Below, piece by piece: positions 1-64,000 of a stretch of 64,000 bases of DNA. The translations under genes and the position numbers were made by a program. Location of the stretch: NCBI GenBank assembly GCA_002843155.1, contig PGZD01000004.1, positions 1 through 64,000 on the forward strand. The letters are read 5' to 3'. The notes under the pieces are model-generated. The model made no database searches and had not been told where the DNA came from. It worked only from the letters and a program-made list of their open reading frames with translations. Source of the DNA: Gammaproteobacteria bacterium HGW-Gammaproteobacteria-3. Lineage in GTDB: Bacteria; Pseudomonadota; Gammaproteobacteria; Methylococcales; Methylomonadaceae. The stretch's first letter is position 1. Every line of letters begins with the position of its first letter.

Positions 1-94
1 AAAAGAGCCATTGATTTTAAACATCTTTTTTTGCGAAATATCACCAAAAAACTGAATATCAATGACTTAGAGGGGTTTTGGTGACGAAGTTAGG

Positions 95-661
95 TTAGGC
101 AAACAGGCTGTCAATCGAGTCCGCTGTTAAAATGCGCTCAACCCAGATATCGAGCTGTTCTTTGCCGGCGCTGTTGATTTTGTTTTCCACCCACTCCGGC
201 GTCTCTTTGAATTTGAGTTTGAACAGTTTGAGCAATGTTTTGGCTTCACCGCGCTCGATGCCTTGTTCGATGCCTTGTTCAATGCCTTGTTCGATGCCTT
301 GCTCGATGCCGCGTTCTTCGGCATAACGCTCTATTGCTGTTACATAGGGCATGTGCTGCGCCTCCTCTAATTGTTCGATGTCGCGGCTTAATTGTAACTC
401 AAGTTCCCTCGGCAGTTGTAGCATCCAGTCGATAAAACGAAACATTTCCAGTATCTCTTGCTTGCCGTAGTCGCGTTGGTACAGCAGGCGGATCAATTAA
501 AACTTGCCGGTTTTGCGCGTCAGCGGGTCATGGGCGGTGCGGTGCGCCATGAGCTGGGCGAGAATGACCAGGGCGAAAAACAGCAGTGCCATGAACTGCG
601 GGAAGCAGTGTTCAAGCGCTTCTTTCCAGGGGGAGCCGTAGTCATCAAAAAGACCGGGTAG
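95..661 (-). pseudogene. Rpn/PD-(D/E)XK nuclease-type transposase remnant
   Basis: This is a decayed member of the Rpn (recombination-promoting nuclease / PD-(D/E)XK transposase) family. Reading the minus strand from 661, the frame starts with the family N-terminus (DDYGSPWKEALEHCFPQFM) and jumps directly to the late part of the protein (LAQLMAHRTAHDPLTRKTGKF). The nuclease core between them is deleted. A TAA at 499-497 then interrupts the frame, and the C-terminal part (LIRLLYQRDYGKQEILEMFRFIDWML) continues in the same frame to 95. That last piece alone is 133 codons if read from a TTG at 496. It contains a 12-bp tandem repeat encoding GIEQ four times. No start codon or intact catalytic centre remains, so I infer it is inactive. 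Confidence 0.75.
250..312 (-). repeat. 12-bp tandem repeat encoding GIEQ units
   Basis: About five copies of a 12-bp unit (plus strand cgatgccttgtt with small variations) lie inside the Rpn-like remnant and encode consecutive GIEQ/GIER units. Such a repeat sits near the C-terminus of many Rpn-family proteins and probably changes copy number by slippage. Confidence 0.75.
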
Positions 662-956
662 AGTTAAGTCGCCCGTCGCCCGGTAAACCGGGCTCCTACG
701 CCCGGCGAACCGGGCTTCTGAATACAGATACGGAAATTAAAATTTTTATTGTGTGCGTGGATTGTTAATATATTCTTAACATTAGGGTCAAATAATCCGG
801 ATGCTTTCCGGTGCTTGAAACAGCCGACAAAGGGTGCTGGCGCTTACTGTTGGATTGCAAACAGCTTGTCACCCAACTTACGCAGCTCTGTCCTTGACAT
901 CCATACCGAAGCAAGGGCGATAATATAACGCATTATTAAAATGGGGCATACACACC
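662..956. other. Intergenic region before the glycan cluster
   Basis: Apart from the REP-like palindromes at 672-715 I see no gene here. The right half is AT-rich around 725-800 and could hold a promoter for the downstream cluster, but I could not pick one convincing -35/-10 pair. GGGG at about 943-946 is a possible ribosome binding site for the gene starting at 957. Confidence 0.5.
672..715 (-). repeat. REP-like double hairpin with GTAG head
   Basis: Two adjacent palindromes are visible: GCCCGGT-AA-ACCGGGC at 678-693 and GCCCGG-CGAA-CCGGGC at 700-715. On the minus strand the second stem read contains GTAGGAGCCCGG, so a GTAG tetranucleotide precedes a GC-rich stem. That is the layout of REP elements mobilised by RAYT transposases. 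No RAYT gene is in the window. The hairpins could also act as a bidirectional transcription barrier, but there is no T-run. Confidence 0.6.
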
Positions 957-3398
957 ATGGCCGTCCGATCCTTACGCATACTGGGTGCTTTTCTGGCTGG
1001 CGATAGCCGCCCGCCCGCGCATCAGCGCCAAGCCATTCCCATCATTCTGCCGCCGCAGCCGGGCGCAGCACCCAGCGACAAGCCGCCGGTGCGTATTTTT
1101 ATCGGTTCTGAAGCGGCCCAGTTCCGCGCCGAGCGCGCACTGGTTTGGTCGGTGCAGCGTGCGCGCGACCCTGCACGCTGTTACGAGATTTATTTAATGC
1201 GCGATTTTGCAGGTTTCAAGCGCCGCCTGTGGCTTACCGGCTTTACCAATTACCGTTTCGCCATCCCCGAGCTGGCCGGCGGCCAGGGCCGCGCCATTTA
1301 CAACGACGCCGATCAAATCTATCTGCAAGACCCGGCGCTGCTGTTCGATACGCCCATGGCCGGGCACGGCGTATTGTCCATTCACGATCACGACACTTCG
1401 GTCATGCTCATCGACTGCGCGCGCATGGCGGATTTGTGGAATTGGCAGTCGGCCCAAACCACACGCAACCGCAAGCTGGAGCGGCAGATGCGCGCCGTCC
1501 CCGGCTTGTGGGGCGAACTGGACGGCGCCTGGAACGCCCGCGACGAAGAATATGCGCCAGGACTTTCGGCCTTGGTGCATTACACCACCATCCATACCCA
1601 ACCCTGGCGCCCTACGCCGCGAGATTATGTTTATGGCGACAATGCGGCCGGTGAACTTTGGTTCGGGCTTGAACGCGAAGCCGATGCCGCAGGTTTTCAG
1701 CTTTTTTCGGCAGACCGGCCCAGCCCCGAATTTGCCGCTGCAGCCGGTCAACACCTGCTTGCACCGCATTCAGACCTGGCCGACATCCGGCGGTTACTGG
1801 CCGACTCAAACGCGCGTTCTTTGTATTATTGCGGCGCCGGGGCGGCGGATACCATAAAAAGCCTTGCGGGCATCGGCGATTTGACAGCCGCCGCCATCGC
1901 TACCGCCACGCCCGAAACCGAGCCTGTATGCGCTTTGGTTCAATCCGGCGCCGATGTGGTCTACGCCGACGGCCTGGAGCGATTGCCCGATCTGGATATT
2001 GCCTGGCTGCTGGAGCGGCTGTTCACGCGCGCGCGCCTTGCCGTGCTGGTGACGGTCGATCTGACGGACGCTAAGGTTCTGCGCTGCCCGCAAGATGATC
2101 TATGGTGGTATGGCCAATTGGCCGCCGCCGGAGCCCGTCATCCCCATTGCCATTGGCGCCTCGTTGTGCGGCAAAAACGCTTTCCGGCACGGCGCGTCAG
2201 CCGGTATTGGTCGGGCGGCGCGCTGTTGCACACACCGCCCTCGACCTGGGTGCTGCTGTATTACAAAACCGGCCACCAAAGCCAGACGCTGGGTGTCGCC
2301 GACGCACTGGGCTGGCCTTATCAAACGCGCGAAATTCGCCCACGCCTGTTTCGCTACACGCTGGCGGCGCTGCGCTGCCAATTTGTGCAAGATGCCGGAT
2401 TAGATGACACCATCCGACCGCCCTGGCCCGATGTTATTATTGCTTCGGGTTGGCTGCCCGGTCTGGTGGCGCGTTGGATCGTGCAATGCAACCACGGCGC
2501 TACCCGGCTGATTCTGATGGGCCGTCGCGGCGGCCCGGTCGGTGAATCCCAGGACCTTGCCATTCAATGCCGACATTTCGATTTGCCGCCGCATCCCCAA
2601 CATATTGAAACCGTGTTGCCGCCGTCCAAGGTTGACGCACAATCGCTGGCGCAGGCCGCCGCGCGCTGGCCCGCCTTGTTTGGCGACGGCGCCCATCCCC
2701 GGGTTGTGTTATTGGTCGGCGGCGATTGCGCCCAGTATGAATTGAACGCGGACACAGCCAAGCAAATGGCGTCTCGTGTGCGCCGCCAGATTGATACCAT
2801 CGGCGGCACCCTGGCGGTAGTGACCAGCCGCCGCACCCGCCCCGAAGCACAGGCGGCGCTGCAAGCAGGCGCGGGCGAAAACGCGCTGTCCGAAGCGTGG
2901 CGGCCGCAGGCGAAAGAGGACAATCCTTATCTGGGTTATCTGGCCGCAGCGGACATTCTGATCGTTACTGGCGATAGCGAATCCATGCTGGCCGAAGCCG
3001 TGAACACCGGCAAGCCGGTTTATATCTATCCCTTGCCGACCCGCCCTCCCGATCTGCGGCAACGGTTGACCGACTGGGTAATCCGGCAGGCGCAGACAGG
3101 CCGCCTCAATGCGCGCGGTTCGCGCCGTCCCCAGCAAGGCTTGCATTATTTGTGCGCGCGCCTGATCGAGCAACGCATCATGCTGCCGCAACGCAATATT
3201 CCCGCGCTGCAACAAGCGCTGGTAGAGCGGGGCGTGGCCCGGCTGTTCGAGGACTCGCTGGCCACCTGGCAGCCGCCGGTTTGGCAAGAAATTGAAACGC
3301 TGGCGCAACAAATCCACGCGCGCTGGCCACAGGCCGGAGCGCCGCAAGCGCCAGCCAATCCACCTGAAACCGAACAGCACCCTGCCGCCCATGCCTGA
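957..3398 (+). CDS. GT8-like / ELM1-like fusion glycosyltransferase
   Basis: This 813-residue protein has two apparent sugar-transfer modules. The N-terminal half (about 45-270) looks like a nucleotide-sugar transferase with a DxD-type motif in IYNDADQIYLQDP at about 114-126. The C-terminal part (about 430-760) belongs to the ELM1 / DUF1022 family (Mito_fiss_Elm1), with the opening LLYYKTGHQSQTLGVADALG and the late motif NPYLGYLAAADILIVTGDS. Bacterial ELM1 proteins are thought to be GT-B-like glycosyltransferases; no substrate can be read from the sequence. No signal peptide is apparent, so it is probably cytoplasmic. The stop overlaps the next gene by 8 nt, implying co-translation. The fusion itself is the unusual point. 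Confidence 0.75.
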   Translation: MAVRSLRILGAFLAGDSRPPAHQRQAIPIILPPQPGAAPSDKPPVRIFIGSEAAQFRAERALVWSVQRARDPARCYEIYLMRDFAGFKRRLWLTGFTNYRFAIPELAGGQGRAIYNDADQIYLQDPALLFDTPMAGHGVLSIHDHDTSVMLIDCARMADLWNWQSAQTTRNRKLERQMRAVPGLWGELDGAWNARDEEYAPGLSALVHYTTIHTQPWRPTPRDYVYGDNAAGELWFGLEREADAAGFQLFSADRPSPEFAAAAGQHLLAPHSDLADIRRLLADSNARSLYYCGAGAADTIKSLAGIGDLTAAAIATATPETEPVCALVQSGADVVYADGLERLPDLDIAWLLERLFTRARLAVLVTVDLTDAKVLRCPQDDLWWYGQLAAAGARHPHCHWRLVVRQKRFPARRVSRYWSGGALLHTPPSTWVLLYYKTGHQSQTLGVADALGWPYQTREIRPRLFRYTLAALRCQFVQDAGLDDTIRPPWPDVIIASGWLPGLVARWIVQCNHGATRLILMGRRGGPVGESQDLAIQCRHFDLPPHPQHIETVLPPSKVDAQSLAQAAARWPALFGDGAHPRVVLLVGGDCAQYELNADTAKQMASRVRRQIDTIGGTLAVVTSRRTRPEAQAALQAGAGENALSEAWRPQAKEDNPYLGYLAAADILIVTGDSESMLAEAVNTGKPVYIYPLPTRPPDLRQRLTDWVIRQAQTGRLNARGSRRPQQGLHYLCARLIEQRIMLPQRNIPALQQALVERGVARLFEDSLATWQPPVWQEIETLAQQIHARWPQAGAPQAPANPPETEQHPAAHA

Positions 3399-4479
3399 CA
3401 TCACGCAAACCGCCGCGTCAACGCCGCTCGTGTGGGTGCTGCTGGGTGAAGGCGCGGGCGGTAACGCGCAAATGCTGCAATTGGCCAAGGCGTTGGGCTG
3501 GCCGTACAGCGCCAAACAAATGCGCTATAACCGGCTCAATCATTTGCCCAATCCTTTGCTGGGCGCCTCGGCGGTAACCGTGGACCGGAAACGTTCCGAC
3601 AGCTTAACGCCGCCCTGGCCGGATCTGGTGATAGCGGCGTCGCGCCGCGCGGCGCCGGTGGCGAGATGGCTGAAAAAACGCTCAGGCGGGCGCACCCGGC
3701 TTGTGCATTTATTGCATACGCAAGCGCCGCTGCATCATTTTGATCTGATCGTGACACTGCCGCAATATTGCCTGCCGCACCCCGAAAACGTGTTACATAA
3801 CACCCTGCCCCTGAATACGCTCGACCCGGAGAGGCTGCAACGCGCAGCACTCAACTGGCAGCCGCGCCTCGCCCATCTCCCAAGGCCCTGGATCGCGGTG
3901 CTGGTGGGCGGCAACAGTTCCAGCTATCGGCTGGACGCCGCCATTGCCGCGCGACTGGGCGAGCACGCCAGCGCTGCTGCCGATGCCGCCGGCGGCAGCC
4001 TGTTGCTCACGACCAGCCCGCGCACACCGGAAGCGGCTGCGGCAGCGCTATTTTCCGCCGTCAATGTTCCGGCCTATACTTACCCATGGCGGCGCGGTGA
4101 TGCAGACAATCCCTATAGCGGTTTTTTGGCATTGGCGGATCGCTTTATCGTCACTGCCGACAGCGCTTCGCTACCTGCCGAAGCTTGCGCCACCGGAAAA
4201 CCGGTGGCGCTGTTCGACTGGCAACAAAAGCCCCGTCTGAGCTTGAAACTGCGTTTGCCGCTATTGGATAAACTGCGCCGCAGCCTGATTTATTGGGGCT
4301 GGTTCAAGCCGCGCCGCGATTTTGGCGCTTTTCACCGGGCGCTGGCGGCGCGCGGCCTGCTGGGCGACACGCCACCCAAAAATGCGGTAGCCGATGATCT
4401 GGCGCGCGTCGTGACGCGCATCCGCCAGCTCATGGCGCAGCGGGATAAAGCCCAAACACGCTACAATACTGAAAATTAA
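3391..4479 (+). CDS. ELM1-family (DUF1022) putative glycosyltransferase
   Basis: This 362-residue stand-alone homologue of the C-terminal half of its upstream neighbour opens with WVLLGEGAGGNAQMLQLAKA and ends its core with NPYSGFLALADRFIVTADSA, the same family signatures. The frame is open further upstream, but the ATG at 3391 is preferred because it aligns with the family start and overlaps the previous stop by only 8 nt. A paralogous pair in tandem suggests two sequential or alternative sugar transfers on one glycan. The family name comes from the mitochondrial fission protein ELM1; the role here is inferred from context. A 15-nt gap separates it from the 2OG oxygenase. Confidence 0.7.
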   Translation: MPDITQTAASTPLVWVLLGEGAGGNAQMLQLAKALGWPYSAKQMRYNRLNHLPNPLLGASAVTVDRKRSDSLTPPWPDLVIAASRRAAPVARWLKKRSGGRTRLVHLLHTQAPLHHFDLIVTLPQYCLPHPENVLHNTLPLNTLDPERLQRAALNWQPRLAHLPRPWIAVLVGGNSSSYRLDAAIAARLGEHASAAADAAGGSLLLTTSPRTPEAAAAALFSAVNVPAYTYPWRRGDADNPYSGFLALADRFIVTADSASLPAEACATGKPVALFDWQQKPRLSLKLRLPLLDKLRRSLIYWGWFKPRRDFGAFHRALAARGLLGDTPPKNAVADDLARVVTRIRQLMAQRDKAQTRYNTEN

Positions 4480-4494
4480 ACTCCGAGGTTACCG

Positions 4495-5217
4495 ATGTCA
4501 TTTCTCGACTACGAAAAACTTACCGTCGTTGACGAACAAAGCTTCCAGCAGGCCAAGCCCTATCCCTGGATCAATCCTAAGGGCCTGCTCACCGATGCGG
4601 GCTACCAGCGCTTGCTGGAGACTTTGCCCACGCTGGAGCAGATGACGCCGATGCTGGGTGTGCAACGCTCGCACGGGCAACAACCGCACGACCGCTACGC
4701 ACTGGAATACAACGAAAATCTCGACGTGGATCCGGCCTGGCACGCGTTCGCCGCCGAGCTGACGGACGGACCCTACCGGGATTTCATTCAGCGCCTGTAC
4801 GGGCGCGGGCGCTTTAAACTCAATATGCACTGGCATTATGCGCCGCGTGGCGCATCGGTTTCGCCGCATTGTGACGCAGCCCGTAAACTAGGATCCCATA
4901 TTTTCTATTTCAGCGACCCGGAAAACTGGAGCCGGGATTGGGGCGGAGACACCCTGATTCTGGATGATAACCGGCGTTTTTCGCGCAACTCCGCGCCTCG
5001 CTTTGAAGACTTCGATCACGCCTATGCCGGCGAGAGCCTGGGTAACTACAGCCTGCTGTTTCAGCGCCAGGAAAATTCCTGGCACGGCGTGCGCGAAATC
5101 ACCTGTCCGGAAGGGCAATTCCGCAAAGTGTTTATCGTGGTCATCAACGACCGTTTCCGCGCCTTGCTCAAGCGCGCGGTGACACGTCTCAAAGGCGAAG
5201 CCATTCGTGATTATTAG
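4495..5217 (+). CDS. 2OG-Fe(II) oxygenase
   Basis: This is a 240-residue protein of the prolyl-4-hydroxylase-like 2-oxoglutarate/iron dioxygenase fold. The iron facial triad is visible as H125-x-D127 (SPHCDAARKLGSH) and H197 (NSWHGVREI), with R210 as the probable 2-oxoglutarate-binding arginine. Such enzymes hydroxylate or otherwise oxidise a C-H bond using O2 and 2-oxoglutarate. GAGG lies a few bases before the ATG at 4495. It sits between glycosyltransferase-like and sulfotransferase genes, so the substrate could be a sugar, lipid or protein carrier of the same pathway (inference). The stop overlaps the sulfotransferase start. Confidence 0.8.
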   Translation: MSFLDYEKLTVVDEQSFQQAKPYPWINPKGLLTDAGYQRLLETLPTLEQMTPMLGVQRSHGQQPHDRYALEYNENLDVDPAWHAFAAELTDGPYRDFIQRLYGRGRFKLNMHWHYAPRGASVSPHCDAARKLGSHIFYFSDPENWSRDWGGDTLILDDNRRFSRNSAPRFEDFDHAYAGESLGNYSLLFQRQENSWHGVREITCPEGQFRKVFIVVINDRFRALLKRAVTRLKGEAIRDY

Positions 5218-6187
5218 TACGCAGGACAAGCCGCGCAGTATCGCCGTGGTCGTGCTCGGCGCCGGACGCAGCGGCACCAGCGCCATCACGCGCGGCGTAC
5301 AGACGCTGGGCGTCGATCTGGGCGACAGGCTCAGGCCGCCCGGCGGCAAAAATCCCACCGGCTTTTTTGAAGACCAGGATTTGCTGGCACTGAACCAGCG
5401 CCTTAAACGCCTGCTCGGCATTCGCGGCCACAGTCTGCGCCTGATCACGCCGGCGCTTTGGGACACGACTGAAGTCAGGGCCTTGCATGAGGAAGCGGTA
5501 AACACCGTGCGCGAACGATTCGGCCACGCGCCTTTGTGGGGTTTCAAGTATGGCCGCACGCTGCGTATGCTGCCGTTTTGGCAGCGCGTCTTCGCCGAGT
5601 TGGACATGGATGTACGCTATGTTTTGGCCTTGCGCAATCCGCTCAGTGTTGCCCGTTCACGCGCGCAGTTAAACCCCGATCGCGGACGTCAGGCCTGGAG
5701 CGATATGGAATGGCTGGTCAACGTGGCGCCGTATTTTGGCCGGGTACAGGGACATGCCCTGGCGGCGGTGGATTTCGATGCAGTGCTAAGCGACCCGGCG
5801 GCGCAATTGGAACGCATCGCGGCTTTGTTACAACTGCCATTGGGAACATCGGAGCGGAAAGCGATAAAGACCTATGCGCAAACTTTTTTACGCCCCGGTA
5901 TGCGTCACAGCCAATATCAACTTTCCGATCTGGAACACAATCCCGAGGTATACCGGCTGGTAACAGAAGCCTATGGCTGGCTGCATCGGCTGGCCCATGA
6001 CGAGATAAAACCCGATGATACGACGCTTTGGGCCGATTGGGCGCGTATTGAAAGCGCAGTGCTGGATTTGGCGCCGCTACTGGCCGAGTTTGACAGCCTG
6101 CGCTGCCGTCTCGACCGGACCTTGTGGAATCCCGCGTCGCCAATACAAGCGCTGCGGCAAGTGTGGCGCGACTTGCGCAGCCGTTGA
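5207..6187 (+). CDS. Sulfotransferase family protein
   Basis: This 326-residue protein has the PAPS-binding 5'-phosphosulfate loop near its N-terminus (LGAGRSGTSAITRG, about 17-30) and a later 3'-phosphate-binding stretch (RNPLSVARSR). Sulfotransferases move sulfate from PAPS to a hydroxyl or amine. Translation probably starts at the GTG at 5207, inside the end of the 2OG oxygenase gene (11-nt overlap), so the two are translationally coupled. Hydroxylation followed by sulfation would be a logical two-step modification, which is an inference. It is the last gene of the plus-strand cluster. Confidence 0.8.
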   Translation: MIISTQDKPRSIAVVVLGAGRSGTSAITRGVQTLGVDLGDRLRPPGGKNPTGFFEDQDLLALNQRLKRLLGIRGHSLRLITPALWDTTEVRALHEEAVNTVRERFGHAPLWGFKYGRTLRMLPFWQRVFAELDMDVRYVLALRNPLSVARSRAQLNPDRGRQAWSDMEWLVNVAPYFGRVQGHALAAVDFDAVLSDPAAQLERIAALLQLPLGTSERKAIKTYAQTFLRPGMRHSQYQLSDLEHNPEVYRLVTEAYGWLHRLAHDEIKPDDTTLWADWARIESAVLDLAPLLAEFDSLRCRLDRTLWNPASPIQALRQVWRDLRSR

Positions 6188-6206
6188 TGAAATCTTTTCA
6201 CCTGAT

Positions 6207-6821
6207 TTACAACACCGTCAAATGATCGCCGCTTTCGGTATGGATCACATCCCCTGAGCGCTGCAACACAAAATAACCGCGTCGCAATGCTTCCTTTTTG
6301 GCTTCGTCATTGATGTGAAATGACGCTATCGCGCCGTATTGCTTGTAGTTTTGGTAAATGGGGAACAGTTTCTTGAAGTTTTTCATTTTGCGATCCAGCT
6401 TGTCCAGATCGTTTTCATGGGCTTTGTATTTAACTTCGACAATGCCGATGGCGTCGCCATTGGTCATGATAATGTCGAATTCTTCCTCCGTTTGGCCGCG
6501 CCGCTTGTGATTGTTTTTTTCTATGTCTTCAAAATAAATATCACCCAAATGCGTGTCATTGGCGAGACTGTTGAAGAAAAACGCTCCGGCGACATCGCCT
6601 TGGTTGTTGGTGACGTTACCCAGGGTAATGCCCATGCGTTCGAGTTTTTCGGTCAGTTTTTTATCATTGCGCTGCATTTGCTCATCGGTGTGCTGCATCC
6701 GCTGTCTCAACTGCTCGTCAGTGCGTCTCATCTGCTCATCAGTTGCCTTTTGCGCCTCGCGCAATGCTTTGCTGTCAACGGCCAGGCTTGCAACCAATGC
6801 TTTTAATTCATCATCGGTCAT
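6207..6821 (-). CDS. Coiled-coil PD-(D/E)XK nuclease-like protein
   Basis: This 204-residue protein starts with a charged coiled coil (about 15-65, repeated TDEQMRR/TDEQLRQ units) followed by a restriction-endonuclease-like core: EFDIIMTNGDAIGIVEVKYK supplies the D-(x)n-E-x-K signature at about 117-136. This matches the DUF3782/PD-(D/E)XK group of uncharacterised proteins often found near mobile DNA. GGAG lies a few bases before the ATG at 6821. It faces the glycan cluster tail to tail. Whether it cuts DNA is unknown; the core residues look intact. Confidence 0.65.
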   Translation of the reverse strand: MTDDELKALVASLAVDSKALREAQKATDEQMRRTDEQLRQRMQHTDEQMQRNDKKLTEKLERMGITLGNVTNNQGDVAGAFFFNSLANDTHLGDIYFEDIEKNNHKRRGQTEEEFDIIMTNGDAIGIVEVKYKAHENDLDKLDRKMKNFKKLFPIYQNYKQYGAIASFHINDEAKKEALRRGYFVLQRSGDVIHTESGDHLTVL

Positions 6822-6935
6822 GTTCTTCTCCGGGGATTTTATTTCATGCGTTCGATTATAGCGTAGTCACAGGGTGAATACGTGACCGCTTATTCTGGGC
6901 AATGGCGTTCACTTTAATTATACCCAGACAAGCTG

Positions 6936-8537
6936 TCAGGGTTTTAGAATGCTGCTGCGCGCAGGCTGGCTTTTGTCCAGGGCCGGATAATCGAGGGTGA
7001 AATGCAGCCCCCGGCTTTCTTTGCGTTGCTGGGCGCAGCGGACAATGAGTTCGGCTACAATGACCAGATTGCGCAGTTCCAGCAAGTCGCTGGTCACTCT
7101 AAAATGACTGTAATACTCGGTAATTTCGCCTTTGAGTAAGTCGATACGGCGCAATGCACGGCTCAACCTTTTGTCCGACCTGACAATACCGACATAATCC
7201 CACATGAAATGCCGCAGTTCGTTCCAGTTGTGTGATACCACGACTTCTTCATCGGAGTCGATGACTTTGGACTCGTCCCATTCGCGCAGTACGGGCGGTT
7301 TTGGCAGATGGGGCAGTTTCTTGAGTATATCGATGCTGGCGCGCTCGGCAAATACCAGGCATTCCAGCAACGAATTGCTGGCCATGCGGTTGGCGCCGTG
7401 CAGACCGGTGCAGGCCACTTCGCCAACGGCATAAAGGTTGGAAATATCGGTGAGCGCGTTGGCGTCGGTGATGATGCCGCCACAGGTGTAATGCGCCGCA
7501 GGCACCACGGGAATGGGTTGTCGCGTGATGTCGATAGCCAGTTCGAGACAGCGTTTATAAATGGTCGGGAAATGTTCCTGAATGAAAGCGGAAGGCTTGT
7601 GGCTGATATCCAGGTAAACGCAGTCGATGCCTCTTTTTTTCATTTCATGATCGATGGCCCGCGCCACAATATCGCGGGGCGCCAGCTCTTGTCTGGGGTC
7701 GTATTTATGCATGAAGGCCGAACCATTCGGCAGTATGAGCTTGCCGCCTTCACCCCGAACCGCTTCGCTGATCAGAAACGATTGGCCTTGAGAATGATAG
7801 AGGCAGGTCGGATGGAACTGCATGAATTCCATATTGCCGACGCGGCAACCGGCACGCCAGGCCAGGGCAATACCATCACCGGTGGCTATTTGCGGATTAG
7901 TGCTGTAAAGATAAACCTTACTGGCGCCGCCGGTGGCTAAAGCAAACGCGCGGGCGGCAATGGCGCGCACCTTGTTGGACTTGATGTCGAGCACATAGGC
8001 ACCGAGCACCCTGTTTGGGCTTACGCCGATTTTTTGACCGGTGATCAGATCGATTACGTTATAATGCTCGAATATTTCAATATTAGGATGCGCTTGCGCG
8101 CGCGCGACCAATGCATTGGATACCGCTTTGCCGGTGGCGTCGGCCGTATGCACGATGCGCCGATGCGAGTGTCCGCCTTCGCGGTTTAAATGCAGATGCG
8201 ACTCGCCGTTGGCCGCCTGTTCTTCGGTAAACGCCACGCCTTGCTGTCTCAGCCAGTCTATCGATTCTTTGCCGTGCGTAACGGTTAATTTGACAATTTC
8301 AGGATCGCAAAGCCCGGCGCCTGCATCCAGTGTGTCGGTAATGTGTGATGCCAGCGAATCTTGCTCATCGAGCACCGCAGATATTCCGCCTTGAGCGTAA
8401 TAGGTGCTGCCTTCGGAAACGCTGCATTTTGATAAAACGGCAATGCGCGCATGGTCTGCCATCTTGAGCGCCAGGCTTAAGCCCGCGCCGCCGCTGCCAA
8501 CAATTAGAACGTCATAAGAAGAGTCTGGATGATTCAT
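6936..8537 (-). CDS. nadB: L-aspartate oxidase
   Basis: NadB oxidises L-aspartate to iminoaspartate, the first step of de novo NAD synthesis; the product goes to quinolinate synthase NadA. The 533 residues match the family length. An N-terminal FAD-binding motif ([13 protein letters not shown], about 13-25) and the succinate dehydrogenase/fumarate reductase-like active-site stretch ([13 protein letters not shown]) are visible. Transcribed away from rpoE, as in many gammaproteobacteria where nadB and rpoE are divergent neighbours. No nadA or nadC is in the window. Confidence 0.95.
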
Positions 8538-8639
8538 TTAGTTACTCGGGTACACTGCAAAGCTGTTGTTTTGAAGCTATTATCGGGTGAAGTCAAAGCG
8601 AATTTTAAGCGGTGAATACGGGATAGGAAGGTGAAGGTT

Positions 8640-8673
8640 GCCCGGTACTTAATCGATTCCCGGGCTGTTTTTT
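8640..8673 (+). terminator. Orphan terminator-like hairpin upstream of rpoE
   Basis: GCCCGG (8640-8645) pairs with CCGGGC (8660-8665), followed by TGTTTTTT (8666-8673): a rho-independent terminator layout on the plus strand. No annotated plus-strand gene precedes it, so it may end a small RNA, attenuate an upstream rpoE transcript, or insulate rpoE from antisense nadB transcription. Confidence 0.5.
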
Positions 8674-8761
8674 AGCAATCCGGTTGTGTTAGTGGCTTCG
8701 TTGTTAAGGTTCATGGATAATAACGCTTTTTTAAACGATAGCAATTATTTTTGTACTGGGC

Positions 8762-8788
8762 GAACTTGTGCGCTTGAATTTAGTCTAT
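8762..8788 (+). promoter_or_regulatory. Sigma-E-type (autoregulatory) promoter of rpoE
   Basis: GAACTT at 8762-8767 and TCTAT at 8784-8788 are separated by 16 nt, very close to the RpoE/AlgU consensus GAACTT-N16-TCTGA. Transcription would begin about 15-20 nt before the GTG at 8809. This supports both autoregulation and the short rpoE start. Confidence 0.7.
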
Positions 8789-8808
8789 CAAACCAAAATG
8801 GAACAACA

Positions 8809-9399
8809 GTGAACGTTAAATCAGGGGCTGGTCAGCAACTTGATAAAGACCTCGTGTTGCGCGTGCAGCAAGGGGATAAATCCGCCTATGATTTACTGGT
8901 GCTTAAATACCAATACAAGATCATTCAACTGGTGAATCGTTATGTAAAAGACCCCAGTGAAGCTCAGGATGTGGCCCAGGAAGCGTTTATAAAAGCGTAC
9001 CGGGCGTTAGGTAATTTCAGAGGCGAAAGCGCTTTTTACACCTGGTTGTACCGTATCGCCATCAATACTGCCAAAAACTATCTGGTCGCCCGTGCGCGCA
9101 GGGCAAGTGATTACGAAATCGATATCGAGGACGCCGAACAAGTTCTCAATGCACCTGAATTAAAAGGCATGGAGACACCCGAGCAACTGTTATTGAACGA
9201 TGAAATTATTGAAACCATTAAAACCGCTATAGAAAAATTACCTGAAGAAATGCGCATTGCGATTACCTTGCGCGAGTTTGAAGGCATGAGTTACGAAGAA
9301 ATTGCCGAGGCTATGGATTGTCCGGTAGGTACGGTACGTTCACGCATTTTCAGAGCGCGTGAGGCGATTGATAGTAAATTAACCCCTTTGCTTGAATAA
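8809..9399 (+). CDS. rpoE: RNA polymerase sigma-E factor (AlgU-like)
   Basis: An ECF sigma factor for the envelope-stress response. Region 2 (DLLVLKYQYKIIQLVNRYVKD and the DVAQEAFIKAYRAL stretch) and region 4 (LPEEMRIAITLREFEGMSYEE, PVGTVRSRIFRARE) are intact. I place the start at GTG 8809, giving 196 residues, the usual RpoE/AlgU length. The frame is open back to 8686, but that extension is not family-like and covers the sigma-E promoter. The gene is followed closely by rseA and rseB, so its activity is presumably held by RseA at the membrane and released by envelope-stress proteolysis. Confidence 0.93.
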   Translation: MNVKSGAGQQLDKDLVLRVQQGDKSAYDLLVLKYQYKIIQLVNRYVKDPSEAQDVAQEAFIKAYRALGNFRGESAFYTWLYRIAINTAKNYLVARARRASDYEIDIEDAEQVLNAPELKGMETPEQLLLNDEIIETIKTAIEKLPEEMRIAITLREFEGMSYEEIAEAMDCPVGTVRSRIFRAREAIDSKLTPLLE

Positions 9400-9410
9400 C
9401 GGTGTTTTTG

Positions 9411-9974
9411 ATGACCGAACCACTGAATCAAAAAATTTCTCAACTGCTCGATGACGATTTGAGTCGTGAAGAAGCTCTGGATATCTTGATGAAGCTGCAA
9501 AAGCAGCCCGTCTTACAGCGCAAAATGAGACGCTATGAGGCGATAAGCCATGCCTTGAAAGCAGAGGCTTACATACCGATTCAACCCGGTTTTGCCCAGG
9601 CTATTGCGGCAAGTATCGACGAAGAACCCGTGTCGTTACCGATGCGCCGCCCTTTGGCGAAGCCTTCATTCTGGATGCTCCCGGCGTTGGCGGCGTCGCT
9701 GATGGCCGTGGCTGTTTTAATGCCGCAAGAAACACATCGATATGACCGGCCGCCCACAAAACCCGTGGCAATTGCCGGTAATAATATTGAATCTATAATG
9801 TTGACAGAGCCTGCGGCACCGGTGTCGATGGCAAAAGTGGAAACTGTGGAGACTTCGCCTGCGGCAGCTTCGCGACTCAACAAATATCTTCAGGCTCACA
9901 ACAGCAGCCGTTATATTGACGGCTCGGCCAATCTTTATCCGTATGCGCGGGTTGTCAGTTACAATCAGGAATAG
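9411..9974 (+). CDS. rseA: Anti-sigma-E factor RseA/MucA
   Basis: This 187-residue single-pass inner-membrane anti-sigma factor should sequester RpoE. The cytoplasmic N-terminus carries the RseA-N pattern (NQKISQLLDDDLSREEALDI), one hydrophobic segment (FWMLPALAASLMAVAVLM, about residues 85-105) crosses the membrane, and the rest is periplasmic. I prefer the ATG at 9411; a GTG at 9402 would add three residues. It starts 11 nt after rpoE and is followed 4 nt later by rseB. In the known pathway DegS/RseP proteolysis destroys it under stress; those proteases are not in this window. Confidence 0.85.
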   Translation: MTEPLNQKISQLLDDDLSREEALDILMKLQKQPVLQRKMRRYEAISHALKAEAYIPIQPGFAQAIAASIDEEPVSLPMRRPLAKPSFWMLPALAASLMAVAVLMPQETHRYDRPPTKPVAIAGNNIESIMLTEPAAPVSMAKVETVETSPAAASRLNKYLQAHNSSRYIDGSANLYPYARVVSYNQE

Positions 9975-9978
9975 CCGC

Positions 9979-10947
9979 GTGTTAAACCGGATAGCCGTCA
10001 TTTTATTGCTGTCACTGAATGCCTCGGTGTTTGCCGATGAATCCAGGCCCAGCCCTGACCAGGCATTATTGAAAATGCAGCAGGCGATGGAGATTCTCAA
10101 TTATCAGGGAACGGTCGCATTTTTACGCAATGGCAGCTTGAATACGCTGAAATATTTTCATGCTTCAGCCGATGGCAGCAGTCAGGAACGGTTGCTTTCA
10201 TTGAATTCGCCGCTGCATGAAGTCATCAGGGATGCCGACAAAGTCAGTTGTTTTTTTTCTGGTTCAGCCCAGGTTATTGTCGATCACAGACCTTCGGCGC
10301 GTTCTTTTCTGATCGATCTTCCGGAAAATCTCGATAGCCTCCAGGACTTTTACCGGCTTGAATTTGCGGGGGAAGAAAAAGTTGCCCTGCTCGCAAGCTA
10401 TGTGCTCGATGTTTTACCAAAAGATAAATACCGCTACGCCCGACGTATCTGGATAGAAAAGCAGCAATATTTACCGCTTAAAGTCGAAGTTTACGATCAT
10501 GCCCACAAAGTTATCGAACAGGTCGTTTTTACCGAACTGCAAATGCAAAAGTCACTGCCTATTGTCGATGTTGATGCGGCTACAGCAGGGCGTAAAATCC
10601 AGCATATCCACGGACGCTCACCGGATTCTTTCGACAACGCCCGATTTGATTTGACACAGTTGCCGGGAGGTTTTCATAAACAATTATTTTTTACCATGGC
10701 GATGCCGGATCCCGGGCATCCTGTGGAACATTTATTGTTGAGTGATGGCTTTTCCTCAGTGTCCGTCTACCTTGAACACACAAAAGACAAGGTCGAATTA
10801 GGCCCGCACGTCAGCGGTTCGGTGAATGCCTTTAGTTTTTTACAAGGCGATTATTTGATAACTGTCATGGGAGAAGTCCCGGCCATCACTGTTCGGCATA
10901 TCGCAGAAGGTGTACAACTGCGTCAATCCAAACCAGTGTCTGACTGA
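9979..10947 (+). CDS. rseB: Sigma-E regulatory protein RseB/MucB
   Basis: This periplasmic protein protects RseA from cleavage and senses mislocalised lipoproteins or LPS. With the GTG start at 9979 it has 322 residues, the family length, and opens with a clear signal peptide (VLNRIAVILLLSLNASVFA). The frame is open upstream to 9916, but that would overlap rseA and bury the signal peptide. CAGGA lies 9-14 nt before the GTG. The MucB/RseB N-terminal domain (YQGTVAFLRNGSLNTLKYFH) and C-terminal domain (FHKQLFF onward) are present. It is the last gene of the operon; rseC and mucD/degP do not follow. Confidence 0.88.
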   Translation: MLNRIAVILLLSLNASVFADESRPSPDQALLKMQQAMEILNYQGTVAFLRNGSLNTLKYFHASADGSSQERLLSLNSPLHEVIRDADKVSCFFSGSAQVIVDHRPSARSFLIDLPENLDSLQDFYRLEFAGEEKVALLASYVLDVLPKDKYRYARRIWIEKQQYLPLKVEVYDHAHKVIEQVVFTELQMQKSLPIVDVDAATAGRKIQHIHGRSPDSFDNARFDLTQLPGGFHKQLFFTMAMPDPGHPVEHLLLSDGFSSVSVYLEHTKDKVELGPHVSGSVNAFSFLQGDYLITVMGEVPAITVRHIAEGVQLRQSKPVSD

Positions 10948-10962
10948 TGATGCGCCAGGCTT

Positions 10963-11002
10963 CCGGCAAGTCGATATAAAACTGCTGCGACTTCGGTTTT
11001 TT
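10963..11002 (+). terminator. Terminator after rseB
   Basis: CCGGCAAGTCG (10963-10973) can pair with CGACTT-CGG (10988-10996, two bases bulged) and is followed by six Ts (10997-11002). It ends the rpoE operon immediately before the convergent permease stop codon. Confidence 0.6.
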
Positions 11003-12066
11003 CATGATTTTCCGGTTTGGCTGTAAAAGTCGCTATCGTGGTAAATATCGTGTAAATGTCGCATCAGCACCATAATCGCCGAAGCAACCGGCAAAGCCAG
11101 TAACACGCCAAGAAATCCGAATAATTGCCCACCGGCCAAAACCGCGAATATTACCGCGACCGGATGCAAGCCAATTTTATTGCCTACCAGCCAGGGCGTC
11201 AGCACCATGCCCTCCACGAGTTGTCCGGCGCCAAACACCAGCGCGACAAAAATCAGGCTGGAAACGTCATGAAACTGAAATAGCGCGGCAATAACCGCAA
11301 CGACAATTCCGACCAGTGAACCCAGGTACGGTACAAAACTAATGAGACCTGCCAACATACCTATCACCAAGGCTAAATCCAGCCCAATCAGCCAAAGCCC
11401 AAAGCTATAAATTACCCCCAAAGCCAGCATGACCAAAAACTGGCCTCGTAAGAATGCCGCCAATACAACATCAACCTCCCCCGCCAACCGGGTAACAACA
11501 GGCGTTATACGCCGAGGTAGCAAGTCCTTGATTTTCAACATCAATACATCCCAATCACGCAACAAATAGAACATCACCACCGGCACCAGCATCAAATTCA
11601 GCAGCCACTCAAAAATCACGGTTCCGGAACGCGACATTGAACTCAATAATGCCGCCGCCACACCACCGGCTTTTTGCCAATGGCTTTTTAAGATTGCGGC
11701 CATTTTATTCATATCGACCGGACCGATTTCCAAATCTAAATGCTGCTCAAGCCAAGGGGTAAAATGTTGGTTCAACCAAACGGCATAAGCCGGTAAGTTA
11801 GCTAAAAACCGGCTGATTTGATATTCCATAGCAGGAATAAGCCACAGTAATATCAGCACGACAATTAAACTCATCACTATAAACACAAGTGACACCGCCT
11901 GAATCCGGCTCAATCGGCACGCCTCCAGTTTGTCGGCCACAGGGTCAGCCAGATAAGCGAGCATGGCGGCAAAAACAAAAGGCAATAATACCGACGATAA
12001 CAAATAGATCAACCAAACACAGACCGACAAAAAAGTAACAACCAGCCACTTTTGAGCATCTGACAT
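11002..12066 (-). CDS. AI-2E / PerM family transporter
   Basis: This 354-residue polytopic inner-membrane protein of the AI-2 exporter-like (PerM/TqsA/YdiK) family has roughly seven or eight hydrophobic stretches. The family C-terminal block is present (ALVIGMLAGLISFVPYLGSL, then the GxxLVxPWLVG-like stretch LVEGMVLTPWLVGNKIGLHP). Members export autoinducer-2 or act as Na+(Li+)/H+ antiporters, so the substrate cannot be assigned. It is convergent with rseB and divergent from the cupredoxin gene. Confidence 0.85.
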   Translation of the reverse strand: MSDAQKWLVVTFLSVCVWLIYLLSSVLLPFVFAAMLAYLADPVADKLEACRLSRIQAVSLVFIVMSLIVVLILLWLIPAMEYQISRFLANLPAYAVWLNQHFTPWLEQHLDLEIGPVDMNKMAAILKSHWQKAGGVAAALLSSMSRSGTVIFEWLLNLMLVPVVMFYLLRDWDVLMLKIKDLLPRRITPVVTRLAGEVDVVLAAFLRGQFLVMLALGVIYSFGLWLIGLDLALVIGMLAGLISFVPYLGSLVGIVVAVIAALFQFHDVSSLIFVALVFGAGQLVEGMVLTPWLVGNKIGLHPVAVIFAVLAGGQLFGFLGVLLALPVASAIMVLMRHLHDIYHDSDFYSQTGKS

Positions 12067-12179
12067 GACATTTTCCTTTTCAGAATTTAAGTTAATAGGC
12101 TTGAGCCAAAGTCGCCAGCGTGCGCATGAGGGGGTATGATGCCAAACAGCGAAAAACGCCCGATAAACCTTACATCAGC

Positions 12180-12530
12180 ATGAAACGGCTTCATTATTTA
12201 CTGTCAATCGATGGAATGCAATGTATTGACTGCGAAAACCCTATCGAGGATGCTTGCGGAATATATATGGAAGTCGAATACAATGCTTACCGTCCGCACG
12301 ACTTTACCTTGCGTGCCGGAATACCGGTCAAATGGATTATCAATGCCAGAAACCTTGACAGTTGTGCTAAAAAAATTCTGCTGCCTTCACTGGATATGAC
12401 CATCGCCTTGAAACCCGGCTTGCAGATAATTGAATTCACGCCGCAGCAAGTGGGCAGCATCCATTGGAGCTGCTCCATGGGCATGATACCCGGAACTTTT
12501 AGGGTCTTTGAATATACTTCGCGCGGTTAA
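12180..12530 (+). CDS. Cupredoxin-like small protein
   Basis: The region from about residue 45 onward (DFTLRAGIPVKWIINARNL to WSCSMGMIPGTFRVFE) is the cupredoxin-like domain usually found at the C-terminus of TauE/SafE-type membrane proteins. The Cys and Met of WSCSMGM and the Cys of the NLDSC turn are the likely metal ligands. The N-terminus (DGMQCIDCENPIED) vaguely recalls a GMxCxxC metal-binding motif. Here it is a short free-standing protein (116 residues from ATG 12180; the frame is open to 12120, making 136). No signal peptide is evident. Copper handling is an inference. It could be a remnant of the larger fusion protein. Confidence 0.65.
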   Translation: MKRLHYLLSIDGMQCIDCENPIEDACGIYMEVEYNAYRPHDFTLRAGIPVKWIINARNLDSCAKKILLPSLDMTIALKPGLQIIEFTPQQVGSIHWSCSMGMIPGTFRVFEYTSRG

Positions 12531-12559
12531 CCTTTGCATTTTTCAGTTGGGGTTGGGAT

Positions 12560-13192
12560 ATGATCGAAACCGTCAGTGTGGCTTTAGCGACTTTATTCAC
12601 CACCGTCGGTCCTTTGGATGTCGCGGCTGTGTTTGCGGCATTGACGGTTAACGCAACGGCGTCCGAGCGTTATGCTTACGCCTTGCGGGGCATTACGATT
12701 GCCACAGTCCTGTTGGCGCTGTTCGCATTGACCGGGGATTTTCTGTTGACCAGTCTTGGCATATCGATAGCGGCATTGAAGACTTCGGGTGGCGTTTTAT
12801 TGTTGTTGATAGCGATTGACATGGTGTTTGCCAGAGCTTCGGGCGCCGTTACCACGACATCGCAGGAAACCGATGAAGCCCGCTTGAAACGAGACATTTC
12901 CGTGTTTCCTCTGGCGACTCCGCTGATTGCAGGGCCCGGCGCCATGGGTGCTATTATCCTGCTGATCAGTGATGCGAAAGGCGATATGGGCCGTCAGGCT
13001 CTTGTTTTGCTGGCGCTGCTGATCATTATGCTGGCGACTTTACTGGCTTTGCTGGCGGCAATCCGGATTCAGCGCTTCCTTGGCGTTATCGGCATTCAGG
13101 TAATCACCCGTATTTCCGGTATCTTGCTGGCCGCTTTAGCGGTTCAGTTTATTTTCGATGGTATCGTCCAAAGCGGTATAGCTGGGCGCTGA
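12560..13192 (+). CDS. MarC family integral membrane protein
   Basis: This 210-residue six-helix membrane protein of the MarC/UPF0056 family has the N-terminal TLFTTVGPLDVAAVF segment and the conserved PLATPLIAGPGAMGAIILL segment (about 112-130). The function of MarC proteins is unknown; the early link to multiple antibiotic resistance in E. coli was not supported later. TTGGGG lies shortly before the ATG at 12560. Its last 57 nt overlap the 3' end of the convergent L,D-transpeptidase gene. Confidence 0.88.
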   Translation: MIETVSVALATLFTTVGPLDVAAVFAALTVNATASERYAYALRGITIATVLLALFALTGDFLLTSLGISIAALKTSGGVLLLLIAIDMVFARASGAVTTTSQETDEARLKRDISVFPLATPLIAGPGAMGAIILLISDAKGDMGRQALVLLALLIIMLATLLALLAAIRIQRFLGVIGIQVITRISGILLAALAVQFIFDGIVQSGIAGR

Positions 13193-14893
13193 TTGCGCTT
13201 TGACCAGACCGGGCTGTATCCGGCTGGATATTTCACCGGGCAAAGATTGCAAGGCTTTGGCGAGTTCCCGGTCGCGGCCATAAATATCTTTGCGAAAATT
13301 CAGCTTGCCGGAGTCATCAACCCAGGCGGTCCAGTAGAGCACATGAACCGGAATCGCGTGTTTCAGGGACAGGGTTTTTTTCTCGCTTTGTTTGAACAAA
13401 TCCGGGATAGCGGTTTTTTTCAAACGGGTATTGTTTTCCAGCACATAGTCGGCCAGCACGAATGGTTTACCGACGCGGATACAACCTGAACTGAAAGAGC
13501 GTTCGGTTTTTTTGAACAGCCAGGGCTCCGAGGTATCGTGCAAATAAACATTATATTTATTGGGAAACATGAATTTTATTTTGCCGAGTGCGTTGTCAGG
13601 CCCTGGCTGCTGGACGATGTGATAGGGAAAATGGTGTTCGTTGAGCTTTCTCCAGTCTACCGACAAGGGATCGATTTCCTCGGCATTCGCACCCCAACCC
13701 CGATAAAGTTTCATGTTATGTTGTTGCAGATAATCCGGATTTTTTCGGAGTACAGGCAGCTTATCCTTGACCGCGATGCTGGTGGGAACATGCCAGGACG
13801 GGTTGATCACGACATACGTCATTTTGCCCGAAAAAACCGGCGTTTTGCGGTAGGTTTTACCGACGACTACCGGCATTTTCAACACGACTTTATTATCCTC
13901 GACAAAATAAAGCTCAAATCCTGCAATATTGACCAGAATATAGCGCCCACCCAAATCAGAAGGCAACCAGCGCCAGCGTTCGAGATTGACGAGCAGTTGT
14001 TCGATACGGGCTTCGATAGAGACATCGAGCGCGGCCAGAGTCTGGGCGCCAACCACGCCATCGTCGGCAAGGCCGTGCCGCTGCTGGAATAATTTGACCG
14101 CTTCCTTTAACGGGGCGTCAAACAGCGTACTATCGACATCCGCATCCGGCTCCGGCTCCAAATCGGATGTTGCCGCCAGCCTTTTACGCAGTTGCACGAC
14201 CCGTGTACCGACATTGCCCAGGGCCAATTTAGGCCCTGACGCTATCCGGCCCCAGCCGCCCTGTGCTTTGATCTGTCGGTAATCGGCCAAAGCCTTCAGC
14301 AACAAGCGGTAGCCTTGATGTTTCGGCGTCAGGTTATCGAGCGCCTCGTCAATGCAATCCTTACTCACCGCATCGTCCAAAGAACACAGAATGTTAAAAG
14401 TTTGCCGGGGAATTTCCCATTTTGAGGTCAAAGTCTCCGGGTTGACGCGTCCCTGGAGCATATGCGTACTGTAGGTCAAAAAAGCATCGCTCAACAACAG
14501 ATCCATATCGACCAGGATTTTAATGCGCTCATTTGAATCGAGCGAGCCTTGCAGGGTTTGCAGATGCCGGGCAACCGTTGCCGTATGATAATTGTCGGCG
14601 TCAAGGCCCTGGCTTTCGGCATGGCTTAAAGCCTCTATCAATTGCAGAGCCTGCGGACTCAACCGGCCATTTTTACTCCATACCGGCTTGAATAAATGCG
14701 CGGTATAATGCTGAATCAGAGCTTGTTGCGCATACACAGGCCGGTGATCGACGATTAACGGCATGTCGACCGCGACCGCTTCGATACGCTCTCGCAATTG
14801 TTCGGCAAAAGCTCTTTCGTCAGCCGAAGCGGAAAGGGCGTAACAAAAAGCCAGAACGGCAAGCCACGGCGTATAATTTTTGAGTGTTTGCAT
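13136..14893 (-). CDS. ldtD: L,D-transpeptidase, YcbB/LdtD type
   Basis: This 585-residue periplasmic enzyme forms 3-3 cross-links between meso-DAP residues in peptidoglycan. In order: signal peptide (WLAVLAFCYALSASA), a YcbB scaffold domain, a peptidoglycan-binding domain (VVQLRKRLAAT to VVGAQTLAALDVS, about 235-290) and the YkuD catalytic domain with YLHDT and the catalytic cysteine in FSSGCIRVGKPF (about 468-479). Length and order match E. coli LdtD. It is convergent with marC, sharing 57 nt. It fits the DAP-type wall implied by murE in the same window. Confidence 0.88.
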   Translation of the reverse strand: MQTLKNYTPWLAVLAFCYALSASADERAFAEQLRERIEAVAVDMPLIVDHRPVYAQQALIQHYTAHLFKPVWSKNGRLSPQALQLIEALSHAESQGLDADNYHTATVARHLQTLQGSLDSNERIKILVDMDLLLSDAFLTYSTHMLQGRVNPETLTSKWEIPRQTFNILCSLDDAVSKDCIDEALDNLTPKHQGYRLLLKALADYRQIKAQGGWGRIASGPKLALGNVGTRVVQLRKRLAATSDLEPEPDADVDSTLFDAPLKEAVKLFQQRHGLADDGVVGAQTLAALDVSIEARIEQLLVNLERWRWLPSDLGGRYILVNIAGFELYFVEDNKVVLKMPVVVGKTYRKTPVFSGKMTYVVINPSWHVPTSIAVKDKLPVLRKNPDYLQQHNMKLYRGWGANAEEIDPLSVDWRKLNEHHFPYHIVQQPGPDNALGKIKFMFPNKYNVYLHDTSEPWLFKKTERSFSSGCIRVGKPFVLADYVLENNTRLKKTAIPDLFKQSEKKTLSLKHAIPVHVLYWTAWVDDSGKLNFRKDIYGRDRELAKALQSLPGEISSRIQPGLVKAQSAPSYTALDDTIENKLNR

Positions 14894-14946
14894 GATGCGC
14901 GATACGGTAGTTCTTGATTATTTATCGTTAAGACAACCGAACCCGC

Positions 14947-15654
14947 TCAAGATTCCGGAGCCTGGCATTGTTCTCGGCCTTGTTTTCGGCACAAATCATA
15001 ACTCAGTTGCTGCGCCCAGAAAATAAAAGCCTGCTCGACATCGTCCCAGCTATTGTCCGATCCGGTCAGGTTTTTTCCGCCGGCGCGGCGATCGACGGCG
15101 GCCATCAGTAATGCGCCGGTTGTCGAATCGGTTATTTTGCTCTCGATACTGGCGCTGCCGACATAGGACTCGGTGCCCGTCAACAATCGCTTAAGACCCG
15201 ATAAAACTCTGGCGGACGGATAAAAAGTGGAAAAAGTATCCAGCAGCACGGAAGATGTTTGCGCCTCGGTCAGTGCGAATTCAACACGAATGACGTCGGC
15301 ACCGGGTTTACGTACCAGGATATAATTTTTTTTCAAGGCGTCGCGCAGCCTGTAATCGAGTAACTCCTTGAGTCTGAACAGTTCCGCATGAGTGAGCTCA
15401 TTCAATCCGGAGTCGGGCGTTTTAACCACGGTAACGGGAGCCAGTATTATTTTTTTATACGACTTCCAGTCGGCCTCCTCTTGCCAAAAACAGAGCAGAG
15501 CCTGCCCGTCCTCACCTTCATGAAGCTGCGTATAATCATCCTGAAAGCCGGTTGTTTCCACATAACGGGCCTGGAGAGTTCGGGCGCAACCACTATTGAT
15601 CAGGAGTGCGGCGAATAGCAAGGTTACTGAAAAGAAACATTGATGCATAAGCAA
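14947..15654 (-). CDS. DUF3313 family lipoprotein
   Basis: This 235-residue putative lipoprotein has a hydrophobic signal ending in a lipobox (LLINSGCARTL, Cys at about 23). The body matches the DUF3313 family: YKKIILAPVTV early, a region resembling lipoproteins that combine subunit-like values, and VDRRAGGKNLTGSDNSWDDV late. Function is unknown. Divergent from a FlgO-like lipoprotein gene, with 149 bp between them. It could share regulation with that gene. Confidence 0.78.
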   Translation of the reverse strand: MLMHQCFFSVTLLFAALLINSGCARTLQARYVETTGFQDDYTQLHEGEDGQALLCFWQEEADWKSYKKIILAPVTVVKTPDSGLNELTHAELFRLKELLDYRLRDALKKNYILVRKPGADVIRVEFALTEAQTSSVLLDTFSTFYPSARVLSGLKRLLTGTESYVGSASIESKITDSTTGALLMAAVDRRAGGKNLTGSDNSWDDVEQAFIFWAQQLSYDLCRKQGREQCQAPES

Positions 15655-15748
15655 ACTGAATAGAGGTCTGATCGAAAGTAACGGTTGAGATCATTATAGT
15701 TCAGTTTTGCTCGTGTTTTTTTGGAATTCGTCAAGAAACAGTCTAACA

Positions 15749-15777
15749 TTGACTGTAGCACCGATTTAAGTTCTTAT
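15749..15777 (+). promoter_or_regulatory. Candidate sigma-70 promoter for FlgO-like gene
   Basis: TTGACT (15749-15754) and TCTTAT (15772-15777) are separated by 17 nt, ending 26 nt before the ATG. The -35 is good and the -10 is only fair. Confidence 0.45.
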
Positions 15778-15803
15778 ATCCTCATATTTTATTCGGGAGA
15801 CAC

Positions 15804-16409
15804 ATGATGTTGACACAGCGGACAGGTATTTTTCTGGTTTTAGCCATGCTTGCAATCGGGGGTTGTAACCGGGCCTATTACCCCGATGAGCCGGAAGACG
15901 AAGATTTGGTTGAAGTGAGTTACAAAGCTGTTGACGACCTGCTGCTTAATTTGAAACAACCGCTGCCCAAAGGCAGTCTCGTGGTGATTAACTCGCTGGT
16001 CAATGTCGATGATTTGAGCCAGACTTTTTCTTTCGGCCGTATTCTTTCCGATCAGATTTCATCCGCTTTTCATCGCGCCGGTTATCGTATTATGGGCATG
16101 GAATTGCCGACTGAAATTTTCGTCAAAAACGATAACGGCATCTTGCACCTTGCCGATGAAACCAAGCAGGCCTTGCATGATGTCGGCGCCTCGGCCCTGG
16201 TCGTAGGCGTATTTGCGCCGGGCAAACGTAATGCTTATATTTCCTTGCGCATAGTGGATATTGCCAGCCGGAACTTTATTGCGACCACGGATTTATCCGT
16301 GCCCGTGGGGCCGGATGTCAAGTTGCTGCTGAAGCCGAAAAAAGTCGATGAAGCCAAAGACAAAAACGAGCCCAAGCAAATTAAAAACGAGTTGGACATA
16401 CTTGAATAA
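15804..16409 (+). CDS. FlgO-domain lipoprotein
   Basis: This 201-residue outer-membrane-type lipoprotein has the signal/lipobox ending AIGGCNRAYY (Cys at about 21) and the FlgO domain (about 45-170: SLVVINSLVNVDDLSQTFSF, GRILSDQISSAFHRAG, LVVGVFAPG). FlgO proteins contribute to outer-membrane association of the flagellum in Vibrio; related proteins occur outside flagellar operons, and here there is no flagellar neighbour, so the role is unclear. GGGAGA precedes the ATG. Confidence 0.8.
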   Translation: MMLTQRTGIFLVLAMLAIGGCNRAYYPDEPEDEDLVEVSYKAVDDLLLNLKQPLPKGSLVVINSLVNVDDLSQTFSFGRILSDQISSAFHRAGYRIMGMELPTEIFVKNDNGILHLADETKQALHDVGASALVVGVFAPGKRNAYISLRIVDIASRNFIATTDLSVPVGPDVKLLLKPKKVDEAKDKNEPKQIKNELDILE

Positions 16410-16436
16410 TTAGCCCGCGCAGGGCTGTAGAGCGGG

Positions 16437-16766
16437 TTATTTCAGATAGGTCACGACAAAAATCGCACTGGATACAGTAATACCCAGTGACCAAAACATA
16501 AAGCGGTCCAGCCGTCGGCCCATTTTCTCAAAGCGCTTATCGATCAGTTCAAAACGTTTATCGACCTGTTCAAAGCGCTTTTCCATTTGTTTAAAACCAT
16601 CGAGCATCAGTTCGCGCTGATGCTTGAGCTCTTCTTCCACGCGAATAGCGCGCTCCCTCAAATCCAATTCATAGCGCACATTGGCATTTAAAACTTCCGG
16701 CGTTTCCGCCAGGGTTTTATTGATCAACTGCTGAACCAGCTCTATGTCTTCCGCCGCCAATGCCAT
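16437..16766 (-). CDS. Small coiled-coil tail-anchored membrane protein
   Basis: I do not recognise the family with confidence. The 109 residues form a charged helix with a clear seven-residue repeat (MEKRFEQVDKRFELIDKRFE, about 62-81) followed by one C-terminal hydrophobic segment (FWSLGITVSSAIFVVTYL), so it should be a tail-anchored coiled coil. GAGGTG lies 5-10 nt before the ATG at 16766, which supports expression. Proteins of this design often accompany PD-(D/E)XK or Rpn genes. Confidence 0.6.
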   Translation of the reverse strand: MALAAEDIELVQQLINKTLAETPEVLNANVRYELDLRERAIRVEEELKHQRELMLDGFKQMEKRFEQVDKRFELIDKRFEKMGRRLDRFMFWSLGITVSSAIFVVTYLK

Positions 16767-16832
16767 TTTTTCACCTCTTCACCGCTGTAGTATGAGTATA
16801 GCGCCAATCCTGTTACAACACGGCCATAAGGT

Positions 16833-17507
16833 TTAAACCACGATCATGTCAAAGTCCGCCGCTATCGGATGCTTACCAATCACTACAGGCGTAGCCTCCC
16901 TGACCAGCCAATAAGTTTTAAACCCGGCGGCAGAAGCGGCATCCAGCTCTTCCATAATATCCGATAAAAATAAAATTTGGGCGGGCGGCAGTGCTATTTG
17001 AGCGGCGATTCGGGTATAGGATTCGGGGTCTTGTTTAGCACCGATATGGGTATCGAAATAGCCGGAAAAAAGCGCCGTCAAATCACCGAACGCAGTATGG
17101 CCGAACAACAGTTTTTGCGCGTAAACAGAACCCGATGAATACACGTACAAGTCAATGCCTTGGTGTTTAAAAGCTTGCAATTTTTGTACGGCATCAGGAT
17201 AAATATGGCCTTTGAAATCACCGTTGCGGTAACCGTGTTCCCAGATCAGGCCCTGTAATGATTTCAAGGGCGTGATTTTCCGGTCATCGTCAATCCAGCG
17301 GATCAGTTGCCTGATCAGACCCTCAGTATCAAGCGCCTCACCCGCCGCAGCACGAACCTCGGTCAGTAATCGTGCCATTTCAGGCTTATGCTGATGGCTA
17401 CGGACAAATTCGCCGATATGGGCGCGGGCATAAGGAAACAAGACCTCCTTGACAAACGACAGCGACGAAGTAGTGCCTTCGATGTCGGTCACGATAGCTT
17501 TGATCAT
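16833..17507 (-). CDS. mtnC: Acireductone synthase (enolase-phosphatase E1)
   Basis: A HAD-family enzyme of methionine salvage that enolises and dephosphorylates 2,3-diketo-5-methylthiopentyl-1-phosphate to acireductone. From the ATG at 17507 it has 224 residues. Motif I is IVTDIEGTTSS, with the DIE/GT pattern of the family. YVYSSGSVYAQ and LFLSDIMEELDAA are the later HAD motifs. The frame is open to 17612, but the internal ATG overlaps the mtnD stop as ATGA and matches the family start. It is the last gene of mtnBDC. Confidence 0.92.
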   Translation of the reverse strand: MIKAIVTDIEGTTSSLSFVKEVLFPYARAHIGEFVRSHQHKPEMARLLTEVRAAAGEALDTEGLIRQLIRWIDDDRKITPLKSLQGLIWEHGYRNGDFKGHIYPDAVQKLQAFKHQGIDLYVYSSGSVYAQKLLFGHTAFGDLTALFSGYFDTHIGAKQDPESYTRIAAQIALPPAQILFLSDIMEELDAASAAGFKTYWLVREATPVVIGKHPIAADFDMIVV

Positions 17508-18064
17508 GCGCTTTGAGCCAGGTATTGATCCAGTGTCGGAAAACTTTGCGCGATAGCACTGCCGGTAAACGTGGCCACCCAGCCTTCCGGAGTCGTGAAC
17601 AGCCGGATACATTTAAAATGCGGCGCTTCGCCCATGTCAAACCAGTGCGGCGTTCCGGCCGGAACGCTGATCAGATCGCCCTGCTCGCATAAAATCAAAT
17701 AAACCTTGTCCTTGACATGCAGGCAGAACAGACCACGGCCTTCGATAAAAAAACGTACTTCGAAATCGTCATGAATATGTTCCGACAGGAATTTTTTACG
17801 CAATGCGGCTTTTTCCGGATGATCCGGATACAGCTTGACGACATCGACCGATTTCAGACCATAGTCCGCTTGCAATTGCTCGACAGGCCCCTGGTAGGCT
17901 TTAATGATGGTTGATGTGTCGGCATCCTCGGCAAAAGCAAAATCGGCGCTCCAGCGTTCAAAACGCACATCCAGGGCTTTTAGCTGCTGCTGTATCGCAT
18001 CCAGTTCAAAAAAAGATTCGCCTGCCTGCGGCTGGTCATCCGGGTAAACAGTTAATGCACTCAT
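17504..18064 (-). CDS. mtnD: Acireductone dioxygenase
   Basis: This 186-residue cupin uses Fe2+ or Ni2+ to cleave acireductone with O2; the Fe form yields the 2-keto acid precursor of methionine plus formate. The metal-binding cupin motif is present (HIHDDFEVRFFIEGRGLF, about 96-113, with the second His in TPHWFDMG). It overlaps mtnB upstream and mtnC downstream by 4 nt each, so the three genes are co-translated. Confidence 0.93.
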   Translation of the reverse strand: MSALTVYPDDQPQAGESFFELDAIQQQLKALDVRFERWSADFAFAEDADTSTIIKAYQGPVEQLQADYGLKSVDVVKLYPDHPEKAALRKKFLSEHIHDDFEVRFFIEGRGLFCLHVKDKVYLILCEQGDLISVPAGTPHWFDMGEAPHFKCIRLFTTPEGWVATFTGSAIAQSFPTLDQYLAQSA

Positions 18065-18717
18065 CGGTTTTGGGCTCCGTAAAGTCGTACTTCACACTCA
18101 AATAAAAACTCCAGCGCTTCCAGATGCCTCAGGGCATCGATAACGCTGTTACCCCAGGTATAAAAGCCGTGACCGGCAATGATGTAAGCCGGTATCGGCG
18201 TCTGCGTGTCCATATAGCGATCGACTTGTTGCGAAAGCCGCTGTATATCCTGATCGTTAGCGAAAATGGGAATTTGGACCCGGCTTTCATGGGTATCAAT
18301 GCCGGGCAAGGCCTTGAGCAATTCATAATCGGCCAATACCATTTCGTTTTTAAATAATTTCGAAATCAGGACCGCATTTAACGAGTGCGGATGCAACACC
18401 GCCTGCACATCGGCAAACCGCCGGTAGATGCCGGTATGCAGCCATGTTTCCGCCGACGGTTTTTTCCCATCGAGGGAGCAACCTTGAGCATCGACCCGCA
18501 TAATATCTTCAATGACCAAATGCCCTTTATGCTTGCCGGATACGGTAATTGCGAGAGTTCCATCCGACAGGCGCGCGGAAAAATTGCCACTGGTGGCAGG
18601 AACCCAGCCTTTACGGTCGATAAAGCGTCCGGCCGCAATCAGTTGCCGGGCTGTTTCCAGAAATTCGTCGGAGGTTATCATCGAGTCGGTTACCTGGCTG
18701 CCAATAGATGCGGTCAT
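18061..18717 (-). CDS. mtnB: Methylthioribulose-1-phosphate dehydratase
   Basis: This class II aldolase-like Zn enzyme, 218 residues, dehydrates methylthioribulose-1-phosphate in methionine salvage. GWVPATSGNFSARL (about 38-51) is the family signature. Metal ligands are in AVLHPHSLNAV and the late IIAGHGFYTWG. GAGAA lies just before the ATG at 18717, and a second Met at 18681 is an alternative. It is the first gene of mtnBDC. MtnA, MtnK or MtnP must be encoded elsewhere. Confidence 0.92.
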   Translation of the reverse strand: MTASIGSQVTDSMITSDEFLETARQLIAAGRFIDRKGWVPATSGNFSARLSDGTLAITVSGKHKGHLVIEDIMRVDAQGCSLDGKKPSAETWLHTGIYRRFADVQAVLHPHSLNAVLISKLFKNEMVLADYELLKALPGIDTHESRVQIPIFANDQDIQRLSQQVDRYMDTQTPIPAYIIAGHGFYTWGNSVIDALRHLEALEFLFECEVRLYGAQNR

Positions 18718-18814
18718 TTTCTCATATTAAAATCATTGTGCTCAATTTATTCGGGATTCTGTTATAAAATCATAATTTTAACTGATACTTAAAACTTTAC
18801 ACCCGGAGTGACAC

Positions 18815-19477
18815 TTGCCGCAAGCCTTGAATTTTTCCATAGAAATCTATGACCTCATTTATCAGAAAATGTGCGACGATCTGGTTGAAAAAAGCTGGAC
18901 TGTCATGCCTGATTATTTTCAACCGGATTTGATTGCGCTTTTGAATCAGGAGTTATCAACCTATCAGGCAAGCAATGCCTTGAGTCGTGCCGGTATTGGC
19001 CGCAGCGATGCTTTTAAAATCGACGACCGGGTCAGAGGCGACAAAATCCTTTGGCTGTCGCCAAAAACAAAAGCGCAAAACCAGTATCTGGAAGCCATGG
19101 AAAGCCTGCGAATGGCACTGAACCGGCTATTGTTTTTAGGTTTGTTCGAATTTGAAAGTCATTTCGCCGTGTATGAACCCGGCGCTCACTACCAAAAACA
19201 TAAAGACAGCTTCAAAGGTGCCGCCAACCGTATTTTGACAACCGTAACTTATTTGAATGACAACTGGCAGGATGAGAACCTGGGTTTTTTGGTCATTTAC
19301 CATCCGGAAAGCGATACCGAAGCCGCCAGAATAAAGCCGGAAGCCGGTACCTTAGTGCTTTTTCTCAGCGAAGACATCGCTCATGAAGTTGAACCTACCG
19401 CCCGCTACCGCGCCAGTATTGCCGGCTGGTTCAGGTGCAATGCCAGCACGCCCGACGCCATCGACCCGTTAAGCTAA
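18815..19477 (+). CDS. 2OG-Fe(II) oxygenase
   Basis: This 220-residue 2-oxoglutarate/iron dioxygenase, unrelated in detail to the one at 4495, has H-x-D in GAHYQKHKDSFKG (about 127-139), the distal His in EDIAHEVEPT and the 2OG Arg in ARYRASIAGW. The fold resembles prolyl-hydroxylase-type SM-20/PiuC proteins. The start is TTG at 18815, supported by GGAG 7-10 nt upstream. Divergent from mtnB, followed by mtgA. Substrate unknown. Confidence 0.75.
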   Translation: MPQALNFSIEIYDLIYQKMCDDLVEKSWTVMPDYFQPDLIALLNQELSTYQASNALSRAGIGRSDAFKIDDRVRGDKILWLSPKTKAQNQYLEAMESLRMALNRLLFLGLFEFESHFAVYEPGAHYQKHKDSFKGAANRILTTVTYLNDNWQDENLGFLVIYHPESDTEAARIKPEAGTLVLFLSEDIAHEVEPTARYRASIAGWFRCNASTPDAIDPLS

Positions 19478-19506
19478 ACGTAGCCCTTTTATTGCTGCCA
19501 AAAAAC

Positions 19507-20241
19507 TTGAACAAGCCTCGCAAATCATCAACACAGCCTCCGCAAAAAAAAACGTTTTCCGTTCGGCGGCGACTGGCGCGACTGACTTTTTATCTGGGGC
19601 TGTTTTTTTCGATCAGCTCTTTGATTTTAGTGGCTCTGTTGCGCTTTATACCTGCGCCCACATCGGCTTTCATGCTGCACCGTCATATCGATGATTTCAG
19701 CAACGACGCTGCCTTTCAGCCTATCCACTACCGCTGGATTCGCTATGACCACATTTCGGCTTATGCGGTTGGCGCCGTGATCGCCGCCGAAGACCAGCGT
19801 TTTTTTCAACATCACGGCTTCGATACGGACGAGATTTATAAAGCCCTGAACACCTATTTTGAAGGCGGCAAACTGCGCGGCGCCAGCACTCTTAGCCAGC
19901 AAGTGGCCAAAAACCTGTTTTTGAGTCCGGCGCGGGCATTTTGGCGCAAAGGTCTGGAAATCTGGTTCACGGTGCTGATAGAAGCGCTTTGGCCCAAACA
20001 GCGCATTATAGAAATGTATTTGAATATCGCCGAATTCGGCGACCATCTGTTCGGAATAGAAGCCGCCGCCCGGCACTATTTCGGTATTCCCGCCAGGCAA
20101 TTGAGCGCACAACAAGCAGCCCTACTGGCAGCAACACTGCCCAATCCGCTTAAACTACAGGCAGATCGGCCCAGCCATTATTTATACCAACGTCAAGCCT
20201 GGATTTTGCGGCAAATGAAAAACCTTGGCTATCGGCATTGA
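19507..20241 (+). CDS. mtgA: Monofunctional peptidoglycan transglycosylase
   Basis: A GT51 enzyme that polymerises lipid II into glycan strands at the inner membrane without a transpeptidase domain. One N-terminal transmembrane helix (LTFYLGLFFSISSLILVALL) is followed by the GT51 motifs EDQRFFQHHGFD, GASTLSQQVAKNLFL and KQRIIEMYLNIAEFG. The start is uncertain: TTG 19507 gives 244 residues, the usual size, while a GTG at 19435 would add 24 residues and overlap the oxygenase gene. No clear ribosome binding site marks either. Confidence 0.88.
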   Translation: MNKPRKSSTQPPQKKTFSVRRRLARLTFYLGLFFSISSLILVALLRFIPAPTSAFMLHRHIDDFSNDAAFQPIHYRWIRYDHISAYAVGAVIAAEDQRFFQHHGFDTDEIYKALNTYFEGGKLRGASTLSQQVAKNLFLSPARAFWRKGLEIWFTVLIEALWPKQRIIEMYLNIAEFGDHLFGIEAAARHYFGIPARQLSAQQAALLAATLPNPLKLQADRPSHYLYQRQAWILRQMKNLGYRH

Positions 20242-20380
20242 TCGGTACCTTGCATAAAAAACGGTTGCACGATGGATCGAGTAGACCGGCTTCTGTCGAT
20301 AAAAATAACATCATACTTGCCCTGCTTTTCTGGAACGCCTCGCCGCACAAGGCTTCTCATTAAGAACCTTATTCATGGAT

Positions 20381-20512
20381 TCAGAATAGATTCACCAAAA
20401 TTCGAGGCGCCGACAGCGGAAAACGCGCTAACAATTGAGCAAACTTTGTCCAACTGTAGCCGTTTCTCCGGCCTCGCCGATTCAGCCATTTGTGCAGAAT
20501 GCGCTGCACTTG
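20381..20512 (-). pseudogene. Group II intron maturase C-terminal fragment
   Basis: Minus-strand reading gives about 42 residues, VQRILHKWLNRRGRRNGY continuing SWTKFAQLLARFPLSAPRIL to a stop at 20383-20381. This matches the conserved C-terminal tail of group II intron reverse transcriptase/maturases (WLNRRSQR... PRI pattern). Everything N-terminal of it is missing and is replaced by the oppositely oriented IS5-type remnant. About 22 nt past the stop, AGAAGCCTTGTGCGG resembles the 5' strand of a domain V, but the other strand is absent (inference). Confidence 0.55.
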
Positions 20513-20524
20513 ATTACTGCTTGG

Positions 20525-21072
20525 CTTCGTGTCCGAAGAGGCTGATCTGCAAGATATTTCCTTGGATGGATCGAACATTAGGGCGTATGCCTGTACCGCC
20601 GGTGCGGAAAAAAGTTCAGCCGAGGCGGAAGCTCTTGGTCGATCAAAAGGCGGATTCGGCACTAAAATACACGCCCTCTGTGAGGGCTTGGGGCTTCCCA
20701 TCAAATTTATCCTGACTGGCGGGCAGGAGGCTGAATGCAGGCAAGCCATCCCCCTATTGGAAACCGTCGGAGCTTCGGCGGTTTTGACCGGCAAGGGCTA
20801 TGACACTAACGAGCTGCGGGAATGGCTAAAGGCACGGGGAATAAAAGCGCTCATTCCGCCAAAATCGAACCGGATTGAAGAAATTGACTGCGATTATTGG
20901 CATTATAAGGAACGGCATGTGGTCGAGCGCCTGTTCGGCAAGCTCAAGCACTACCGCCACCCGTCATGAGAAAAAAGCCATCAATTATAGGGGGATGCTG
21001 TCGTGCCTCGGTTCTTTTATGGCTACGTTGAAACGTCAACAGAGCCTAAGCCATCTTTGTTATTTTTTGTAG
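20525..21072 (+). pseudogene. Broken IS5-type transposase (DDE)
   Basis: This is the catalytic half of an IS5-like DDE transposase. Asp in ISLDGSNIRAY, Asp in LTGKGYDTNELREWL and Glu in VVERLFGKLKHYR are all visible. The N-terminal DNA-binding part is missing: the frame begins abruptly at about 20529. At about 20960 a short deletion shifts the frame, so the ORF ends early (KHYRHPS-stop) while the true C-terminal tail continues in another frame (TRHEKKAINYRGMLSCL) to about 21072. The element cannot be functional. I did not identify terminal inverted repeats. Confidence 0.75.
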
Positions 21073-21138
21073 AATTTTTAATGACCGTCTTTGAGTTTGG
21101 GCCAAGTATTGCCGGAAAAAAAATTCCTTTTCAAACCC

Positions 21139-21161
21139 AGCATCATTGCAAATATGATGCT
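21139..21161. promoter_or_regulatory. Perfect palindrome upstream of fliW
   Basis: AGCATCAT (21139-21146) and ATGATGCT (21154-21161) form an 8-bp perfect inverted repeat with a 7-nt centre. It abuts an AT-rich TATATT at 21161-21166 that could be a -10 element, so it may be an operator. As RNA it would be a stable hairpin. Confidence 0.4.
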
Positions 21162-21197
21162 ATATTTTAGCTTAACTCAGCTACTTTAAAAGGCGAC

Positions 21198-21668
21198 ATG
21201 ACACTTATGGAGATTAAATCGAAACTGCTCGGCAACCAACAAATCGACCCTGATACTATCCTCACTTTTCCAGAAGGCATTCCGGGTTTTGAAAATCAAA
21301 CACGATTTAAGTTGTTTCATCAGGAAAACAATCCCATTATTCACTGGTTACAAGCAGTGGACGATGAGGAGCTGACTTTTTCAGTCGCGAGCCCTGGATT
21401 GTTCAATATTAACTACAGCTTTCTGCTCACTGATCGGGAGAGGTCCCTGTTAAACCTGGAGACCGAGGATGATTTGGTTATTTTGATTCTGTTGCAAACC
21501 GACGATACCCAACAGGAAACCAGACCTACTATCAAAGGTGCGATCAAAGCACCCATTTTAATTAACAGCACCCGCAAAACAGGGATGCAAAAACACCTTG
21601 TTCAAGTAGAGCAGAGCATCACTCTTATCGAAGCAAGCAATGAAATAAATCTTCAGGAAACTTACTGA
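21198..21668 (+). CDS. fliW: Flagellar assembly factor FliW
   Basis: This 156-residue protein has the FliW pattern: DPDTILTFPEGIPGFENQTRF near the N-terminus, VDDEELTFSVASPG in the middle and ETRPTIKGAIKAPILIN late. FliW binds flagellin and the translational repressor CsrA, coupling filament assembly to flagellin synthesis. AAGG precedes the ATG at 21198; an internal ATG at 21210 is also possible. Neither csrA nor fliC is nearby, and a mobile-element scar lies just upstream. The gene looks intact. Confidence 0.88.
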   Translation: MTLMEIKSKLLGNQQIDPDTILTFPEGIPGFENQTRFKLFHQENNPIIHWLQAVDDEELTFSVASPGLFNINYSFLLTDRERSLLNLETEDDLVILILLQTDDTQQETRPTIKGAIKAPILINSTRKTGMQKHLVQVEQSITLIEASNEINLQETY

Positions 21669-21715
21669 CCTGACTCGACCGAGCTTAAACCCGATACAGG
21701 CCAATATAAAACGGC

Positions 21716-21867
21716 TTAACCCAGCCTTAACATTTTTTAATCGTAAATTATTGAAAATATGTAAAAATTAATTCTATGCCACTATAAGGTTAAATTTGAC
21801 ATGATTTTTAATTTTTTTATTTCAATAACATAGGCCGTAGGCACTACATTTGTTAAAGCTGGGTTAA
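21716..21867. repeat. 152-bp segment bounded by 17-bp inverted repeats
   Basis: TTAACCCAGCCTTAACA (21716-21732) is the reverse complement of TGTTAAAGCTGGGTTAA (21851-21867) except for one base. The interior is very AT-rich and non-coding. TTAA forms the outermost four bases of each arm. This looks like a MITE or other small non-autonomous element, although a long transcriptional stem is possible. The right arm contains the stop codon of the adjoining fliL-like gene. Confidence 0.5.
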
Positions 21868-22256
21868 TTCAATAGAAATTCGGTAAAAAAAACATCTCTG
21901 AAACCATCGCTGTCGGCCAGTTTATCGAGTGTTTTGCGAATCGCTTCGATACTTTCCTGACGCAGCGCCTCTCGCTGTTCCATCGACGCCAACTCGTTTT
22001 CGCTGCGTCCGCTGAACAGCATAATCAGCTCATGCCTTAACGCGGGCATATGCTTCTTAACTTTGTCCAGATTTTCCGCGCCCTCGATCATCAATTGCAC
22101 ATTGATCATCAGATATTTTCTGCGTCCCGCCAGATTAACGGTAAATTTTGGCGTCATTTCAAGATATTCCATGACCGGTTCCGAGGCTTTCTCATCTTCG
22201 GCCAAGACCACAGCCGACAAAAAAAACAAACTTAATAACACAATTAAAATTCGCAC
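21864..22256 (-). CDS. FliL-like protein with signal peptide
   Basis: This 130-residue protein has the C-terminal FliL domain (YLEMTPKFTVNLAGRRKYLM, LMIEGAENLDKVKKHMPALR, FFTEFLLN ending). Flagellar FliL is normally anchored by an N-terminal transmembrane helix and supports the stator. Here the N-terminus reads as a cleavable signal (MRILIVLLSLFFLSAVVLA), so a periplasmic form is likely. It lies tail to tail with fliW across the palindromic element. The TAA stop falls within the right inverted repeat. Confidence 0.75.
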   Translation of the reverse strand: MRILIVLLSLFFLSAVVLAEDEKASEPVMEYLEMTPKFTVNLAGRRKYLMINVQLMIEGAENLDKVKKHMPALRHELIMLFSGRSENELASMEQREALRQESIEAIRKTLDKLADSDGFRDVFFTEFLLN

Positions 22257-22367
22257 AAAACACCTCTATTGACTGAAAGATAAAGTTTTAATGAATTGTC
22301 AGTCGCTTAATTTGCGGGGAAATTTCAATCCGGCAGCATCGAGCCAATGTCCATTGACGTCAATCAT

Positions 22368-22409
22368 CGAAACAAAAAAGGGAGCTTATGCCCCCCTTTT
22401 TTTGTTTCG
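22368..22409. terminator. Bidirectional terminator after ppiD
   Basis: CGAAACAAAAAAGGG (22368-22382) pairs with CCCTTTTTTTGTTTCG (22394-22409, one extra T), with a GC-containing loop region between. A- and T-runs on both flanks make it a terminator in both directions. It directly abuts the ppiD stop codon. Confidence 0.75.
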
Positions 22410-24266
22410 TTATTTGGACCGAATCGAAATATCGGCCTTTGCCTGCAAACTGCTGATGACGGCATTGAACAGAGACTGTCCAAAAGCGCGGGCTATATTC
22501 CTGGTTGCCAGATCCATGCGTTTTTTATCCTCATCGCTCATGACACCTTCCTTGACCTGAGTCAAACTCACCACGACCTGCTCGCCTGAAGCCAGCCCCA
22601 CGGCAAACACTGTGGGACGCCCCGGCACAGGCTTGGCCGCTTTAAAAACGGCTTGTATTAGCTCTTGCGGCAACTCAGCGTTATCACGCGTAATATTCCT
22701 GTCTTTTTCATAGGCTAACTCTGATTCACTCGCCAGCGCCTCCATGGCTTCCCCTGCCTGCAAGCGTTTTTTGAGTTCGGCTGCCTGCGCCAGCGCCTGC
22801 CGACGCGCTTTCTCCGCCGTTAATCCGGCGCTGACTTTTGCCTTTACCTCACTCAATTCAAGCGTTGTCGCGGGCTCATAGTTGAGTTTGCGCAGCACTA
22901 CCAAGCGATCGTTGCCTAATTCTATGGGTTCGCTGTTATTGCCATTCAATACTTCTTCGGAAAACGCGGCATTGCGTATTTTAGCTTCCGTCGCAATCCC
23001 CTCACCTTGCTCTCTTGAAAACAAACCGGTCTTTTTAATGTCGATACCAAGCGCATCGGCAGCTTCCGTCAAACTGTCGGTATTTTCATAACTGAGCTCG
23101 GTGAGTGTTTGTCCTGATTCGTAAAAAGTGTTTTCCGCCTGAGCCGTTTGATACGCTTTTTTGACAGCGTCTTTAACGGCATCAAAAGGCTGGGTGACAC
23201 TCGGCACCAATTCGGTGACTTTAATCAAATGATAGCCAAAAGCTGATTTGACCGGCTCCGATATTTCGCCTGCTTTCAATGTGCTGGCCGCTTTTTCAAA
23301 AGCAGGCTCCATTACACCCACTTCGAACAAGCCCAAATCACCGCCATTTTTCGCGGTCAATTTATCATCGGACAAAGCTTGCGCAACCTGGGCAAAGTCT
23401 TCGGTTTTCAATTGTTCCAGAGCTTTCTTCGCTTTTTCCAAAGCCGCCTGGTCACTGATTTGCGCATTGACGGCAAATAAAATATGACTGATTTTTCGAC
23501 GTTCTTTGGTGGTATACAGCTCTTTTTGTTCCTCGTAATAGGCTTTGAGCTGCTCATCATTCGCTTCAACATTGTTGGCGAGATCACTGAGAGCCAGATC
23601 GATATATTCAATAGCCACTCGATCCTGTGTCCGATAGTCGTCCAGATGCTGCTGATAATAGGCGTTGAGTTCCTCATCGGTCAAAGGCCCGAATGACGGC
23701 TTGGCCGCGACGGTGACAAAGTCGATAGTACGCAGTTGATTTTGAATTTTAAAAAAACTATTCACATCGTAAGTCGTGGCGAAACTGCTATCGACAATAC
23801 CGTGCTGGAATTGCTCCATCATCAGGGCATTTTTAATTCGGCCCAAAAACTCTGCGGACGACAATCCTTGCGCATTCAACAGAGCCCGGTATTGTTTTTT
23901 ATTGAACTTGCCATCGACCTGAAAATATTCCAGCGAAGTAATAAACGCGCGTGCCGTGGCATCGGTAATCACCAGATTTTTATCGTGGACATATTGCAAC
24001 AGTACTTCATCACGAATCAATTTTTGCAGCACCTGCTGTTTCAAGGCAACTTCATCAACCGAACCCTGAAGGTTCTGACTGTATTGTGCATAAGCTTTAT
24101 TGACATCGCGCTGAAAAAAATCCTTAGCCCCCACGGAAGCAACAGGCGCTTCCTTGCCGAAGTCGAGATAATTCTGAATACCCCATAACGCAAAAGGCAC
24201 ACAGATCAACAACAGGATTACCCATGCAAAAACGCCTTGTGCTTTCTCTCTTATTTTTGTCAGCAT
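22410..24266 (-). CDS. ppiD: Periplasmic chaperone / peptidyl-prolyl isomerase PpiD
   Basis: This 618-residue inner-membrane-anchored folding factor works near the Sec translocon. It has one N-terminal helix (VFAWVILLLICVPFALWG), a SurA-like N-terminal chaperone region and a parvulin domain at about 245-350 (RRKISHILFAV, GDLGLFEVGVMEPAFEKA, PVKSAFGYHLIKVTEL). E. coli PpiD has about 620 residues. Transcribed in the same direction as hupB and the tRNAs, with the terminator at 24316-24352 between. hupB-ppiD adjacency is conserved. Confidence 0.93.
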   Translation of the reverse strand: MLTKIREKAQGVFAWVILLLICVPFALWGIQNYLDFGKEAPVASVGAKDFFQRDVNKAYAQYSQNLQGSVDEVALKQQVLQKLIRDEVLLQYVHDKNLVITDATARAFITSLEYFQVDGKFNKKQYRALLNAQGLSSAEFLGRIKNALMMEQFQHGIVDSSFATTYDVNSFFKIQNQLRTIDFVTVAAKPSFGPLTDEELNAYYQQHLDDYRTQDRVAIEYIDLALSDLANNVEANDEQLKAYYEEQKELYTTKERRKISHILFAVNAQISDQAALEKAKKALEQLKTEDFAQVAQALSDDKLTAKNGGDLGLFEVGVMEPAFEKAASTLKAGEISEPVKSAFGYHLIKVTELVPSVTQPFDAVKDAVKKAYQTAQAENTFYESGQTLTELSYENTDSLTEAADALGIDIKKTGLFSREQGEGIATEAKIRNAAFSEEVLNGNNSEPIELGNDRLVVLRKLNYEPATTLELSEVKAKVSAGLTAEKARRQALAQAAELKKRLQAGEAMEALASESELAYEKDRNITRDNAELPQELIQAVFKAAKPVPGRPTVFAVGLASGEQVVVSLTQVKEGVMSDEDKKRMDLATRNIARAFGQSLFNAVISSLQAKADISIRSK

Positions 24267-24314
24267 ATGTCCGGTCCTTATAACTAAAATAACTTAAATT
24301 CTATGCCACAACTC

Positions 24315-24352
24315 AAAAAAAAACCCCGAACCAATACGGCACGAGGTTTTTA
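24315..24352 (-). terminator. Terminator after tRNA-Asp
   Basis: On the minus strand AACCTCG-TGCC pairs with GG-TTCGGGGTT (G-U pairs and one mismatch), followed by nine Ts. It follows the tRNA-Asp gene and precedes ppiD. Confidence 0.7.
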
Positions 24353-24356
24353 AAAT

Positions 24357-24433
24357 TGGCGGAGCGGACGGGACTCGAACCCGCGACCCCCGGCGTGACA
24401 GGCCGGTATTCTAACCAACTGAACTACCGCTCC
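24357..24433 (-). tRNA. tRNA-Asp(GTC)
   Basis: A 77-nt cloverleaf on the minus strand with acceptor GGAGCGG, anticodon loop CTGTCAC (anticodon GTC), T arm GGTTCGAGTC and encoded CCA. It lies 6 nt from tRNA-Val and is probably processed from the same transcript. Confidence 0.95.
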
Positions 24434-24439
24434 AAAATT

Positions 24440-24515
24440 TGGTGGGTGCTGAGGGGATCGAACCCCCGACCCTCGCCTTGTAAGGGCGATGCTCTCCCAG
24501 CTGAGCTAAGCACCC
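24440..24515 (-). tRNA. tRNA-Val(TAC)
   Basis: A 76-nt cloverleaf on the minus strand with acceptor GGGTGCT, anticodon loop CTTACAA (anticodon TAC), T arm GGTTCGATCC and encoded CCA. It lies 13 nt downstream of hupB and upstream of tRNA-Asp. Confidence 0.95.
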
Positions 24516-24528
24516 GACTAAAGAGGAA

Positions 24529-24801
24529 TTAGTTTACAGCATCTTTTAAAGATTTACCAGCTTTAAATGCAGGAATTTTTGCCGCCTTGATTGTAATTTC
24601 TTCGCCCGTTTGTGGATTACGGCCTTTTCGCTCCGCCCTTTCCTTGACGGAAAATGTGCCAAAGCCGACTAAAGCCAAAGAGTCGCCTTGACTCAAGGCC
24701 TTGGTTACAGCCGCTAAAAAACCCTCCAATGCGCGACCTGCGTCGGCTTTTGTCAGTTCGGATGATTCAGCGATGGCATCAATAAGTTCAGATTTATTCA
24801 T
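24529..24801 (-). CDS. hupB: DNA-binding protein HU-beta
   Basis: This 90-residue nucleoid protein has the classic HU layout: [20 protein letters not shown] dimerisation helices and the DNA-embracing arm with [24 protein letters not shown] lies 6-9 nt before the ATG. In many gammaproteobacteria lon lies immediately upstream; here it does not. Transcription from the promoter at 24887-24916 probably runs on through the two tRNA genes. Confidence 0.95.
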
Positions 24802-25141
24802 TATTCCCCCTAAGGAAGTCTTTCAAAAGATCAATTTAACCGGCGAAGTGCCGTTTCTTATGCCGCCCTCGCACAAGAAGGCAGATATTTAATCAATACG
24901 GCTCACGAAGTGTCAAGCAATAAAACCATGGAGGTGCTGATTTTTCTGGTTTTTTATTAACCCGGAAACACTACCCCTGAAAATTGACGCTCAACTTAAG
25001 CTTTTACATTGCGCATTTGAATATAGTAAAATATGCTTTGACTTAATGTTCTTAGCTCAAACAAAATGTTGCCATTTCGCTTGATCAGTATCACTACATA
25101 TCCCTAAATAACCGCTATTTTGAGAGTGGCCGGAGAAATTC
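24802..25141. other. Intergenic region between hupB and the small membrane protein
   Basis: The left part carries the hupB promoter and leader. The rest is AT-rich, with a possible TTGACT at about 25038 facing the plus strand toward the gene at 25142. I see no gene in it, although lon would be expected beyond hupB in many relatives. Confidence 0.5.
24887..24916 (-). promoter_or_regulatory. Sigma-70 promoter of hupB
   Basis: On the minus strand TTGACA (24916-24911) and TTAAAT (24892-24887) are separated by 18 nt. The -35 is perfect. The leader to the hupB ATG is about 80 nt. Confidence 0.65.
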
Positions 25142-25321
25142 ATGTTCAAAAAGATCCTAAACACTTTAATTGACCAACCTTTTTTAACCAGCATTTTTAT
25201 AACCGATCTGGCGGTTTTACTGTTTCACCGACCGCCTTTTATTTTTTCTTTGCTGATGCTGGGCGGATTGCTGGTTATGAGTATGTATTTTGGTCAAAAG
25301 CTGTCGCTTTTTAAAGATTAA
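25142..25321 (+). CDS. Small two-helix membrane protein
   Basis: This 59-residue ORF starts with MFKKILNTLIDQPFLTSIFI, continues with two hydrophobic stretches (TSIFITDLAVLLF and FSLLMLGGLLVMSMYF) and ends in KLSLFKD. GGAG lies 8-11 nt before the ATG. The TAA is immediately followed by the TTG start of the RDD gene, so the pair is probably co-translated. I do not recognise a family. Confidence 0.55.
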   Translation: MFKKILNTLIDQPFLTSIFITDLAVLLFHRPPFIFSLLMLGGLLVMSMYFGQKLSLFKD

Positions 25322-25804
25322 TTGTCCCCGCCCTCGCCTTTCCCCGCAAAGCCGGAAACGAGCATAACACTTAAAAAAGCGGGCTTTTTTCGAAGAGCAG
25401 CCGCGCTTGCCTATGACAGCCTGCTGCTGGCCGCAGTCTTGTTTGCCGCAACAGCCGCAATATTGCCGCTTAACCACGGCGAAGCTTTTGCGCCCGATAA
25501 CTTCTATTATCCGATTTACCTGATTCTTGTCAGTTTTTTATTTTACGGCTGGTTTTGGACGCACGGCGGCCAGACACTGGGTCTGCGCGCCTGGAAGCTC
25601 AGGGTGCTGACATTCGGGCAACAACCCATCACCTGGCAACAGGCATTGTGCAGGTTTCTTGCCGCGATGCTCTCCTTTGCTTTACTGGGCCTAGGTTTTC
25701 TGTGGATTATCGTCGATAAAAACAAATGCGGCTGGCACGACTCCCTGTCTAAAACAACCGTTTATCATGATGATAGCCGCAACGGTAAATCAGGCTATAC
25801 CTAA
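25322..25804 (+). CDS. RDD family membrane protein
   Basis: This 160-residue protein has the RDD domain: FFRRAAALAYDSLLLAAVLF (first helix with the RxxAxxxD pattern), GWFWTHGGQTLGLRAWKLRV and a C-terminal WHDSLSKT motif. Three hydrophobic helices. RDD proteins are proposed transporters, some Na+(Li+,K+)/H+ antiporters; the function is otherwise unknown. The TTG at 25322 directly follows the stop of the upstream small gene. Convergent with lptG. Confidence 0.8.
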   Translation: MSPPSPFPAKPETSITLKKAGFFRRAAALAYDSLLLAAVLFAATAAILPLNHGEAFAPDNFYYPIYLILVSFLFYGWFWTHGGQTLGLRAWKLRVLTFGQQPITWQQALCRFLAAMLSFALLGLGFLWIIVDKNKCGWHDSLSKTTVYHDDSRNGKSGYT

Positions 25805-25823
25805 CACCGGATCAACGGCGCTA

Positions 25824-26894
25824 TTAAAAGTCCTGCACTTTTCGCACCGCCAGAAGCGCCAGCAAAAATACCAGCGCACTCGGCAATACGGCCATGAGCG
25901 CCGGATTGAGTTCATAAATCAAACTCAGATGACCGATAATTTTATCGATGATATTAAAACTCATGCCGATAAGAATGCCCAGCATCATTCTGGCGCCAAC
26001 ACTGACGCCCCGCCTAATACCAATCACAAAAGGCGTGGCCACCAACAACATGACAAAAGTAACGAAAGGATTGATCAGCCGACCCCAAAAAGCCAATTCG
26101 AAAGACTGTGCTTTTTGCTTGTTTTTCTTCATGAAATCGATATAAAGGCTCAAATCATAAAGAGACAGGTTATCCGGCTTGACCACCGCGACATTGACCA
26201 GTTCAGGATCGATCAATGACCGCCAGGATTCGCTGGGCACGGTAAATTCCCTGACCTGCCGTTTTGAAATTTCGCTTTTTGTAATTTGCCTCAGTTGCCA
26301 CAAGTCTTTACCCTGAAACTCCGCCTGTTGCGCATGGGACGCTATCTTTAAATGCCGCGCCTGATCGAGCTCGTAAATATAAATATCGGCCAGTGTGCCG
26401 TCGCTTTGAATTTGACGGACATTGACAAACTTCCGCCCGTCCCTCAACCAAAGCCCGTAGCGGCTCTGAATGACAACCCGCTTATTACGCGCCGTCATTT
26501 TAAGCACTTGTGCCGCACGCTCGGTCGAAGGCGCAACAAACTCCCCGACAACGATTGAAAACACGGCCAGAAAGGCCCCCGCCAACATAACGGCCTTGAT
26601 AATGCCCAGCACGGAAACGCCCGAGGCGCGCATTGCAATCAATTCACGATTATTACCCAGCGCCCCCAAAACGAACAAACTCCCCAATAACGCCGCAAAA
26701 GGCACCAATTCGTAAAGTACGCGCGGACTGGTCAGCGCCAGATATTTAAAAATCTCTTCCAGGCCATAATCGCCCCCGAGCGCTTTCAACTCGTCACTGA
26801 AGGTAAAAAGATTGAACAAGGTCAACAAAAGCAGCAACGCAACAAAAGAGCCTCTTAAAATTTCCTTGACAATATAGCCCGTTAAAACATTCAC
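25824..26894 (-). CDS. lptG: LPS export ABC transporter permease LptG
   Basis: This 356-residue membrane protein forms with LptF and LptB2 the ABC motor that extracts LPS from the inner membrane. The N-terminal helix region (YIVKEILRGSFVALLLLLTL), the EREIxAxRxSG-type coupling stretch (NNRELIAMRASGVSVLGI) and a periplasmic beta-jellyroll between helices are visible. It overlaps lptF by 4 nt. lptB and lptA are elsewhere. Confidence 0.92.
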   Translation of the reverse strand: MNVLTGYIVKEILRGSFVALLLLLTLFNLFTFSDELKALGGDYGLEEIFKYLALTSPRVLYELVPFAALLGSLFVLGALGNNRELIAMRASGVSVLGIIKAVMLAGAFLAVFSIVVGEFVAPSTERAAQVLKMTARNKRVVIQSRYGLWLRDGRKFVNVRQIQSDGTLADIYIYELDQARHLKIASHAQQAEFQGKDLWQLRQITKSEISKRQVREFTVPSESWRSLIDPELVNVAVVKPDNLSLYDLSLYIDFMKKNKQKAQSFELAFWGRLINPFVTFVMLLVATPFVIGIRRGVSVGARMMLGILIGMSFNIIDKIIGHLSLIYELNPALMAVLPSALVFLLALLAVRKVQDF

Positions 26895-27985
26895 CGAGTC
26901 ACCTTAGCACTGATTTTCAGGCGGACAAACCGCCAGCCGTAAAACTTGATCAATAAAGCTCCCGTCACTATCAGCAAAAACAAATACAACCAGAAACCAC
27001 CCAGCCACACAGGAATTTGCCCTTTAACCACCCAGCTATGACTGACTCGAACCAGATTACCGTAACTGAAATAGATGAGAAAAGCGGTCAATAGATTCCC
27101 GAACACGCCGGTTCTTGGCGAAGTTTGTGCCAACGGCACCGCCAGAAGACTTAAAAAAAGTACGCCGGCAGGAATGGAAAAACGTCTTTGCAGTTCCGCA
27201 ATATCCTTGATGACGCTGGAACCCCACAGCATCCCGGTCGTTGTTGCTTCCTGATCAAAAACAACCGTAGCGTCTTTTTCTTCCAGACGGATGCCGTATT
27301 GATCAAATTCTTCGACGACATAATGTGTCTTGCCGAGTACGCCTTGTACGCGCTGCCCCTGCGCCAAAACCATATAAAGCCCTTCCGGACGATTTTCCAG
27401 CCATCCCGTATCGGCATTGACAATGGCCAGATTACCGCCACGCCTGTGCTGGACGAAAACTTGCTGCATTTTTTTATCTTTATTGATACTTTCCACATAA
27501 AAAACCAGATCGCCTTGCTGATATTCGCTGAAGCGTCCGGCTGAAATACCACGAACACCTGCGGTTTTTTCATCCTTAAGCATCAATTGCTGGACAGTGG
27601 CCTCAGCCCACGGTCCGATATAAAAAGACAAACCCGCAGACGCGACAGTCAACGGCATAACCAGCAGCAATACCGACCGGTAAAGCGTGCCCGCACCACC
27701 GCCAGCGGAAAATATAGCCGACATCTCCTGCTCCCGGTACATGCGTCCGAGTACCATCAAAACCGCCATAAACAGGGATACCGGCAAAAAAGTGATGGCT
27801 GCCGTGATCATATTCAAGCCGACGATACTCAGCAAGGTTTCATTGGAAACCGAACCTTCGATGACTTTTTCCAGGATTTTTATCAACTTCCGGCTGACGA
27901 TAATCACCACAATAACGGACAAAACAGCGGCAAGCGTACGCGCCAAATCCGTTACCACCATTTTGTCCAGAATACTGATTAACAC
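26891..27985 (-). CDS. lptF: LPS export ABC transporter permease LptF
   Basis: From the GTG at 27985 this is 364 residues, the LptF length. The frame is open to 28060, but the extra residues are unlike the family, and the N-terminal helix lies right after the GTG. REQEMSAIFSAGGGAGTLYR (about 90) is the coupling-helix stretch. Partner of LptG in LPS transport, divergent from pepA, the standard gammaproteobacterial arrangement. Confidence 0.9.
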   Translation of the reverse strand: MLISILDKMVVTDLARTLAAVLSVIVVIIVSRKLIKILEKVIEGSVSNETLLSIVGLNMITAAITFLPVSLFMAVLMVLGRMYREQEMSAIFSAGGGAGTLYRSVLLLVMPLTVASAGLSFYIGPWAEATVQQLMLKDEKTAGVRGISAGRFSEYQQGDLVFYVESINKDKKMQQVFVQHRRGGNLAIVNADTGWLENRPEGLYMVLAQGQRVQGVLGKTHYVVEEFDQYGIRLEEKDATVVFDQEATTTGMLWGSSVIKDIAELQRRFSIPAGVLFLSLLAVPLAQTSPRTGVFGNLLTAFLIYFSYGNLVRVSHSWVVKGQIPVWLGGFWLYLFLLIVTGALLIKFYGWRFVRLKISAKVTR

Positions 27986-28060
27986 AGTCCGCCGTCTTTT
28001 ATAACCGGGACGCCCCTCACCGTGGCGCCAGCCGCCCCCTTTAAAAAACACCATAGTCAA

Positions 28061-28329
28061 AGCCTCTCGGGAAATACCCGCGTCCCATTAACGCTACAAA
28101 AACCACAATCTTGAACATTACACCGGCTTGCTGTTATTTTAGCCTTGGTCACAAAGTCTCATGCTGTATAATCAGACTTGACACCAGCCGTTCACTCATC
28201 AGTCAAGCCTGGCAAGTTTATGCGTGCGGCTCATCAGCCTTGATTTTAAGCGCCATGATACCGAATAGCTATCGCAAAATTCCCGAACCGGAACAAACCT
28301 TGTTTTAACCACCACATCGACCTTAAGTT
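28061..28329. other. lptF-pepA divergent intergenic region
   Basis: No gene is seen here. The pepA promoter at 28145-28172 leaves a leader of about 150 nt before the pepA ATG, long enough to hold post-transcriptional control, but I see no known motif in it. Confidence 0.45.
28145..28172 (+). promoter_or_regulatory. Candidate pepA promoter
   Basis: TTGGTC (28145-28150), 16-nt spacer, TATAAT (28167-28172). The -10 is perfect; the -35 matches at four of six positions. Confidence 0.55.
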
Positions 28330-29817
28330 ATGGACTATTTTATAGACAGTACGCCCCTGGAAAAACTGCAAAGTGACTGCATCATTGTCGGCTGCTACGA
28401 AAACGGGCAGCTTATACCTTCCGCGATAACACTGGACGCCCTAACACAAGGCGTTATCAGCAAAATTGTCACGCGCGGCGACAGCACCGGCAAAAACGGT
28501 AAAACGCTTTTAATTAACTGGCTGCCGGACAACACCTTCAGCCGGATTCTGTTGGTCGGCTTAGGCCCACAGGAACCTTTGTCCGCTAAAAATTATCGTA
28601 CCGCACTCGCCGCAGCCGTTAAAACCATCAAAGAAGCCCAAATCAAATCCGCCGCCTGCACTTTGGCCGAAGTGGATATAGAAGATAGGGACTGGTGCTG
28701 GAAAACGCGGCAAATCATCGAAGTATTTGATGACGCCCTGTATCAATTCAAACAATGTAAAACCCTCATTGAAAATGAACTGAAAACCGAACAAATCATT
28801 ATCATAGCGCCGGAAAACCAGCAGGCTCAAGCCCAAACAGGACTGCTCCAGGGCCGGGCCATTGCCGAAGGTGTGGCTTTAGCCAAAACATTGGCGGATT
28901 TACCCGGCAATCTGTGCACGCCCACTTTTATGGCCGAGACAGCGACCGAACTGGGCCGCAAATACGATCGTTTAAGCGTTGACGTACTGGAAGAAGCCGA
29001 CATGCAGGCTTTGGGCATGGGCGCCCTGTTATCCGTCACGCGCGGCAGCCGCCAGCCGGCCAAATTGATCGTCATCAATTATCAGGGCGGCGAAAAAAAC
29101 CGTAAGCCCATTGTTTTAATCGGCAAGGGCCTGACCTTCGATGCCGGCGGCATTTCCCTGAAACCCGGCCTCGGCATGGATGAAATGAAATACGACATGT
29201 GCGGCGGCGCCTGCGTCATTGCCACGCTGCAAGCAGCCGCGCAAATGCAGTTGCCGCTGAATATCGTCGGCCTGATTCCAGCCTCGGAAAACCTGCCGGA
29301 CGGCAACGCCAACAAACCCGGCGACATTCTGACCAGCATGTCGGGCAAAACCATCGAAGTTCTCAATACCGATGCCGAAGGCCGCCTTATTTTATGCGAC
29401 ACCCTGACTTACGCACAAAAATACCAGCCTGAAGTCGTGATCGATCTGGCCACGCTGACCGGCGCCTGTCTGGTCGCATTAGGCCGCGTTCCCAGCGCAT
29501 TACTGGGTAACGATGACGCGCTTTGCAACGACCTCATCGCTGCGGGCAACATCGCCGGTGACAGTGTCTGGCGCCTGCCGCTGTGGGAAGAGTACCAGGA
29601 ATTGCTGAAATCCAATTTTGCCGACATGGCCAATATTGGCGGCAAGGACGCGGGCACTATCACCGCCGCGTGCTTTTTATCGAAATTTGCCGAAGACTTT
29701 CGCTGGGCGCATCTGGATATTGCCGGTACCGCCTGGCGCACCGGTACTGATAAAGGCGCTACCGGCCGGCCGGTGCCTTTATTATGTCAATACCTGCTCA
29801 ACCGGGCACAGGGCTAA
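28330..29817 (+). CDS. pepA: Leucyl aminopeptidase PepA
   Basis: This 495-residue M17 metallo-aminopeptidase removes N-terminal residues and in E. coli also acts as a DNA-binding protein in cer/Xer resolution. The signature [14 protein letters not shown] (about 345) and the metal-binding [16 protein letters not shown] are intact. First of pepA-holC-valS, which matches the gammaproteobacterial order. Confidence 0.95.
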
Positions 29818-29824
29818 TCCCTGA

Positions 29825-30253
29825 ATGCCGGATGTGAGCTTTTACCTGCTGGCTTCTCAAAGTGAACGGGAACGGCTGTATCTTGCCTGCAAACTGGCCG
29901 AAAAAGCTTATCGCAGCGGCCGGTTCTGCTATATTTTGACTGCACATGAATTGCAGGGCAAAACACTGGATGATTTACTCTGGACTTTCCGCGCCGGGAG
30001 CTTTGTTCCGCACCAGTTTTATATCGATACTGCGGCGATCGAAAACAAGGTTTTGATAGGTACTGCGCAAAGCGCTCCGGAACCGTGGCAAGCAATGATC
30101 ATCAACCTGTCGGCGAATCCTCCCGAAAAACTCGACCACTGTGAACGACTGCTGGAAATTCTTGATAACGACGAAAACATCAAAGCGCAAGGCCGCCTGC
30201 GTTATAAACAATATCAGCAAGCCGGATTTAAAATCGCCACACACAAGCTCTAA
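29825..30253 (+). CDS. holC: DNA polymerase III subunit chi
   Basis: This 142-residue clamp-loader accessory subunit links polymerase III to SSB through psi. The family opening DVSFYLLASQSERERLYLACK and the central DDLLWTFRAGSFVPHQF pattern are visible. It starts 7 nt after pepA and precedes valS, as in E. coli. Confidence 0.9.
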   Translation: MPDVSFYLLASQSERERLYLACKLAEKAYRSGRFCYILTAHELQGKTLDDLLWTFRAGSFVPHQFYIDTAAIENKVLIGTAQSAPEPWQAMIINLSANPPEKLDHCERLLEILDNDENIKAQGRLRYKQYQQAGFKIATHKL

Positions 30254-30338
30254 AAATTCTTTACGTCCTAATTTGTAAACCTTGCCGGTATTGCTTGCGG
30301 CAACGGGAAAAATATCAACACCTGGGAAACACACCGCC

Positions 30339-33149
30339 ATGGAAAAAACATACGCACCCCACTCAATTGAACAACGCTGGTATCAGATCTGGGAAGAAAA
30401 AGGTTATTTTGCCCCCAAACAGGAGGGTGAATCTTACTGCATCATGATTCCTCCCCCTAATGTCACAGGCAGTCTGCACATGGGCCATGCTTTTCAGGAC
30501 ACCATCATGGACGCCCTGACCCGCTATCACCGCATGCAAGGCTACAGCACCTTGTGGCAAGCGGGCACCGACCATGCCGGCATCGCCACACAAATGGTGG
30601 TTGAGCGCCTGCTCGAAACCGAAGGCAAAACCCGGCACAGTATCGGCCGCGAGCAATTTCTGGAAAAAGTCTGGGCATGGAAGCAACAATCCGGCGGCAC
30701 CATTACCCGCCAACTGCGCCGTATGGGCTCGTCCTTGGATTGGTCCCGGGAACGTTTTACCATGGATGCAGGTATGTCGGACGCGGTGCAGGAAGTTTTT
30801 ATCCGGCTTTATGAAGAAGGTCTGATTTACCGGGGCAAACGCCTGGTCAACTGGGATCCGGTGCTGCATACTGCGGTATCGGACCTGGAAGTACTGTCGG
30901 AAGAAGAAAACGGCTCCCTGTGGCACATGCGCTATCCCTTGAGCAACGGCACCGGTCATCTGATTGTTGCCACCACGCGTCCGGAAACCCTGCTCGGCGA
31001 TGCCGCCGTCGCCATTCATCCCAATGACGAACGCTATAAACATCTGTTGGGCGAATGGGTCGATTTACCCTTAACCGGTCGCCGCATTCCAATCATTGCC
31101 GATGATTATGTCGATCCCGAATTCGGCACCGGTTGCGTTAAAATTACCCCGGCCCACGACTTCAACGACTATCAAGTCTGGACTCGCCATCGCCATACCA
31201 ATGCCATGCAGGAGTTGCCTTATGGCGGCCTGATCAACATTTTTACCGTTGACGCGCAAATCAGAAACAACAAGGACGATGAATTCCAACTGGTGCCGCA
31301 TCCCTATTTCGGCCTGGATCGGTTCGCAGCCCGCAAACAAATCGTTGCCGACCTTGACGCCCGGGGACTGCTGGAAAAAATCGAAGATCATAAACTGATG
31401 GTGCCGCGCGGCGACCGCTCCGGCAGCGTGATCGAACCTTATCTGACCGACCAATGGTATGTCAAAGTCGCGCCGCTGGCAAAACCCGCCATAGCGGCGG
31501 TCGAAAACGGCGACATCAGATTTGTGCCGGACAACTGGAAAAACACATATTTCGAATGGATGCGCAATATTCAGGACTGGTGTATTTCCCGGCAAATCTG
31601 GTGGGGTCACCGCATCCCGGCCTGGTACGATGAGACCGGCAATATCTATGTCGGACGCTCCGAGCAGGACGTGCGCGACCAGCATCAATTAGCCCCCGAT
31701 TATCCACTGCAACAGGACAACGATGTTCTCGACACCTGGTTTTCATCGGCACTCTGGCCGTTTTCGACGCTGGGCTGGCCTGAGAACACTCCCGAACTCA
31801 CCCGACATTATCCCACCAGCGTACTGGTGACGGGGTTTGACATTATTTTCTTCTGGGTCGCCCGCATGATCATGATGGGCCTTAAATTCCAGGGGCGGGT
31901 TCCTTTCAGGGAAGTGTATATTCACGGCCTGATTCGGGACGCCGAAGGCCAGAAAATGTCAAAATCCAAAGGCAATGTCCTGGATCCGATCGACTTGATC
32001 GACGGCATCGACCTTGAAGCCCTGGTGGCAAAGCGCACATCCGGCATGATGCAACCGCATCTGGCCAAAAAAATCGAAACCGCCACCCGCAAACACTTTT
32101 CCGACGGCATTCCGTCTTTCGGCACCGACGCCCTGCGTTTCACTTTTGCCTCGCTGGCGTCAACCGGTCGTGACATTCGCTTCGACCTGGCGCGCACCGA
32201 AGGTTACCGTAACTTCTGCAACAAACTGTGGAACGCGGCCCGCTATGTCTTGATGAATACCGAAGACCAGGATAACGGCCTGTCCGGCGCCGCTTGTGAC
32301 TACACTCAGGCGGATCGCTGGATTGTCTCAAGACTGAATGAAGTCACCGCCACCACCCGCAGCGCCATGGAAAACTACCGTTTCGATCTGGCGGCTCAGG
32401 CTATTTATGAATTCACCTGGAATGAATATTGTGACTGGTATCTGGAATTGGCCAAAACCGCCTTGCAAGCAAACGCTCCGGCACAACAACGCGGCACCCG
32501 CAAAACCTTGTTGACGGTTCTGGAAAGCCTGTTGCGCCTGGCCCACCCGATCATGCCGTTTATCACCGAGGAAATCTGGCAACGCGTGGCGCCTTTGGCT
32601 GGCATCAGCGCCGATACCATTATGTTGCAAGCTTATCCTGCGTGTGACCCCCGGAAAATAGACAGCGCCGCGACCGCCGAAATCAACTGGCTCATGAGCT
32701 TCCTGCTCGGCGTCCGCCGTATTCGCGGCGAAATGAATATAGCCCCGGGTAAACCTTTGCCGGTGTTGCTTGCCAACAGCACCGGCCCCGATCTTCTCAA
32801 TCTGGAGCGCAATCGGGCTTACCTGCTGAAATTGGGCAGACTGGAGTCGATCACCGAACTGACCGGGGACGATGCCGCGCCGGAATCTGCCATCGCTTTG
32901 GTCGGCGACATGCAAATTCTGATTCCGATGGCGGGCTTAATCGACAAACAGGCTGAACTTACGCGTCTGGACAAGGAAATTCAGAAAATCGGCAAAGAAC
33001 TGCCGCGCATTGAAGGAAAGCTCAATAATCCGGCCTTTGCCGACAAGGCGCCCGCAGAAATCATCGACAAGGAAAAACAAAAGCTGGCCGATTTGAGTTC
33101 CACTCTGAACAACCTGAAAGCACAATGGGCTAAAATTCAAACGTTATAG
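30339..33149 (+). CDS. valS: Valine-tRNA ligase
   Basis: This 936-residue class I synthetase charges tRNA-Val. HIGH-type motif GSLHMGHAF at about 45-53; [12 protein letters not shown] at about 538; an editing (CP1) domain between them; the C-terminal coiled coil ([20 protein letters not shown]) that stabilises tRNA binding is present. The ATG at 30339 is chosen over the upstream open frame because it gives the family N-terminus [15 protein letters not shown]. Confidence 0.96.
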
Positions 33150-33238
33150 CAAATTTCGGATTGCGCTACGGCCTAAGTTTAACCTGGGTCGCAAGTAATC
33201 CGGCCTAATACTTTGGAATCTATTCCGGCTCAAGCAAT

Positions 33239-33266
33239 TTGAAAAAATACCGACATCATCTATATT
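33239..33266 (+). promoter_or_regulatory. Candidate promoter of the pilBCD operon
   Basis: TTGAAA (33239-33244), 16-nt spacer, TATATT (33261-33266), 31 nt before the pilB ATG. Confidence 0.5.
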
Positions 33267-33297
33267 TAACAGCACAGTCGCATAAAATTCATTATTC

Positions 33298-35007
33298 ATG
33301 GCTACAGATATCATAGACCTTCAATTGGGAGGACTCGCCAAATGCTTGGTAAAGGCCGGTTTGCTATCCGAAGCGGATATGCTCGAGCACATGAAAGCGG
33401 CCCAAAAAGTAAAACTGCCCTTGATCAGCTATCTGGTCGCCAACAAACTGGTTGACAGTAAAAAAGTAGCGGCCTCGGCGTCCGCCGAATTCGGTTTGCC
33501 GCAACTGGATCTGAGCGCCATCGATATTCGCACGCTGCCCACCGGCCTGGTCAGTGAAAAACTGATCCGGAAACACCATGCCTTGCCGTTGCTCAAGCGT
33601 GGCAACCGGCTGTTTATCGGACTGTCCGACCCCAGTGACTTTCTGGCTCAGGATGAAATCAAGTTTCATACTCGCCTGAACATCGAAACCATACTGGTCG
33701 AGGAAGACAAACTCGGTAAAGCGATTGAAACGGCGCTGGAAGCCGCCGATACTTCGATGGCCGATATGCTCGACGCCGATCTCGACAACCTCGATGTCGG
33801 CGGCGACGCACAAACACAAGGTGACGAGATCAATCCGGATATCGACGACGCTCCTATTGTCCGTTTTGTCAACAAGATACTGCTCGACTCCATCAAAAGA
33901 GGCGCATCGGACATTCATCTTGAACCTTACGAAAAAAATTTCCGTATCCGCTTTCGGGCCGACGGCATGCTGTATGAAGTCGCCAGCCCACCGTCCAGCA
34001 TTTCCACCCGGATCATTTCGAGAATAAAAGTCATGGCCAAAATGGATATTGCCGAACGCAGGCTGCCTCAGGACGGGCGGATCAAAATGACTTTATCAAA
34101 ACATCGGGCCATTGACTTCAGGGTCAACTCCTGCCCGACGCTATTCGGCGAAAAAGTGGTGTTGCGGATTCTCGACCCTACCAGCGCCCAAATCGGCATC
34201 GAAAAGCTGGGGTTTGAACCGATTCAGCAGAAACGCTTTCTCGAAGCCATCAACCGGCCTTACGGCATGGTGCTGGTCACAGGCCCCACCGGCAGCGGCA
34301 AGACTGTCACGCTTTATACCGGCCTGAATATTATCAACAGCATTGACCGCAATATCTCGACTGCCGAGGATCCGGTCGAAATTACCGTCGAGGGCATCAA
34401 TCAAGTCAACGTTAATCCCAAGGCCGGATTGACTTTCGCTTCAGCCTTGCGCGCTTTTTTACGACAAGACCCGGACATCATCATGGTCGGCGAGATTCGT
34501 GACCAGGAAACCGCTGAAATAGCCGTCAAAGCCGCCCAGACAGGTCACTTGGTATTATCCACGCTGCACACCAATGACGCACCGCAAACCTTGAATCGGC
34601 TGGTGCAAATGGGCATTCCACCGTTCAATATCGTTTCGGCGGTCAACCTGATCATGGCGCAACGTCTGGCCCGGCGCTTATGTGAACATTGCAAGGTTAA
34701 AGCCGATTTTCCCGATTCGGTACTGCTGTCAACGGGGTTTAGCGAAGACGAATTAAAAAACCTTAACATATACAGCGCAGTCGGCTGTGAACATTGCACC
34801 AACGGCTTCAAAGGCCGCGTCGGCATTTATCAGGTTATGACGATCAGTGAAAACATGCGCAAACTTATTTTGGAAGGCGGCAACACTTTACAGTTGGCAG
34901 CGCAGGCCAAAGCCGAAGGCATTAACGACCTGCGCGCCTCCGGCCTGGAAAAAGTCCGTCAAGGCATTACCACCCTGGAAGAAATCGACCGGGTCACCAA
35001 GGAATAA
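33298..35007 (+). CDS. pilB: Type IV pilus assembly ATPase PilB
   Basis: This 569-residue hexameric extension ATPase polymerises pilin. It has an N-terminal MshEN-like region, Walker A GPTGSGKTVTLY (about 327), an Asp box/Walker B (DPDIIMVGEIRDQETAE) and a zinc-binding pair CEHCKVKADF / CEHCTNGFKG. Followed 2 nt later by pilC. pilA, pilT and pilMNOPQ are not in the window. Confidence 0.94.
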   Translation: MATDIIDLQLGGLAKCLVKAGLLSEADMLEHMKAAQKVKLPLISYLVANKLVDSKKVAASASAEFGLPQLDLSAIDIRTLPTGLVSEKLIRKHHALPLLKRGNRLFIGLSDPSDFLAQDEIKFHTRLNIETILVEEDKLGKAIETALEAADTSMADMLDADLDNLDVGGDAQTQGDEINPDIDDAPIVRFVNKILLDSIKRGASDIHLEPYEKNFRIRFRADGMLYEVASPPSSISTRIISRIKVMAKMDIAERRLPQDGRIKMTLSKHRAIDFRVNSCPTLFGEKVVLRILDPTSAQIGIEKLGFEPIQQKRFLEAINRPYGMVLVTGPTGSGKTVTLYTGLNIINSIDRNISTAEDPVEITVEGINQVNVNPKAGLTFASALRAFLRQDPDIIMVGEIRDQETAEIAVKAAQTGHLVLSTLHTNDAPQTLNRLVQMGIPPFNIVSAVNLIMAQRLARRLCEHCKVKADFPDSVLLSTGFSEDELKNLNIYSAVGCEHCTNGFKGRVGIYQVMTISENMRKLILEGGNTLQLAAQAKAEGINDLRASGLEKVRQGITTLEEIDRVTKE

Positions 35008-35009
35008 CG

Positions 35010-36230
35010 ATGGCAGAATCAATCGAGCAAATAGACTTTATCTGGACCGGTAAAGACAAAAACAACCACCGCACCAAGGGCCAAATCGCGGCCAAATCGG
35101 AGATCGTTGCCCGCAGCGAACTACGCCGAATGGGCATTCGTGTCATCAGCATCAAAAAGAAGCCCAGGGATTTATTCGGCGCCCGCACCAAAAAAATCAC
35201 CCCGGGCGATATCGCCGTTTTCAGCCGGCAGTTAGCCACCATGCTGGAAGCCGGTGTGCCGCTGGTGCAATCTTTCGACATTGTCGGCAAAGGCCACGAC
35301 AACCCGAGTATGCAAAAAATGCTGCTGGACGTTAAAAGCGATATCGAAAGCGGCGACACCCTGGCCGAAGCCTTGCGCAAAAAACCGCTTTATTTCGACG
35401 AGTTATTTACCAATCTGGTCGAAGCCGGCGAACAGGCCGGGGTACTGGAAACTTTGCTGGACAAAATAGCGACTTATAAGGAAAAAACCGAATCGCTCAA
35501 GAAAAAAATCAAAAAAGCCCTGACCTATCCTATCGCCGTACTGGTGGTCGCGTTTATCGTGACCGCGATTCTGTTGATTTTTGTGGTGCCCGTGTTCGAA
35601 GAACTGTTCCAAAGCTTTGGCGCCGATTTGCCTTCATTCACTAAAATGGTGATCGCCTTGTCCGAATGGATGCAGGCATGGTGGTGGGTCATAGTGGGCG
35701 GTATCGTGGCGGCAGTTTATACTTTTAGTTACTTCAAAAAACGCTCTCGTAAATTCAATCATGCCCTGGACAAACTGTTACTGAAAGTTCCGGTGGTCGG
35801 ACTGATTCTCAACAAATCGGCCATCGCGCGCTTTGCCAGAACCCTGTCCACCATGTCGGCCGCCGGGGTGCCGTTAATGGAGGCGCTGGAGTCGGTCGCG
35901 GGTGCTTGCGGTAATATCATTTATGCCGATGCGGTATTGAAAATGCGCGAAGAGGTCGCCAACGGCCAACGCCTGCAATTTGCCATGCAGCAAGACGGCC
36001 TGTTCCCGCACATGGTCATACAAATGGTCGCTATCGGCGAAGAGTCCGGCTCTATCGACACCATGCTGACCAAAGTAGCGGATTTTTTTGAAGAAGAAGT
36101 CGATAATCTGGTGGATAACCTGAGCAGTCTGATGGAACCCATTATCATGTCTGTTTTGGGCGTGCTGGTCGGCGGCCTGATCGTAGCCATGTATCTGCCT
36201 ATCTTCAAATTGGGCGCGGCCGTGGGCTAA
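35010..36230 (+). CDS. pilC: Type IV pilus inner-membrane platform PilC
   Basis: This 406-residue T2SF-F protein is the platform that PilB turns. The duplicated GspF domains show in FSRQLATMLEAGVPLVQSFD and FARTLSTMSAAGVPLMEALE, each followed by a hydrophobic hairpin, plus a C-terminal helix (PIIMSVLGVLVGGLIVAMYL). Two nucleotides separate it from pilB. Confidence 0.94.
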   Translation: MAESIEQIDFIWTGKDKNNHRTKGQIAAKSEIVARSELRRMGIRVISIKKKPRDLFGARTKKITPGDIAVFSRQLATMLEAGVPLVQSFDIVGKGHDNPSMQKMLLDVKSDIESGDTLAEALRKKPLYFDELFTNLVEAGEQAGVLETLLDKIATYKEKTESLKKKIKKALTYPIAVLVVAFIVTAILLIFVVPVFEELFQSFGADLPSFTKMVIALSEWMQAWWWVIVGGIVAAVYTFSYFKKRSRKFNHALDKLLLKVPVVGLILNKSAIARFARTLSTMSAAGVPLMEALESVAGACGNIIYADAVLKMREEVANGQRLQFAMQQDGLFPHMVIQMVAIGEESGSIDTMLTKVADFFEEEVDNLVDNLSSLMEPIIMSVLGVLVGGLIVAMYLPIFKLGAAVG

Positions 36231-36300
36231 TGCCAGCGGGAGCGTTTGCCTCACACCTTATTTTAAATGACCCGGAACCCACTCTTTCAGCCAATCCACC

Positions 36301-37176
36301 ATGCAAGAACTTGACCTCATGCTCGATTCACCCTTGCTGTTAACCGCCCTAGCAGGTATTCTGGGTTTGCTGGTGGGCAGTTTTTTAAATGTCGTCATCT
36401 ACCGTCTTCCGCTCATGATGCAACGCGACTGGCGCCGGGAATGCACCGCATTTCTCGAACTCGAAAACCCGGCTGACGCTGGCGAAAAAACTTTCAACCT
36501 GATTTTACCGTTGTCGCACTGCCCGCATTGCCATAGCGCCATCAAACCGCACCAAAACGTTCCCGTTTTTAGCTATTTATTGTTAAAAGGCCGTTGCGCG
36601 CATTGTAAAGCGTCCATCTCGCCGCGCTATCCGATTGTCGAAGCCTTGACCGGCATTGCGTCTGCGACCGTCGCCTGGCGCTTCGGTTATGCGCCCGAAA
36701 CCGCTTTTGCTTTGCTGTTGACCTGGTCGCTGATCGCCCTCGGCGGCATCGATATCGACCATCAATTGCTACCTGACAGTATTAGCCTGCCCATGCTTTG
36801 GTTGGGCTTGATACTAAGCCTTGCCAATGTGTTTACCGACAGTCATGCCAGCATTATAGGCGCCGTGGCCGGGTATTTGTGTTTGTGGACGGTTTACCAT
36901 CTGTTCAGGCTTGTTACCGGTAAGGAAGGCATGGGTTACGGCGATTTCAAGCTATTGGCTTTGTTTGGCGCCTGGCTGGGCTGGCACTATCTACCGCTGA
37001 TTATCTTGTTATCGTCGCTGGTCGGCGCGGTGATCGGCGTGGGCATGATTGTTTTTGTCAAACGCGACAAAAACACGCCCATTCCTTTCGGCCCTTATCT
37101 GGCTATGGCGGGCTGGATTGCCCTGCTGTGGGGCGAGTCCATCAACCGGCTTTATATTGACGCGGCCGGCCTGTGA
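36301..37176 (+). CDS. pilD: Prepilin peptidase / N-methyltransferase PilD
   Basis: This 291-residue bifunctional membrane aspartyl protease cleaves prepilin leaders and methylates the new N-terminus. The methylase region has the zinc-binding cysteine quartet CPHC...CAHC (about 76-103). The two catalytic aspartates lie in GGIDIDHQLLPD and GYGDFKLLALFG. The stop overlaps the coaE GTG by 4 nt. Confidence 0.94.
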   Translation: MQELDLMLDSPLLLTALAGILGLLVGSFLNVVIYRLPLMMQRDWRRECTAFLELENPADAGEKTFNLILPLSHCPHCHSAIKPHQNVPVFSYLLLKGRCAHCKASISPRYPIVEALTGIASATVAWRFGYAPETAFALLLTWSLIALGGIDIDHQLLPDSISLPMLWLGLILSLANVFTDSHASIIGAVAGYLCLWTVYHLFRLVTGKEGMGYGDFKLLALFGAWLGWHYLPLIILLSSLVGAVIGVGMIVFVKRDKNTPIPFGPYLAMAGWIALLWGESINRLYIDAAGL

Positions 37177-37766
37177 GGATAGGCCTGACCGGCGGCATAG
37201 GCGCAGGTAAAACCACGGTTGCGCAATTATTTGCCGATTTAAACGTCCCCGTCATAGACGCCGACGTAATCGCCCGCCGCCTGGTGGAACCCGGACAACC
37301 GGCACTCGCCCAAATCCGGATGCTTTTCGGTCCAGTCGTCATCAACCCGGACGGCAGCCTGAACCGGGGCGAACTGCGCGGCCAAGTCTTTGCCGATAGC
37401 CAACTCAAACAAAAACTCGAAGCCATCCTGCATCCACGGGTGTTAGCCAACATTCAGTCCGAAGCCGACGCACTTACCGCGCCTTATTGCCTTATCTGCA
37501 TCCCGTTATTATTTGAAACCGGCATGGACCGAATTGTCGATCGTGTTCTGGTCATAGACTGTCCGGTTGCAACGCAAATCACACGCGTCAAACAGCGGGA
37601 CGGTCTCGATGAAGCCAGCATCCGCGCCATCATCGCCGCTCAAGCGCCAAGAGCCAGCAGAAATGCTATGGCCGATGATCTCATCGATAACGGCGAAGCT
37701 AATTCCCGGCTTGCAGAACAGGTCAAAAAACTGCACAATTTATATCTTTCATTAAGTGTAAAGTAA
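37173..37766 (+). CDS. coaE: Dephospho-CoA kinase
   Basis: This 197-residue P-loop kinase performs the last step of coenzyme A synthesis. Walker A is LTGGIGAGKTTVAQLF at the N-terminus. DADVIARRLVEPG and CPVATQITRVKQRD are family motifs. The GTG start overlaps the pilD stop as GTGA. The pilD-coaE link is conserved in gammaproteobacteria. Confidence 0.94.
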   Translation: MRIGLTGGIGAGKTTVAQLFADLNVPVIDADVIARRLVEPGQPALAQIRMLFGPVVINPDGSLNRGELRGQVFADSQLKQKLEAILHPRVLANIQSEADALTAPYCLICIPLLFETGMDRIVDRVLVIDCPVATQITRVKQRDGLDEASIRAIIAAQAPRASRNAMADDLIDNGEANSRLAEQVKKLHNLYLSLSVK

Positions 37767-37773
37767 AAATTAA

Positions 37774-38550
37774 ATGCCTGCGAATACCCCGATAATTTAT
37801 GAATTTCCACTCAATGAACGCATCCGGATTTTTATCCGGCTTGAACTGCTGTTCAAGCAGTTGGCCCATTTTCTGGACGGCAATAGCGTCTCCGACAGGC
37901 GCGCGGCGCTTGACGCATTACTCGACATCCTGACTATTTTCAGCCGCAACGACCTCAAATCGGAAACATTGAAAGAACTCGACCGCCACGCCAAAGTATT
38001 GACCCAGCTCGCCAGAACCGACGGCGTCGATACCGACAAAGTCGATGACATTCTTGCCGACTTGACGCAGACCGGCAAAAATCTTTATGCCGCCAACGGC
38101 AAAATCGGCGTTAAAATCATGGAGAGCGATTTGTTTCAAAGTATTTCGCAACGCAGCTCCATTCCCGGCGGCACCTGTTCCTTCGACCTGCCGGCCTTTC
38201 ATTTCTGGCTGGAACAGGAAGAAAGCGTCCAGCGCAAAGCGCTTGAACAATGGACACAACCTTTTGCCGACATCCATAAAGCAATAACGCTGATTCTTGG
38301 CTTTATCCGTCAAAGCACCACACCGTCGCGCAAACTCGCTCAAGCCGGTTTTTTTCAAATGGCTTTGGACAGAAGCCTGCCCCTGCAACTGCTTCGAATC
38401 AGCGTAGCGCGCGACATTCCCTGCTTTGCCGAAATCAGCGGCGGCAAACACCGTTTCACTATTCGCTTTATGACGCCTTCAAACGAACAATCAAGGCCCT
38501 TGCAAAGCAGTGATGACATTCCTTTTGACTTGACCTGCTGTCAATTTTGA
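37774..38550 (+). CDS. zapD: Cell division protein ZapD
   Basis: This 258-residue FtsZ-bundling protein stabilises the Z ring. The family opening YEFPLNERIRIFIRLELLFK and FSRNDLKSETLKELDRHAKV are clear. Seven nt after coaE and overlapping yacG by one nt: the usual coaE-zapD-yacG order. Confidence 0.92.
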   Translation: MPANTPIIYEFPLNERIRIFIRLELLFKQLAHFLDGNSVSDRRAALDALLDILTIFSRNDLKSETLKELDRHAKVLTQLARTDGVDTDKVDDILADLTQTGKNLYAANGKIGVKIMESDLFQSISQRSSIPGGTCSFDLPAFHFWLEQEESVQRKALEQWTQPFADIHKAITLILGFIRQSTTPSRKLAQAGFFQMALDRSLPLQLLRISVARDIPCFAEISGGKHRFTIRFMTPSNEQSRPLQSSDDIPFDLTCCQF

Positions 38551-38753
38551 TGACGGCCGACACCTCTGCGCTCAGCGTTAAATGCCCGCATTGTCAGCGC
38601 CCGGTGCGTTGGACCGATGATTATCCTTTTAAACCCTTTTGCTGTGAACGCTGCAAAATGATCGATTTGGGTGAGTGGGCCGCCGAAGAAAAGAAAATAC
38701 CGGGCGAGACGATTATCGATCAGGATTATCCCGATGAGGGTAAGCTGCACTGA
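38550..38753 (+). CDS. yacG: DNA gyrase inhibitor YacG
   Basis: A 67-residue zinc protein with the four-cysteine site CPHC...FCCERC and the conserved MIDLGEWAAEE tail. E. coli YacG binds GyrB and inhibits gyrase. The ATG at 38550 shares its A with the zapD TGA. Confidence 0.92.
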   Translation: MTADTSALSVKCPHCQRPVRWTDDYPFKPFCCERCKMIDLGEWAAEEKKIPGETIIDQDYPDEGKLH

Positions 38754-38775
38754 TGATTTTGTTGCAAACCCGTCT

Positions 38776-39243
38776 ATGACGACTTTCAAATCCGCTCTCG
38801 CACATCCAAACCAAGCCCTGAGCCGTCTGTATGCGCAGATCGAACAGCAAAAAAAGCTATTGGCCCTGATAAAAAAAAACCTGCCCGAGCCGCTTTCAGA
38901 TCATGTACTACACTGCGTTGTCAGTGGCAGAAAACTATTGGTTTACACCGATACCGCGACCTGGGCCAGTCAACTGCGCTTTTATAACCCGGTATTGCTC
39001 AAAACAATCACCGCCGCCGCCCGCATCGACCTGGTGCAAATCAGAATTACCCGACCGATTGACGCTCTCGCAGCCATCCCTGAACGCACTGCCAAAATAC
39101 CGTCGCCCGATAAAATTGCCGCTCTCCGCAGCAACCTGAGCGACCCTCCGGATGATGCCTTGAGTCAGGCACTATTGAATTTGAGTCATACGCTGGAGCG
39201 GCTATCCCGGCGCACCGGACAATCTGAAAAGGAGAGGCGCTGA
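38776..39243 (+). CDS. DUF721 (DciA-like) protein
   Basis: This 155-residue DUF721 protein has the domain core (LIKKNLPEPLSDHVLHCVVS, TATWASQLRFYNPVLLKTI). DUF721 includes DciA, a replicative-helicase operator, but short gammaproteobacterial members such as this are not all proven DciA. The ATG at 38776 gives the family start MTTFKSALAH. It ends one base from the convergent lpxC stop. Confidence 0.78.
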   Translation: MTTFKSALAHPNQALSRLYAQIEQQKKLLALIKKNLPEPLSDHVLHCVVSGRKLLVYTDTATWASQLRFYNPVLLKTITAAARIDLVQIRITRPIDALAAIPERTAKIPSPDKIAALRSNLSDPPDDALSQALLNLSHTLERLSRRTGQSEKERR

Positions 39244-39244
39244 A

Positions 39245-40168
39245 TTACTCGGAAGGAACTACCGATTGCGCCGCGCGCATAAATGAAAGCGGCACATCCT
39301 CCTCGTTATCGAAAGTCAGTAACTCCCAGGCATCCGGATTTTGGAGCAAAGTACGCAAAAGCTTGTTATTCAAGCTGTGCCCTGATTTATAACCGATGAA
39401 TTCACCAATCAGGCTATGCCCAAGCAGATATAAGTCACCTATTGCATCGAGGATTTTATGCTTTACAAATTCATCAGCATAGCGCAAGCCATCTTCATTC
39501 AACACCCTGTCATCATCGACGACTATGGCGTTATTCAGGCTGCCGCCCAAAGCCAGATTGTTTTGCCTCAACATCTCGATATCCTTCATAAAACCAAACG
39601 TCCGGGCCCGGCTGACTTCCTTGACAAACGTGGTGGAGGAGAAATCCATCACTGCGGTTTTTAAATGATCTGCAAAAGCCGGATGCTCAAAATCAATCGT
39701 GAAGGTCACTTTAAAACCGTTGAATGGCTCGAATGCAGCCCATTTATCGTCCTCTTCGACGCGAATCGGACGTTTTATACGAAGATATTGCTTAGGAGCC
39801 TGCTGTTCTTCGACGCCGGCCGATTGCAATAAAAAAACAAAAGGCCCGGCACTGCCGTCCATGATCGGCACTTCGGCGGCATTGACATCGACAATGGCAT
39901 TATCAATGCCCAATCCGGCAAAAGCGGACAACAAATGCTCGACAGTCGATATTTTGACATTCCCGCTCATCAATGTCGTGGAAAGCAGGGTCTCGCCCAC
40001 GTTCTCCGGCGACGCTTTGATGATGACCGGCTCATCTCCATCCACTCGCCGGAACCGGATGCCGGTATTGGCTTCCGCCGGACGCAAAGTCAAATATACT
40101 TTGTCTCCGGTATGAAGGCCGACTCCGGTTGCCCGAATAGTGTTTTTTAAAGTCCGCTGTTTAATCAT
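39245..40168 (-). CDS. lpxC: UDP-3-O-acyl-N-acetylglucosamine deacetylase
   Basis: This 307-residue zinc amidase catalyses the committed step of lipid A synthesis. Zinc-binding [16 protein letters not shown] and [17 protein letters not shown] are present, as is the [13 protein letters not shown] stretch. Last gene of the dcw cluster, 93 bp after ftsZ. It runs head-on into the DUF721 gene with a one-base gap, so the two transcripts must overlap or use internal termination. Confidence 0.95.
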
Positions 40169-40261
40169 AATTTGTCATGCCACTGCCGCCGCGCATAAAA
40201 GGAGCGAAATTGTAGCACAAAATACCTAGGGATAAGCTCCCGGGAAGCCTCATCTCGATCA

Positions 40262-41422
40262 TCAATCAGCTTGTCGTCTTAAAAAAGCCGGAATATCCAG
40301 ATAATCCATATCCACTTCTTTTTTGAGCTGGGCACCGAATCGCGTTTCCCGGGTTTCAGGCCGGTTCTGGCGAATTATTGTCGGCTTATCCAGTTTTTCA
40401 TAATCGGTTTCGTGCACGGAAACCGCTTTTACCGCCAGTTTGATAGGCGCTTGCACGGCGGCTTTCTGTTGCCCCATACCCGTTGCCACGACCGTAACCT
40501 TGATTTCATCGCCCAACTCAGGGTCGATCGCCATACCGATTTTGATAATCGCATCTTCGGAACCGAATTCGTGAACGATATTGCCCACTTCGTCGAACTC
40601 CGCGATACCCATATCGGCCGCCGTAATGTTGACCAGAATGCCACGCGCGCCCTGCAAATTGATGTCTTCCAGCAAAGGACAGGCAATGGCCCGTTCCGCC
40701 GCTTCCCTGGCGCGATGCTCGCCGCTGGCGGAACCCGTGCCCATAATCGCTGCGCCCATGCCCGACATGACAGTGCGGACATCGGCAAAATCGACATTGA
40801 CCATGCCCGGATGGGTAATCAGTTCGGTAATGCCCTGAACCGCATCCAGCAGCACATTATTGGCCGCACTGAATGCGCTCATTAACGAAATATTATTGCC
40901 TAATACCGGCAATAATTTTTGATTGGGAATAGTAATTAAAGAATCGACATATTTTTCAAGGTCCGCGATGCCTTGCTCGGCCACCGCCATTTTCTTTTTG
41001 CCTTCGAAGTGAAACGGCTTGGTCACCACCGCCACTGTCAATATTCCCATCTCCCGGGCTATTTCGGCAATGATGGGAATAGCCCCGGTGCCGGTGCCGC
41101 CGCCCATGCCCGCCGTCAGAAAAACCATATCGGCGCCTTCGATGACTTCGCGGATACGATCCCGGTTTTCTTCCGCCGCCTGCTTACCGATATCCGGATT
41201 GGTTCCCGCCCCCAGCCCTTTAGTCAGTTCAGCACCCAATTGAATGATGGTGTCCACATTCAACTTGCGCAATGCCTGGGCATCGGTATTGGCGCAAATA
41301 AACTGCACCCCGTCGATTTGTTTTTCCACCATGTGATTGACAGCGTTGCCACCGCCGCCGCCGACACCGATTACTTTGATCACTGCGTTTTCCGCACCGA
41401 TATCCATCAATTCATATTTCAT
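40262..41422 (-). CDS. ftsZ: Cell division GTPase FtsZ
   Basis: This 386-residue tubulin homologue forms the Z ring. GGGTGTGAIPII (about 105-116) is the tubulin signature, and the C-terminal conserved peptide DYLDIPAFLRRQ that binds FtsA/ZipA ends the protein. The ATG at 41422 is preceded by GGGGAG, and five upstream in-frame codons are excluded. Follows ftsA by 28 nt. Confidence 0.97.
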   Translation of the reverse strand: MKYELMDIGAENAVIKVIGVGGGGGNAVNHMVEKQIDGVQFICANTDAQALRKLNVDTIIQLGAELTKGLGAGTNPDIGKQAAEENRDRIREVIEGADMVFLTAGMGGGTGTGAIPIIAEIAREMGILTVAVVTKPFHFEGKKKMAVAEQGIADLEKYVDSLITIPNQKLLPVLGNNISLMSAFSAANNVLLDAVQGITELITHPGMVNVDFADVRTVMSGMGAAIMGTGSASGEHRAREAAERAIACPLLEDINLQGARGILVNITAADMGIAEFDEVGNIVHEFGSEDAIIKIGMAIDPELGDEIKVTVVATGMGQQKAAVQAPIKLAVKAVSVHETDYEKLDKPTIIRQNRPETRETRFGAQLKKEVDMDYLDIPAFLRRQAD

Positions 41423-41450
41423 CTTCGCTCCCCTCAATTTCCAAAAACAC

Positions 41451-42677
41451 TCAAAAATTACCTTGAAACCATTTCTTCATTTTAGCCAGCAGCCCGGAAC
41501 CATCGAGCTCAAGTCCATCGACGGCACCTCTGTGTTCTTTTCCATACAACAATAAACCGACTCCTGTCGCGTGGATGGGATTTTTTATGACATCGGTCAA
41601 TCCTGATACATGCTGGGGCAGCCCCATTCGTACCGGCATGTGGAAAATTTCCTCCGCCAGTTCGATCAACCCCATCACTTTAGAACTGCCGCCGGTCAAT
41701 ACGACACCGGCGGCGATCATTTCCTCAAAGCCGCTGCGCCTTAATTCGGCTTGCACCAGCAGCATTAATTCTTCGTAGCGCGGCTCGATGATTTCGGCCA
41801 GATTCTGCACCGATATTTTTCGCGGCGCCCTGTCGCCTATGCTCGGCACCTCGATCAACTGCTCGGTATTAGCCAGTTGCGTCAAGGCACAAGCGTGTTT
41901 TTGCTTGATTTGTTCGGCATTTTGCGTCGGCGTCCTCAAGGCCACCGCAATATCATTGGTCACCTGGTCGCCGGCAATGGGAATGACCGCCGTATGCTTG
42001 ATCGCGCCGTTGACAAAAACGGCTATATCGGTCGTGCCGCCGCCAATATCGATCAGGCAAACGCCCAAATCCTTTTCATCGTCGGTCAGCACCGAATGGC
42101 AGGATGCCAACTGCTCAAGCACCATATCATCCACTTCGAGACCGCAACGGCGAATACATTTGATGATATTCTGTGCCGCGCTGACACTGCCCGTCACCAT
42201 ATGCACTTTAGCTTCCAGCCGGATACCCGACATCCCGATCGGCTCCTTGATACCGTCCTGTAGATCGATGACAAACTCCTGCGGCAGGATGTGCAGGATT
42301 TTCTGATCGGCCGGAATCGCCACCGCGCGCGCCGAATCGATCACCCGGTCGATATCGTATTGAGTCACTTCCTTGTCTTTGATCGCCACGATGCCATGAG
42401 AATTGAGGCTTTTGATATGGCTACCGGCAATGCCGGCAAAAACCGACGTTATCTCGCAGCCCGCCATCAATTCCGCTTCCTCGACCGCGCGCCGGATCGA
42501 CTGGACGGTAGATTCCAGATTGACCACCACGCCTTTTTTCAGCCCCCGTGAAGGCGTGCAACCGATGCCGATGACTTCGACTTCGCCGTTTCCGGTATGT
42601 TCGCCGACAATAGCCGCGACTTTCGACGTGCCTATATCGAGCCCGACTATCAAATTACGATCTGTTTTTTTTGCCAT
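41451..42677 (-). CDS. ftsA: Cell division protein FtsA
   Basis: This 408-residue actin-like ATPase tethers FtsZ to the membrane. RNLIVGLDIGTSKVAAIVGE starts the actin fold, LIDIGGGTTDIAVFVNG is phosphate 2, and the C-terminal amphipathic tail (LAKMKKWFQGNF) is the membrane anchor. The ATG at 42677 is chosen because the upstream open frame lies inside the end of ftsQ. Confidence 0.95.
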   Translation of the reverse strand: MAKKTDRNLIVGLDIGTSKVAAIVGEHTGNGEVEVIGIGCTPSRGLKKGVVVNLESTVQSIRRAVEEAELMAGCEITSVFAGIAGSHIKSLNSHGIVAIKDKEVTQYDIDRVIDSARAVAIPADQKILHILPQEFVIDLQDGIKEPIGMSGIRLEAKVHMVTGSVSAAQNIIKCIRRCGLEVDDMVLEQLASCHSVLTDDEKDLGVCLIDIGGGTTDIAVFVNGAIKHTAVIPIAGDQVTNDIAVALRTPTQNAEQIKQKHACALTQLANTEQLIEVPSIGDRAPRKISVQNLAEIIEPRYEELMLLVQAELRRSGFEEMIAAGVVLTGGSSKVMGLIELAEEIFHMPVRMGLPQHVSGLTDVIKNPIHATGVGLLLYGKEHRGAVDGLELDGSGLLAKMKKWFQGNF

Positions 42678-42688
42678 TTTAGCTACTC

Positions 42689-43453
42689 TTACAATGCCTT
42701 TGTCTGTGCCTGTTGCGATTGTTGCCGAAGCTTTTGCACGGCCTTCCAGTCTATTGCCGCCGCATCCGATCGCCATGAAACCGCATAACCGTTCGGATAT
42801 CTCAAATCGGCACGGGCCATGGCCTGAATCTGCTCTTGTGTAAATAAAGTCAATGTTTTTAAAAACCGCTGAAAGTGCTTCAATTGATCGACCCGGCCCA
42901 GCAGAATTTCCATGCCATTGGTCAACACAAGCTTCCAGGCCCGCCGATCATTGATACTGAATTCGGCAAGATCCATGGCCTGATCCGCCAAAGCCGTTCT
43001 GATGCCTTTCATAATTTCCAAAACTTTTTGTTCCTGCCCGGCAGGTCCATTTAACAAAGGTAAATAGCCGAATTGTTTGGTGTCGGGCGGGGTGAATTTT
43101 TCACCCCGCTCAGTCAGCAAGCTGTTTTCACTCCAACGGACATAAGCCGTCCGCTCCTGGATTTCAATATCGATGGCATCCGGCCAAACGCGCTTGACAC
43201 TGACGCTTTCGACCCAGGGCATTTGCAACACCGCTTGCCGGATGGCCTCTATATCGGCGCTGAAAAACCCGGTATTGACCAGTGGCCGCAGCGTTTTTTT
43301 AATCGCCTCTTTATCAATATGCTGAAACACGCCTTCGGTCCGCACATACCTTATCGGCGCCGTATCCGTCCCGTAAACTTGGGCTTTATCAAAACCCCAC
43401 CAGACCAAAGCCGACAGCACCATCATGACCGCAAACACTCCGGCGCGCCGCAT
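42689..43453 (-). CDS. ftsQ: Cell division protein FtsQ
   Basis: This bitopic divisome protein connects FtsB/FtsL to FtsA. One N-terminal helix (AGVFAVMMVLSALVWWGF), POTRA domain (IRYVRTEGVFQHIDKEAI) and beta domain. I use ATG 43453 (254 residues) just past the ddl stop; the frame is open to 43501, overlapping ddl by 44 nt. Confidence 0.9.
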   Translation of the reverse strand: MRRAGVFAVMMVLSALVWWGFDKAQVYGTDTAPIRYVRTEGVFQHIDKEAIKKTLRPLVNTGFFSADIEAIRQAVLQMPWVESVSVKRVWPDAIDIEIQERTAYVRWSENSLLTERGEKFTPPDTKQFGYLPLLNGPAGQEQKVLEIMKGIRTALADQAMDLAEFSINDRRAWKLVLTNGMEILLGRVDQLKHFQRFLKTLTLFTQEQIQAMARADLRYPNGYAVSWRSDAAAIDWKAVQKLRQQSQQAQTKAL

Positions 43454-43457
43454 GACA

Positions 43458-44390
43458 TTAACTGAAACTGCTTTCAAGAATCCGCCACACCAATTCTTCA
43501 AAACTCATTCCCGCCTGTTTGGCGGCCATCGGCACCAGAGAGTGATCGGTCATGCCGGGCACGGTGTTGACCTCGATCAACTGGCTTATGCCCGCTGTAT
43601 CGATAAACACATCGACACGACCCCAGCCTTTTATCATCAACGCTTCGCAAGCGCCCAGTGCCAGCGCCTGCAAAGCTTTTTCCGTATCTTGCGGCAGTCC
43701 GCACGGGCAATGATAACGGGTACTATCGGCCCGGTATTTGGCATCATAATCATAAAACGCATGCGGTGTTTCCAGACGGATCACCGGCAAGGCTTCATTG
43801 CCGAGCACGGCAACGGTATATTCCTTGCCGTTTACCCAGGCTTCGGCGTAGACTTCGCAACGATACTGCGAAGCCAGTTGCCAGGCATCGATCAGCTCCT
43901 TGCGGCTGCATGCCTTGCTCATGCCGATGCTGGAGCCTTCCTGGGCTGGTTTGACTATGACCGGAAAGCCTAAAGCCGCGATGCAGGCATCAACATCGTG
44001 TTCGCTGTGCAACTGAAACCACGCCGGCGTCGCCAAACCCAGCCCGCGCCAACACAATTTGGTGCGCAGCTTGTCCATGCTGAGCGCCGAGGCCAGGACG
44101 CCACTGCCGGTAAAAGGCAAGGCCAAAGCTTCCAGCACACCCTGCAACACGCCATCTTCACCACCACGGCCATGGATCATATTGAACACGCGCGTCACTT
44201 CAAGATTTTTCAGCGCGTCAATCGGACTGCCGGTGACATCGACCGGAACCGCATCAACGCCTTGTTGTATCAAGGCGGCATAAACCGCCTGGCCGCTTTT
44301 CAGGGAAATCTCGCGTTCCTCCGAAGTGCCGCCCATCATCACGGCGACCCGGCCAAATGCCTGCGCCTCGTGTATCAGCCTTGGCCTCAT
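43458..44390 (-). CDS. ddl: D-alanine-D-alanine ligase
   Basis: This 310-residue ATP-grasp enzyme makes the D-Ala-D-Ala dipeptide for the stem peptide. RVAVMMGGTSEEREISLKSG starts the fold, GRGGEDGVLQGVLE lies at about 75-90 and the ligand region VNTVPGMTDHSLVPMAAKQA is intact. Overlaps murB by 4 nt. Confidence 0.95.
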   Translation of the reverse strand: MRPRLIHEAQAFGRVAVMMGGTSEEREISLKSGQAVYAALIQQGVDAVPVDVTGSPIDALKNLEVTRVFNMIHGRGGEDGVLQGVLEALALPFTGSGVLASALSMDKLRTKLCWRGLGLATPAWFQLHSEHDVDACIAALGFPVIVKPAQEGSSIGMSKACSRKELIDAWQLASQYRCEVYAEAWVNGKEYTVAVLGNEALPVIRLETPHAFYDYDAKYRADSTRYHCPCGLPQDTEKALQALALGACEALMIKGWGRVDVFIDTAGISQLIEVNTVPGMTDHSLVPMAAKQAGMSFEELVWRILESSFS

Positions 44391-45280
44391 AACGCCTCAC
44401 CCACCCTGCACACTTCCGTCACTAAATTTACCCCTTGCTGTTTGGCTACCGTATCCTGAACATAGTCAATGAGCGCTTCGATATCCGCCGCTGTCGCATG
44501 CCCTGTATTGACAATAAAATTGGCGTGCTTTTCTGAAACTTCGGCACCACCAATGGCATAACCTTTCAGGCCACAAACCTCGATCAACCTCGCCGCATAA
44601 TCGCCTTGCGGATTTTTAAAAACCGAACCGCAACTCGGCTGATGCGTCGGTTGCGTCTGGTTGCGCCGTGCCAGCAATTGCTTGATTTTTTGTTGGCTGA
44701 CAATCGTATCGCCCGGACTCAACTTTAATATTGCCGATAAAAACCACTCATTGTCCCGTCCTTCCACTGAACGATAAGTCACGCTGAATTCATCCGGCCG
44801 CCGCCCAATAACGGCACCTGTGCTATCAATCATTTCGACGCTTTCGACAATAGTCCAGGTTTCTCCGGCAAAAGCGCCCGCATTCATTTTGAGCGCGCCG
44901 CCGACCGTACCCGGAATACCCGCCAAAAACTCGGCGCCGACCAAGCCTTGTTCACCGCAAAATCGCGCCACCCGCGCACAAGGTACGCCGACCTCGACAT
45001 ACACTTCATCGGCATTCAACAGCCGCATCACTTTTAACCGGTTGCGGGTATTGATCACGGTGGCGCGAAGGCCGCCGTCCCGAACCAGCAAATTACTGCC
45101 CAAACCCAGCCAGAACAAAGGCTCTCCTGCGGGTAACAGGCGCATAAAATCAATCAAATCCTGCTTGTCTTCCGGTATAAACATCCGGTCGCAAGCGCCG
45201 CCTACCCGCCAACTGGTATATTTGGCGAGATTTTCCCGTAGCAACAGGCGTCCTTTCACCGCAGCATCCGCCCGCATCAA
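44387..45280 (-). CDS. murB: UDP-N-acetylenolpyruvoylglucosamine reductase
   Basis: This 297-residue flavoenzyme reduces enolpyruvyl-UDP-GlcNAc to UDP-MurNAc. [19 protein letters not shown] is the FAD-binding stretch, [20 protein letters not shown] follows, and the catalytic Ser lies in [15 protein letters not shown]; this is the type II pattern. Overlaps murC and ddl by 4 nt each. Confidence 0.95.
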
Positions 45281-46725
45281 ACACGGGCCTTTTCGGCTAA
45301 AACCTGCGCCAGTTGCCCCGGCAATTGCGCGGCAATTTGCCCCACATTGCCCGCGCCCAGGGTCAGCAATACATCGCCCGCCTGTAAAATGCCCGCCAGA
45401 ATTTGCGGCAATTGTTCAAAGGCTTCGACAAAAACCGGATCGACCTGCCCCCTGACCCGGATAGCGCGGGTCAACGCCCGCCCGTCCGCTTCGATAATGG
45501 GGGTTTCGCCTGCGGCATAAACATCCAATAAAATCAGCACATCGACACCCGACAAAACCTGGACGAAATCTTCAAACAAATCCCGTGTACGGCTGTACCG
45601 GTGCGGTTGAAAAATCACCACCGACCGCCGTTTCGGCCAGGCCTGCGCCAATGCTTCCAGAGTCGCCGCTATTTCACGCGGATGATGGCCATAATCATCG
45701 ACCAGAGTCACACAGCCTTGGGCGATGGGTACATCGCCTTGAATCTGAAAGCGACGGCCGATACCTTTAAACGCGCAAAGACTCTTGACGATGGCCTGAT
45801 CATCCACTTCCAGCGCCGTGGCAATCGCGATGGCCGCCAGGGCATTGAGCAGGTTGTGCCAGCCCGGCATATTCAAAGTCACTTGCAACGGCGCGAAATC
45901 TCCGCTGCGCAACACGGTAAACGAGGTTTGCAGGCCATCCTGAACAATGTCGATGGCGCGCACATCGGCTTTTGCATCGACACCGTAGGTTTTGACCGGC
46001 TTGGACATCTGCGGCAAGATCTCGCGAATACCTTCATCGTCGAGGCACAATACCGCCAGGCCATAAAACGGCAAATGATGAATGAACTCGATAAACGTAT
46101 CTTTCAAACGCTGGTAACTGCCATGATAGGTCGCCATATGGTCTTGATCGATATTGGTCACGACTGCCATCATCGGTTGCAGATAAAGAAACGACGCATC
46201 GCTCTCATCGGCTTCGGCGACCAGATACTGGCCTTGTCCCAGTCTGGCGTTGGCGCCGACACTATTCAAGCGGCCGCCAATGACAAAAGTGGGATCCAAT
46301 CCGCCCTCGGCCAGGATGCTTGCAACCAGACTGGTGGTCGTGGTTTTACCATGGGTTCCTGCCACCGCGATGCCGAAGCGAAAACGCATCAACTCCGCCA
46401 ACATTTCCGCTCTTGGAATCACCGGAATTCTGTTGGCATGGGCCGCATCGACTTCTTCATTGGCACCGTCCACCGCCGTTGACACCACCACGACATCGGC
46501 GCCCGCCACATTAGCGCGCCGGTGCCCGATATGAATCCCGACACCCAGTTCGGCGAGCCGTTCGGTAACCGCACTGGCCTTGATATCCGAACCGGAAACC
46601 TGATAGCCCAGATTGGACAGGACTTCGGCTATGCCACTCATGCCGGTGCCGCCGATGCCGACAAAATGGATACGATCAATATTTCCCAAAACCTGGGTCG
46701 GCATCGCTAGGGTGGGGAAGTTCAT
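45277..46725 (-). CDS. murC: UDP-N-acetylmuramate-L-alanine ligase
   Basis: This 482-residue ATP-dependent Mur ligase adds L-Ala to UDP-MurNAc. N-terminal [18 protein letters not shown] and P-loop [16 protein letters not shown] are clear, followed by central and C-terminal Mur domains. The ATG at 46725 overlaps the murG stop as ATGA; the frame continues upstream but inside murG. Confidence 0.96.
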
Positions 46726-47777
46726 AAACCTGCCTCGGTAATGCAATAATGCGCGACCACCTGGGTCGCATCGAGCCTGGCACACGCTTTCGCCGCCTTG
46801 GCCATGACCGATTTATTGGCGCTGACTGTTTTTATCTGTGCCGCCAGAACCGTCGGCGTCAGTTGCTGTTGCGGCAATAGTACGCCACCGCCGGCATCGG
46901 CCAAAAAGCGCGCATTGGCGGTCTGATGGTCATCGATTGCCTGTGGCAGCGGTACAAAAATCGCCGGAACCCCAATGGCCGCAACTTCGCTGACGGTCAT
47001 GGCGCCTGCGCGGCAGATCACGATATCCGCCCAGCGATAGGCTTCCGCCATGGCGTCGATAAAAGCCACGACTTCAGCGTCCACCTGTAACGATTGATAA
47101 CGCTGGCGCACTGTCTCGCACATAGCCCCGCCGGTTTGATGCCGAATTTGCACGGACGTCAAGCCGTAAGCCGTTTCCGGCATGACCTCATTCAAGGCCT
47201 TGGCGCCGAGGCTACCGCCGACCACCAGAATTCGGGTGTTGGCATCCGTGCGCACAGGCGCGGGCCCTGCAGCCGCTAAAAACGCCGCGCGCAAAGGATT
47301 ACCCGTACACTTTGCGCCGACGGCCTGATTAAAACTGCCGGGAAAAGCTTCCAGCACCCGGCTGGCCAGCTTTGCCAGCAATCGGTTGGTAGTGCCGGGC
47401 ACCCGGTTTTGCTCATGGATCACCAACGGGATGCCTAATAATTTAGCCATCAAACCACCCGGACCTGCGACAAAACCGCCCATGCCCAATACCACATCCG
47501 GTTTACGTTGACGCAATATTTGCCAGGCTTGAACACAGGCAAGGCCTAACAATGCCAATGACTTGATTTTAGTCAACCAGCCTTTGCCCCGGACACCGGC
47601 CACCGACAACCAGTCGATAGCGATGCCTTGTGCGGGCACCACAGAACTTTCCAGTCCACTTTTCGTGCCCAGCCAACTCACTTGCCAGCCCTGCGCCCGC
47701 AACGACTCGGCCACCGCCAGGGCTGGAAAGACATGGCCACCGGTACCACCGGCCATAATGACTATGCGCTGTGCCAT
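46722..47777 (-). CDS. murG: UDP-GlcNAc:lipid I GlcNAc transferase MurG
   Basis: This 351-residue GT-B enzyme converts lipid I to lipid II on the inner face of the membrane. [20 protein letters not shown] (G loop 1), [17 protein letters not shown] (loop 2) and [20 protein letters not shown] (sugar-nucleotide site) are all present. It overlaps ftsW by 16 nt. Confidence 0.96.
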
Positions 47778-48931
47778 AATGGCTTACCTTTAGCTTGACT
47801 GGCTGTTATCTCATACACTTCGCTATGCACCCTGAATAACAGGGCAACCGCGCAACACATGACAATCATACTGCCGCCGCCATAGCTCATCAGCGGCAAG
47901 GTCAAACCTTTGGTCGGCAGCAATCCCATATTCACCCCCATATTGATGAAAGCCTGAAAACCGAACCAGATACCGATGCCGTAAGCGGTAAATGCAGCAA
48001 ACAGATTGCCGGTCGCCTCGGCTAATGTGCCGATGACAAAAGCCCGCCAGGTAAAGACGGTAAACAAGGCAATGACAGTAATAACCCCCAAAAAACCCAA
48101 CTCTTCGGCGAGCACTGAAAACAAAAAATCGGTATGCGCTTCCGGTAGATAAAAAAGTTTTTGGATGCCGCTGCCCAAACCCACACCCAGCCATTCACCG
48201 CGTCCGAATGAAATCAAAGCCTGCACCAATTGAAAACCGGTATCCAGCGGATCGGCCCAAGGATCCAGAAAACTGACCACCCGTTTCAAGCGATAAGGCG
48301 AGATCATCACCAGCAATCCCGCCGCCACCAATACCAGCAGCAGCAATACCCCGAATTGCCATAAGCGCGCGCCCGCCAGAAACATAATGCCCAAAGCAAT
48401 GGTCAGGATCACCACCGCCGAGCCAAAATCAGGCTCCAGCAACAGCAAAACACTGGCGCTAGCAAACAAGCCCAAAGGTTTCATCAAGCCATACGCCGAG
48501 GTTTGCACAGTGGCGCGGTGGCGGGTCACATAATCAGCGGTATAGACCACCGCAATCAACTTGACGATTTCCGAAACCTGTATCCTGAAACCGCCCAGGG
48601 CTATCCAGCGCACACTGCCGTTGACTTTGACGCCCAAACCCGGAATCAACACCAGCACCAACAACACCAAACTGCCGACAAATAATAATGGCATCAGGTT
48701 TTGCCAGGTTTTAAGCGGCATCCACAACACAGCCAACCCCAGCAACAAGCCTAAAACAATATGCAGCAACTGCCGGGTGGGATAATGCATGGCACTGTCG
48801 GTCAGTTTGACGCCCAGATGCAAGGATGCGGAAAACACCATGACATAACCTATCAACAGCAAACCGATAACAACGCCCAGCAATAACGGATCGACATAAA
48901 ACCGGCCCACTTTTACGCTGCTCAGGTTCAT
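47762..48931 (-). CDS. ftsW: Septal peptidoglycan polymerase FtsW
   Basis: This 389-residue SEDS glycosyltransferase polymerises lipid II with FtsI at the septum. About ten hydrophobic helices, the conserved large loop (YRLKRVVSFLDPWADPLDTG) and the C-terminal GLTLPLMSYGGGSMIVMC motif. Overlaps murD by 4 nt. Confidence 0.95.
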   Translation of the reverse strand: MNLSSVKVGRFYVDPLLLGVVIGLLLIGYVMVFSASLHLGVKLTDSAMHYPTRQLLHIVLGLLLGLAVLWMPLKTWQNLMPLLFVGSLVLLVLVLIPGLGVKVNGSVRWIALGGFRIQVSEIVKLIAVVYTADYVTRHRATVQTSAYGLMKPLGLFASASVLLLLEPDFGSAVVILTIALGIMFLAGARLWQFGVLLLLVLVAAGLLVMISPYRLKRVVSFLDPWADPLDTGFQLVQALISFGRGEWLGVGLGSGIQKLFYLPEAHTDFLFSVLAEELGFLGVITVIALFTVFTWRAFVIGTLAEATGNLFAAFTAYGIGIWFGFQAFINMGVNMGLLPTKGLTLPLMSYGGGSMIVMCCAVALLFRVHSEVYEITASQAKGKPLWHSA

Positions 48932-50307
48932 GCCGGCAATGCCAATACCGCCGCCGCGAATTTTTCACCCCGGTCGGCATAGCTTTTATACTGATCCAGA
49001 CTGGCGCAAGCCGGTGACAACAATACGGTATCACCGGCTTGCGCCAAACTGTCGGCGACGGTTACTGCATGCGCCACACTTGCCACCGCATACACTGGCA
49101 CCGCGCCGGAAATCGCGCGTTCAATCAAAGGCCCGTCCTTGCCCATCACAATCACGCATTGCGTCTGTGCTTTCAATACCGGCGCCAGCTCGCTCATATC
49201 GGCACCTTTAGCATCGCCGCCGGCGATTAAAATGACTTTGTCCGGATAACCTTGCAAGGCCGCCACACAGGCCCCGATATTGGTCGCCTTGGAATCGTTG
49301 ATCCAATTAACACCGTGGCGCACGGCCACTTTCTGCATCCGGTGTTCCAGGCCTTTAAAGCGCTTCAAGGCACGGCACATGGCGTCCTTCTCCAAACCCA
49401 CGGCAACACCGAGCGCCAAGGCTGCCAAAGCATTGGCGGCATTATGCAAACCTTCCAGCGGCAAATCCTCAAGCGCCAGCAATGGCTGCTTCAAGTGCAT
49501 CAGATAAGCGCTGTCCCGATCCCGGCGCAGATGAAAGTCAGCACCGGGATCATTAATAGCGAAGGTCGAAACCGTGCGCCCCGCCTGAGCCATTTGCAGC
49601 ACGACCGGATCGTCGGCGTTGAGCACACAGACGCCATTGCCGTTGAATATTCTCTGCTTCGCGTGCGCGTAATCGGCCATATTTCGGTGCCGATCCAGAT
49701 GGTCGGCCGTTACGTTCAGTGCCGTGGCCGCTGCGGCATTCAATACCGAGGTTCGCTCCAACTGAAAGCTGGACAATTCCAGCACATATAATTCGACAGC
49801 AGCATCTAATAAAGCCAGCGCGGGCGTTCCCAGATTGCCGCCGACAGCGACCCGTTTACCGGCTGCTTTGGCCATTTCGCCCAGCATCGTGGTCACGGTA
49901 CTTTTGCCGTTGGAACCGGTAATCGCGACAATCGGCGCGGCCGTGCAACTCGCCAGCAAATCGATGTCACTGATGATCCGGGCGCCGCCCGCACAGGCTT
50001 TGACAATCGAACTTTCCTCCAAGGATACGCCCGGACTCACCACCAAATGGGTCGCCACTTTAAAGGCGGCCTCATCGAAACCGCCGGTAAATACGGGTGC
50101 ATCGGGCATGGTCTCAAGCAACTGGGGCAATAATGGCGGCTTATCACGGCTATCGACAATGGCAAACTCGACGCCCTGCCCGCGTAAAAAACGCGCGACC
50201 GAAAAACCGGTTGCGCCGGCTCCGACAATCAACACCTTAGCGTCGGCGGGGTCCAGCCCGAAATGTCCGATCAAAGCAGCGTTACGCGCACGGGTGGTCA
50301 TGGTCAT
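48928..50307 (-). CDS. murD: UDP-MurNAc-L-alanine:D-glutamate ligase
   Basis: This 459-residue Mur ligase adds D-Glu. [17 protein letters not shown] opens it and [20 protein letters not shown] is the P-loop. The ATG at 50307 overlaps the mraY stop as ATGA (a second ATG lies at 50301). The longer open frame to 50391 is inside mraY and not family-like. Confidence 0.95.
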
Positions 50308-51386
50308 CTCAATTTCAACGTCGACAAGCCAATCAACACCAGAATAAAAGTGATAATCCAGAATCTCACAATAACCCGAGGCTCCGGCCAACCTTTCAAT
50401 TCAAAATGATGATGAATGGGCGCCATCCGAAACACCCGTTTGCCGGTGATTTTGAACGATACCACCTGAATGATCACGGAAATCGTTTCCAATACAAAAA
50501 TGCCGCCCATGATCACCAGCACAAGCTCTTGCCGCACCAGCACCGCCAGCACACCCAACGCGGCGCCCAAGGCCAGCGCACCGACATCACCCATGAACAC
50601 CATGGCCGGATAGGCGTTAAACCATAAAAACCCGAGACCTGCGCCCACCAGCGCGGCGCAAAATACAATCAATTCACCCGAATGCGCCAAATACGGAATG
50701 GCCAGATATTTCGAAAATTCGACGTGACCGGACAGGTAGGCGAATATCCCAAGCCCCGCCGCCACCATCACGGTCGGCATAATGGCCAGGCCATCCAGGC
50801 CATCGGTCAGGTTAACGGCATTACTGGTGCCGACAATGACGAAATAGGTCAGGACAATATAAAACCAGCCCATGTTGATGCCGACACTTTTAAAAAACGG
50901 CACAATAAACTGTGTTTCTGCGGGGACTGTCGCGGTGATGAACAAAAAAACGGCGGCGGCCAGGCCAATCAACGACTGCCAGCAATATTTCGCTTTGGCC
51001 GAAAGGCCGTTGCTATTGCCCTGCATGACTTTCCGGTAATCATCGACAAAACCGATAACGCCGAAACCCAGCGTCACCAATAAAATGACCCAGACATAGC
51101 GGTTGCCCAGATTGCTCCACAACAAGGTACTGACAGCCACCGCGACCAGAATCAAGGCGCCGCCCATAGTGGGTGTGCCGGCCTTGTCAAAATGGCTTTT
51201 AGGGCCGTCGCTACGAACACTTTGGCCGATTTTCCGGTGTGTCAGTTTTCTAATCATGACCGGGCCGATAATGAAGGAAATGATCAGCGCGGTCAGCGCT
51301 CCCAAAATCGCCCTGAGCGTCAAGTATTGGAAAACCCTGAAACCGCTGTCGAGCGTCATCAAATAATCGGTTAAATAAAGTAACAT
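50304..51386 (-). CDS. mraY: Phospho-MurNAc-pentapeptide transferase MraY
   Basis: This 360-residue membrane enzyme makes lipid [20 protein letters not shown] and [18 protein letters not shown] carry the catalytic aspartates, and HHHFELKGW is the cytoplasmic histidine loop. About ten helices. One nt separates it from murF and 4 nt overlap murD. Confidence 0.96.
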
Positions 51387-51387
51387 G

Positions 51388-52749
51388 CTAATTCCTGAAG
51401 TTTTCCACCAGGGCGCTCACCACACGCTCCATGTGTTGCACCCGCGACCCTTTCACCAACACCGCCTCACGCCCGGTCAATTCCTGCTTTAACATGTCGA
51501 TCAAAGCTTGTTGCGTGGTAAAAAAAGCCCCCCCGGCGCCGAATGCTTGCACGGTATGACGCGCCAACTCGCCGGTAGCCAGCAATCTTTTGACGCCACA
51601 GGCTTTTATCGATACGCCAATTTCCTGATGAATCCGACCGCTATCAGGCCCTAATTCGCCGAAAGCGCCCAATACCACCCAAGGCTCGCCAGAACATTCA
51701 CGCAAAACGTCAAGGCCCGCTGCCAACGATGCGGCATTGGCATTGTAGGTATCATCGATAACAATTTGGGCCACCCGACTGGGCAGAGGCTGCAAGCGCC
51801 CGGTCACCGGCTTGATCGCCGCCAGGCCGCGTTTGACCGACTCCGGACTGACACCCAGCGCCAGGCCCGCCGCTGCGGCAGCCAGGGCATTGATGACATT
51901 ATGGCGTCCGGCAAGCCCGATCTGTACCGGCAAACGCCGGGAATTGGCGATCAAATCGAAAGTTGTGACAAACTCACCTTCTTGAAGCGTACTTTTTATG
52001 TTTCTGGCGCTGATGTCCGCACCCTCGTTCAAGCCAAAACTGATAACGGGCCGCTTTCCTGCCCGCGCGCGCCAGGTATTAAAGTAAACGTCGTCGAAAT
52101 TGAGCAACGCCACGCCATCCGGCGCCAGCGCGTCGATAATTTCGCCTTTGGCTCCGGCGACACCGTCGAGACTGCCGAAACCTTCAAGATGCGCAGGACC
52201 CGCATTAGTAATCATCGAGACATCGGGTTCGGCATAATGGCTGGTATAAGCAATTTCACCGGCATGATTGGCGCCCATTTCAATCACCGCAAAACGATGA
52301 GCGTCATTCAATCTCAGCAAAGTCAGCGGCACGCCAATGTCGTTATTCAGATTGCCTTGCGTAAACAGCACCGAAGCATCGCCGCCCAATACCGCCGCCA
52401 CCATTTCCTTGACCGTCGTTTTGCCGTTACTGCCGGTAATACCGACCACTTTGACGTTTGCTTTTTGCCGCCATAATCTCGCCAATTCGGCCAGCGCTAA
52501 ACGTGTATCGTTTACTATGACAGTGGGCAGCGAGGTTGCCATTTTTTTGCTGGCGAGAACGGCTATCGCTCCGGCCTGTTCGGCTTGCACCACGAAGTCA
52601 TGGCCGTCGAAACGCTCGCCTTTGATCGTACAATAAAGCGCGCCCGGCACCAGTGTCCGCGTATCGATACCGACCTTCGAAACCGGCACATCCTGTCCCT
52701 CTAAGACGCCGCCGACCGCTTCGGCGATAGCACTGAGCTGCAGATTCAT
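51388..52749 (-). CDS. murF: UDP-MurNAc-tripeptide:D-Ala-D-Ala ligase
   Basis: This 453-residue Mur ligase attaches D-Ala-D-Ala. [20 protein letters not shown] is the P-loop, and [20 protein letters not shown] is a family stretch. Overlaps murE by 4 nt. Confidence 0.95.
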
Positions 52750-54227
52750 GACGCCGCCTTTAAGGTTTGCCGCACGATGTCCCGATCACTGAAAGGCATT
52801 CTGACACCTCGTATTTCCTGATAATGCTCATGACCTTTACCGGCTACGAGCACGCAATCCCTGTGGCCCGCTTGTTTGAGCGCTGTTGTTATCGCCATTT
52901 TCCGATCGGCTATCACGGTTATTTTGTCCGACCGACAGCCTGAGCGAATCGCGGCGATAATGTCGGCCGAAGCTTCGTCGCGCGGATTATCATCGGTTAT
53001 GATGACGTGATCGGCCCATTGTTCGGCGATGCGGCCCATTTGCGGACGCTTGCCGACATCACGGTTTCCGCCGCAACCCAACACCACGGTCAATTTCCCC
53101 GTACAATGCCGTCTCAATCCTGACAATACCTGCTCAAGCGCCGCCGGTGTGTGTGCGTAATCGACAAAAATCAAGGGCTCGTCCGCGCCGCCAAAACATT
53201 CCATACGCCCCGGCACCGCTTGCAACTGCACCAATTTATCCACAGCAGGGCCTAATTCCATACCGGTCGCCAACATAACCACCAGTACCATTGCCGCGTT
53301 CAGCGCGTTGAAATCGCCATACAAGGGCACATGAACACGGCGCCTGACATCCCGCCAGATCACTTCGAAACAGGTGCCGTCGCTGATCGGGCTGATACCG
53401 GCCACCTGCAACGTTTCCCCGCCCAAAACCGTCCTTCCCGTTGCGCTGATGCCCCAGACGCTGACGTTTTCGGGAATTGCGCTAAGTATTTGCGTACTGT
53501 AGTCATCATCCAGATTGACCACGGCAAACAAAAGCCCCGGCGTCTGTAGCAATGTCAACTTGGCGGCGAGGTAATTTTCCATGGAGCCGTGATAATCCAG
53601 ATGATCGCGGCTGATATTGGTGAACACGGCACCTTTAAAAGGTATGCCCGCCACTCTTCCCTGCTCCAGGCCATGCGACGAAACTTCCATCGCCACTGTT
53701 TTTTTACCCTCTCTGACAAATTCCGCCAGCATGGCCTGAAGCGTCAAGGCGTCAGGCGTGGTATTTTGGGTTTCATGGAGCTGCCCGAAACTGCCCCAGC
53801 CCAGAGTACCGATAATGCCGCAGGCATCCAGCATTTGCCCCAGAAACTGGCTGCAAGACGTTTTGCCGTTGGTACCGGTAATGCCAATCACATTGATTTT
53901 ATCTGACGACCTTCGATAAAACCGGCTGCCCAGCAGCCCCAGTTTATGCCCCAATTGATTGATGGCAATGGCAGGCACCGAGTCTCGCAGCGAAGCTTGT
54001 ACCACAGGCGCATTTTGTGGGTCGTAGACAATGGCGCAGGCGCCTTTAGCCAGTGCGGTTCCGGCATGGCGCAGACCGTGCTCTCTGGCGCCCGCCAAGG
54101 CGATGAACACATCACCCGGCTTGACCGTGCGGCTATCCAGAGTCAACCCGGTCAGCACGACATCTTGTCGCACCGGCGCCAGACCTTCAAGCAAGTCGCC
54201 AAGCCGCATCGGGCTATTGATGTTCAT
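52746..54227 (-). CDS. murE: UDP-MurNAc-dipeptide:meso-DAP ligase
   Basis: This 493-residue Mur ligase adds the third residue of the stem peptide. VIGITGTNGKTSCSQFLGQM is the P-loop, and ITDDNPRDEASADI carries the DNPR motif typical of meso-diaminopimelate specificity. The ATG at 54227 overlaps the ftsI 3' end by 14 nt; the frame is open to 54275 but that part lies inside ftsI. Confidence 0.95.
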   Translation of the reverse strand: MNINSPMRLGDLLEGLAPVRQDVVLTGLTLDSRTVKPGDVFIALAGAREHGLRHAGTALAKGACAIVYDPQNAPVVQASLRDSVPAIAINQLGHKLGLLGSRFYRRSSDKINVIGITGTNGKTSCSQFLGQMLDACGIIGTLGWGSFGQLHETQNTTPDALTLQAMLAEFVREGKKTVAMEVSSHGLEQGRVAGIPFKGAVFTNISRDHLDYHGSMENYLAAKLTLLQTPGLLFAVVNLDDDYSTQILSAIPENVSVWGISATGRTVLGGETLQVAGISPISDGTCFEVIWRDVRRRVHVPLYGDFNALNAAMVLVVMLATGMELGPAVDKLVQLQAVPGRMECFGGADEPLIFVDYAHTPAALEQVLSGLRRHCTGKLTVVLGCGGNRDVGKRPQMGRIAEQWADHVIITDDNPRDEASADIIAAIRSGCRSDKITVIADRKMAITTALKQAGHRDCVLVAGKGHEHYQEIRGVRMPFSDRDIVRQTLKAAS

Positions 54228-55950
54228 CGTGTCCGGCCAGCAAAACCGGCATGGTATCGTATTGGTCGGGCGCAATGCCTAATAGTCTTAACGTCCCCGC
54301 CATCACTTTGGAAAAAATCGGCGCCGCCACCAGGCCGCCATAATAGCTTCCGGCCGAAGGCTCATCCACCATCACCACAATGATGATTTCAGGATCGCTG
54401 GCAGGCGCCATGCCGACAAAAACCGCGTTATAACTTTTTTCGGTATAACCGCCTTGCGCACTGATTTTTTTGACGGTGCCGGTTTTGCCCGCGACACGAT
54501 AGCCATCGACCCGAGCCTCAAATGCGGTGCCATCTCGCATCACCACCTGTTCCAGCATTCCGCGTATTTTCCGGGCCGTTTTTGCGGTAAATATACGCTT
54601 GGCATCGTTGTCCTGATCGCGCTTGAGCAAGCTGACCGAATGCAAAATTCCGTCATCGGCCAACGCGGTATAGGCCCTGGCCAATTGCAAAGCAGATGCG
54701 TTCAAGCCATAGCCAAAAGACAGCGTGGCCTGGGCGAAATCGTTCCAGTTTTGGTAATCCAGCAAACTACCGCTGGCCTCACCGGGAAAACCGACACCGG
54801 CGGCATTGCCAAAACCCAACTGATGATAAATGCCCCAGAAATAGTCGCGCGGCATGGTTAGCGCCACCATGCTGGCGGCGACATTGCTCGATTTTTTCAG
54901 GACTTGCATCAAATTCAAAGTGCCGTAATTATGGACATCCCGCACTACATTCCGTCCCACGCGGTAAATCCCGTGGGTTTCAAACTTGGCAGCCGGATCG
55001 ACGTAACCGCCGTCCAGGGCTGCGGCAATCACAAACGGCTTGATCGTCGAACCCGGCTCGAAAACATCCGTCACCGCCCGGTTTCTATAAAGACTGCCTT
55101 TTAGATTATTACGGGTATTGGGGTTGAACGAGGGCTGATTGACATCGGCCAGAACATCGCCGGTTTTCGCATTCAGCACAATCAAAGCAGCCGAGCGGGC
55201 TTTATGCTCGATAAATCCCGCCTGCAATTCACGAAATGCCAGATATTGAATACGCTGATCAATGCTCAACTGCACATCTTCGCCATCGACCGGCGCCTTG
55301 ATTGCCTCGATATCGCCTATGATGCGCCGTGTGCCGTCTCGTATCACCCGTTTTTTTCCAGGACTTCCTTTTAAAGCGGTGTCATACGCCAATTCGATAC
55401 CCTCCTGCCCAGTATCGTCGATATCGGTAAAACCGACCAGATGGGCAGAAACCGGGCCTGCCGGATAATAGCGCTTGAATTCCCGTTCAAAATTGACGCC
55501 CGGCAATTTCAATGCAGCCACCCGGTCGGCCAGATGCGGATTGACCCTGCGTTTGACATAGGCGAACTGTTTGTTCGAACCCGGAACCATCAGATCCGGA
55601 ATTTTTCCGTCCGGCAAACCGAGTAGCCTTTCCATGCGTCTCAAGTCTTTTTGGTCGGCGTTTTTAAGCTCCTGTGGGTTGACCCAAATCGATTCCACCG
55701 GTGAACTGATCGCCAGCGGCTCGCCGTTTCTATCCAGAATCATGCCTCTATAGGCCGCGACCTCAACGGCACCGACATGTCGCCTCGCGCCTTGTTGCTG
55801 GAGGAACTGTTTTCTCAGCACCTGTAAATCAAACGCGCGCGCCACCAACAACACCATCGCGCCCAGCATAAAAAACAGCAACACTTTACGCCTGACGGCA
55901 AAGCCGACTACCGTGTTTCTTGTTTTGTTATGGTTATGAAAATCAAGCAT
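54214..55950 (-). CDS. ftsI: Septal transpeptidase FtsI (PBP3)
   Basis: This 578-residue class B penicillin-binding protein cross-links septal peptidoglycan. One N-terminal helix (VLLFFMLGAMVLLVARAFDL), a dimerisation domain, then the transpeptidase motifs STIKPFVIAAAL (SxxK, about 275), SSNVAASM (SxN) and KTGTVKK. Length matches E. coli FtsI. Starts at the base next to the ftsL stop. Confidence 0.96.
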   Translation of the reverse strand: MLDFHNHNKTRNTVVGFAVRRKVLLFFMLGAMVLLVARAFDLQVLRKQFLQQQGARRHVGAVEVAAYRGMILDRNGEPLAISSPVESIWVNPQELKNADQKDLRRMERLLGLPDGKIPDLMVPGSNKQFAYVKRRVNPHLADRVAALKLPGVNFEREFKRYYPAGPVSAHLVGFTDIDDTGQEGIELAYDTALKGSPGKKRVIRDGTRRIIGDIEAIKAPVDGEDVQLSIDQRIQYLAFRELQAGFIEHKARSAALIVLNAKTGDVLADVNQPSFNPNTRNNLKGSLYRNRAVTDVFEPGSTIKPFVIAAALDGGYVDPAAKFETHGIYRVGRNVVRDVHNYGTLNLMQVLKKSSNVAASMVALTMPRDYFWGIYHQLGFGNAAGVGFPGEASGSLLDYQNWNDFAQATLSFGYGLNASALQLARAYTALADDGILHSVSLLKRDQDNDAKRIFTAKTARKIRGMLEQVVMRDGTAFEARVDGYRVAGKTGTVKKISAQGGYTEKSYNAVFVGMAPASDPEIIIVVMVDEPSAGSYYGGLVAAPIFSKVMAGTLRLLGIAPDQYDTMPVLLAGHDEHQ

Positions 55951-56229
55951 TCAAGGTTTTAAATAAATAATCTTATCGTGCGGCGGCACAACCAGTTTCA
56001 AATTATCCCGGGCTATTTGCTCGACTCGGTTTGCTTCGGCCAGCGTCGTCAGTTCAAGCTGCAACTGCCCCCACTCGACCTCATACCGATCCAACTCGCG
56101 CTCTTGTTTTTGTATTTCGACGAACAACAACCGTGACTGGTATTTACTGTAAATCACCGCCAGGGCTGAACTTAACAGCACGAGCAATAAGCCGCTCGTC
56201 CAGAGCACATCGATTTTGTTCCGGATCAC
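55951..56229 (-). CDS. ftsL: Cell division protein FtsL
   Basis: This 92-residue bitopic divisome protein has a single helix (VLWTSGLLLVLLSSALAVIY) followed by a leucine-zipper-like coiled coil (QKQERELDRYEVEWGQLQLE). Recruits FtsW/FtsI with FtsB and FtsQ. Overlaps rsmH by 4 nt and is followed directly by ftsI. Confidence 0.9.
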   Translation of the reverse strand: MIRNKIDVLWTSGLLLVLLSSALAVIYSKYQSRLLFVEIQKQERELDRYEVEWGQLQLELTTLAEANRVEQIARDNLKLVVPPHDKIIYLKP

Positions 56230-57155
56230 AAGCGCTGCGCCACACGCATGACGGCGCTCCTTGCGCGTGGATTATGGGCAATTTCACCTGCACTCGCCTT
56301 GATCGCCTTACCGAGTTTTTTCAACATACCTTTATCGATATCGCTTTCTTTTACCGGTAGCCGCCCCGGATCGTATTTCGCGCCCGACTCCGCCCTGATA
56401 AAACGTTTGACGATTCTGTCCTCCAGAGAATGAAAAGAAATCACCACCAAACGTCCTCCCGGCTTCAGCAGTTTAACCGCCTGCGCCAAGCCTTGTTCGA
56501 GTTCTTCCAGCTCCCGATTGATTTCAATCCGTATCGCCTGAAAGCTGCGTGTCGCAGGATGTTTATGCTTTTCCTTGAAAGGCACGGCATCGGCAATCAA
56601 GGCGGCCAACTGCCGGGTGCTCACCAGCGGCGTCTCGCCGCGACAGCGCACGATGGCCGCCGCGATACGGCGCGCGAAACGCTCTTCGCCGTACGCAAAC
56701 AAGACTTTGACCAAATCCTGTTCGCTCACTTGCGCCAGCCATTGCGCCGCTGTGGCACCCGCGCCTTCACCTGCCATCCGCATATCCAAAGGACCATCCT
56801 GCAAAAAACTGAAACCCCGGCCCGCGTCATCCAATTGCGGCGAAGACACACCCAAATCCATCAATACGCCATCGATTTGCCCTAACAGCCCAGCTTGGGC
56901 CACTAAAGCTTCCATTTGTGAAAAACAGGCGTGCACCAAAGTCAGTCGCTTGTCATCCGTTAAAGCGCTCGCATCGGCAGAATTAATGGCCTCGATATCG
57001 CGGTCAAACGCCAACAAACGCCCCGAAGGCCCTAAATGGTGCAAAATTCCCCGGCTGTGGCCACCCCGGCCAAAAGTGGCATCGAGATATATACCCGTTT
57101 TTTTTATGGCCAAAGCCTCAAGCGCCTCGGCAAACAACACGGGCAAATGTTGCAT
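56226..57155 (-). CDS. rsmH: 16S rRNA m4C1402 methyltransferase RsmH
   Basis: This 309-residue SAM-dependent methyltransferase (MraW) N4-methylates C1402 of 16S rRNA in the P site. YLDATFGRGGHSRGILHHLG is the SAM-binding motif and VISFHSLEDRIVKRFIRAES the conserved catalytic stretch. Sixteen nt after mraZ and overlapping ftsL by 4 nt. Confidence 0.95.
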   Translation of the reverse strand: MQHLPVLFAEALEALAIKKTGIYLDATFGRGGHSRGILHHLGPSGRLLAFDRDIEAINSADASALTDDKRLTLVHACFSQMEALVAQAGLLGQIDGVLMDLGVSSPQLDDAGRGFSFLQDGPLDMRMAGEGAGATAAQWLAQVSEQDLVKVLFAYGEERFARRIAAAIVRCRGETPLVSTRQLAALIADAVPFKEKHKHPATRSFQAIRIEINRELEELEQGLAQAVKLLKPGGRLVVISFHSLEDRIVKRFIRAESGAKYDPGRLPVKESDIDKGMLKKLGKAIKASAGEIAHNPRARSAVMRVAQRL

Positions 57156-57171
57156 CAGACATTCTCCCGCA

Positions 57172-57639
57172 TTAAAAAGATATTGAACCCAGCTCTTCCA
57201 GTCCTTCCGTATCGTCGCCCGCCAGCCATTGCGTTTCTTTATCCGTCCAGGCCGTCTCGTTCCAAAGTTCGAATTTATTCAACTGGCCGACCAGCACTAT
57301 TTTTTTGTCCATATCGGCGAAAGTCCTTAATTTTTCGGGCAACAGAAAGCGGCCTTGGGCATCCATTTCGCATTCGGAAGCGTTCCCAATCAAAAAACGC
57401 CTTAATTTTCCAGCCATTTTATTGAGCGTGGGTAATTTGCTGATGGTTTGCTCCAGTTTCTCCCATTCCGGCAAGGGATACAGCCAAAGACAGCCTTGCT
57501 CACCAATGCAACGCTCATCGACCGCCACAGTGACTACCAATTGCCGGTCGCAACAATCCTGCAACTCCTCCCGATAGCGGGTAGGAACGGCAAGACGCCC
57601 TTTTGCGTCCAACAAAATTGTGCTGACACCTCTGAACAA
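57172..57639 (-). CDS. mraZ: Transcriptional regulator MraZ
   Basis: This 155-residue protein has two SpoVT/AbrB-like swapped-hairpin DNA-binding halves: STILLDAKGRLAVPTRYREE and ECEMDAQGRFLLPEKLRTF. MraZ represses its own dcw promoter through direct repeats. I place the start at TTG 57639, giving the family N-terminus (L/M)FRGVSTILLD; the frame is open to 57687, which would run through the MraZ repeats. First gene of dcw. Confidence 0.9.
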   Translation of the reverse strand: MFRGVSTILLDAKGRLAVPTRYREELQDCCDRQLVVTVAVDERCIGEQGCLWLYPLPEWEKLEQTISKLPTLNKMAGKLRRFLIGNASECEMDAQGRFLLPEKLRTFADMDKKIVLVGQLNKFELWNETAWTDKETQWLAGDDTEGLEELGSISF

Positions 57640-57642
57640 AAT

Positions 57643-57687
57643 CCCACCTGCATCCCAAAAATTCCATTTTTTACCACTTTCCCCCAC
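57643..57687 (-). promoter_or_regulatory. MraZ-type direct-repeat operator
   Basis: Read on the minus strand, five TGG-core units follow each other at about 10-bp intervals: GTGGG (57687-57683), GTGGT (57677-57673), ATGGA (57667-57663), TTGGG (57658-57654) and GTGGG (57647-57643). They lie just downstream of the promoter and extend to the mraZ start. Decameric TGGG repeats are the known MraZ binding layout. Confidence 0.7.
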
Positions 57688-57695
57688 TTCAGTGC

Positions 57696-57724
57696 ACTAT
57701 AGTTTTCAATCCGGCTAACGTCAA
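57696..57724 (-). promoter_or_regulatory. Sigma-70 promoter of the dcw cluster
   Basis: TTGACG (57724-57719), 17-nt spacer, TATAGT (57701-57696): close to consensus on the minus strand and directly upstream of the MraZ repeats. This is the expected position of Pmra. Confidence 0.75.
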
Positions 57725-58168
57725 GATGGATTTGAATTTAATTTTTAATGGCCTGGCAACGACTCAAAATGCTTGCCGGAATAATTCGGCACAGATAAGC
57801 GATTGATTTTTAATTTATATTTTTATCATGAATTTAACTATTATTATTAAGAAAAAACATTACCTTAATAACCGCCATGATTTAACCCGCGCTGGCCGAA
57901 AAAGGAAAAAAATATCTATTGATGACGGCCTTGAATGCCCAAGACCATCCGAACGATTGACGGATAAAATCGCTAACGCAAAAATGAGACTCGGCGCGAT
58001 TGCTTATAAAATTGCCTGAGATCAAGCGGACAATACGAGCAAACATTGCCCGGGGCTATAAAGAGATATAGACCTGTTTTGCAGGAACCAAAATTCATTT
58101 TTTGGCGCTTGGCTGAATAAATACTTCGGGCGACCAGGTTCGATTGAATATACCCCATCTTTTACCGC
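57725..58168. other. Non-coding gap upstream of dcw
   Basis: About 440 bp, with the left half AT-rich. A 63-codon plus-strand frame (57828-58019, MNLTIIIKKKHYLNNRHDLT...) has no ribosome binding site and no recognisable family, so I do not call it. No terminator for the permease operon was found. Confidence 0.45.
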
Positions 58169-59371
58169 TTATTCTGTCCTCAACGCCTCCAGCGGCTTCA
58201 TGGCCGCCGCTTTCATGGCGGGGATGACGCCCGCCGCCGCGCCGATCAGCAGGGAAACGACAAAAGCCGCACCGATATAAGCCCAGGCCAGTTGTACCGG
58301 CAGAGCCGGTAATACGGCATCAAGTATTTGCACCAGGGTTATTCCCAACACAATCCCACCCAGACCGCCGACAGCACTTAAAGCCAGCGCTTCGCTCAAA
58401 AATAGCCGGAATATGATTCGGCGCTCGGCGCCAATGGCGCGCAGCAGACCGATTTCAGAAACCCGCTCGGAAACGGCAATGGTCATGATGGTGAAGACGC
58501 CCACCGAACCGACTAACAAAGAAATACCGCCTAAAGCGCCAATCGCCAGAGTCAACAGGCTCAAAATGGAATCCAGCGTTGCCAGCATTTGGCTTTGAGT
58601 GATGAGGGTAAAATCCTCTCGGCCATGCCGGGCTACCAACAAACGCTTGATGGCCCTCTCCACCGTTGCACTGGGGACATTACCGTCATAAAGCACATCG
58701 ATTTCCATGACGCCTTGACGATCGAACATTTCCAAAGCTTTGCCTGCGGCGATGAACACCGTATCATCCAGATCGAAACCCAGCATCTGCCCTTTGGGCG
58801 CCATGACGCCGATCACCCGATAACGCTCATTGCCAATGGTGATGCGCTGCCCCAAAGGACTCCCGGCGACAAACAATTCGGCGCGCAATTTACTGCCCAG
58901 CACGGCAAAAGCACGCGGAATGCTCTGTGCATCGTCCGGCAAAAACCGGCCTGAGCTAAGTTTTATTTGCCAGACTTCGGGCAAACTGACGCCGACACCA
59001 AAAACATTGGCGCGCCGTTGTTTAGCACCGAATTCTATACGGGCATTGCCCTGCACCATCGGCATCACCGCACGCACGTTATCAAGCCGCTTCAGGCTGT
59101 AGGCATCATCGAGCGACAAGGGCCGCACTGTGCTGATGGTTGCACCGGACAACCCGAAAGTGGTGGTTTTGCCCGGAACCACGGCCATCAGGTTGGAGCC
59201 GAACTGAGTGAACTGGGTCAAGACAAAGCGATGAATGCCCTGTCCTATCGACGTTAAAATGACGACGGCGGCAACTCCGATAATCAAACTGAATGCAGTT
59301 AACGAAGAGCGCATTTTATGCGCGCCGATAGTCCGCCAGGATAATTTGAGCAATTCTGAAAACGACATCAT
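58169..59371 (-). CDS. MacB-type ABC transporter permease
   Basis: This 400-residue type VII ABC permease has an N-terminal helix plus MacB periplasmic core domain (about 20-240) and three C-terminal FtsX helices (ISLLVGSVGVFTIMTIAVSE, RIIFRLFLSEALALSAVGGL, AYIGAAFVVSLLIGAAAGVI). Such proteins work as tripartite exporters or mechanotransmitters, not classical transporters. The start abuts the upstream paralogue. No ATPase or membrane-fusion protein is next to it. Confidence 0.85.
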   Translation of the reverse strand: MMSFSELLKLSWRTIGAHKMRSSLTAFSLIIGVAAVVILTSIGQGIHRFVLTQFTQFGSNLMAVVPGKTTTFGLSGATISTVRPLSLDDAYSLKRLDNVRAVMPMVQGNARIEFGAKQRRANVFGVGVSLPEVWQIKLSSGRFLPDDAQSIPRAFAVLGSKLRAELFVAGSPLGQRITIGNERYRVIGVMAPKGQMLGFDLDDTVFIAAGKALEMFDRQGVMEIDVLYDGNVPSATVERAIKRLLVARHGREDFTLITQSQMLATLDSILSLLTLAIGALGGISLLVGSVGVFTIMTIAVSERVSEIGLLRAIGAERRIIFRLFLSEALALSAVGGLGGIVLGITLVQILDAVLPALPVQLAWAYIGAAFVVSLLIGAAAGVIPAMKAAAMKPLEALRTE

Positions 59372-60580
59372 TCAGCGCTTGCCCAGGGCGGTGACAGGAT
59401 CGAGTTTTGCCGCTTTGCGCGCCGGCAGCACGCCGAAAACAAGTCCGGTCAACAGCGCCACGGCCAGCGCCGCCAACACCGCCCAGGTCGGCAGACTGAA
59501 AGGAAAATCAGGGTAGGATAGTTGCAATGCCAACAGCGTCAGCCGACCCAGAATCAGCCCCAATAAAGCCCCGGCTGCCGAGAGTATGGCCGCTTCGGCC
59601 AGAAACAAAGCCTGCACCTGAAACGAAGTCGCGCCCAATGCCTTCAGCAAGCCGATTTCGGCGCTTCTTTGCGTTACCGACACCAGCATGACATTCATCA
59701 CCAGAACCCCGGCCACCGCCAGACTGATACCGGCAATGCCGACGACCGCCAGCGTCAGCGCCGTCAATATTTTATCGAAAGTGTTGACGACGCTGTCCTG
59801 GGTAATGAGGGTCACGTCGTCTTCGCCTTCATGCCGGGCTTTGAGGATGGCGCGAATATCATCGACCGCCGGGTACAGTGCGAGTTTGGATTTGGCTTCA
59901 ACCAGGATTCTGAACAGCGATTGCGTGTCAAACAGAACCTGAGCCGAGGCCACCGGGATAATCACGATTTCATCAAAATTGACTCCTATCGATTCGGTTT
60001 CGGTCAATAACACGCCGATGACCCGAAACCGGCGGTCATTGATCCGCAGCCATCGCCCCAGAGGCTGTTTATTGGCGAATAATTGCTCACGCAGGGTTTG
60101 ACCTATGACGCACACCGGCAGCGCTTTATCGATATCCGCTTCGGGCAGGAAACGACCCTGGGCCATGGCCAGATGCCGTACCTGTCTGAATGCGGAAGTG
60201 GAGCCTAAAATAGTGGCCTCACGCTCCAGACCCAGGGCCGACACCGGTGTTGAACCGATTGAAATGGGCGCGATAGCGGCGACATGATGACTTTTCAATA
60301 ACGCTTCGGCATCCTGTAGGGTCAAATCGCGCGGCGTTGCGCCCAACATCGGCGGCGGCCCGCCGACAGTTTCCGAACGCCCCGGCAGCACGATGACCAG
60401 ATGACTGCCCAAAGCTTCAAACTGGTGTACGATATAGCGCCGGGCACTATCACCCAGTGCAGTCATGACGCTGACCGAGGCGATACCGATGCTCATGGCC
60501 AGAATAATCAGCGACGCACGCAAAGGCTGCGTGGTTATGGCTTTGGCGGCTTGAATCAGGGTATCCCGGAGTTGCATCAA
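59372..60580 (-). CDS. MacB-type ABC transporter permease (paralogue)
   Basis: This 402-residue paralogue of its neighbour has the same architecture: N-terminal helix (PLRASLIILAMSIGIASVSV), MacB core domain and C-terminal FtsX helices (GIAGISLAVAGVLVMNVMLV, EAAILSAAGALLGLILGRLT, AVLAALAVALLTGLVFGVLP). Transcribed first of the pair, with no spacing to the second. The two probably form a heterodimer. Its ATG shares one base with the stop of a small upstream frame. Confidence 0.85.
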   Translation of the reverse strand: MMQLRDTLIQAAKAITTQPLRASLIILAMSIGIASVSVMTALGDSARRYIVHQFEALGSHLVIVLPGRSETVGGPPPMLGATPRDLTLQDAEALLKSHHVAAIAPISIGSTPVSALGLEREATILGSTSAFRQVRHLAMAQGRFLPEADIDKALPVCVIGQTLREQLFANKQPLGRWLRINDRRFRVIGVLLTETESIGVNFDEIVIIPVASAQVLFDTQSLFRILVEAKSKLALYPAVDDIRAILKARHEGEDDVTLITQDSVVNTFDKILTALTLAVVGIAGISLAVAGVLVMNVMLVSVTQRSAEIGLLKALGATSFQVQALFLAEAAILSAAGALLGLILGRLTLLALQLSYPDFPFSLPTWAVLAALAVALLTGLVFGVLPARKAAKLDPVTALGKR

Positions 60581-60747
60581 ACGTGTTTATGGCCTGAAGA
60601 CCGGCCAGGACGCAGCCAGCCGTGCCGTTTTTCCAGGATGCCCGGCAGGTGCGTCTTTACCCTGGCGACCGAGCGTTGCGCCATAAAAACTTCTTCAAAA
60701 CGATTCAATTCAAGATTCCTTGTCCCGGGTTGCAATTGAAAAATCAT
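60580..60747 (-). CDS. Possible 55-residue protein coupled to the permease
   Basis: A minus-strand frame starts MIFQLQPGTRNLELNRFEEV and ends GRSSGHKHV. Its TGA overlaps the permease ATG by one base (TGATG), a typical coupling junction. It is basic, not hydrophobic and matches no family I know. GGAT or similar is not clear before the ATG. It may be a real small gene, the tail of a lost ATPase gene, or chance. Confidence 0.3.
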
Positions 60748-60875
60748 ATAACGAATAGCTATCGAGCCGACAATTTTTTCATTGCTGCAAAACTTTCGCC
60801 GCCGCCATAGCGCCAGGCAGCCACGCGCAGTATCATAGATTAACGTTGACCTTTCCTTTTACTTCGGAGAATAAC

Positions 60876-61571
60876 ATGCAAACTGTATTGATTACCGGCG
60901 CCAACCGTGGCCTGGGACTGGAATTCGTCAAACAATATGCCGAAGCGGATTGCAAGGTTGTGGCATGTTGCCGCAATCCGGCCACGGCGGATGCGCTGAA
61001 GCGGCTGGCGAGAAGCTTCCCCTCGATTCAAATCGAAACACTGGATGTCGCCGATTTTGCCCAAATCGATGTGCTGTCCAGGCGTTTGGCCGATGCCCGC
61101 ATCGATGTATTGATCAATAATGCCGGTGTTTATGGCGATAGCGCAGAGCACGGTTTCGGCGCCCTGGATTTTCAGACATGGACGGCGACTTTACGGGTCA
61201 ATGCTTTGGCTCCGGTTAAAATGGCCGAAGCGCTGTTGCCGCAACTGGAGCGCGGCGATAAAAAACTCATCGTCGCCATCAGCAGCTTGATGGGCAGTAT
61301 CACCGATAACACCGGCGGCGGCAGTATTGTCTACCGTTCCAGTAAAGCCGCGCTCAATGCCGCAATGAAATCGCTGGCCATCGATTTGAGTCCGCGCGCG
61401 CTGGGTGTGCTGATTTTTCATCCGGGCTGGGTCAAAACCGACATGGGCGGCAAAAACGCCCTGATCGACGCCGACGAGAGCGTAACCGGTATGCGCCGGG
61501 TGATTGCAGCTTTCACGTCGGCGCAAAGCGGCGCTTTCGTCAAATATGACGGCAGTTTATTGCCGTGGTAA
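60876..61571 (+). CDS. Short-chain dehydrogenase/reductase
   Basis: This 231-residue classical SDR oxidoreductase has the NAD(P)-binding LITGANRGLGLEFVKQY, INNAGVYG, and the catalytic Ser (ISSLMGS) with YRSSK (YxxxK). GGAGAA lies 6-11 nt before the ATG at 60876. Substrate unknown. Convergent with panE. Confidence 0.88.
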   Translation: MQTVLITGANRGLGLEFVKQYAEADCKVVACCRNPATADALKRLARSFPSIQIETLDVADFAQIDVLSRRLADARIDVLINNAGVYGDSAEHGFGALDFQTWTATLRVNALAPVKMAEALLPQLERGDKKLIVAISSLMGSITDNTGGGSIVYRSSKAALNAAMKSLAIDLSPRALGVLIFHPGWVKTDMGGKNALIDADESVTGMRRVIAAFTSAQSGAFVKYDGSLLPW

Positions 61572-61572
61572 T

Positions 61573-62505
61573 TCAGGCAGTCTTTGCAACCTGTAATTCT
61601 TTCAGCTTCATCAAGGCATAAAGCGTTTCCAGATGCGGGCAGGCCACGCCTTTAGCCCGGGCCGCGCGAACCGCGTTGCCGAGAATGGCTTCAGTCTCCA
61701 TGCTGTGGCCTTGTTCATAGTCGAGCAACATACTGGTTTTATAAGGCGGCATGGCATGAGTATTGTTGATATTCTGCTCGATGATGTTATCCGGAAGCCG
61801 ATGACCCAGGGCCTGGGCTATCAGGCAGACTTCCTGCATGATGGCGCGCACCAATGCTTCTTGTGAGTCCAGAATGTCTTTCGTTGACAAGCCTCCGGAC
61901 AACACCGAAAGCGGGCTGAAAGGAGCGTTCCAGACGCATTTTTGCCAGCGCGCCGTAACCACGTCGGCCACGGTTTTGCAATCGATACCGGCTTGATTGA
62001 ATAAGGCCGCAAGTTGCGCGGTTTTGGCGCTGACACCTTCGGGCAAGTTGCCCAGCATCAAGCGGCCATAAGCCAAATGCGTGATTTCTCCGGGCTTTGT
62101 CCGGTTGCTGCAAATAAAAGCCAGACCGCTGATGACTTCGTGGCCTGGGAAAGCCCGGCTGATCGTCGATTCGATTTCCACGCCGTTTTGAATGAACACA
62201 ATCGCGGTTGAGGCCGCGACACCCGGCCTTATCAATTCCGGCAGATTGCTATCCGGTGTTATTTTGGTGCTTAAAACAAGATAGTCGGCGGCATCCTGAT
62301 AGTCGGCTACCGCCGCCAAAACCCGATGCGGCTGAAACCGCCACGCGCCCAAGGTGGCGCTGTTGATTTGAAAACCGTTCTGTTTGACCTGCCGGTAATC
62401 GGAGCGGCAGACCACGGACACTTCGGCGCCCGCTTTGGCCAGCAAGGCGCCGTAAAACGCGCCGATGGCGCCGGCGCCGACGATCAGGATTTTGCTAGGG
62501 TTCAT
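61573..62505 (-). CDS. panE: 2-dehydropantoate 2-reductase (ApbA/PanE)
   Basis: This 310-residue NADPH enzyme reduces ketopantoate to pantoate for coenzyme A. ILIVGAGAIGAFYGALLAKA binds NADPH and WQKCVWNAPFSPLSVLSGG carries the conserved Lys and Asn. Family members include other oxidoreductases, so the specific substrate is not certain. Overlaps hda by 11 nt. Confidence 0.88.
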   Translation of the reverse strand: MNPSKILIVGAGAIGAFYGALLAKAGAEVSVVCRSDYRQVKQNGFQINSATLGAWRFQPHRVLAAVADYQDAADYLVLSTKITPDSNLPELIRPGVAASTAIVFIQNGVEIESTISRAFPGHEVISGLAFICSNRTKPGEITHLAYGRLMLGNLPEGVSAKTAQLAALFNQAGIDCKTVADVVTARWQKCVWNAPFSPLSVLSGGLSTKDILDSQEALVRAIMQEVCLIAQALGHRLPDNIIEQNINNTHAMPPYKTSMLLDYEQGHSMETEAILGNAVRAARAKGVACPHLETLYALMKLKELQVAKTA

Positions 62506-63196
62506 GTTTACTCAAAACCTCCTTTAAAAACGGCAGCGTGAGCTTGCGTTTGGCCGCCAATGTAGCCCGGTCCAGCCGCTCCAGCAGCTCCCACAGCGCG
62601 CTCAGGTCACGCACATAATGGTTCAGCAGGAAGCGGCCGACATTCGGGCTGATGTCAAAACCCATCTGCCTGGCTTTGTAGCTTAAAGCCTTGATACGCT
62701 CGGCGTCCGGCAAATCTTTGAGCTTGATGGTCAAACCCCAGTTCAACCGGGTCTTGAGGTCGGGCAAGGCCACCTGCAACCAGTGCGGCGGGCAATTTGA
62801 AGCCAAAATCAATTTAAAGCCCCGATCCCGGTGGCGGTTGTAGAAATTGAAAAACCCAAGTTCCCACTCGGCATTTCCGGCAATGGCCTCGATATTATCG
62901 AAACAGACGACTTCATATTCGTCAAGTCCTGCCAGGAGAGTGATGGCGGGCAAAGCAGCGGCGGTGAACGCATAATAAAAAGTGGTTTTCCTGAGACTTT
63001 GCGCCAGTTGGCTCGACGCCTGCAATAAATGGCTTTTACCGAGACCTTTGTCACCCCAGAGATAAATCTGTTGTTCGCCGGTGCCGCCAATGCAGTTTTT
63101 GAGGTCATCCACCGCCTGCTGGTTGTTGCCGGGATAAAAGTCATCAAAACTCTTGTTGACCCGGTGTTCAAATTGCAACGGTATTTGTTCGGCCAT
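62495..63196 (-). CDS. hda: DnaA regulatory inactivator Hda
   Basis: This 233-residue AAA+ protein promotes ATP hydrolysis on DnaA with the beta clamp, preventing re-initiation. QIPLQF near the N-terminus fits the clamp-binding QLxLPL-type motif; GDKGLGKSHLLQA is Walker A; VVCFDNIEAIAG is Walker B. Starts 3 nt after the DUF2069 gene. Confidence 0.92.
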   Translation of the reverse strand: MAEQIPLQFEHRVNKSFDDFYPGNNQQAVDDLKNCIGGTGEQQIYLWGDKGLGKSHLLQASSQLAQSLRKTTFYYAFTAAALPAITLLAGLDEYEVVCFDNIEAIAGNAEWELGFFNFYNRHRDRGFKLILASNCPPHWLQVALPDLKTRLNWGLTIKLKDLPDAERIKALSYKARQMGFDISPNVGRFLLNHYVRDLSALWELLERLDRATLAAKRKLTLPFLKEVLSKHEP

Positions 63197-63199
63197 GAT

Positions 63200-64000
<801 letters not shown>

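Follow-up and report, generated by a model that had tools for sequence, protein, structure and literature searches.

A gene cluster that may encode a head-group module for sulfated glycosphingolipids

What would a bacterium make with two ELM1-like proteins, a 2OG oxygenase, and a sulfotransferase encoded side by side, and what would carry the product? The genes that raise this question lie in the window analyzed here, the first 64 kb of contig C122 from a 3.13-Mb genome in 135 contigs; position 1 of the window is the contig end. Below, we consider the predicted enzymes, the company that their genes keep in other genomes, and the products that they might make.

Layout and sequence setting of the cluster

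An ORF check confirmed four open reading frames at positions 957 to 6187, all on the plus strand and all unbroken (Table 1). The junctions are, in order, an 8-nt overlap (genes 1 and 2), a 15-nt gap (genes 2 and 3), and an 11-nt overlap (genes 3 and 4), and they match the coordinates and junctions of the first-pass annotation exactly. The four genes are predicted to form one operon. Promoter and terminator scans of the sequence gave scores at or below shuffled expectation, and no NCBIfam family matched any of the four proteins.

The cluster differs from its surroundings in composition, with a GC content of 61.6% versus 51.5% in the rest of the window. Its GC3 is 0.67 to 0.69, compared to 0.59 (standard deviation, 0.05) elsewhere. 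Because this rise in GC3 is modest, base composition alone would be weak evidence of transfer. The flanks had been taken as a further hint of acquisition, with an Rpn remnant and a PD-(D/E)XK gene; both can be seen as matches (DUF4351, E of 0.0027; PD-(D/E)XK/NERD-like, E of 0.006 to 0.02), but they are weak and fall below the Pfam cut-offs.

Table 1. Predicted genes and domains of the cluster, in window coordinates
Feature	Position	Strand	Basis
Gene 1, putative GT8-type/methyltransferase-like/ELM1 fusion glycosyltransferase, 813 aa	957..3398	+	ORF; PF06258 at aa 439-696; same-architecture homologues in five class-sample genomes and L004
Gene 1, GT8-type GT-A domain, aa ~41-250	1077..1706	+	Alignment; WbbM profile; fold match
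Gene 1, eroded methyltransferase-like middle, aa ~250-430	1707..2246	+	BLASTP to L044:3135-3812
Gene 1, ELM1 GT-B domain, SRRT motif, aa ~432-760	2253..3236	+	PF06258, 184 bits (cut-off, 27); spt-associated clade; motif table
Gene 2, putative ELM1-family GT-B glycosyltransferase, SPRT motif, 362 aa from ATG at 3391	3391..4479	+	PF06258, 216 bits (cut-off, 27); spt-associated clade; G427 orthologue, 58%
Gene 3, putative 2OG-Fe(II) oxygenase, P4H-like, 240 aa; H125, D127, H197, R210	4495..5217	+	Invariant in 10 homologues; PDB 9ei6; G427 orthologue, 65%
Gene 4, putative PAPS-type sulfotransferase, 326 aa, GTG start; P-loop G18-S25, 3'-phosphate motif R143...S151	5207..6187	+	Motifs; AF2; TPST1 fold match

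The four predicted enzymes

The first-pass annotation called genes 1 and 2 ELM1-like. Gene 2 matches PF06258 well above the cut-off, as does the C-terminal part of gene 1, but the annotation missed that gene 1 also has a GT8-type N-terminal domain and a methyltransferase-like middle. The N-terminal domain has the GT-A fold and the DxD and His...Pro-Trp motifs of GT8 enzymes: in an alignment, a DxD within NDADQ (residues 116 to 120), H208, and QPW (residues 215 to 217) are common to relatives, with the DxD lost in the divergent homologue of genome G270. A profile search led to WbbM (E of 0.011). In an AF2 model of gene 1 (pLDDT of 60 overall, too low for docking of donors, but higher in the GT8 and ELM1 cores), the best fold match was the GT8 structure 3tzt (Z of 15.5, rmsd of 2.9 over 187 residues), with further GT8 matches to GlyE (Z of 14.6), WbbM (Z of 14.6), and LgtC (Z of 13.9). 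LgtC and WbbM make lipooligosaccharide (LOS) or O-antigen sugars. The domain thus shares its fold and motifs with LgtC, GlyE, WbbM, LARGE1, and glycogenin; unlike these enzymes, it scores below the Pfam GT8 threshold (14.9 bits versus a cut-off of 24.3; E of 0.02) and is fused to an ELM1 GT-B domain.

The middle of gene 1 resembles a stand-alone methyltransferase-like gene of genome G277 (BLASTP E of 5e-11), which occurs with GT8-like and ELM1 genes near the ceramide gene spt. Methyltransferase motif I is eroded in the gene 1 version, and so we read this region as a linker. In the G277 locus (L044), the three parts of gene 1 stand as separate neighbors (positions 3135-3812 and 6550-7458, with the ELM1 domain within 7646-8608), which is fusion evidence that the three parts would serve one pathway.

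ELM1 proteins carry the annotation "mitochondrial fission proteins." The ELM1-like protein KdoT transfers Kdo to Kdo2-lipid A, with a demonstrated role for the arginine R180 of its SRRT motif (PMC12856342), and works with GnaT in the LOS of Acinetobacter baumannii (PMC12856342, PMC10936431). To place the window's ELM1 domains, we used a tree of 39 domains, 22 from spt-positive loci or genomes and 17 others, with A. baumannii KdoT and a few paralogues left out. All 22 spt-positive domains fell into one clade (support of 100/99; 1 change versus 12.9 in shuffles), which includes some domains whose genome is spt-positive but whose gene does not adjoin spt. Among the 17 domains outside this clade is a KdoT-like gene on contig C46 of the window's own genome, which keeps all of the D, H, HD, and SRRT residues of KdoT and adjoins a GT4, an arrangement that resembles KdoT working with GnaT.

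The spt-associated clade has diverged at these positions. The HD pair has become QY in most members, including gene 2, and HF in gene 1, and both window domains have lost the D. Of the features of the KdoT subgroup (D...H, HD, and SRRT), both keep the arginine. The window's domains therefore share family membership and the R180 arginine with A. baumannii KdoT but differ from it in lacking the HD pair and the N-terminal D/H, in forming a separate clade, in the GT8 fusion of gene 1, and in their linkage, which is to spt and not to LOS genes. The arginine equivalent to R180 is kept in all 39 domains, while the R179 position varies; because it is family-wide, the conserved arginine does not tell which donor an ELM1 protein is predicted to use.

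The assignments of genes 3 and 4 both held up, although each scores under its Pfam cut-off. Gene 3 is just below for a 2OG oxygenase (25.5 versus 27), but the residues of its HxD...H iron triad and the downstream arginine are invariant across 10 sequences, and a profile search matched PDB 9ei6 (E of 2.6e-11). A role as a Kdo hydroxylase was considered and dropped, with Pfam matches only to 2OG-FeII_Oxy_3/4. Gene 4 scores 18.8 versus 27 for a sulfotransferase, but the PAPS motifs, R21-S25 of the 5'-PSB P-loop and R143 and S151 of the 3'-PB, are invariant in 17 sequences, and its AF2 model (pLDDT of 87) matches the fold of TPST1 (5wrj; Z of 14.2, rmsd of 4.1, 209 residues). A PDB sequence-profile search with gene 4 gave no match. 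For PAPS supply, the window's genome encodes an APS kinase.

Recurrence of the genes and their ceramide context

We searched a class sample of 369 genomes with the gene 1 N-terminal domain, which recovered full-length fusions in G427, G299, G410, G396, and G270 in addition to that of the window. The first-pass annotation had proposed looking for the four-gene neighborhood in other genomes, and G427, from another family, has all four genes in the same order at 52 to 65% identity, 2.7 kb downstream of spt. There, genes for FAAL, a CerR-like protein, SPT, an SDR, an Asp/Asn hydroxylase, and an LpxL-type acyltransferase precede the four, and a GT4 and an ABC exporter follow them. Because the order recurs at this level of identity, the cluster is, as judged from the sequences, more than a chance arrangement.

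Other genomes hold parts of the set. In G299 and G410, gene 1 begins ∼45 nt after the spt match ends, in an spt-cerR-FAAL context; gene 3 comes after it in G410, and gene 1 is alone in G299. Genes 1 and 3 are also near spt, cerR, and FAAL in L004 (Proteobacteria bacterium UBA4575, a metagenome assembly), the sole locus from a gene 3 scan of genome contigs. In G163, the frames of a gene-2-like ELM1, gene 3, and gene 4 overlap, and a second sulfotransferase comes next, before a GT4 and a GT2; gene 1 is not with them, and spt lies on a separate contig. In neither G396 nor G270 do genes 1 and 3 adjoin spt. Two order-level relatives, G117 and G127, gave weak gene 3 matches, which were set aside; that of G127 (L009) is a distant 2OG homologue whose gene context is unrelated. 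The parts of the cluster thus appear to be modular. The first-pass annotation held that independent occurrence in relatives would speak against a joint function, and genes 1 and 3 do occur without gene 4 (L004 and G410), as do genes 2-3-4 without gene 1 (G163), but all of those loci or genomes carry spt.

The window's genome itself has the bacterial ceramide gene set (spt, aasR, cerR, acpR, and a cerS-like gene). The locus, on contig C121, comprises aasR (FAAL)-cerR-acpR-spt, a GNAT cerS-like gene, an MsbA-type exporter, LptF/LptG-like genes, and an OlsC-like hydroxylase. The SPT (NF047599, 581 bits versus a cut-off of 500), the FAAL (NF006624, 742 versus 600), and MsbA score above their NCBIfam cut-offs; the ACP and the epimerase were assigned by Pfam, and the cerS-like GNAT by Pfam family and position only. 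It is the set described for the rhodobacterial ceramide pathway and can be compared to the Caulobacter phosphosphingolipid (CPG) cluster, in which decoration with phosphoglycerate goes through a ceramide kinase (PMC9386255, PMC11324152). The aasR-cerR-acpR-spt genes, the cerS-like gene, a flippase, and the LptF/LptG-like genes are common to both; unlike the Caulobacter CPG cluster, the window's module consists of glycosyltransferases, a 2OG oxygenase, and a sulfotransferase.

The association with spt extends across the sample, in carriers of genes 1 and 3 that span several families. All five full gene 1 fusions and all six strong gene 3 homologues are in spt-positive genomes, compared to a base of 20/368 other genomes (Fisher p of 3e-7 and 1e-8, respectively, both too small as the genomes are related). 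Linkage to spt covers genes 1 to 4 in G427, genes 1 and 3 in G410 and L004, and gene 1 in G299, and is not seen in the window's own genome. Since the same genes are found next to, or in the same genomes as, genes for ceramide synthesis in distant bacteria, we predict, with a probability of about two in three, that genes 1 to 4 are the head-group module of a glycosphingolipid pathway with ceramide as the acceptor. Some observations count against this reading: the cluster and spt are on different contigs in the window's genome, gene 4 is missing from several of the gene 1/gene 3 loci, G396 and G270 have genes 1 and 3 unlinked to spt, and the GT8, 2OG, and sulfotransferase domains all score under their Pfam cut-offs.

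Gene 4 has a distribution of its own. Its relatives occur in 38 of the 369 genomes, mostly spt-negative ones, and its two best matches are exactly those located with gene 3. In G277, G485, and G230, the neighborhood of the ELM1, GT8-like, and spt genes includes PF00685 sulfotransferases, which differ in Pfam family from the best match of gene 4. The recurrence of unrelated sulfotransferases at such loci hints at a sulfated end product.

The searches also bear on how the host came by these genes. Among 150 family- and order-level relatives, we found no spt in other sampled members of the window's family and no strong gene 3 homologue. These absences are best explained if the module was acquired by a host that stands out in its family as a predicted ceramide maker, and the earlier suggestion of acquisition is supported as probable.

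A proposed pathway and its alternatives

Our best reading is that the product would be a sulfated, hydroxylated glycosphingolipid, made through a horizontally acquired module, probably from a higher-GC bacterium. The GT8 domain, probably a UDP-hexose transferase of the retaining type, and the two ELM1 domains would add sugars to ceramide from the C121 locus. The ELM1 domains are putative GT-B transferases and relatives of KdoT, which uses CMP-Kdo, the only donor precedent for them. Gene 3 may hydroxylate the ceramide (on its acyl chain) or its sugars, and gene 4 may sulfate a hydroxyl with PAPS. The MsbA/LptFG-type proteins would then flip the anionic lipid and deliver it to the outer membrane. 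The first-pass annotation's operon for glycan building, hydroxylation, and sulfation is supported, with gene order kept in G427 and partly in G163. Its sugar chain or surface glycan stands as far as glycan assembly goes, but the likely carrier, ceramide, was not foreseen. It also had gene 3 making the very hydroxyl that gene 4 sulfates, which is possible yet unsupported; this chain loses strength from L004, G410, and G396, where gene 3 is found but gene 4 is not.

If the ceramide reading is right, there is a parallel in animal sulfatide, a ceramide glycan completed in the Golgi by the PAPS-dependent cerebroside sulfotransferase. In both, a PAPS sulfotransferase would finish a ceramide glycan. 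The bacterial pathway would use other transferases, probably in the cytoplasm rather than the Golgi, and the likeness proposed here is one of function. It is tempting to extend the parallel: an enzyme of the ELM1 clade could place an acidic ulosonic (Kdo-like) sugar on the ceramide glycan, followed by hydroxylation by the 2OG enzyme and PAPS-dependent sulfation, to give an LPS-like, LptFG-exported counterpart of sulfatide, and the clade would then be a new family of ceramide-glycan transferases. We regard this extended version as doubtful.

Among the alternatives to ceramide, the strongest is that the module decorates the LOS core, with ELM1 acting like KdoT in Acinetobacter and the oxygenase and sulfotransferase acting on core sugars. 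The gene 1 N-terminal domain does resemble LgtC and WbbM, GT8 enzymes of LOS and O antigen, in fold, and KdoT, the sole ELM1 protein with a known reaction, puts Kdo on Kdo2-lipid A (PMC12856342). However, the C46 protein, with its complete set of KdoT residues and a GT4 beside it, is the better LOS candidate in this genome, and the window's ELM1 domains belong to the clade with an altered HD pair and linkage to spt. A role in LOS therefore seems unlikely.

We consider it improbable that the enzymes build or modify unrelated small molecules or a capsule, with the spt association reflecting shared habitat or genome size. Substrate promiscuity is common to the 2OG and sulfotransferase families, and the scatter of gene 4 relatives outside spt-positive genomes would suit such a role. 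On the other hand, the frames overlap, the order is kept in G427 and G163, the best gene 4 matches accompany gene 3, and strong gene 3 homologues are confined to spt-positive genomes. A capsule locus was considered specifically; no polymerase, NRPS/PKS, or capsule-export gene adjoins the cluster. Finally, a recently acquired island, inactive or decaying and functionless in its host, would account for the high GC, the missing gene 3 homologues among 150 relatives, the contig end at the left flank, and the weak Rpn- and nuclease-like neighbors, but is likewise improbable given intact active-site motifs, unbroken frames, and a host that is among few ceramide makers, with spt absent from other sampled family members.

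Returning to the ceramide reading, sphingolipids are best known from animals. Glycosphingolipids are known in bacteria, and sulfated ones are known from animals. In the open-access literature, which misses most subscription papers, we found neither a set of bacterial genes for sulfated ceramide glycans nor an ELM1 clade linked to ceramide; within that literature, the earlier claim that no pathway with this gene set has been described holds. KdoT is the only bacterial ELM1 member that we found with a demonstrated reaction, and a clade tied to ceramide gives such proteins a testable role. If confirmed, the GT8-ELM1 fusion, the oxygenase, and the sulfotransferase would be supplied for the synthesis of sulfated ceramide glycans, and Gammaproteobacteria-like genomes would encode a sulfated, anionic class of outer-membrane lipid.

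Contig end and ceramide locus

At the contig end, the window has an Rpn-type DUF4351 remnant with a tandem Glu-Gln-Gly-Ile repeat, where the assembly may have broken. Elsewhere in the genome lies a ceramide locus; besides LptF/LptG-like genes, it encodes an exporter of the MsbA type and an OlsC-like 2-hydroxylase. Serine palmitoyltransferase genes (spt) were absent from the other sampled members of the genome's family.

Features by locus
Locus	Feature	Position	Strand
Window	DUF4351 remnant	95-496	minus
L055 (G000:C121)	ceramide locus	3714-18712	
L008 (G000:C46)	KdoT-like ELM1 and GT4 genes	5490-7515	minus
L036	LpxL-type acyltransferase(s)	8092-9030	
L058	LpxL-type acyltransferase(s)	637-3194	
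L099	LpxL-type acyltransferase(s)	14122-16671	
L044	PF00685 sulfotransferase	5391-6407	
L099	PF00685 sulfotransferase	19026-19802	
L100	two PF00685 sulfotransferases	1359-2276, 3303-4280	
L092 (G163:C60)	second sulfotransferase	4848-5951	minus

A KdoT-like pair

On C46 of the same genome, a KdoT-like ELM1 gene carrying DNKPGH, HD and SRRT overlaps a GT4 reading frame. The arrangement resembles the KdoT-GnaT pair of Acinetobacter LOS and is likely a LOS-core pair in a host other than Acinetobacter.

Acylation and sulfation in spt loci

Three spt loci each encode one or two LpxL-type acyltransferases, which could possibly O-acylate the head group. In G163, the second sulfotransferase gene overlaps the end of the gene-4 (sulfotransferase) homologue, so that ELM1-2OG is followed by two sulfotransferases. 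G277, G485 and G230 (L044, L099 and L100) have PF00685 sulfotransferases in the neighbourhood of their ELM1, GT8-like and spt genes, and sulfation may be common in spt loci of the gammaproteobacterial type.
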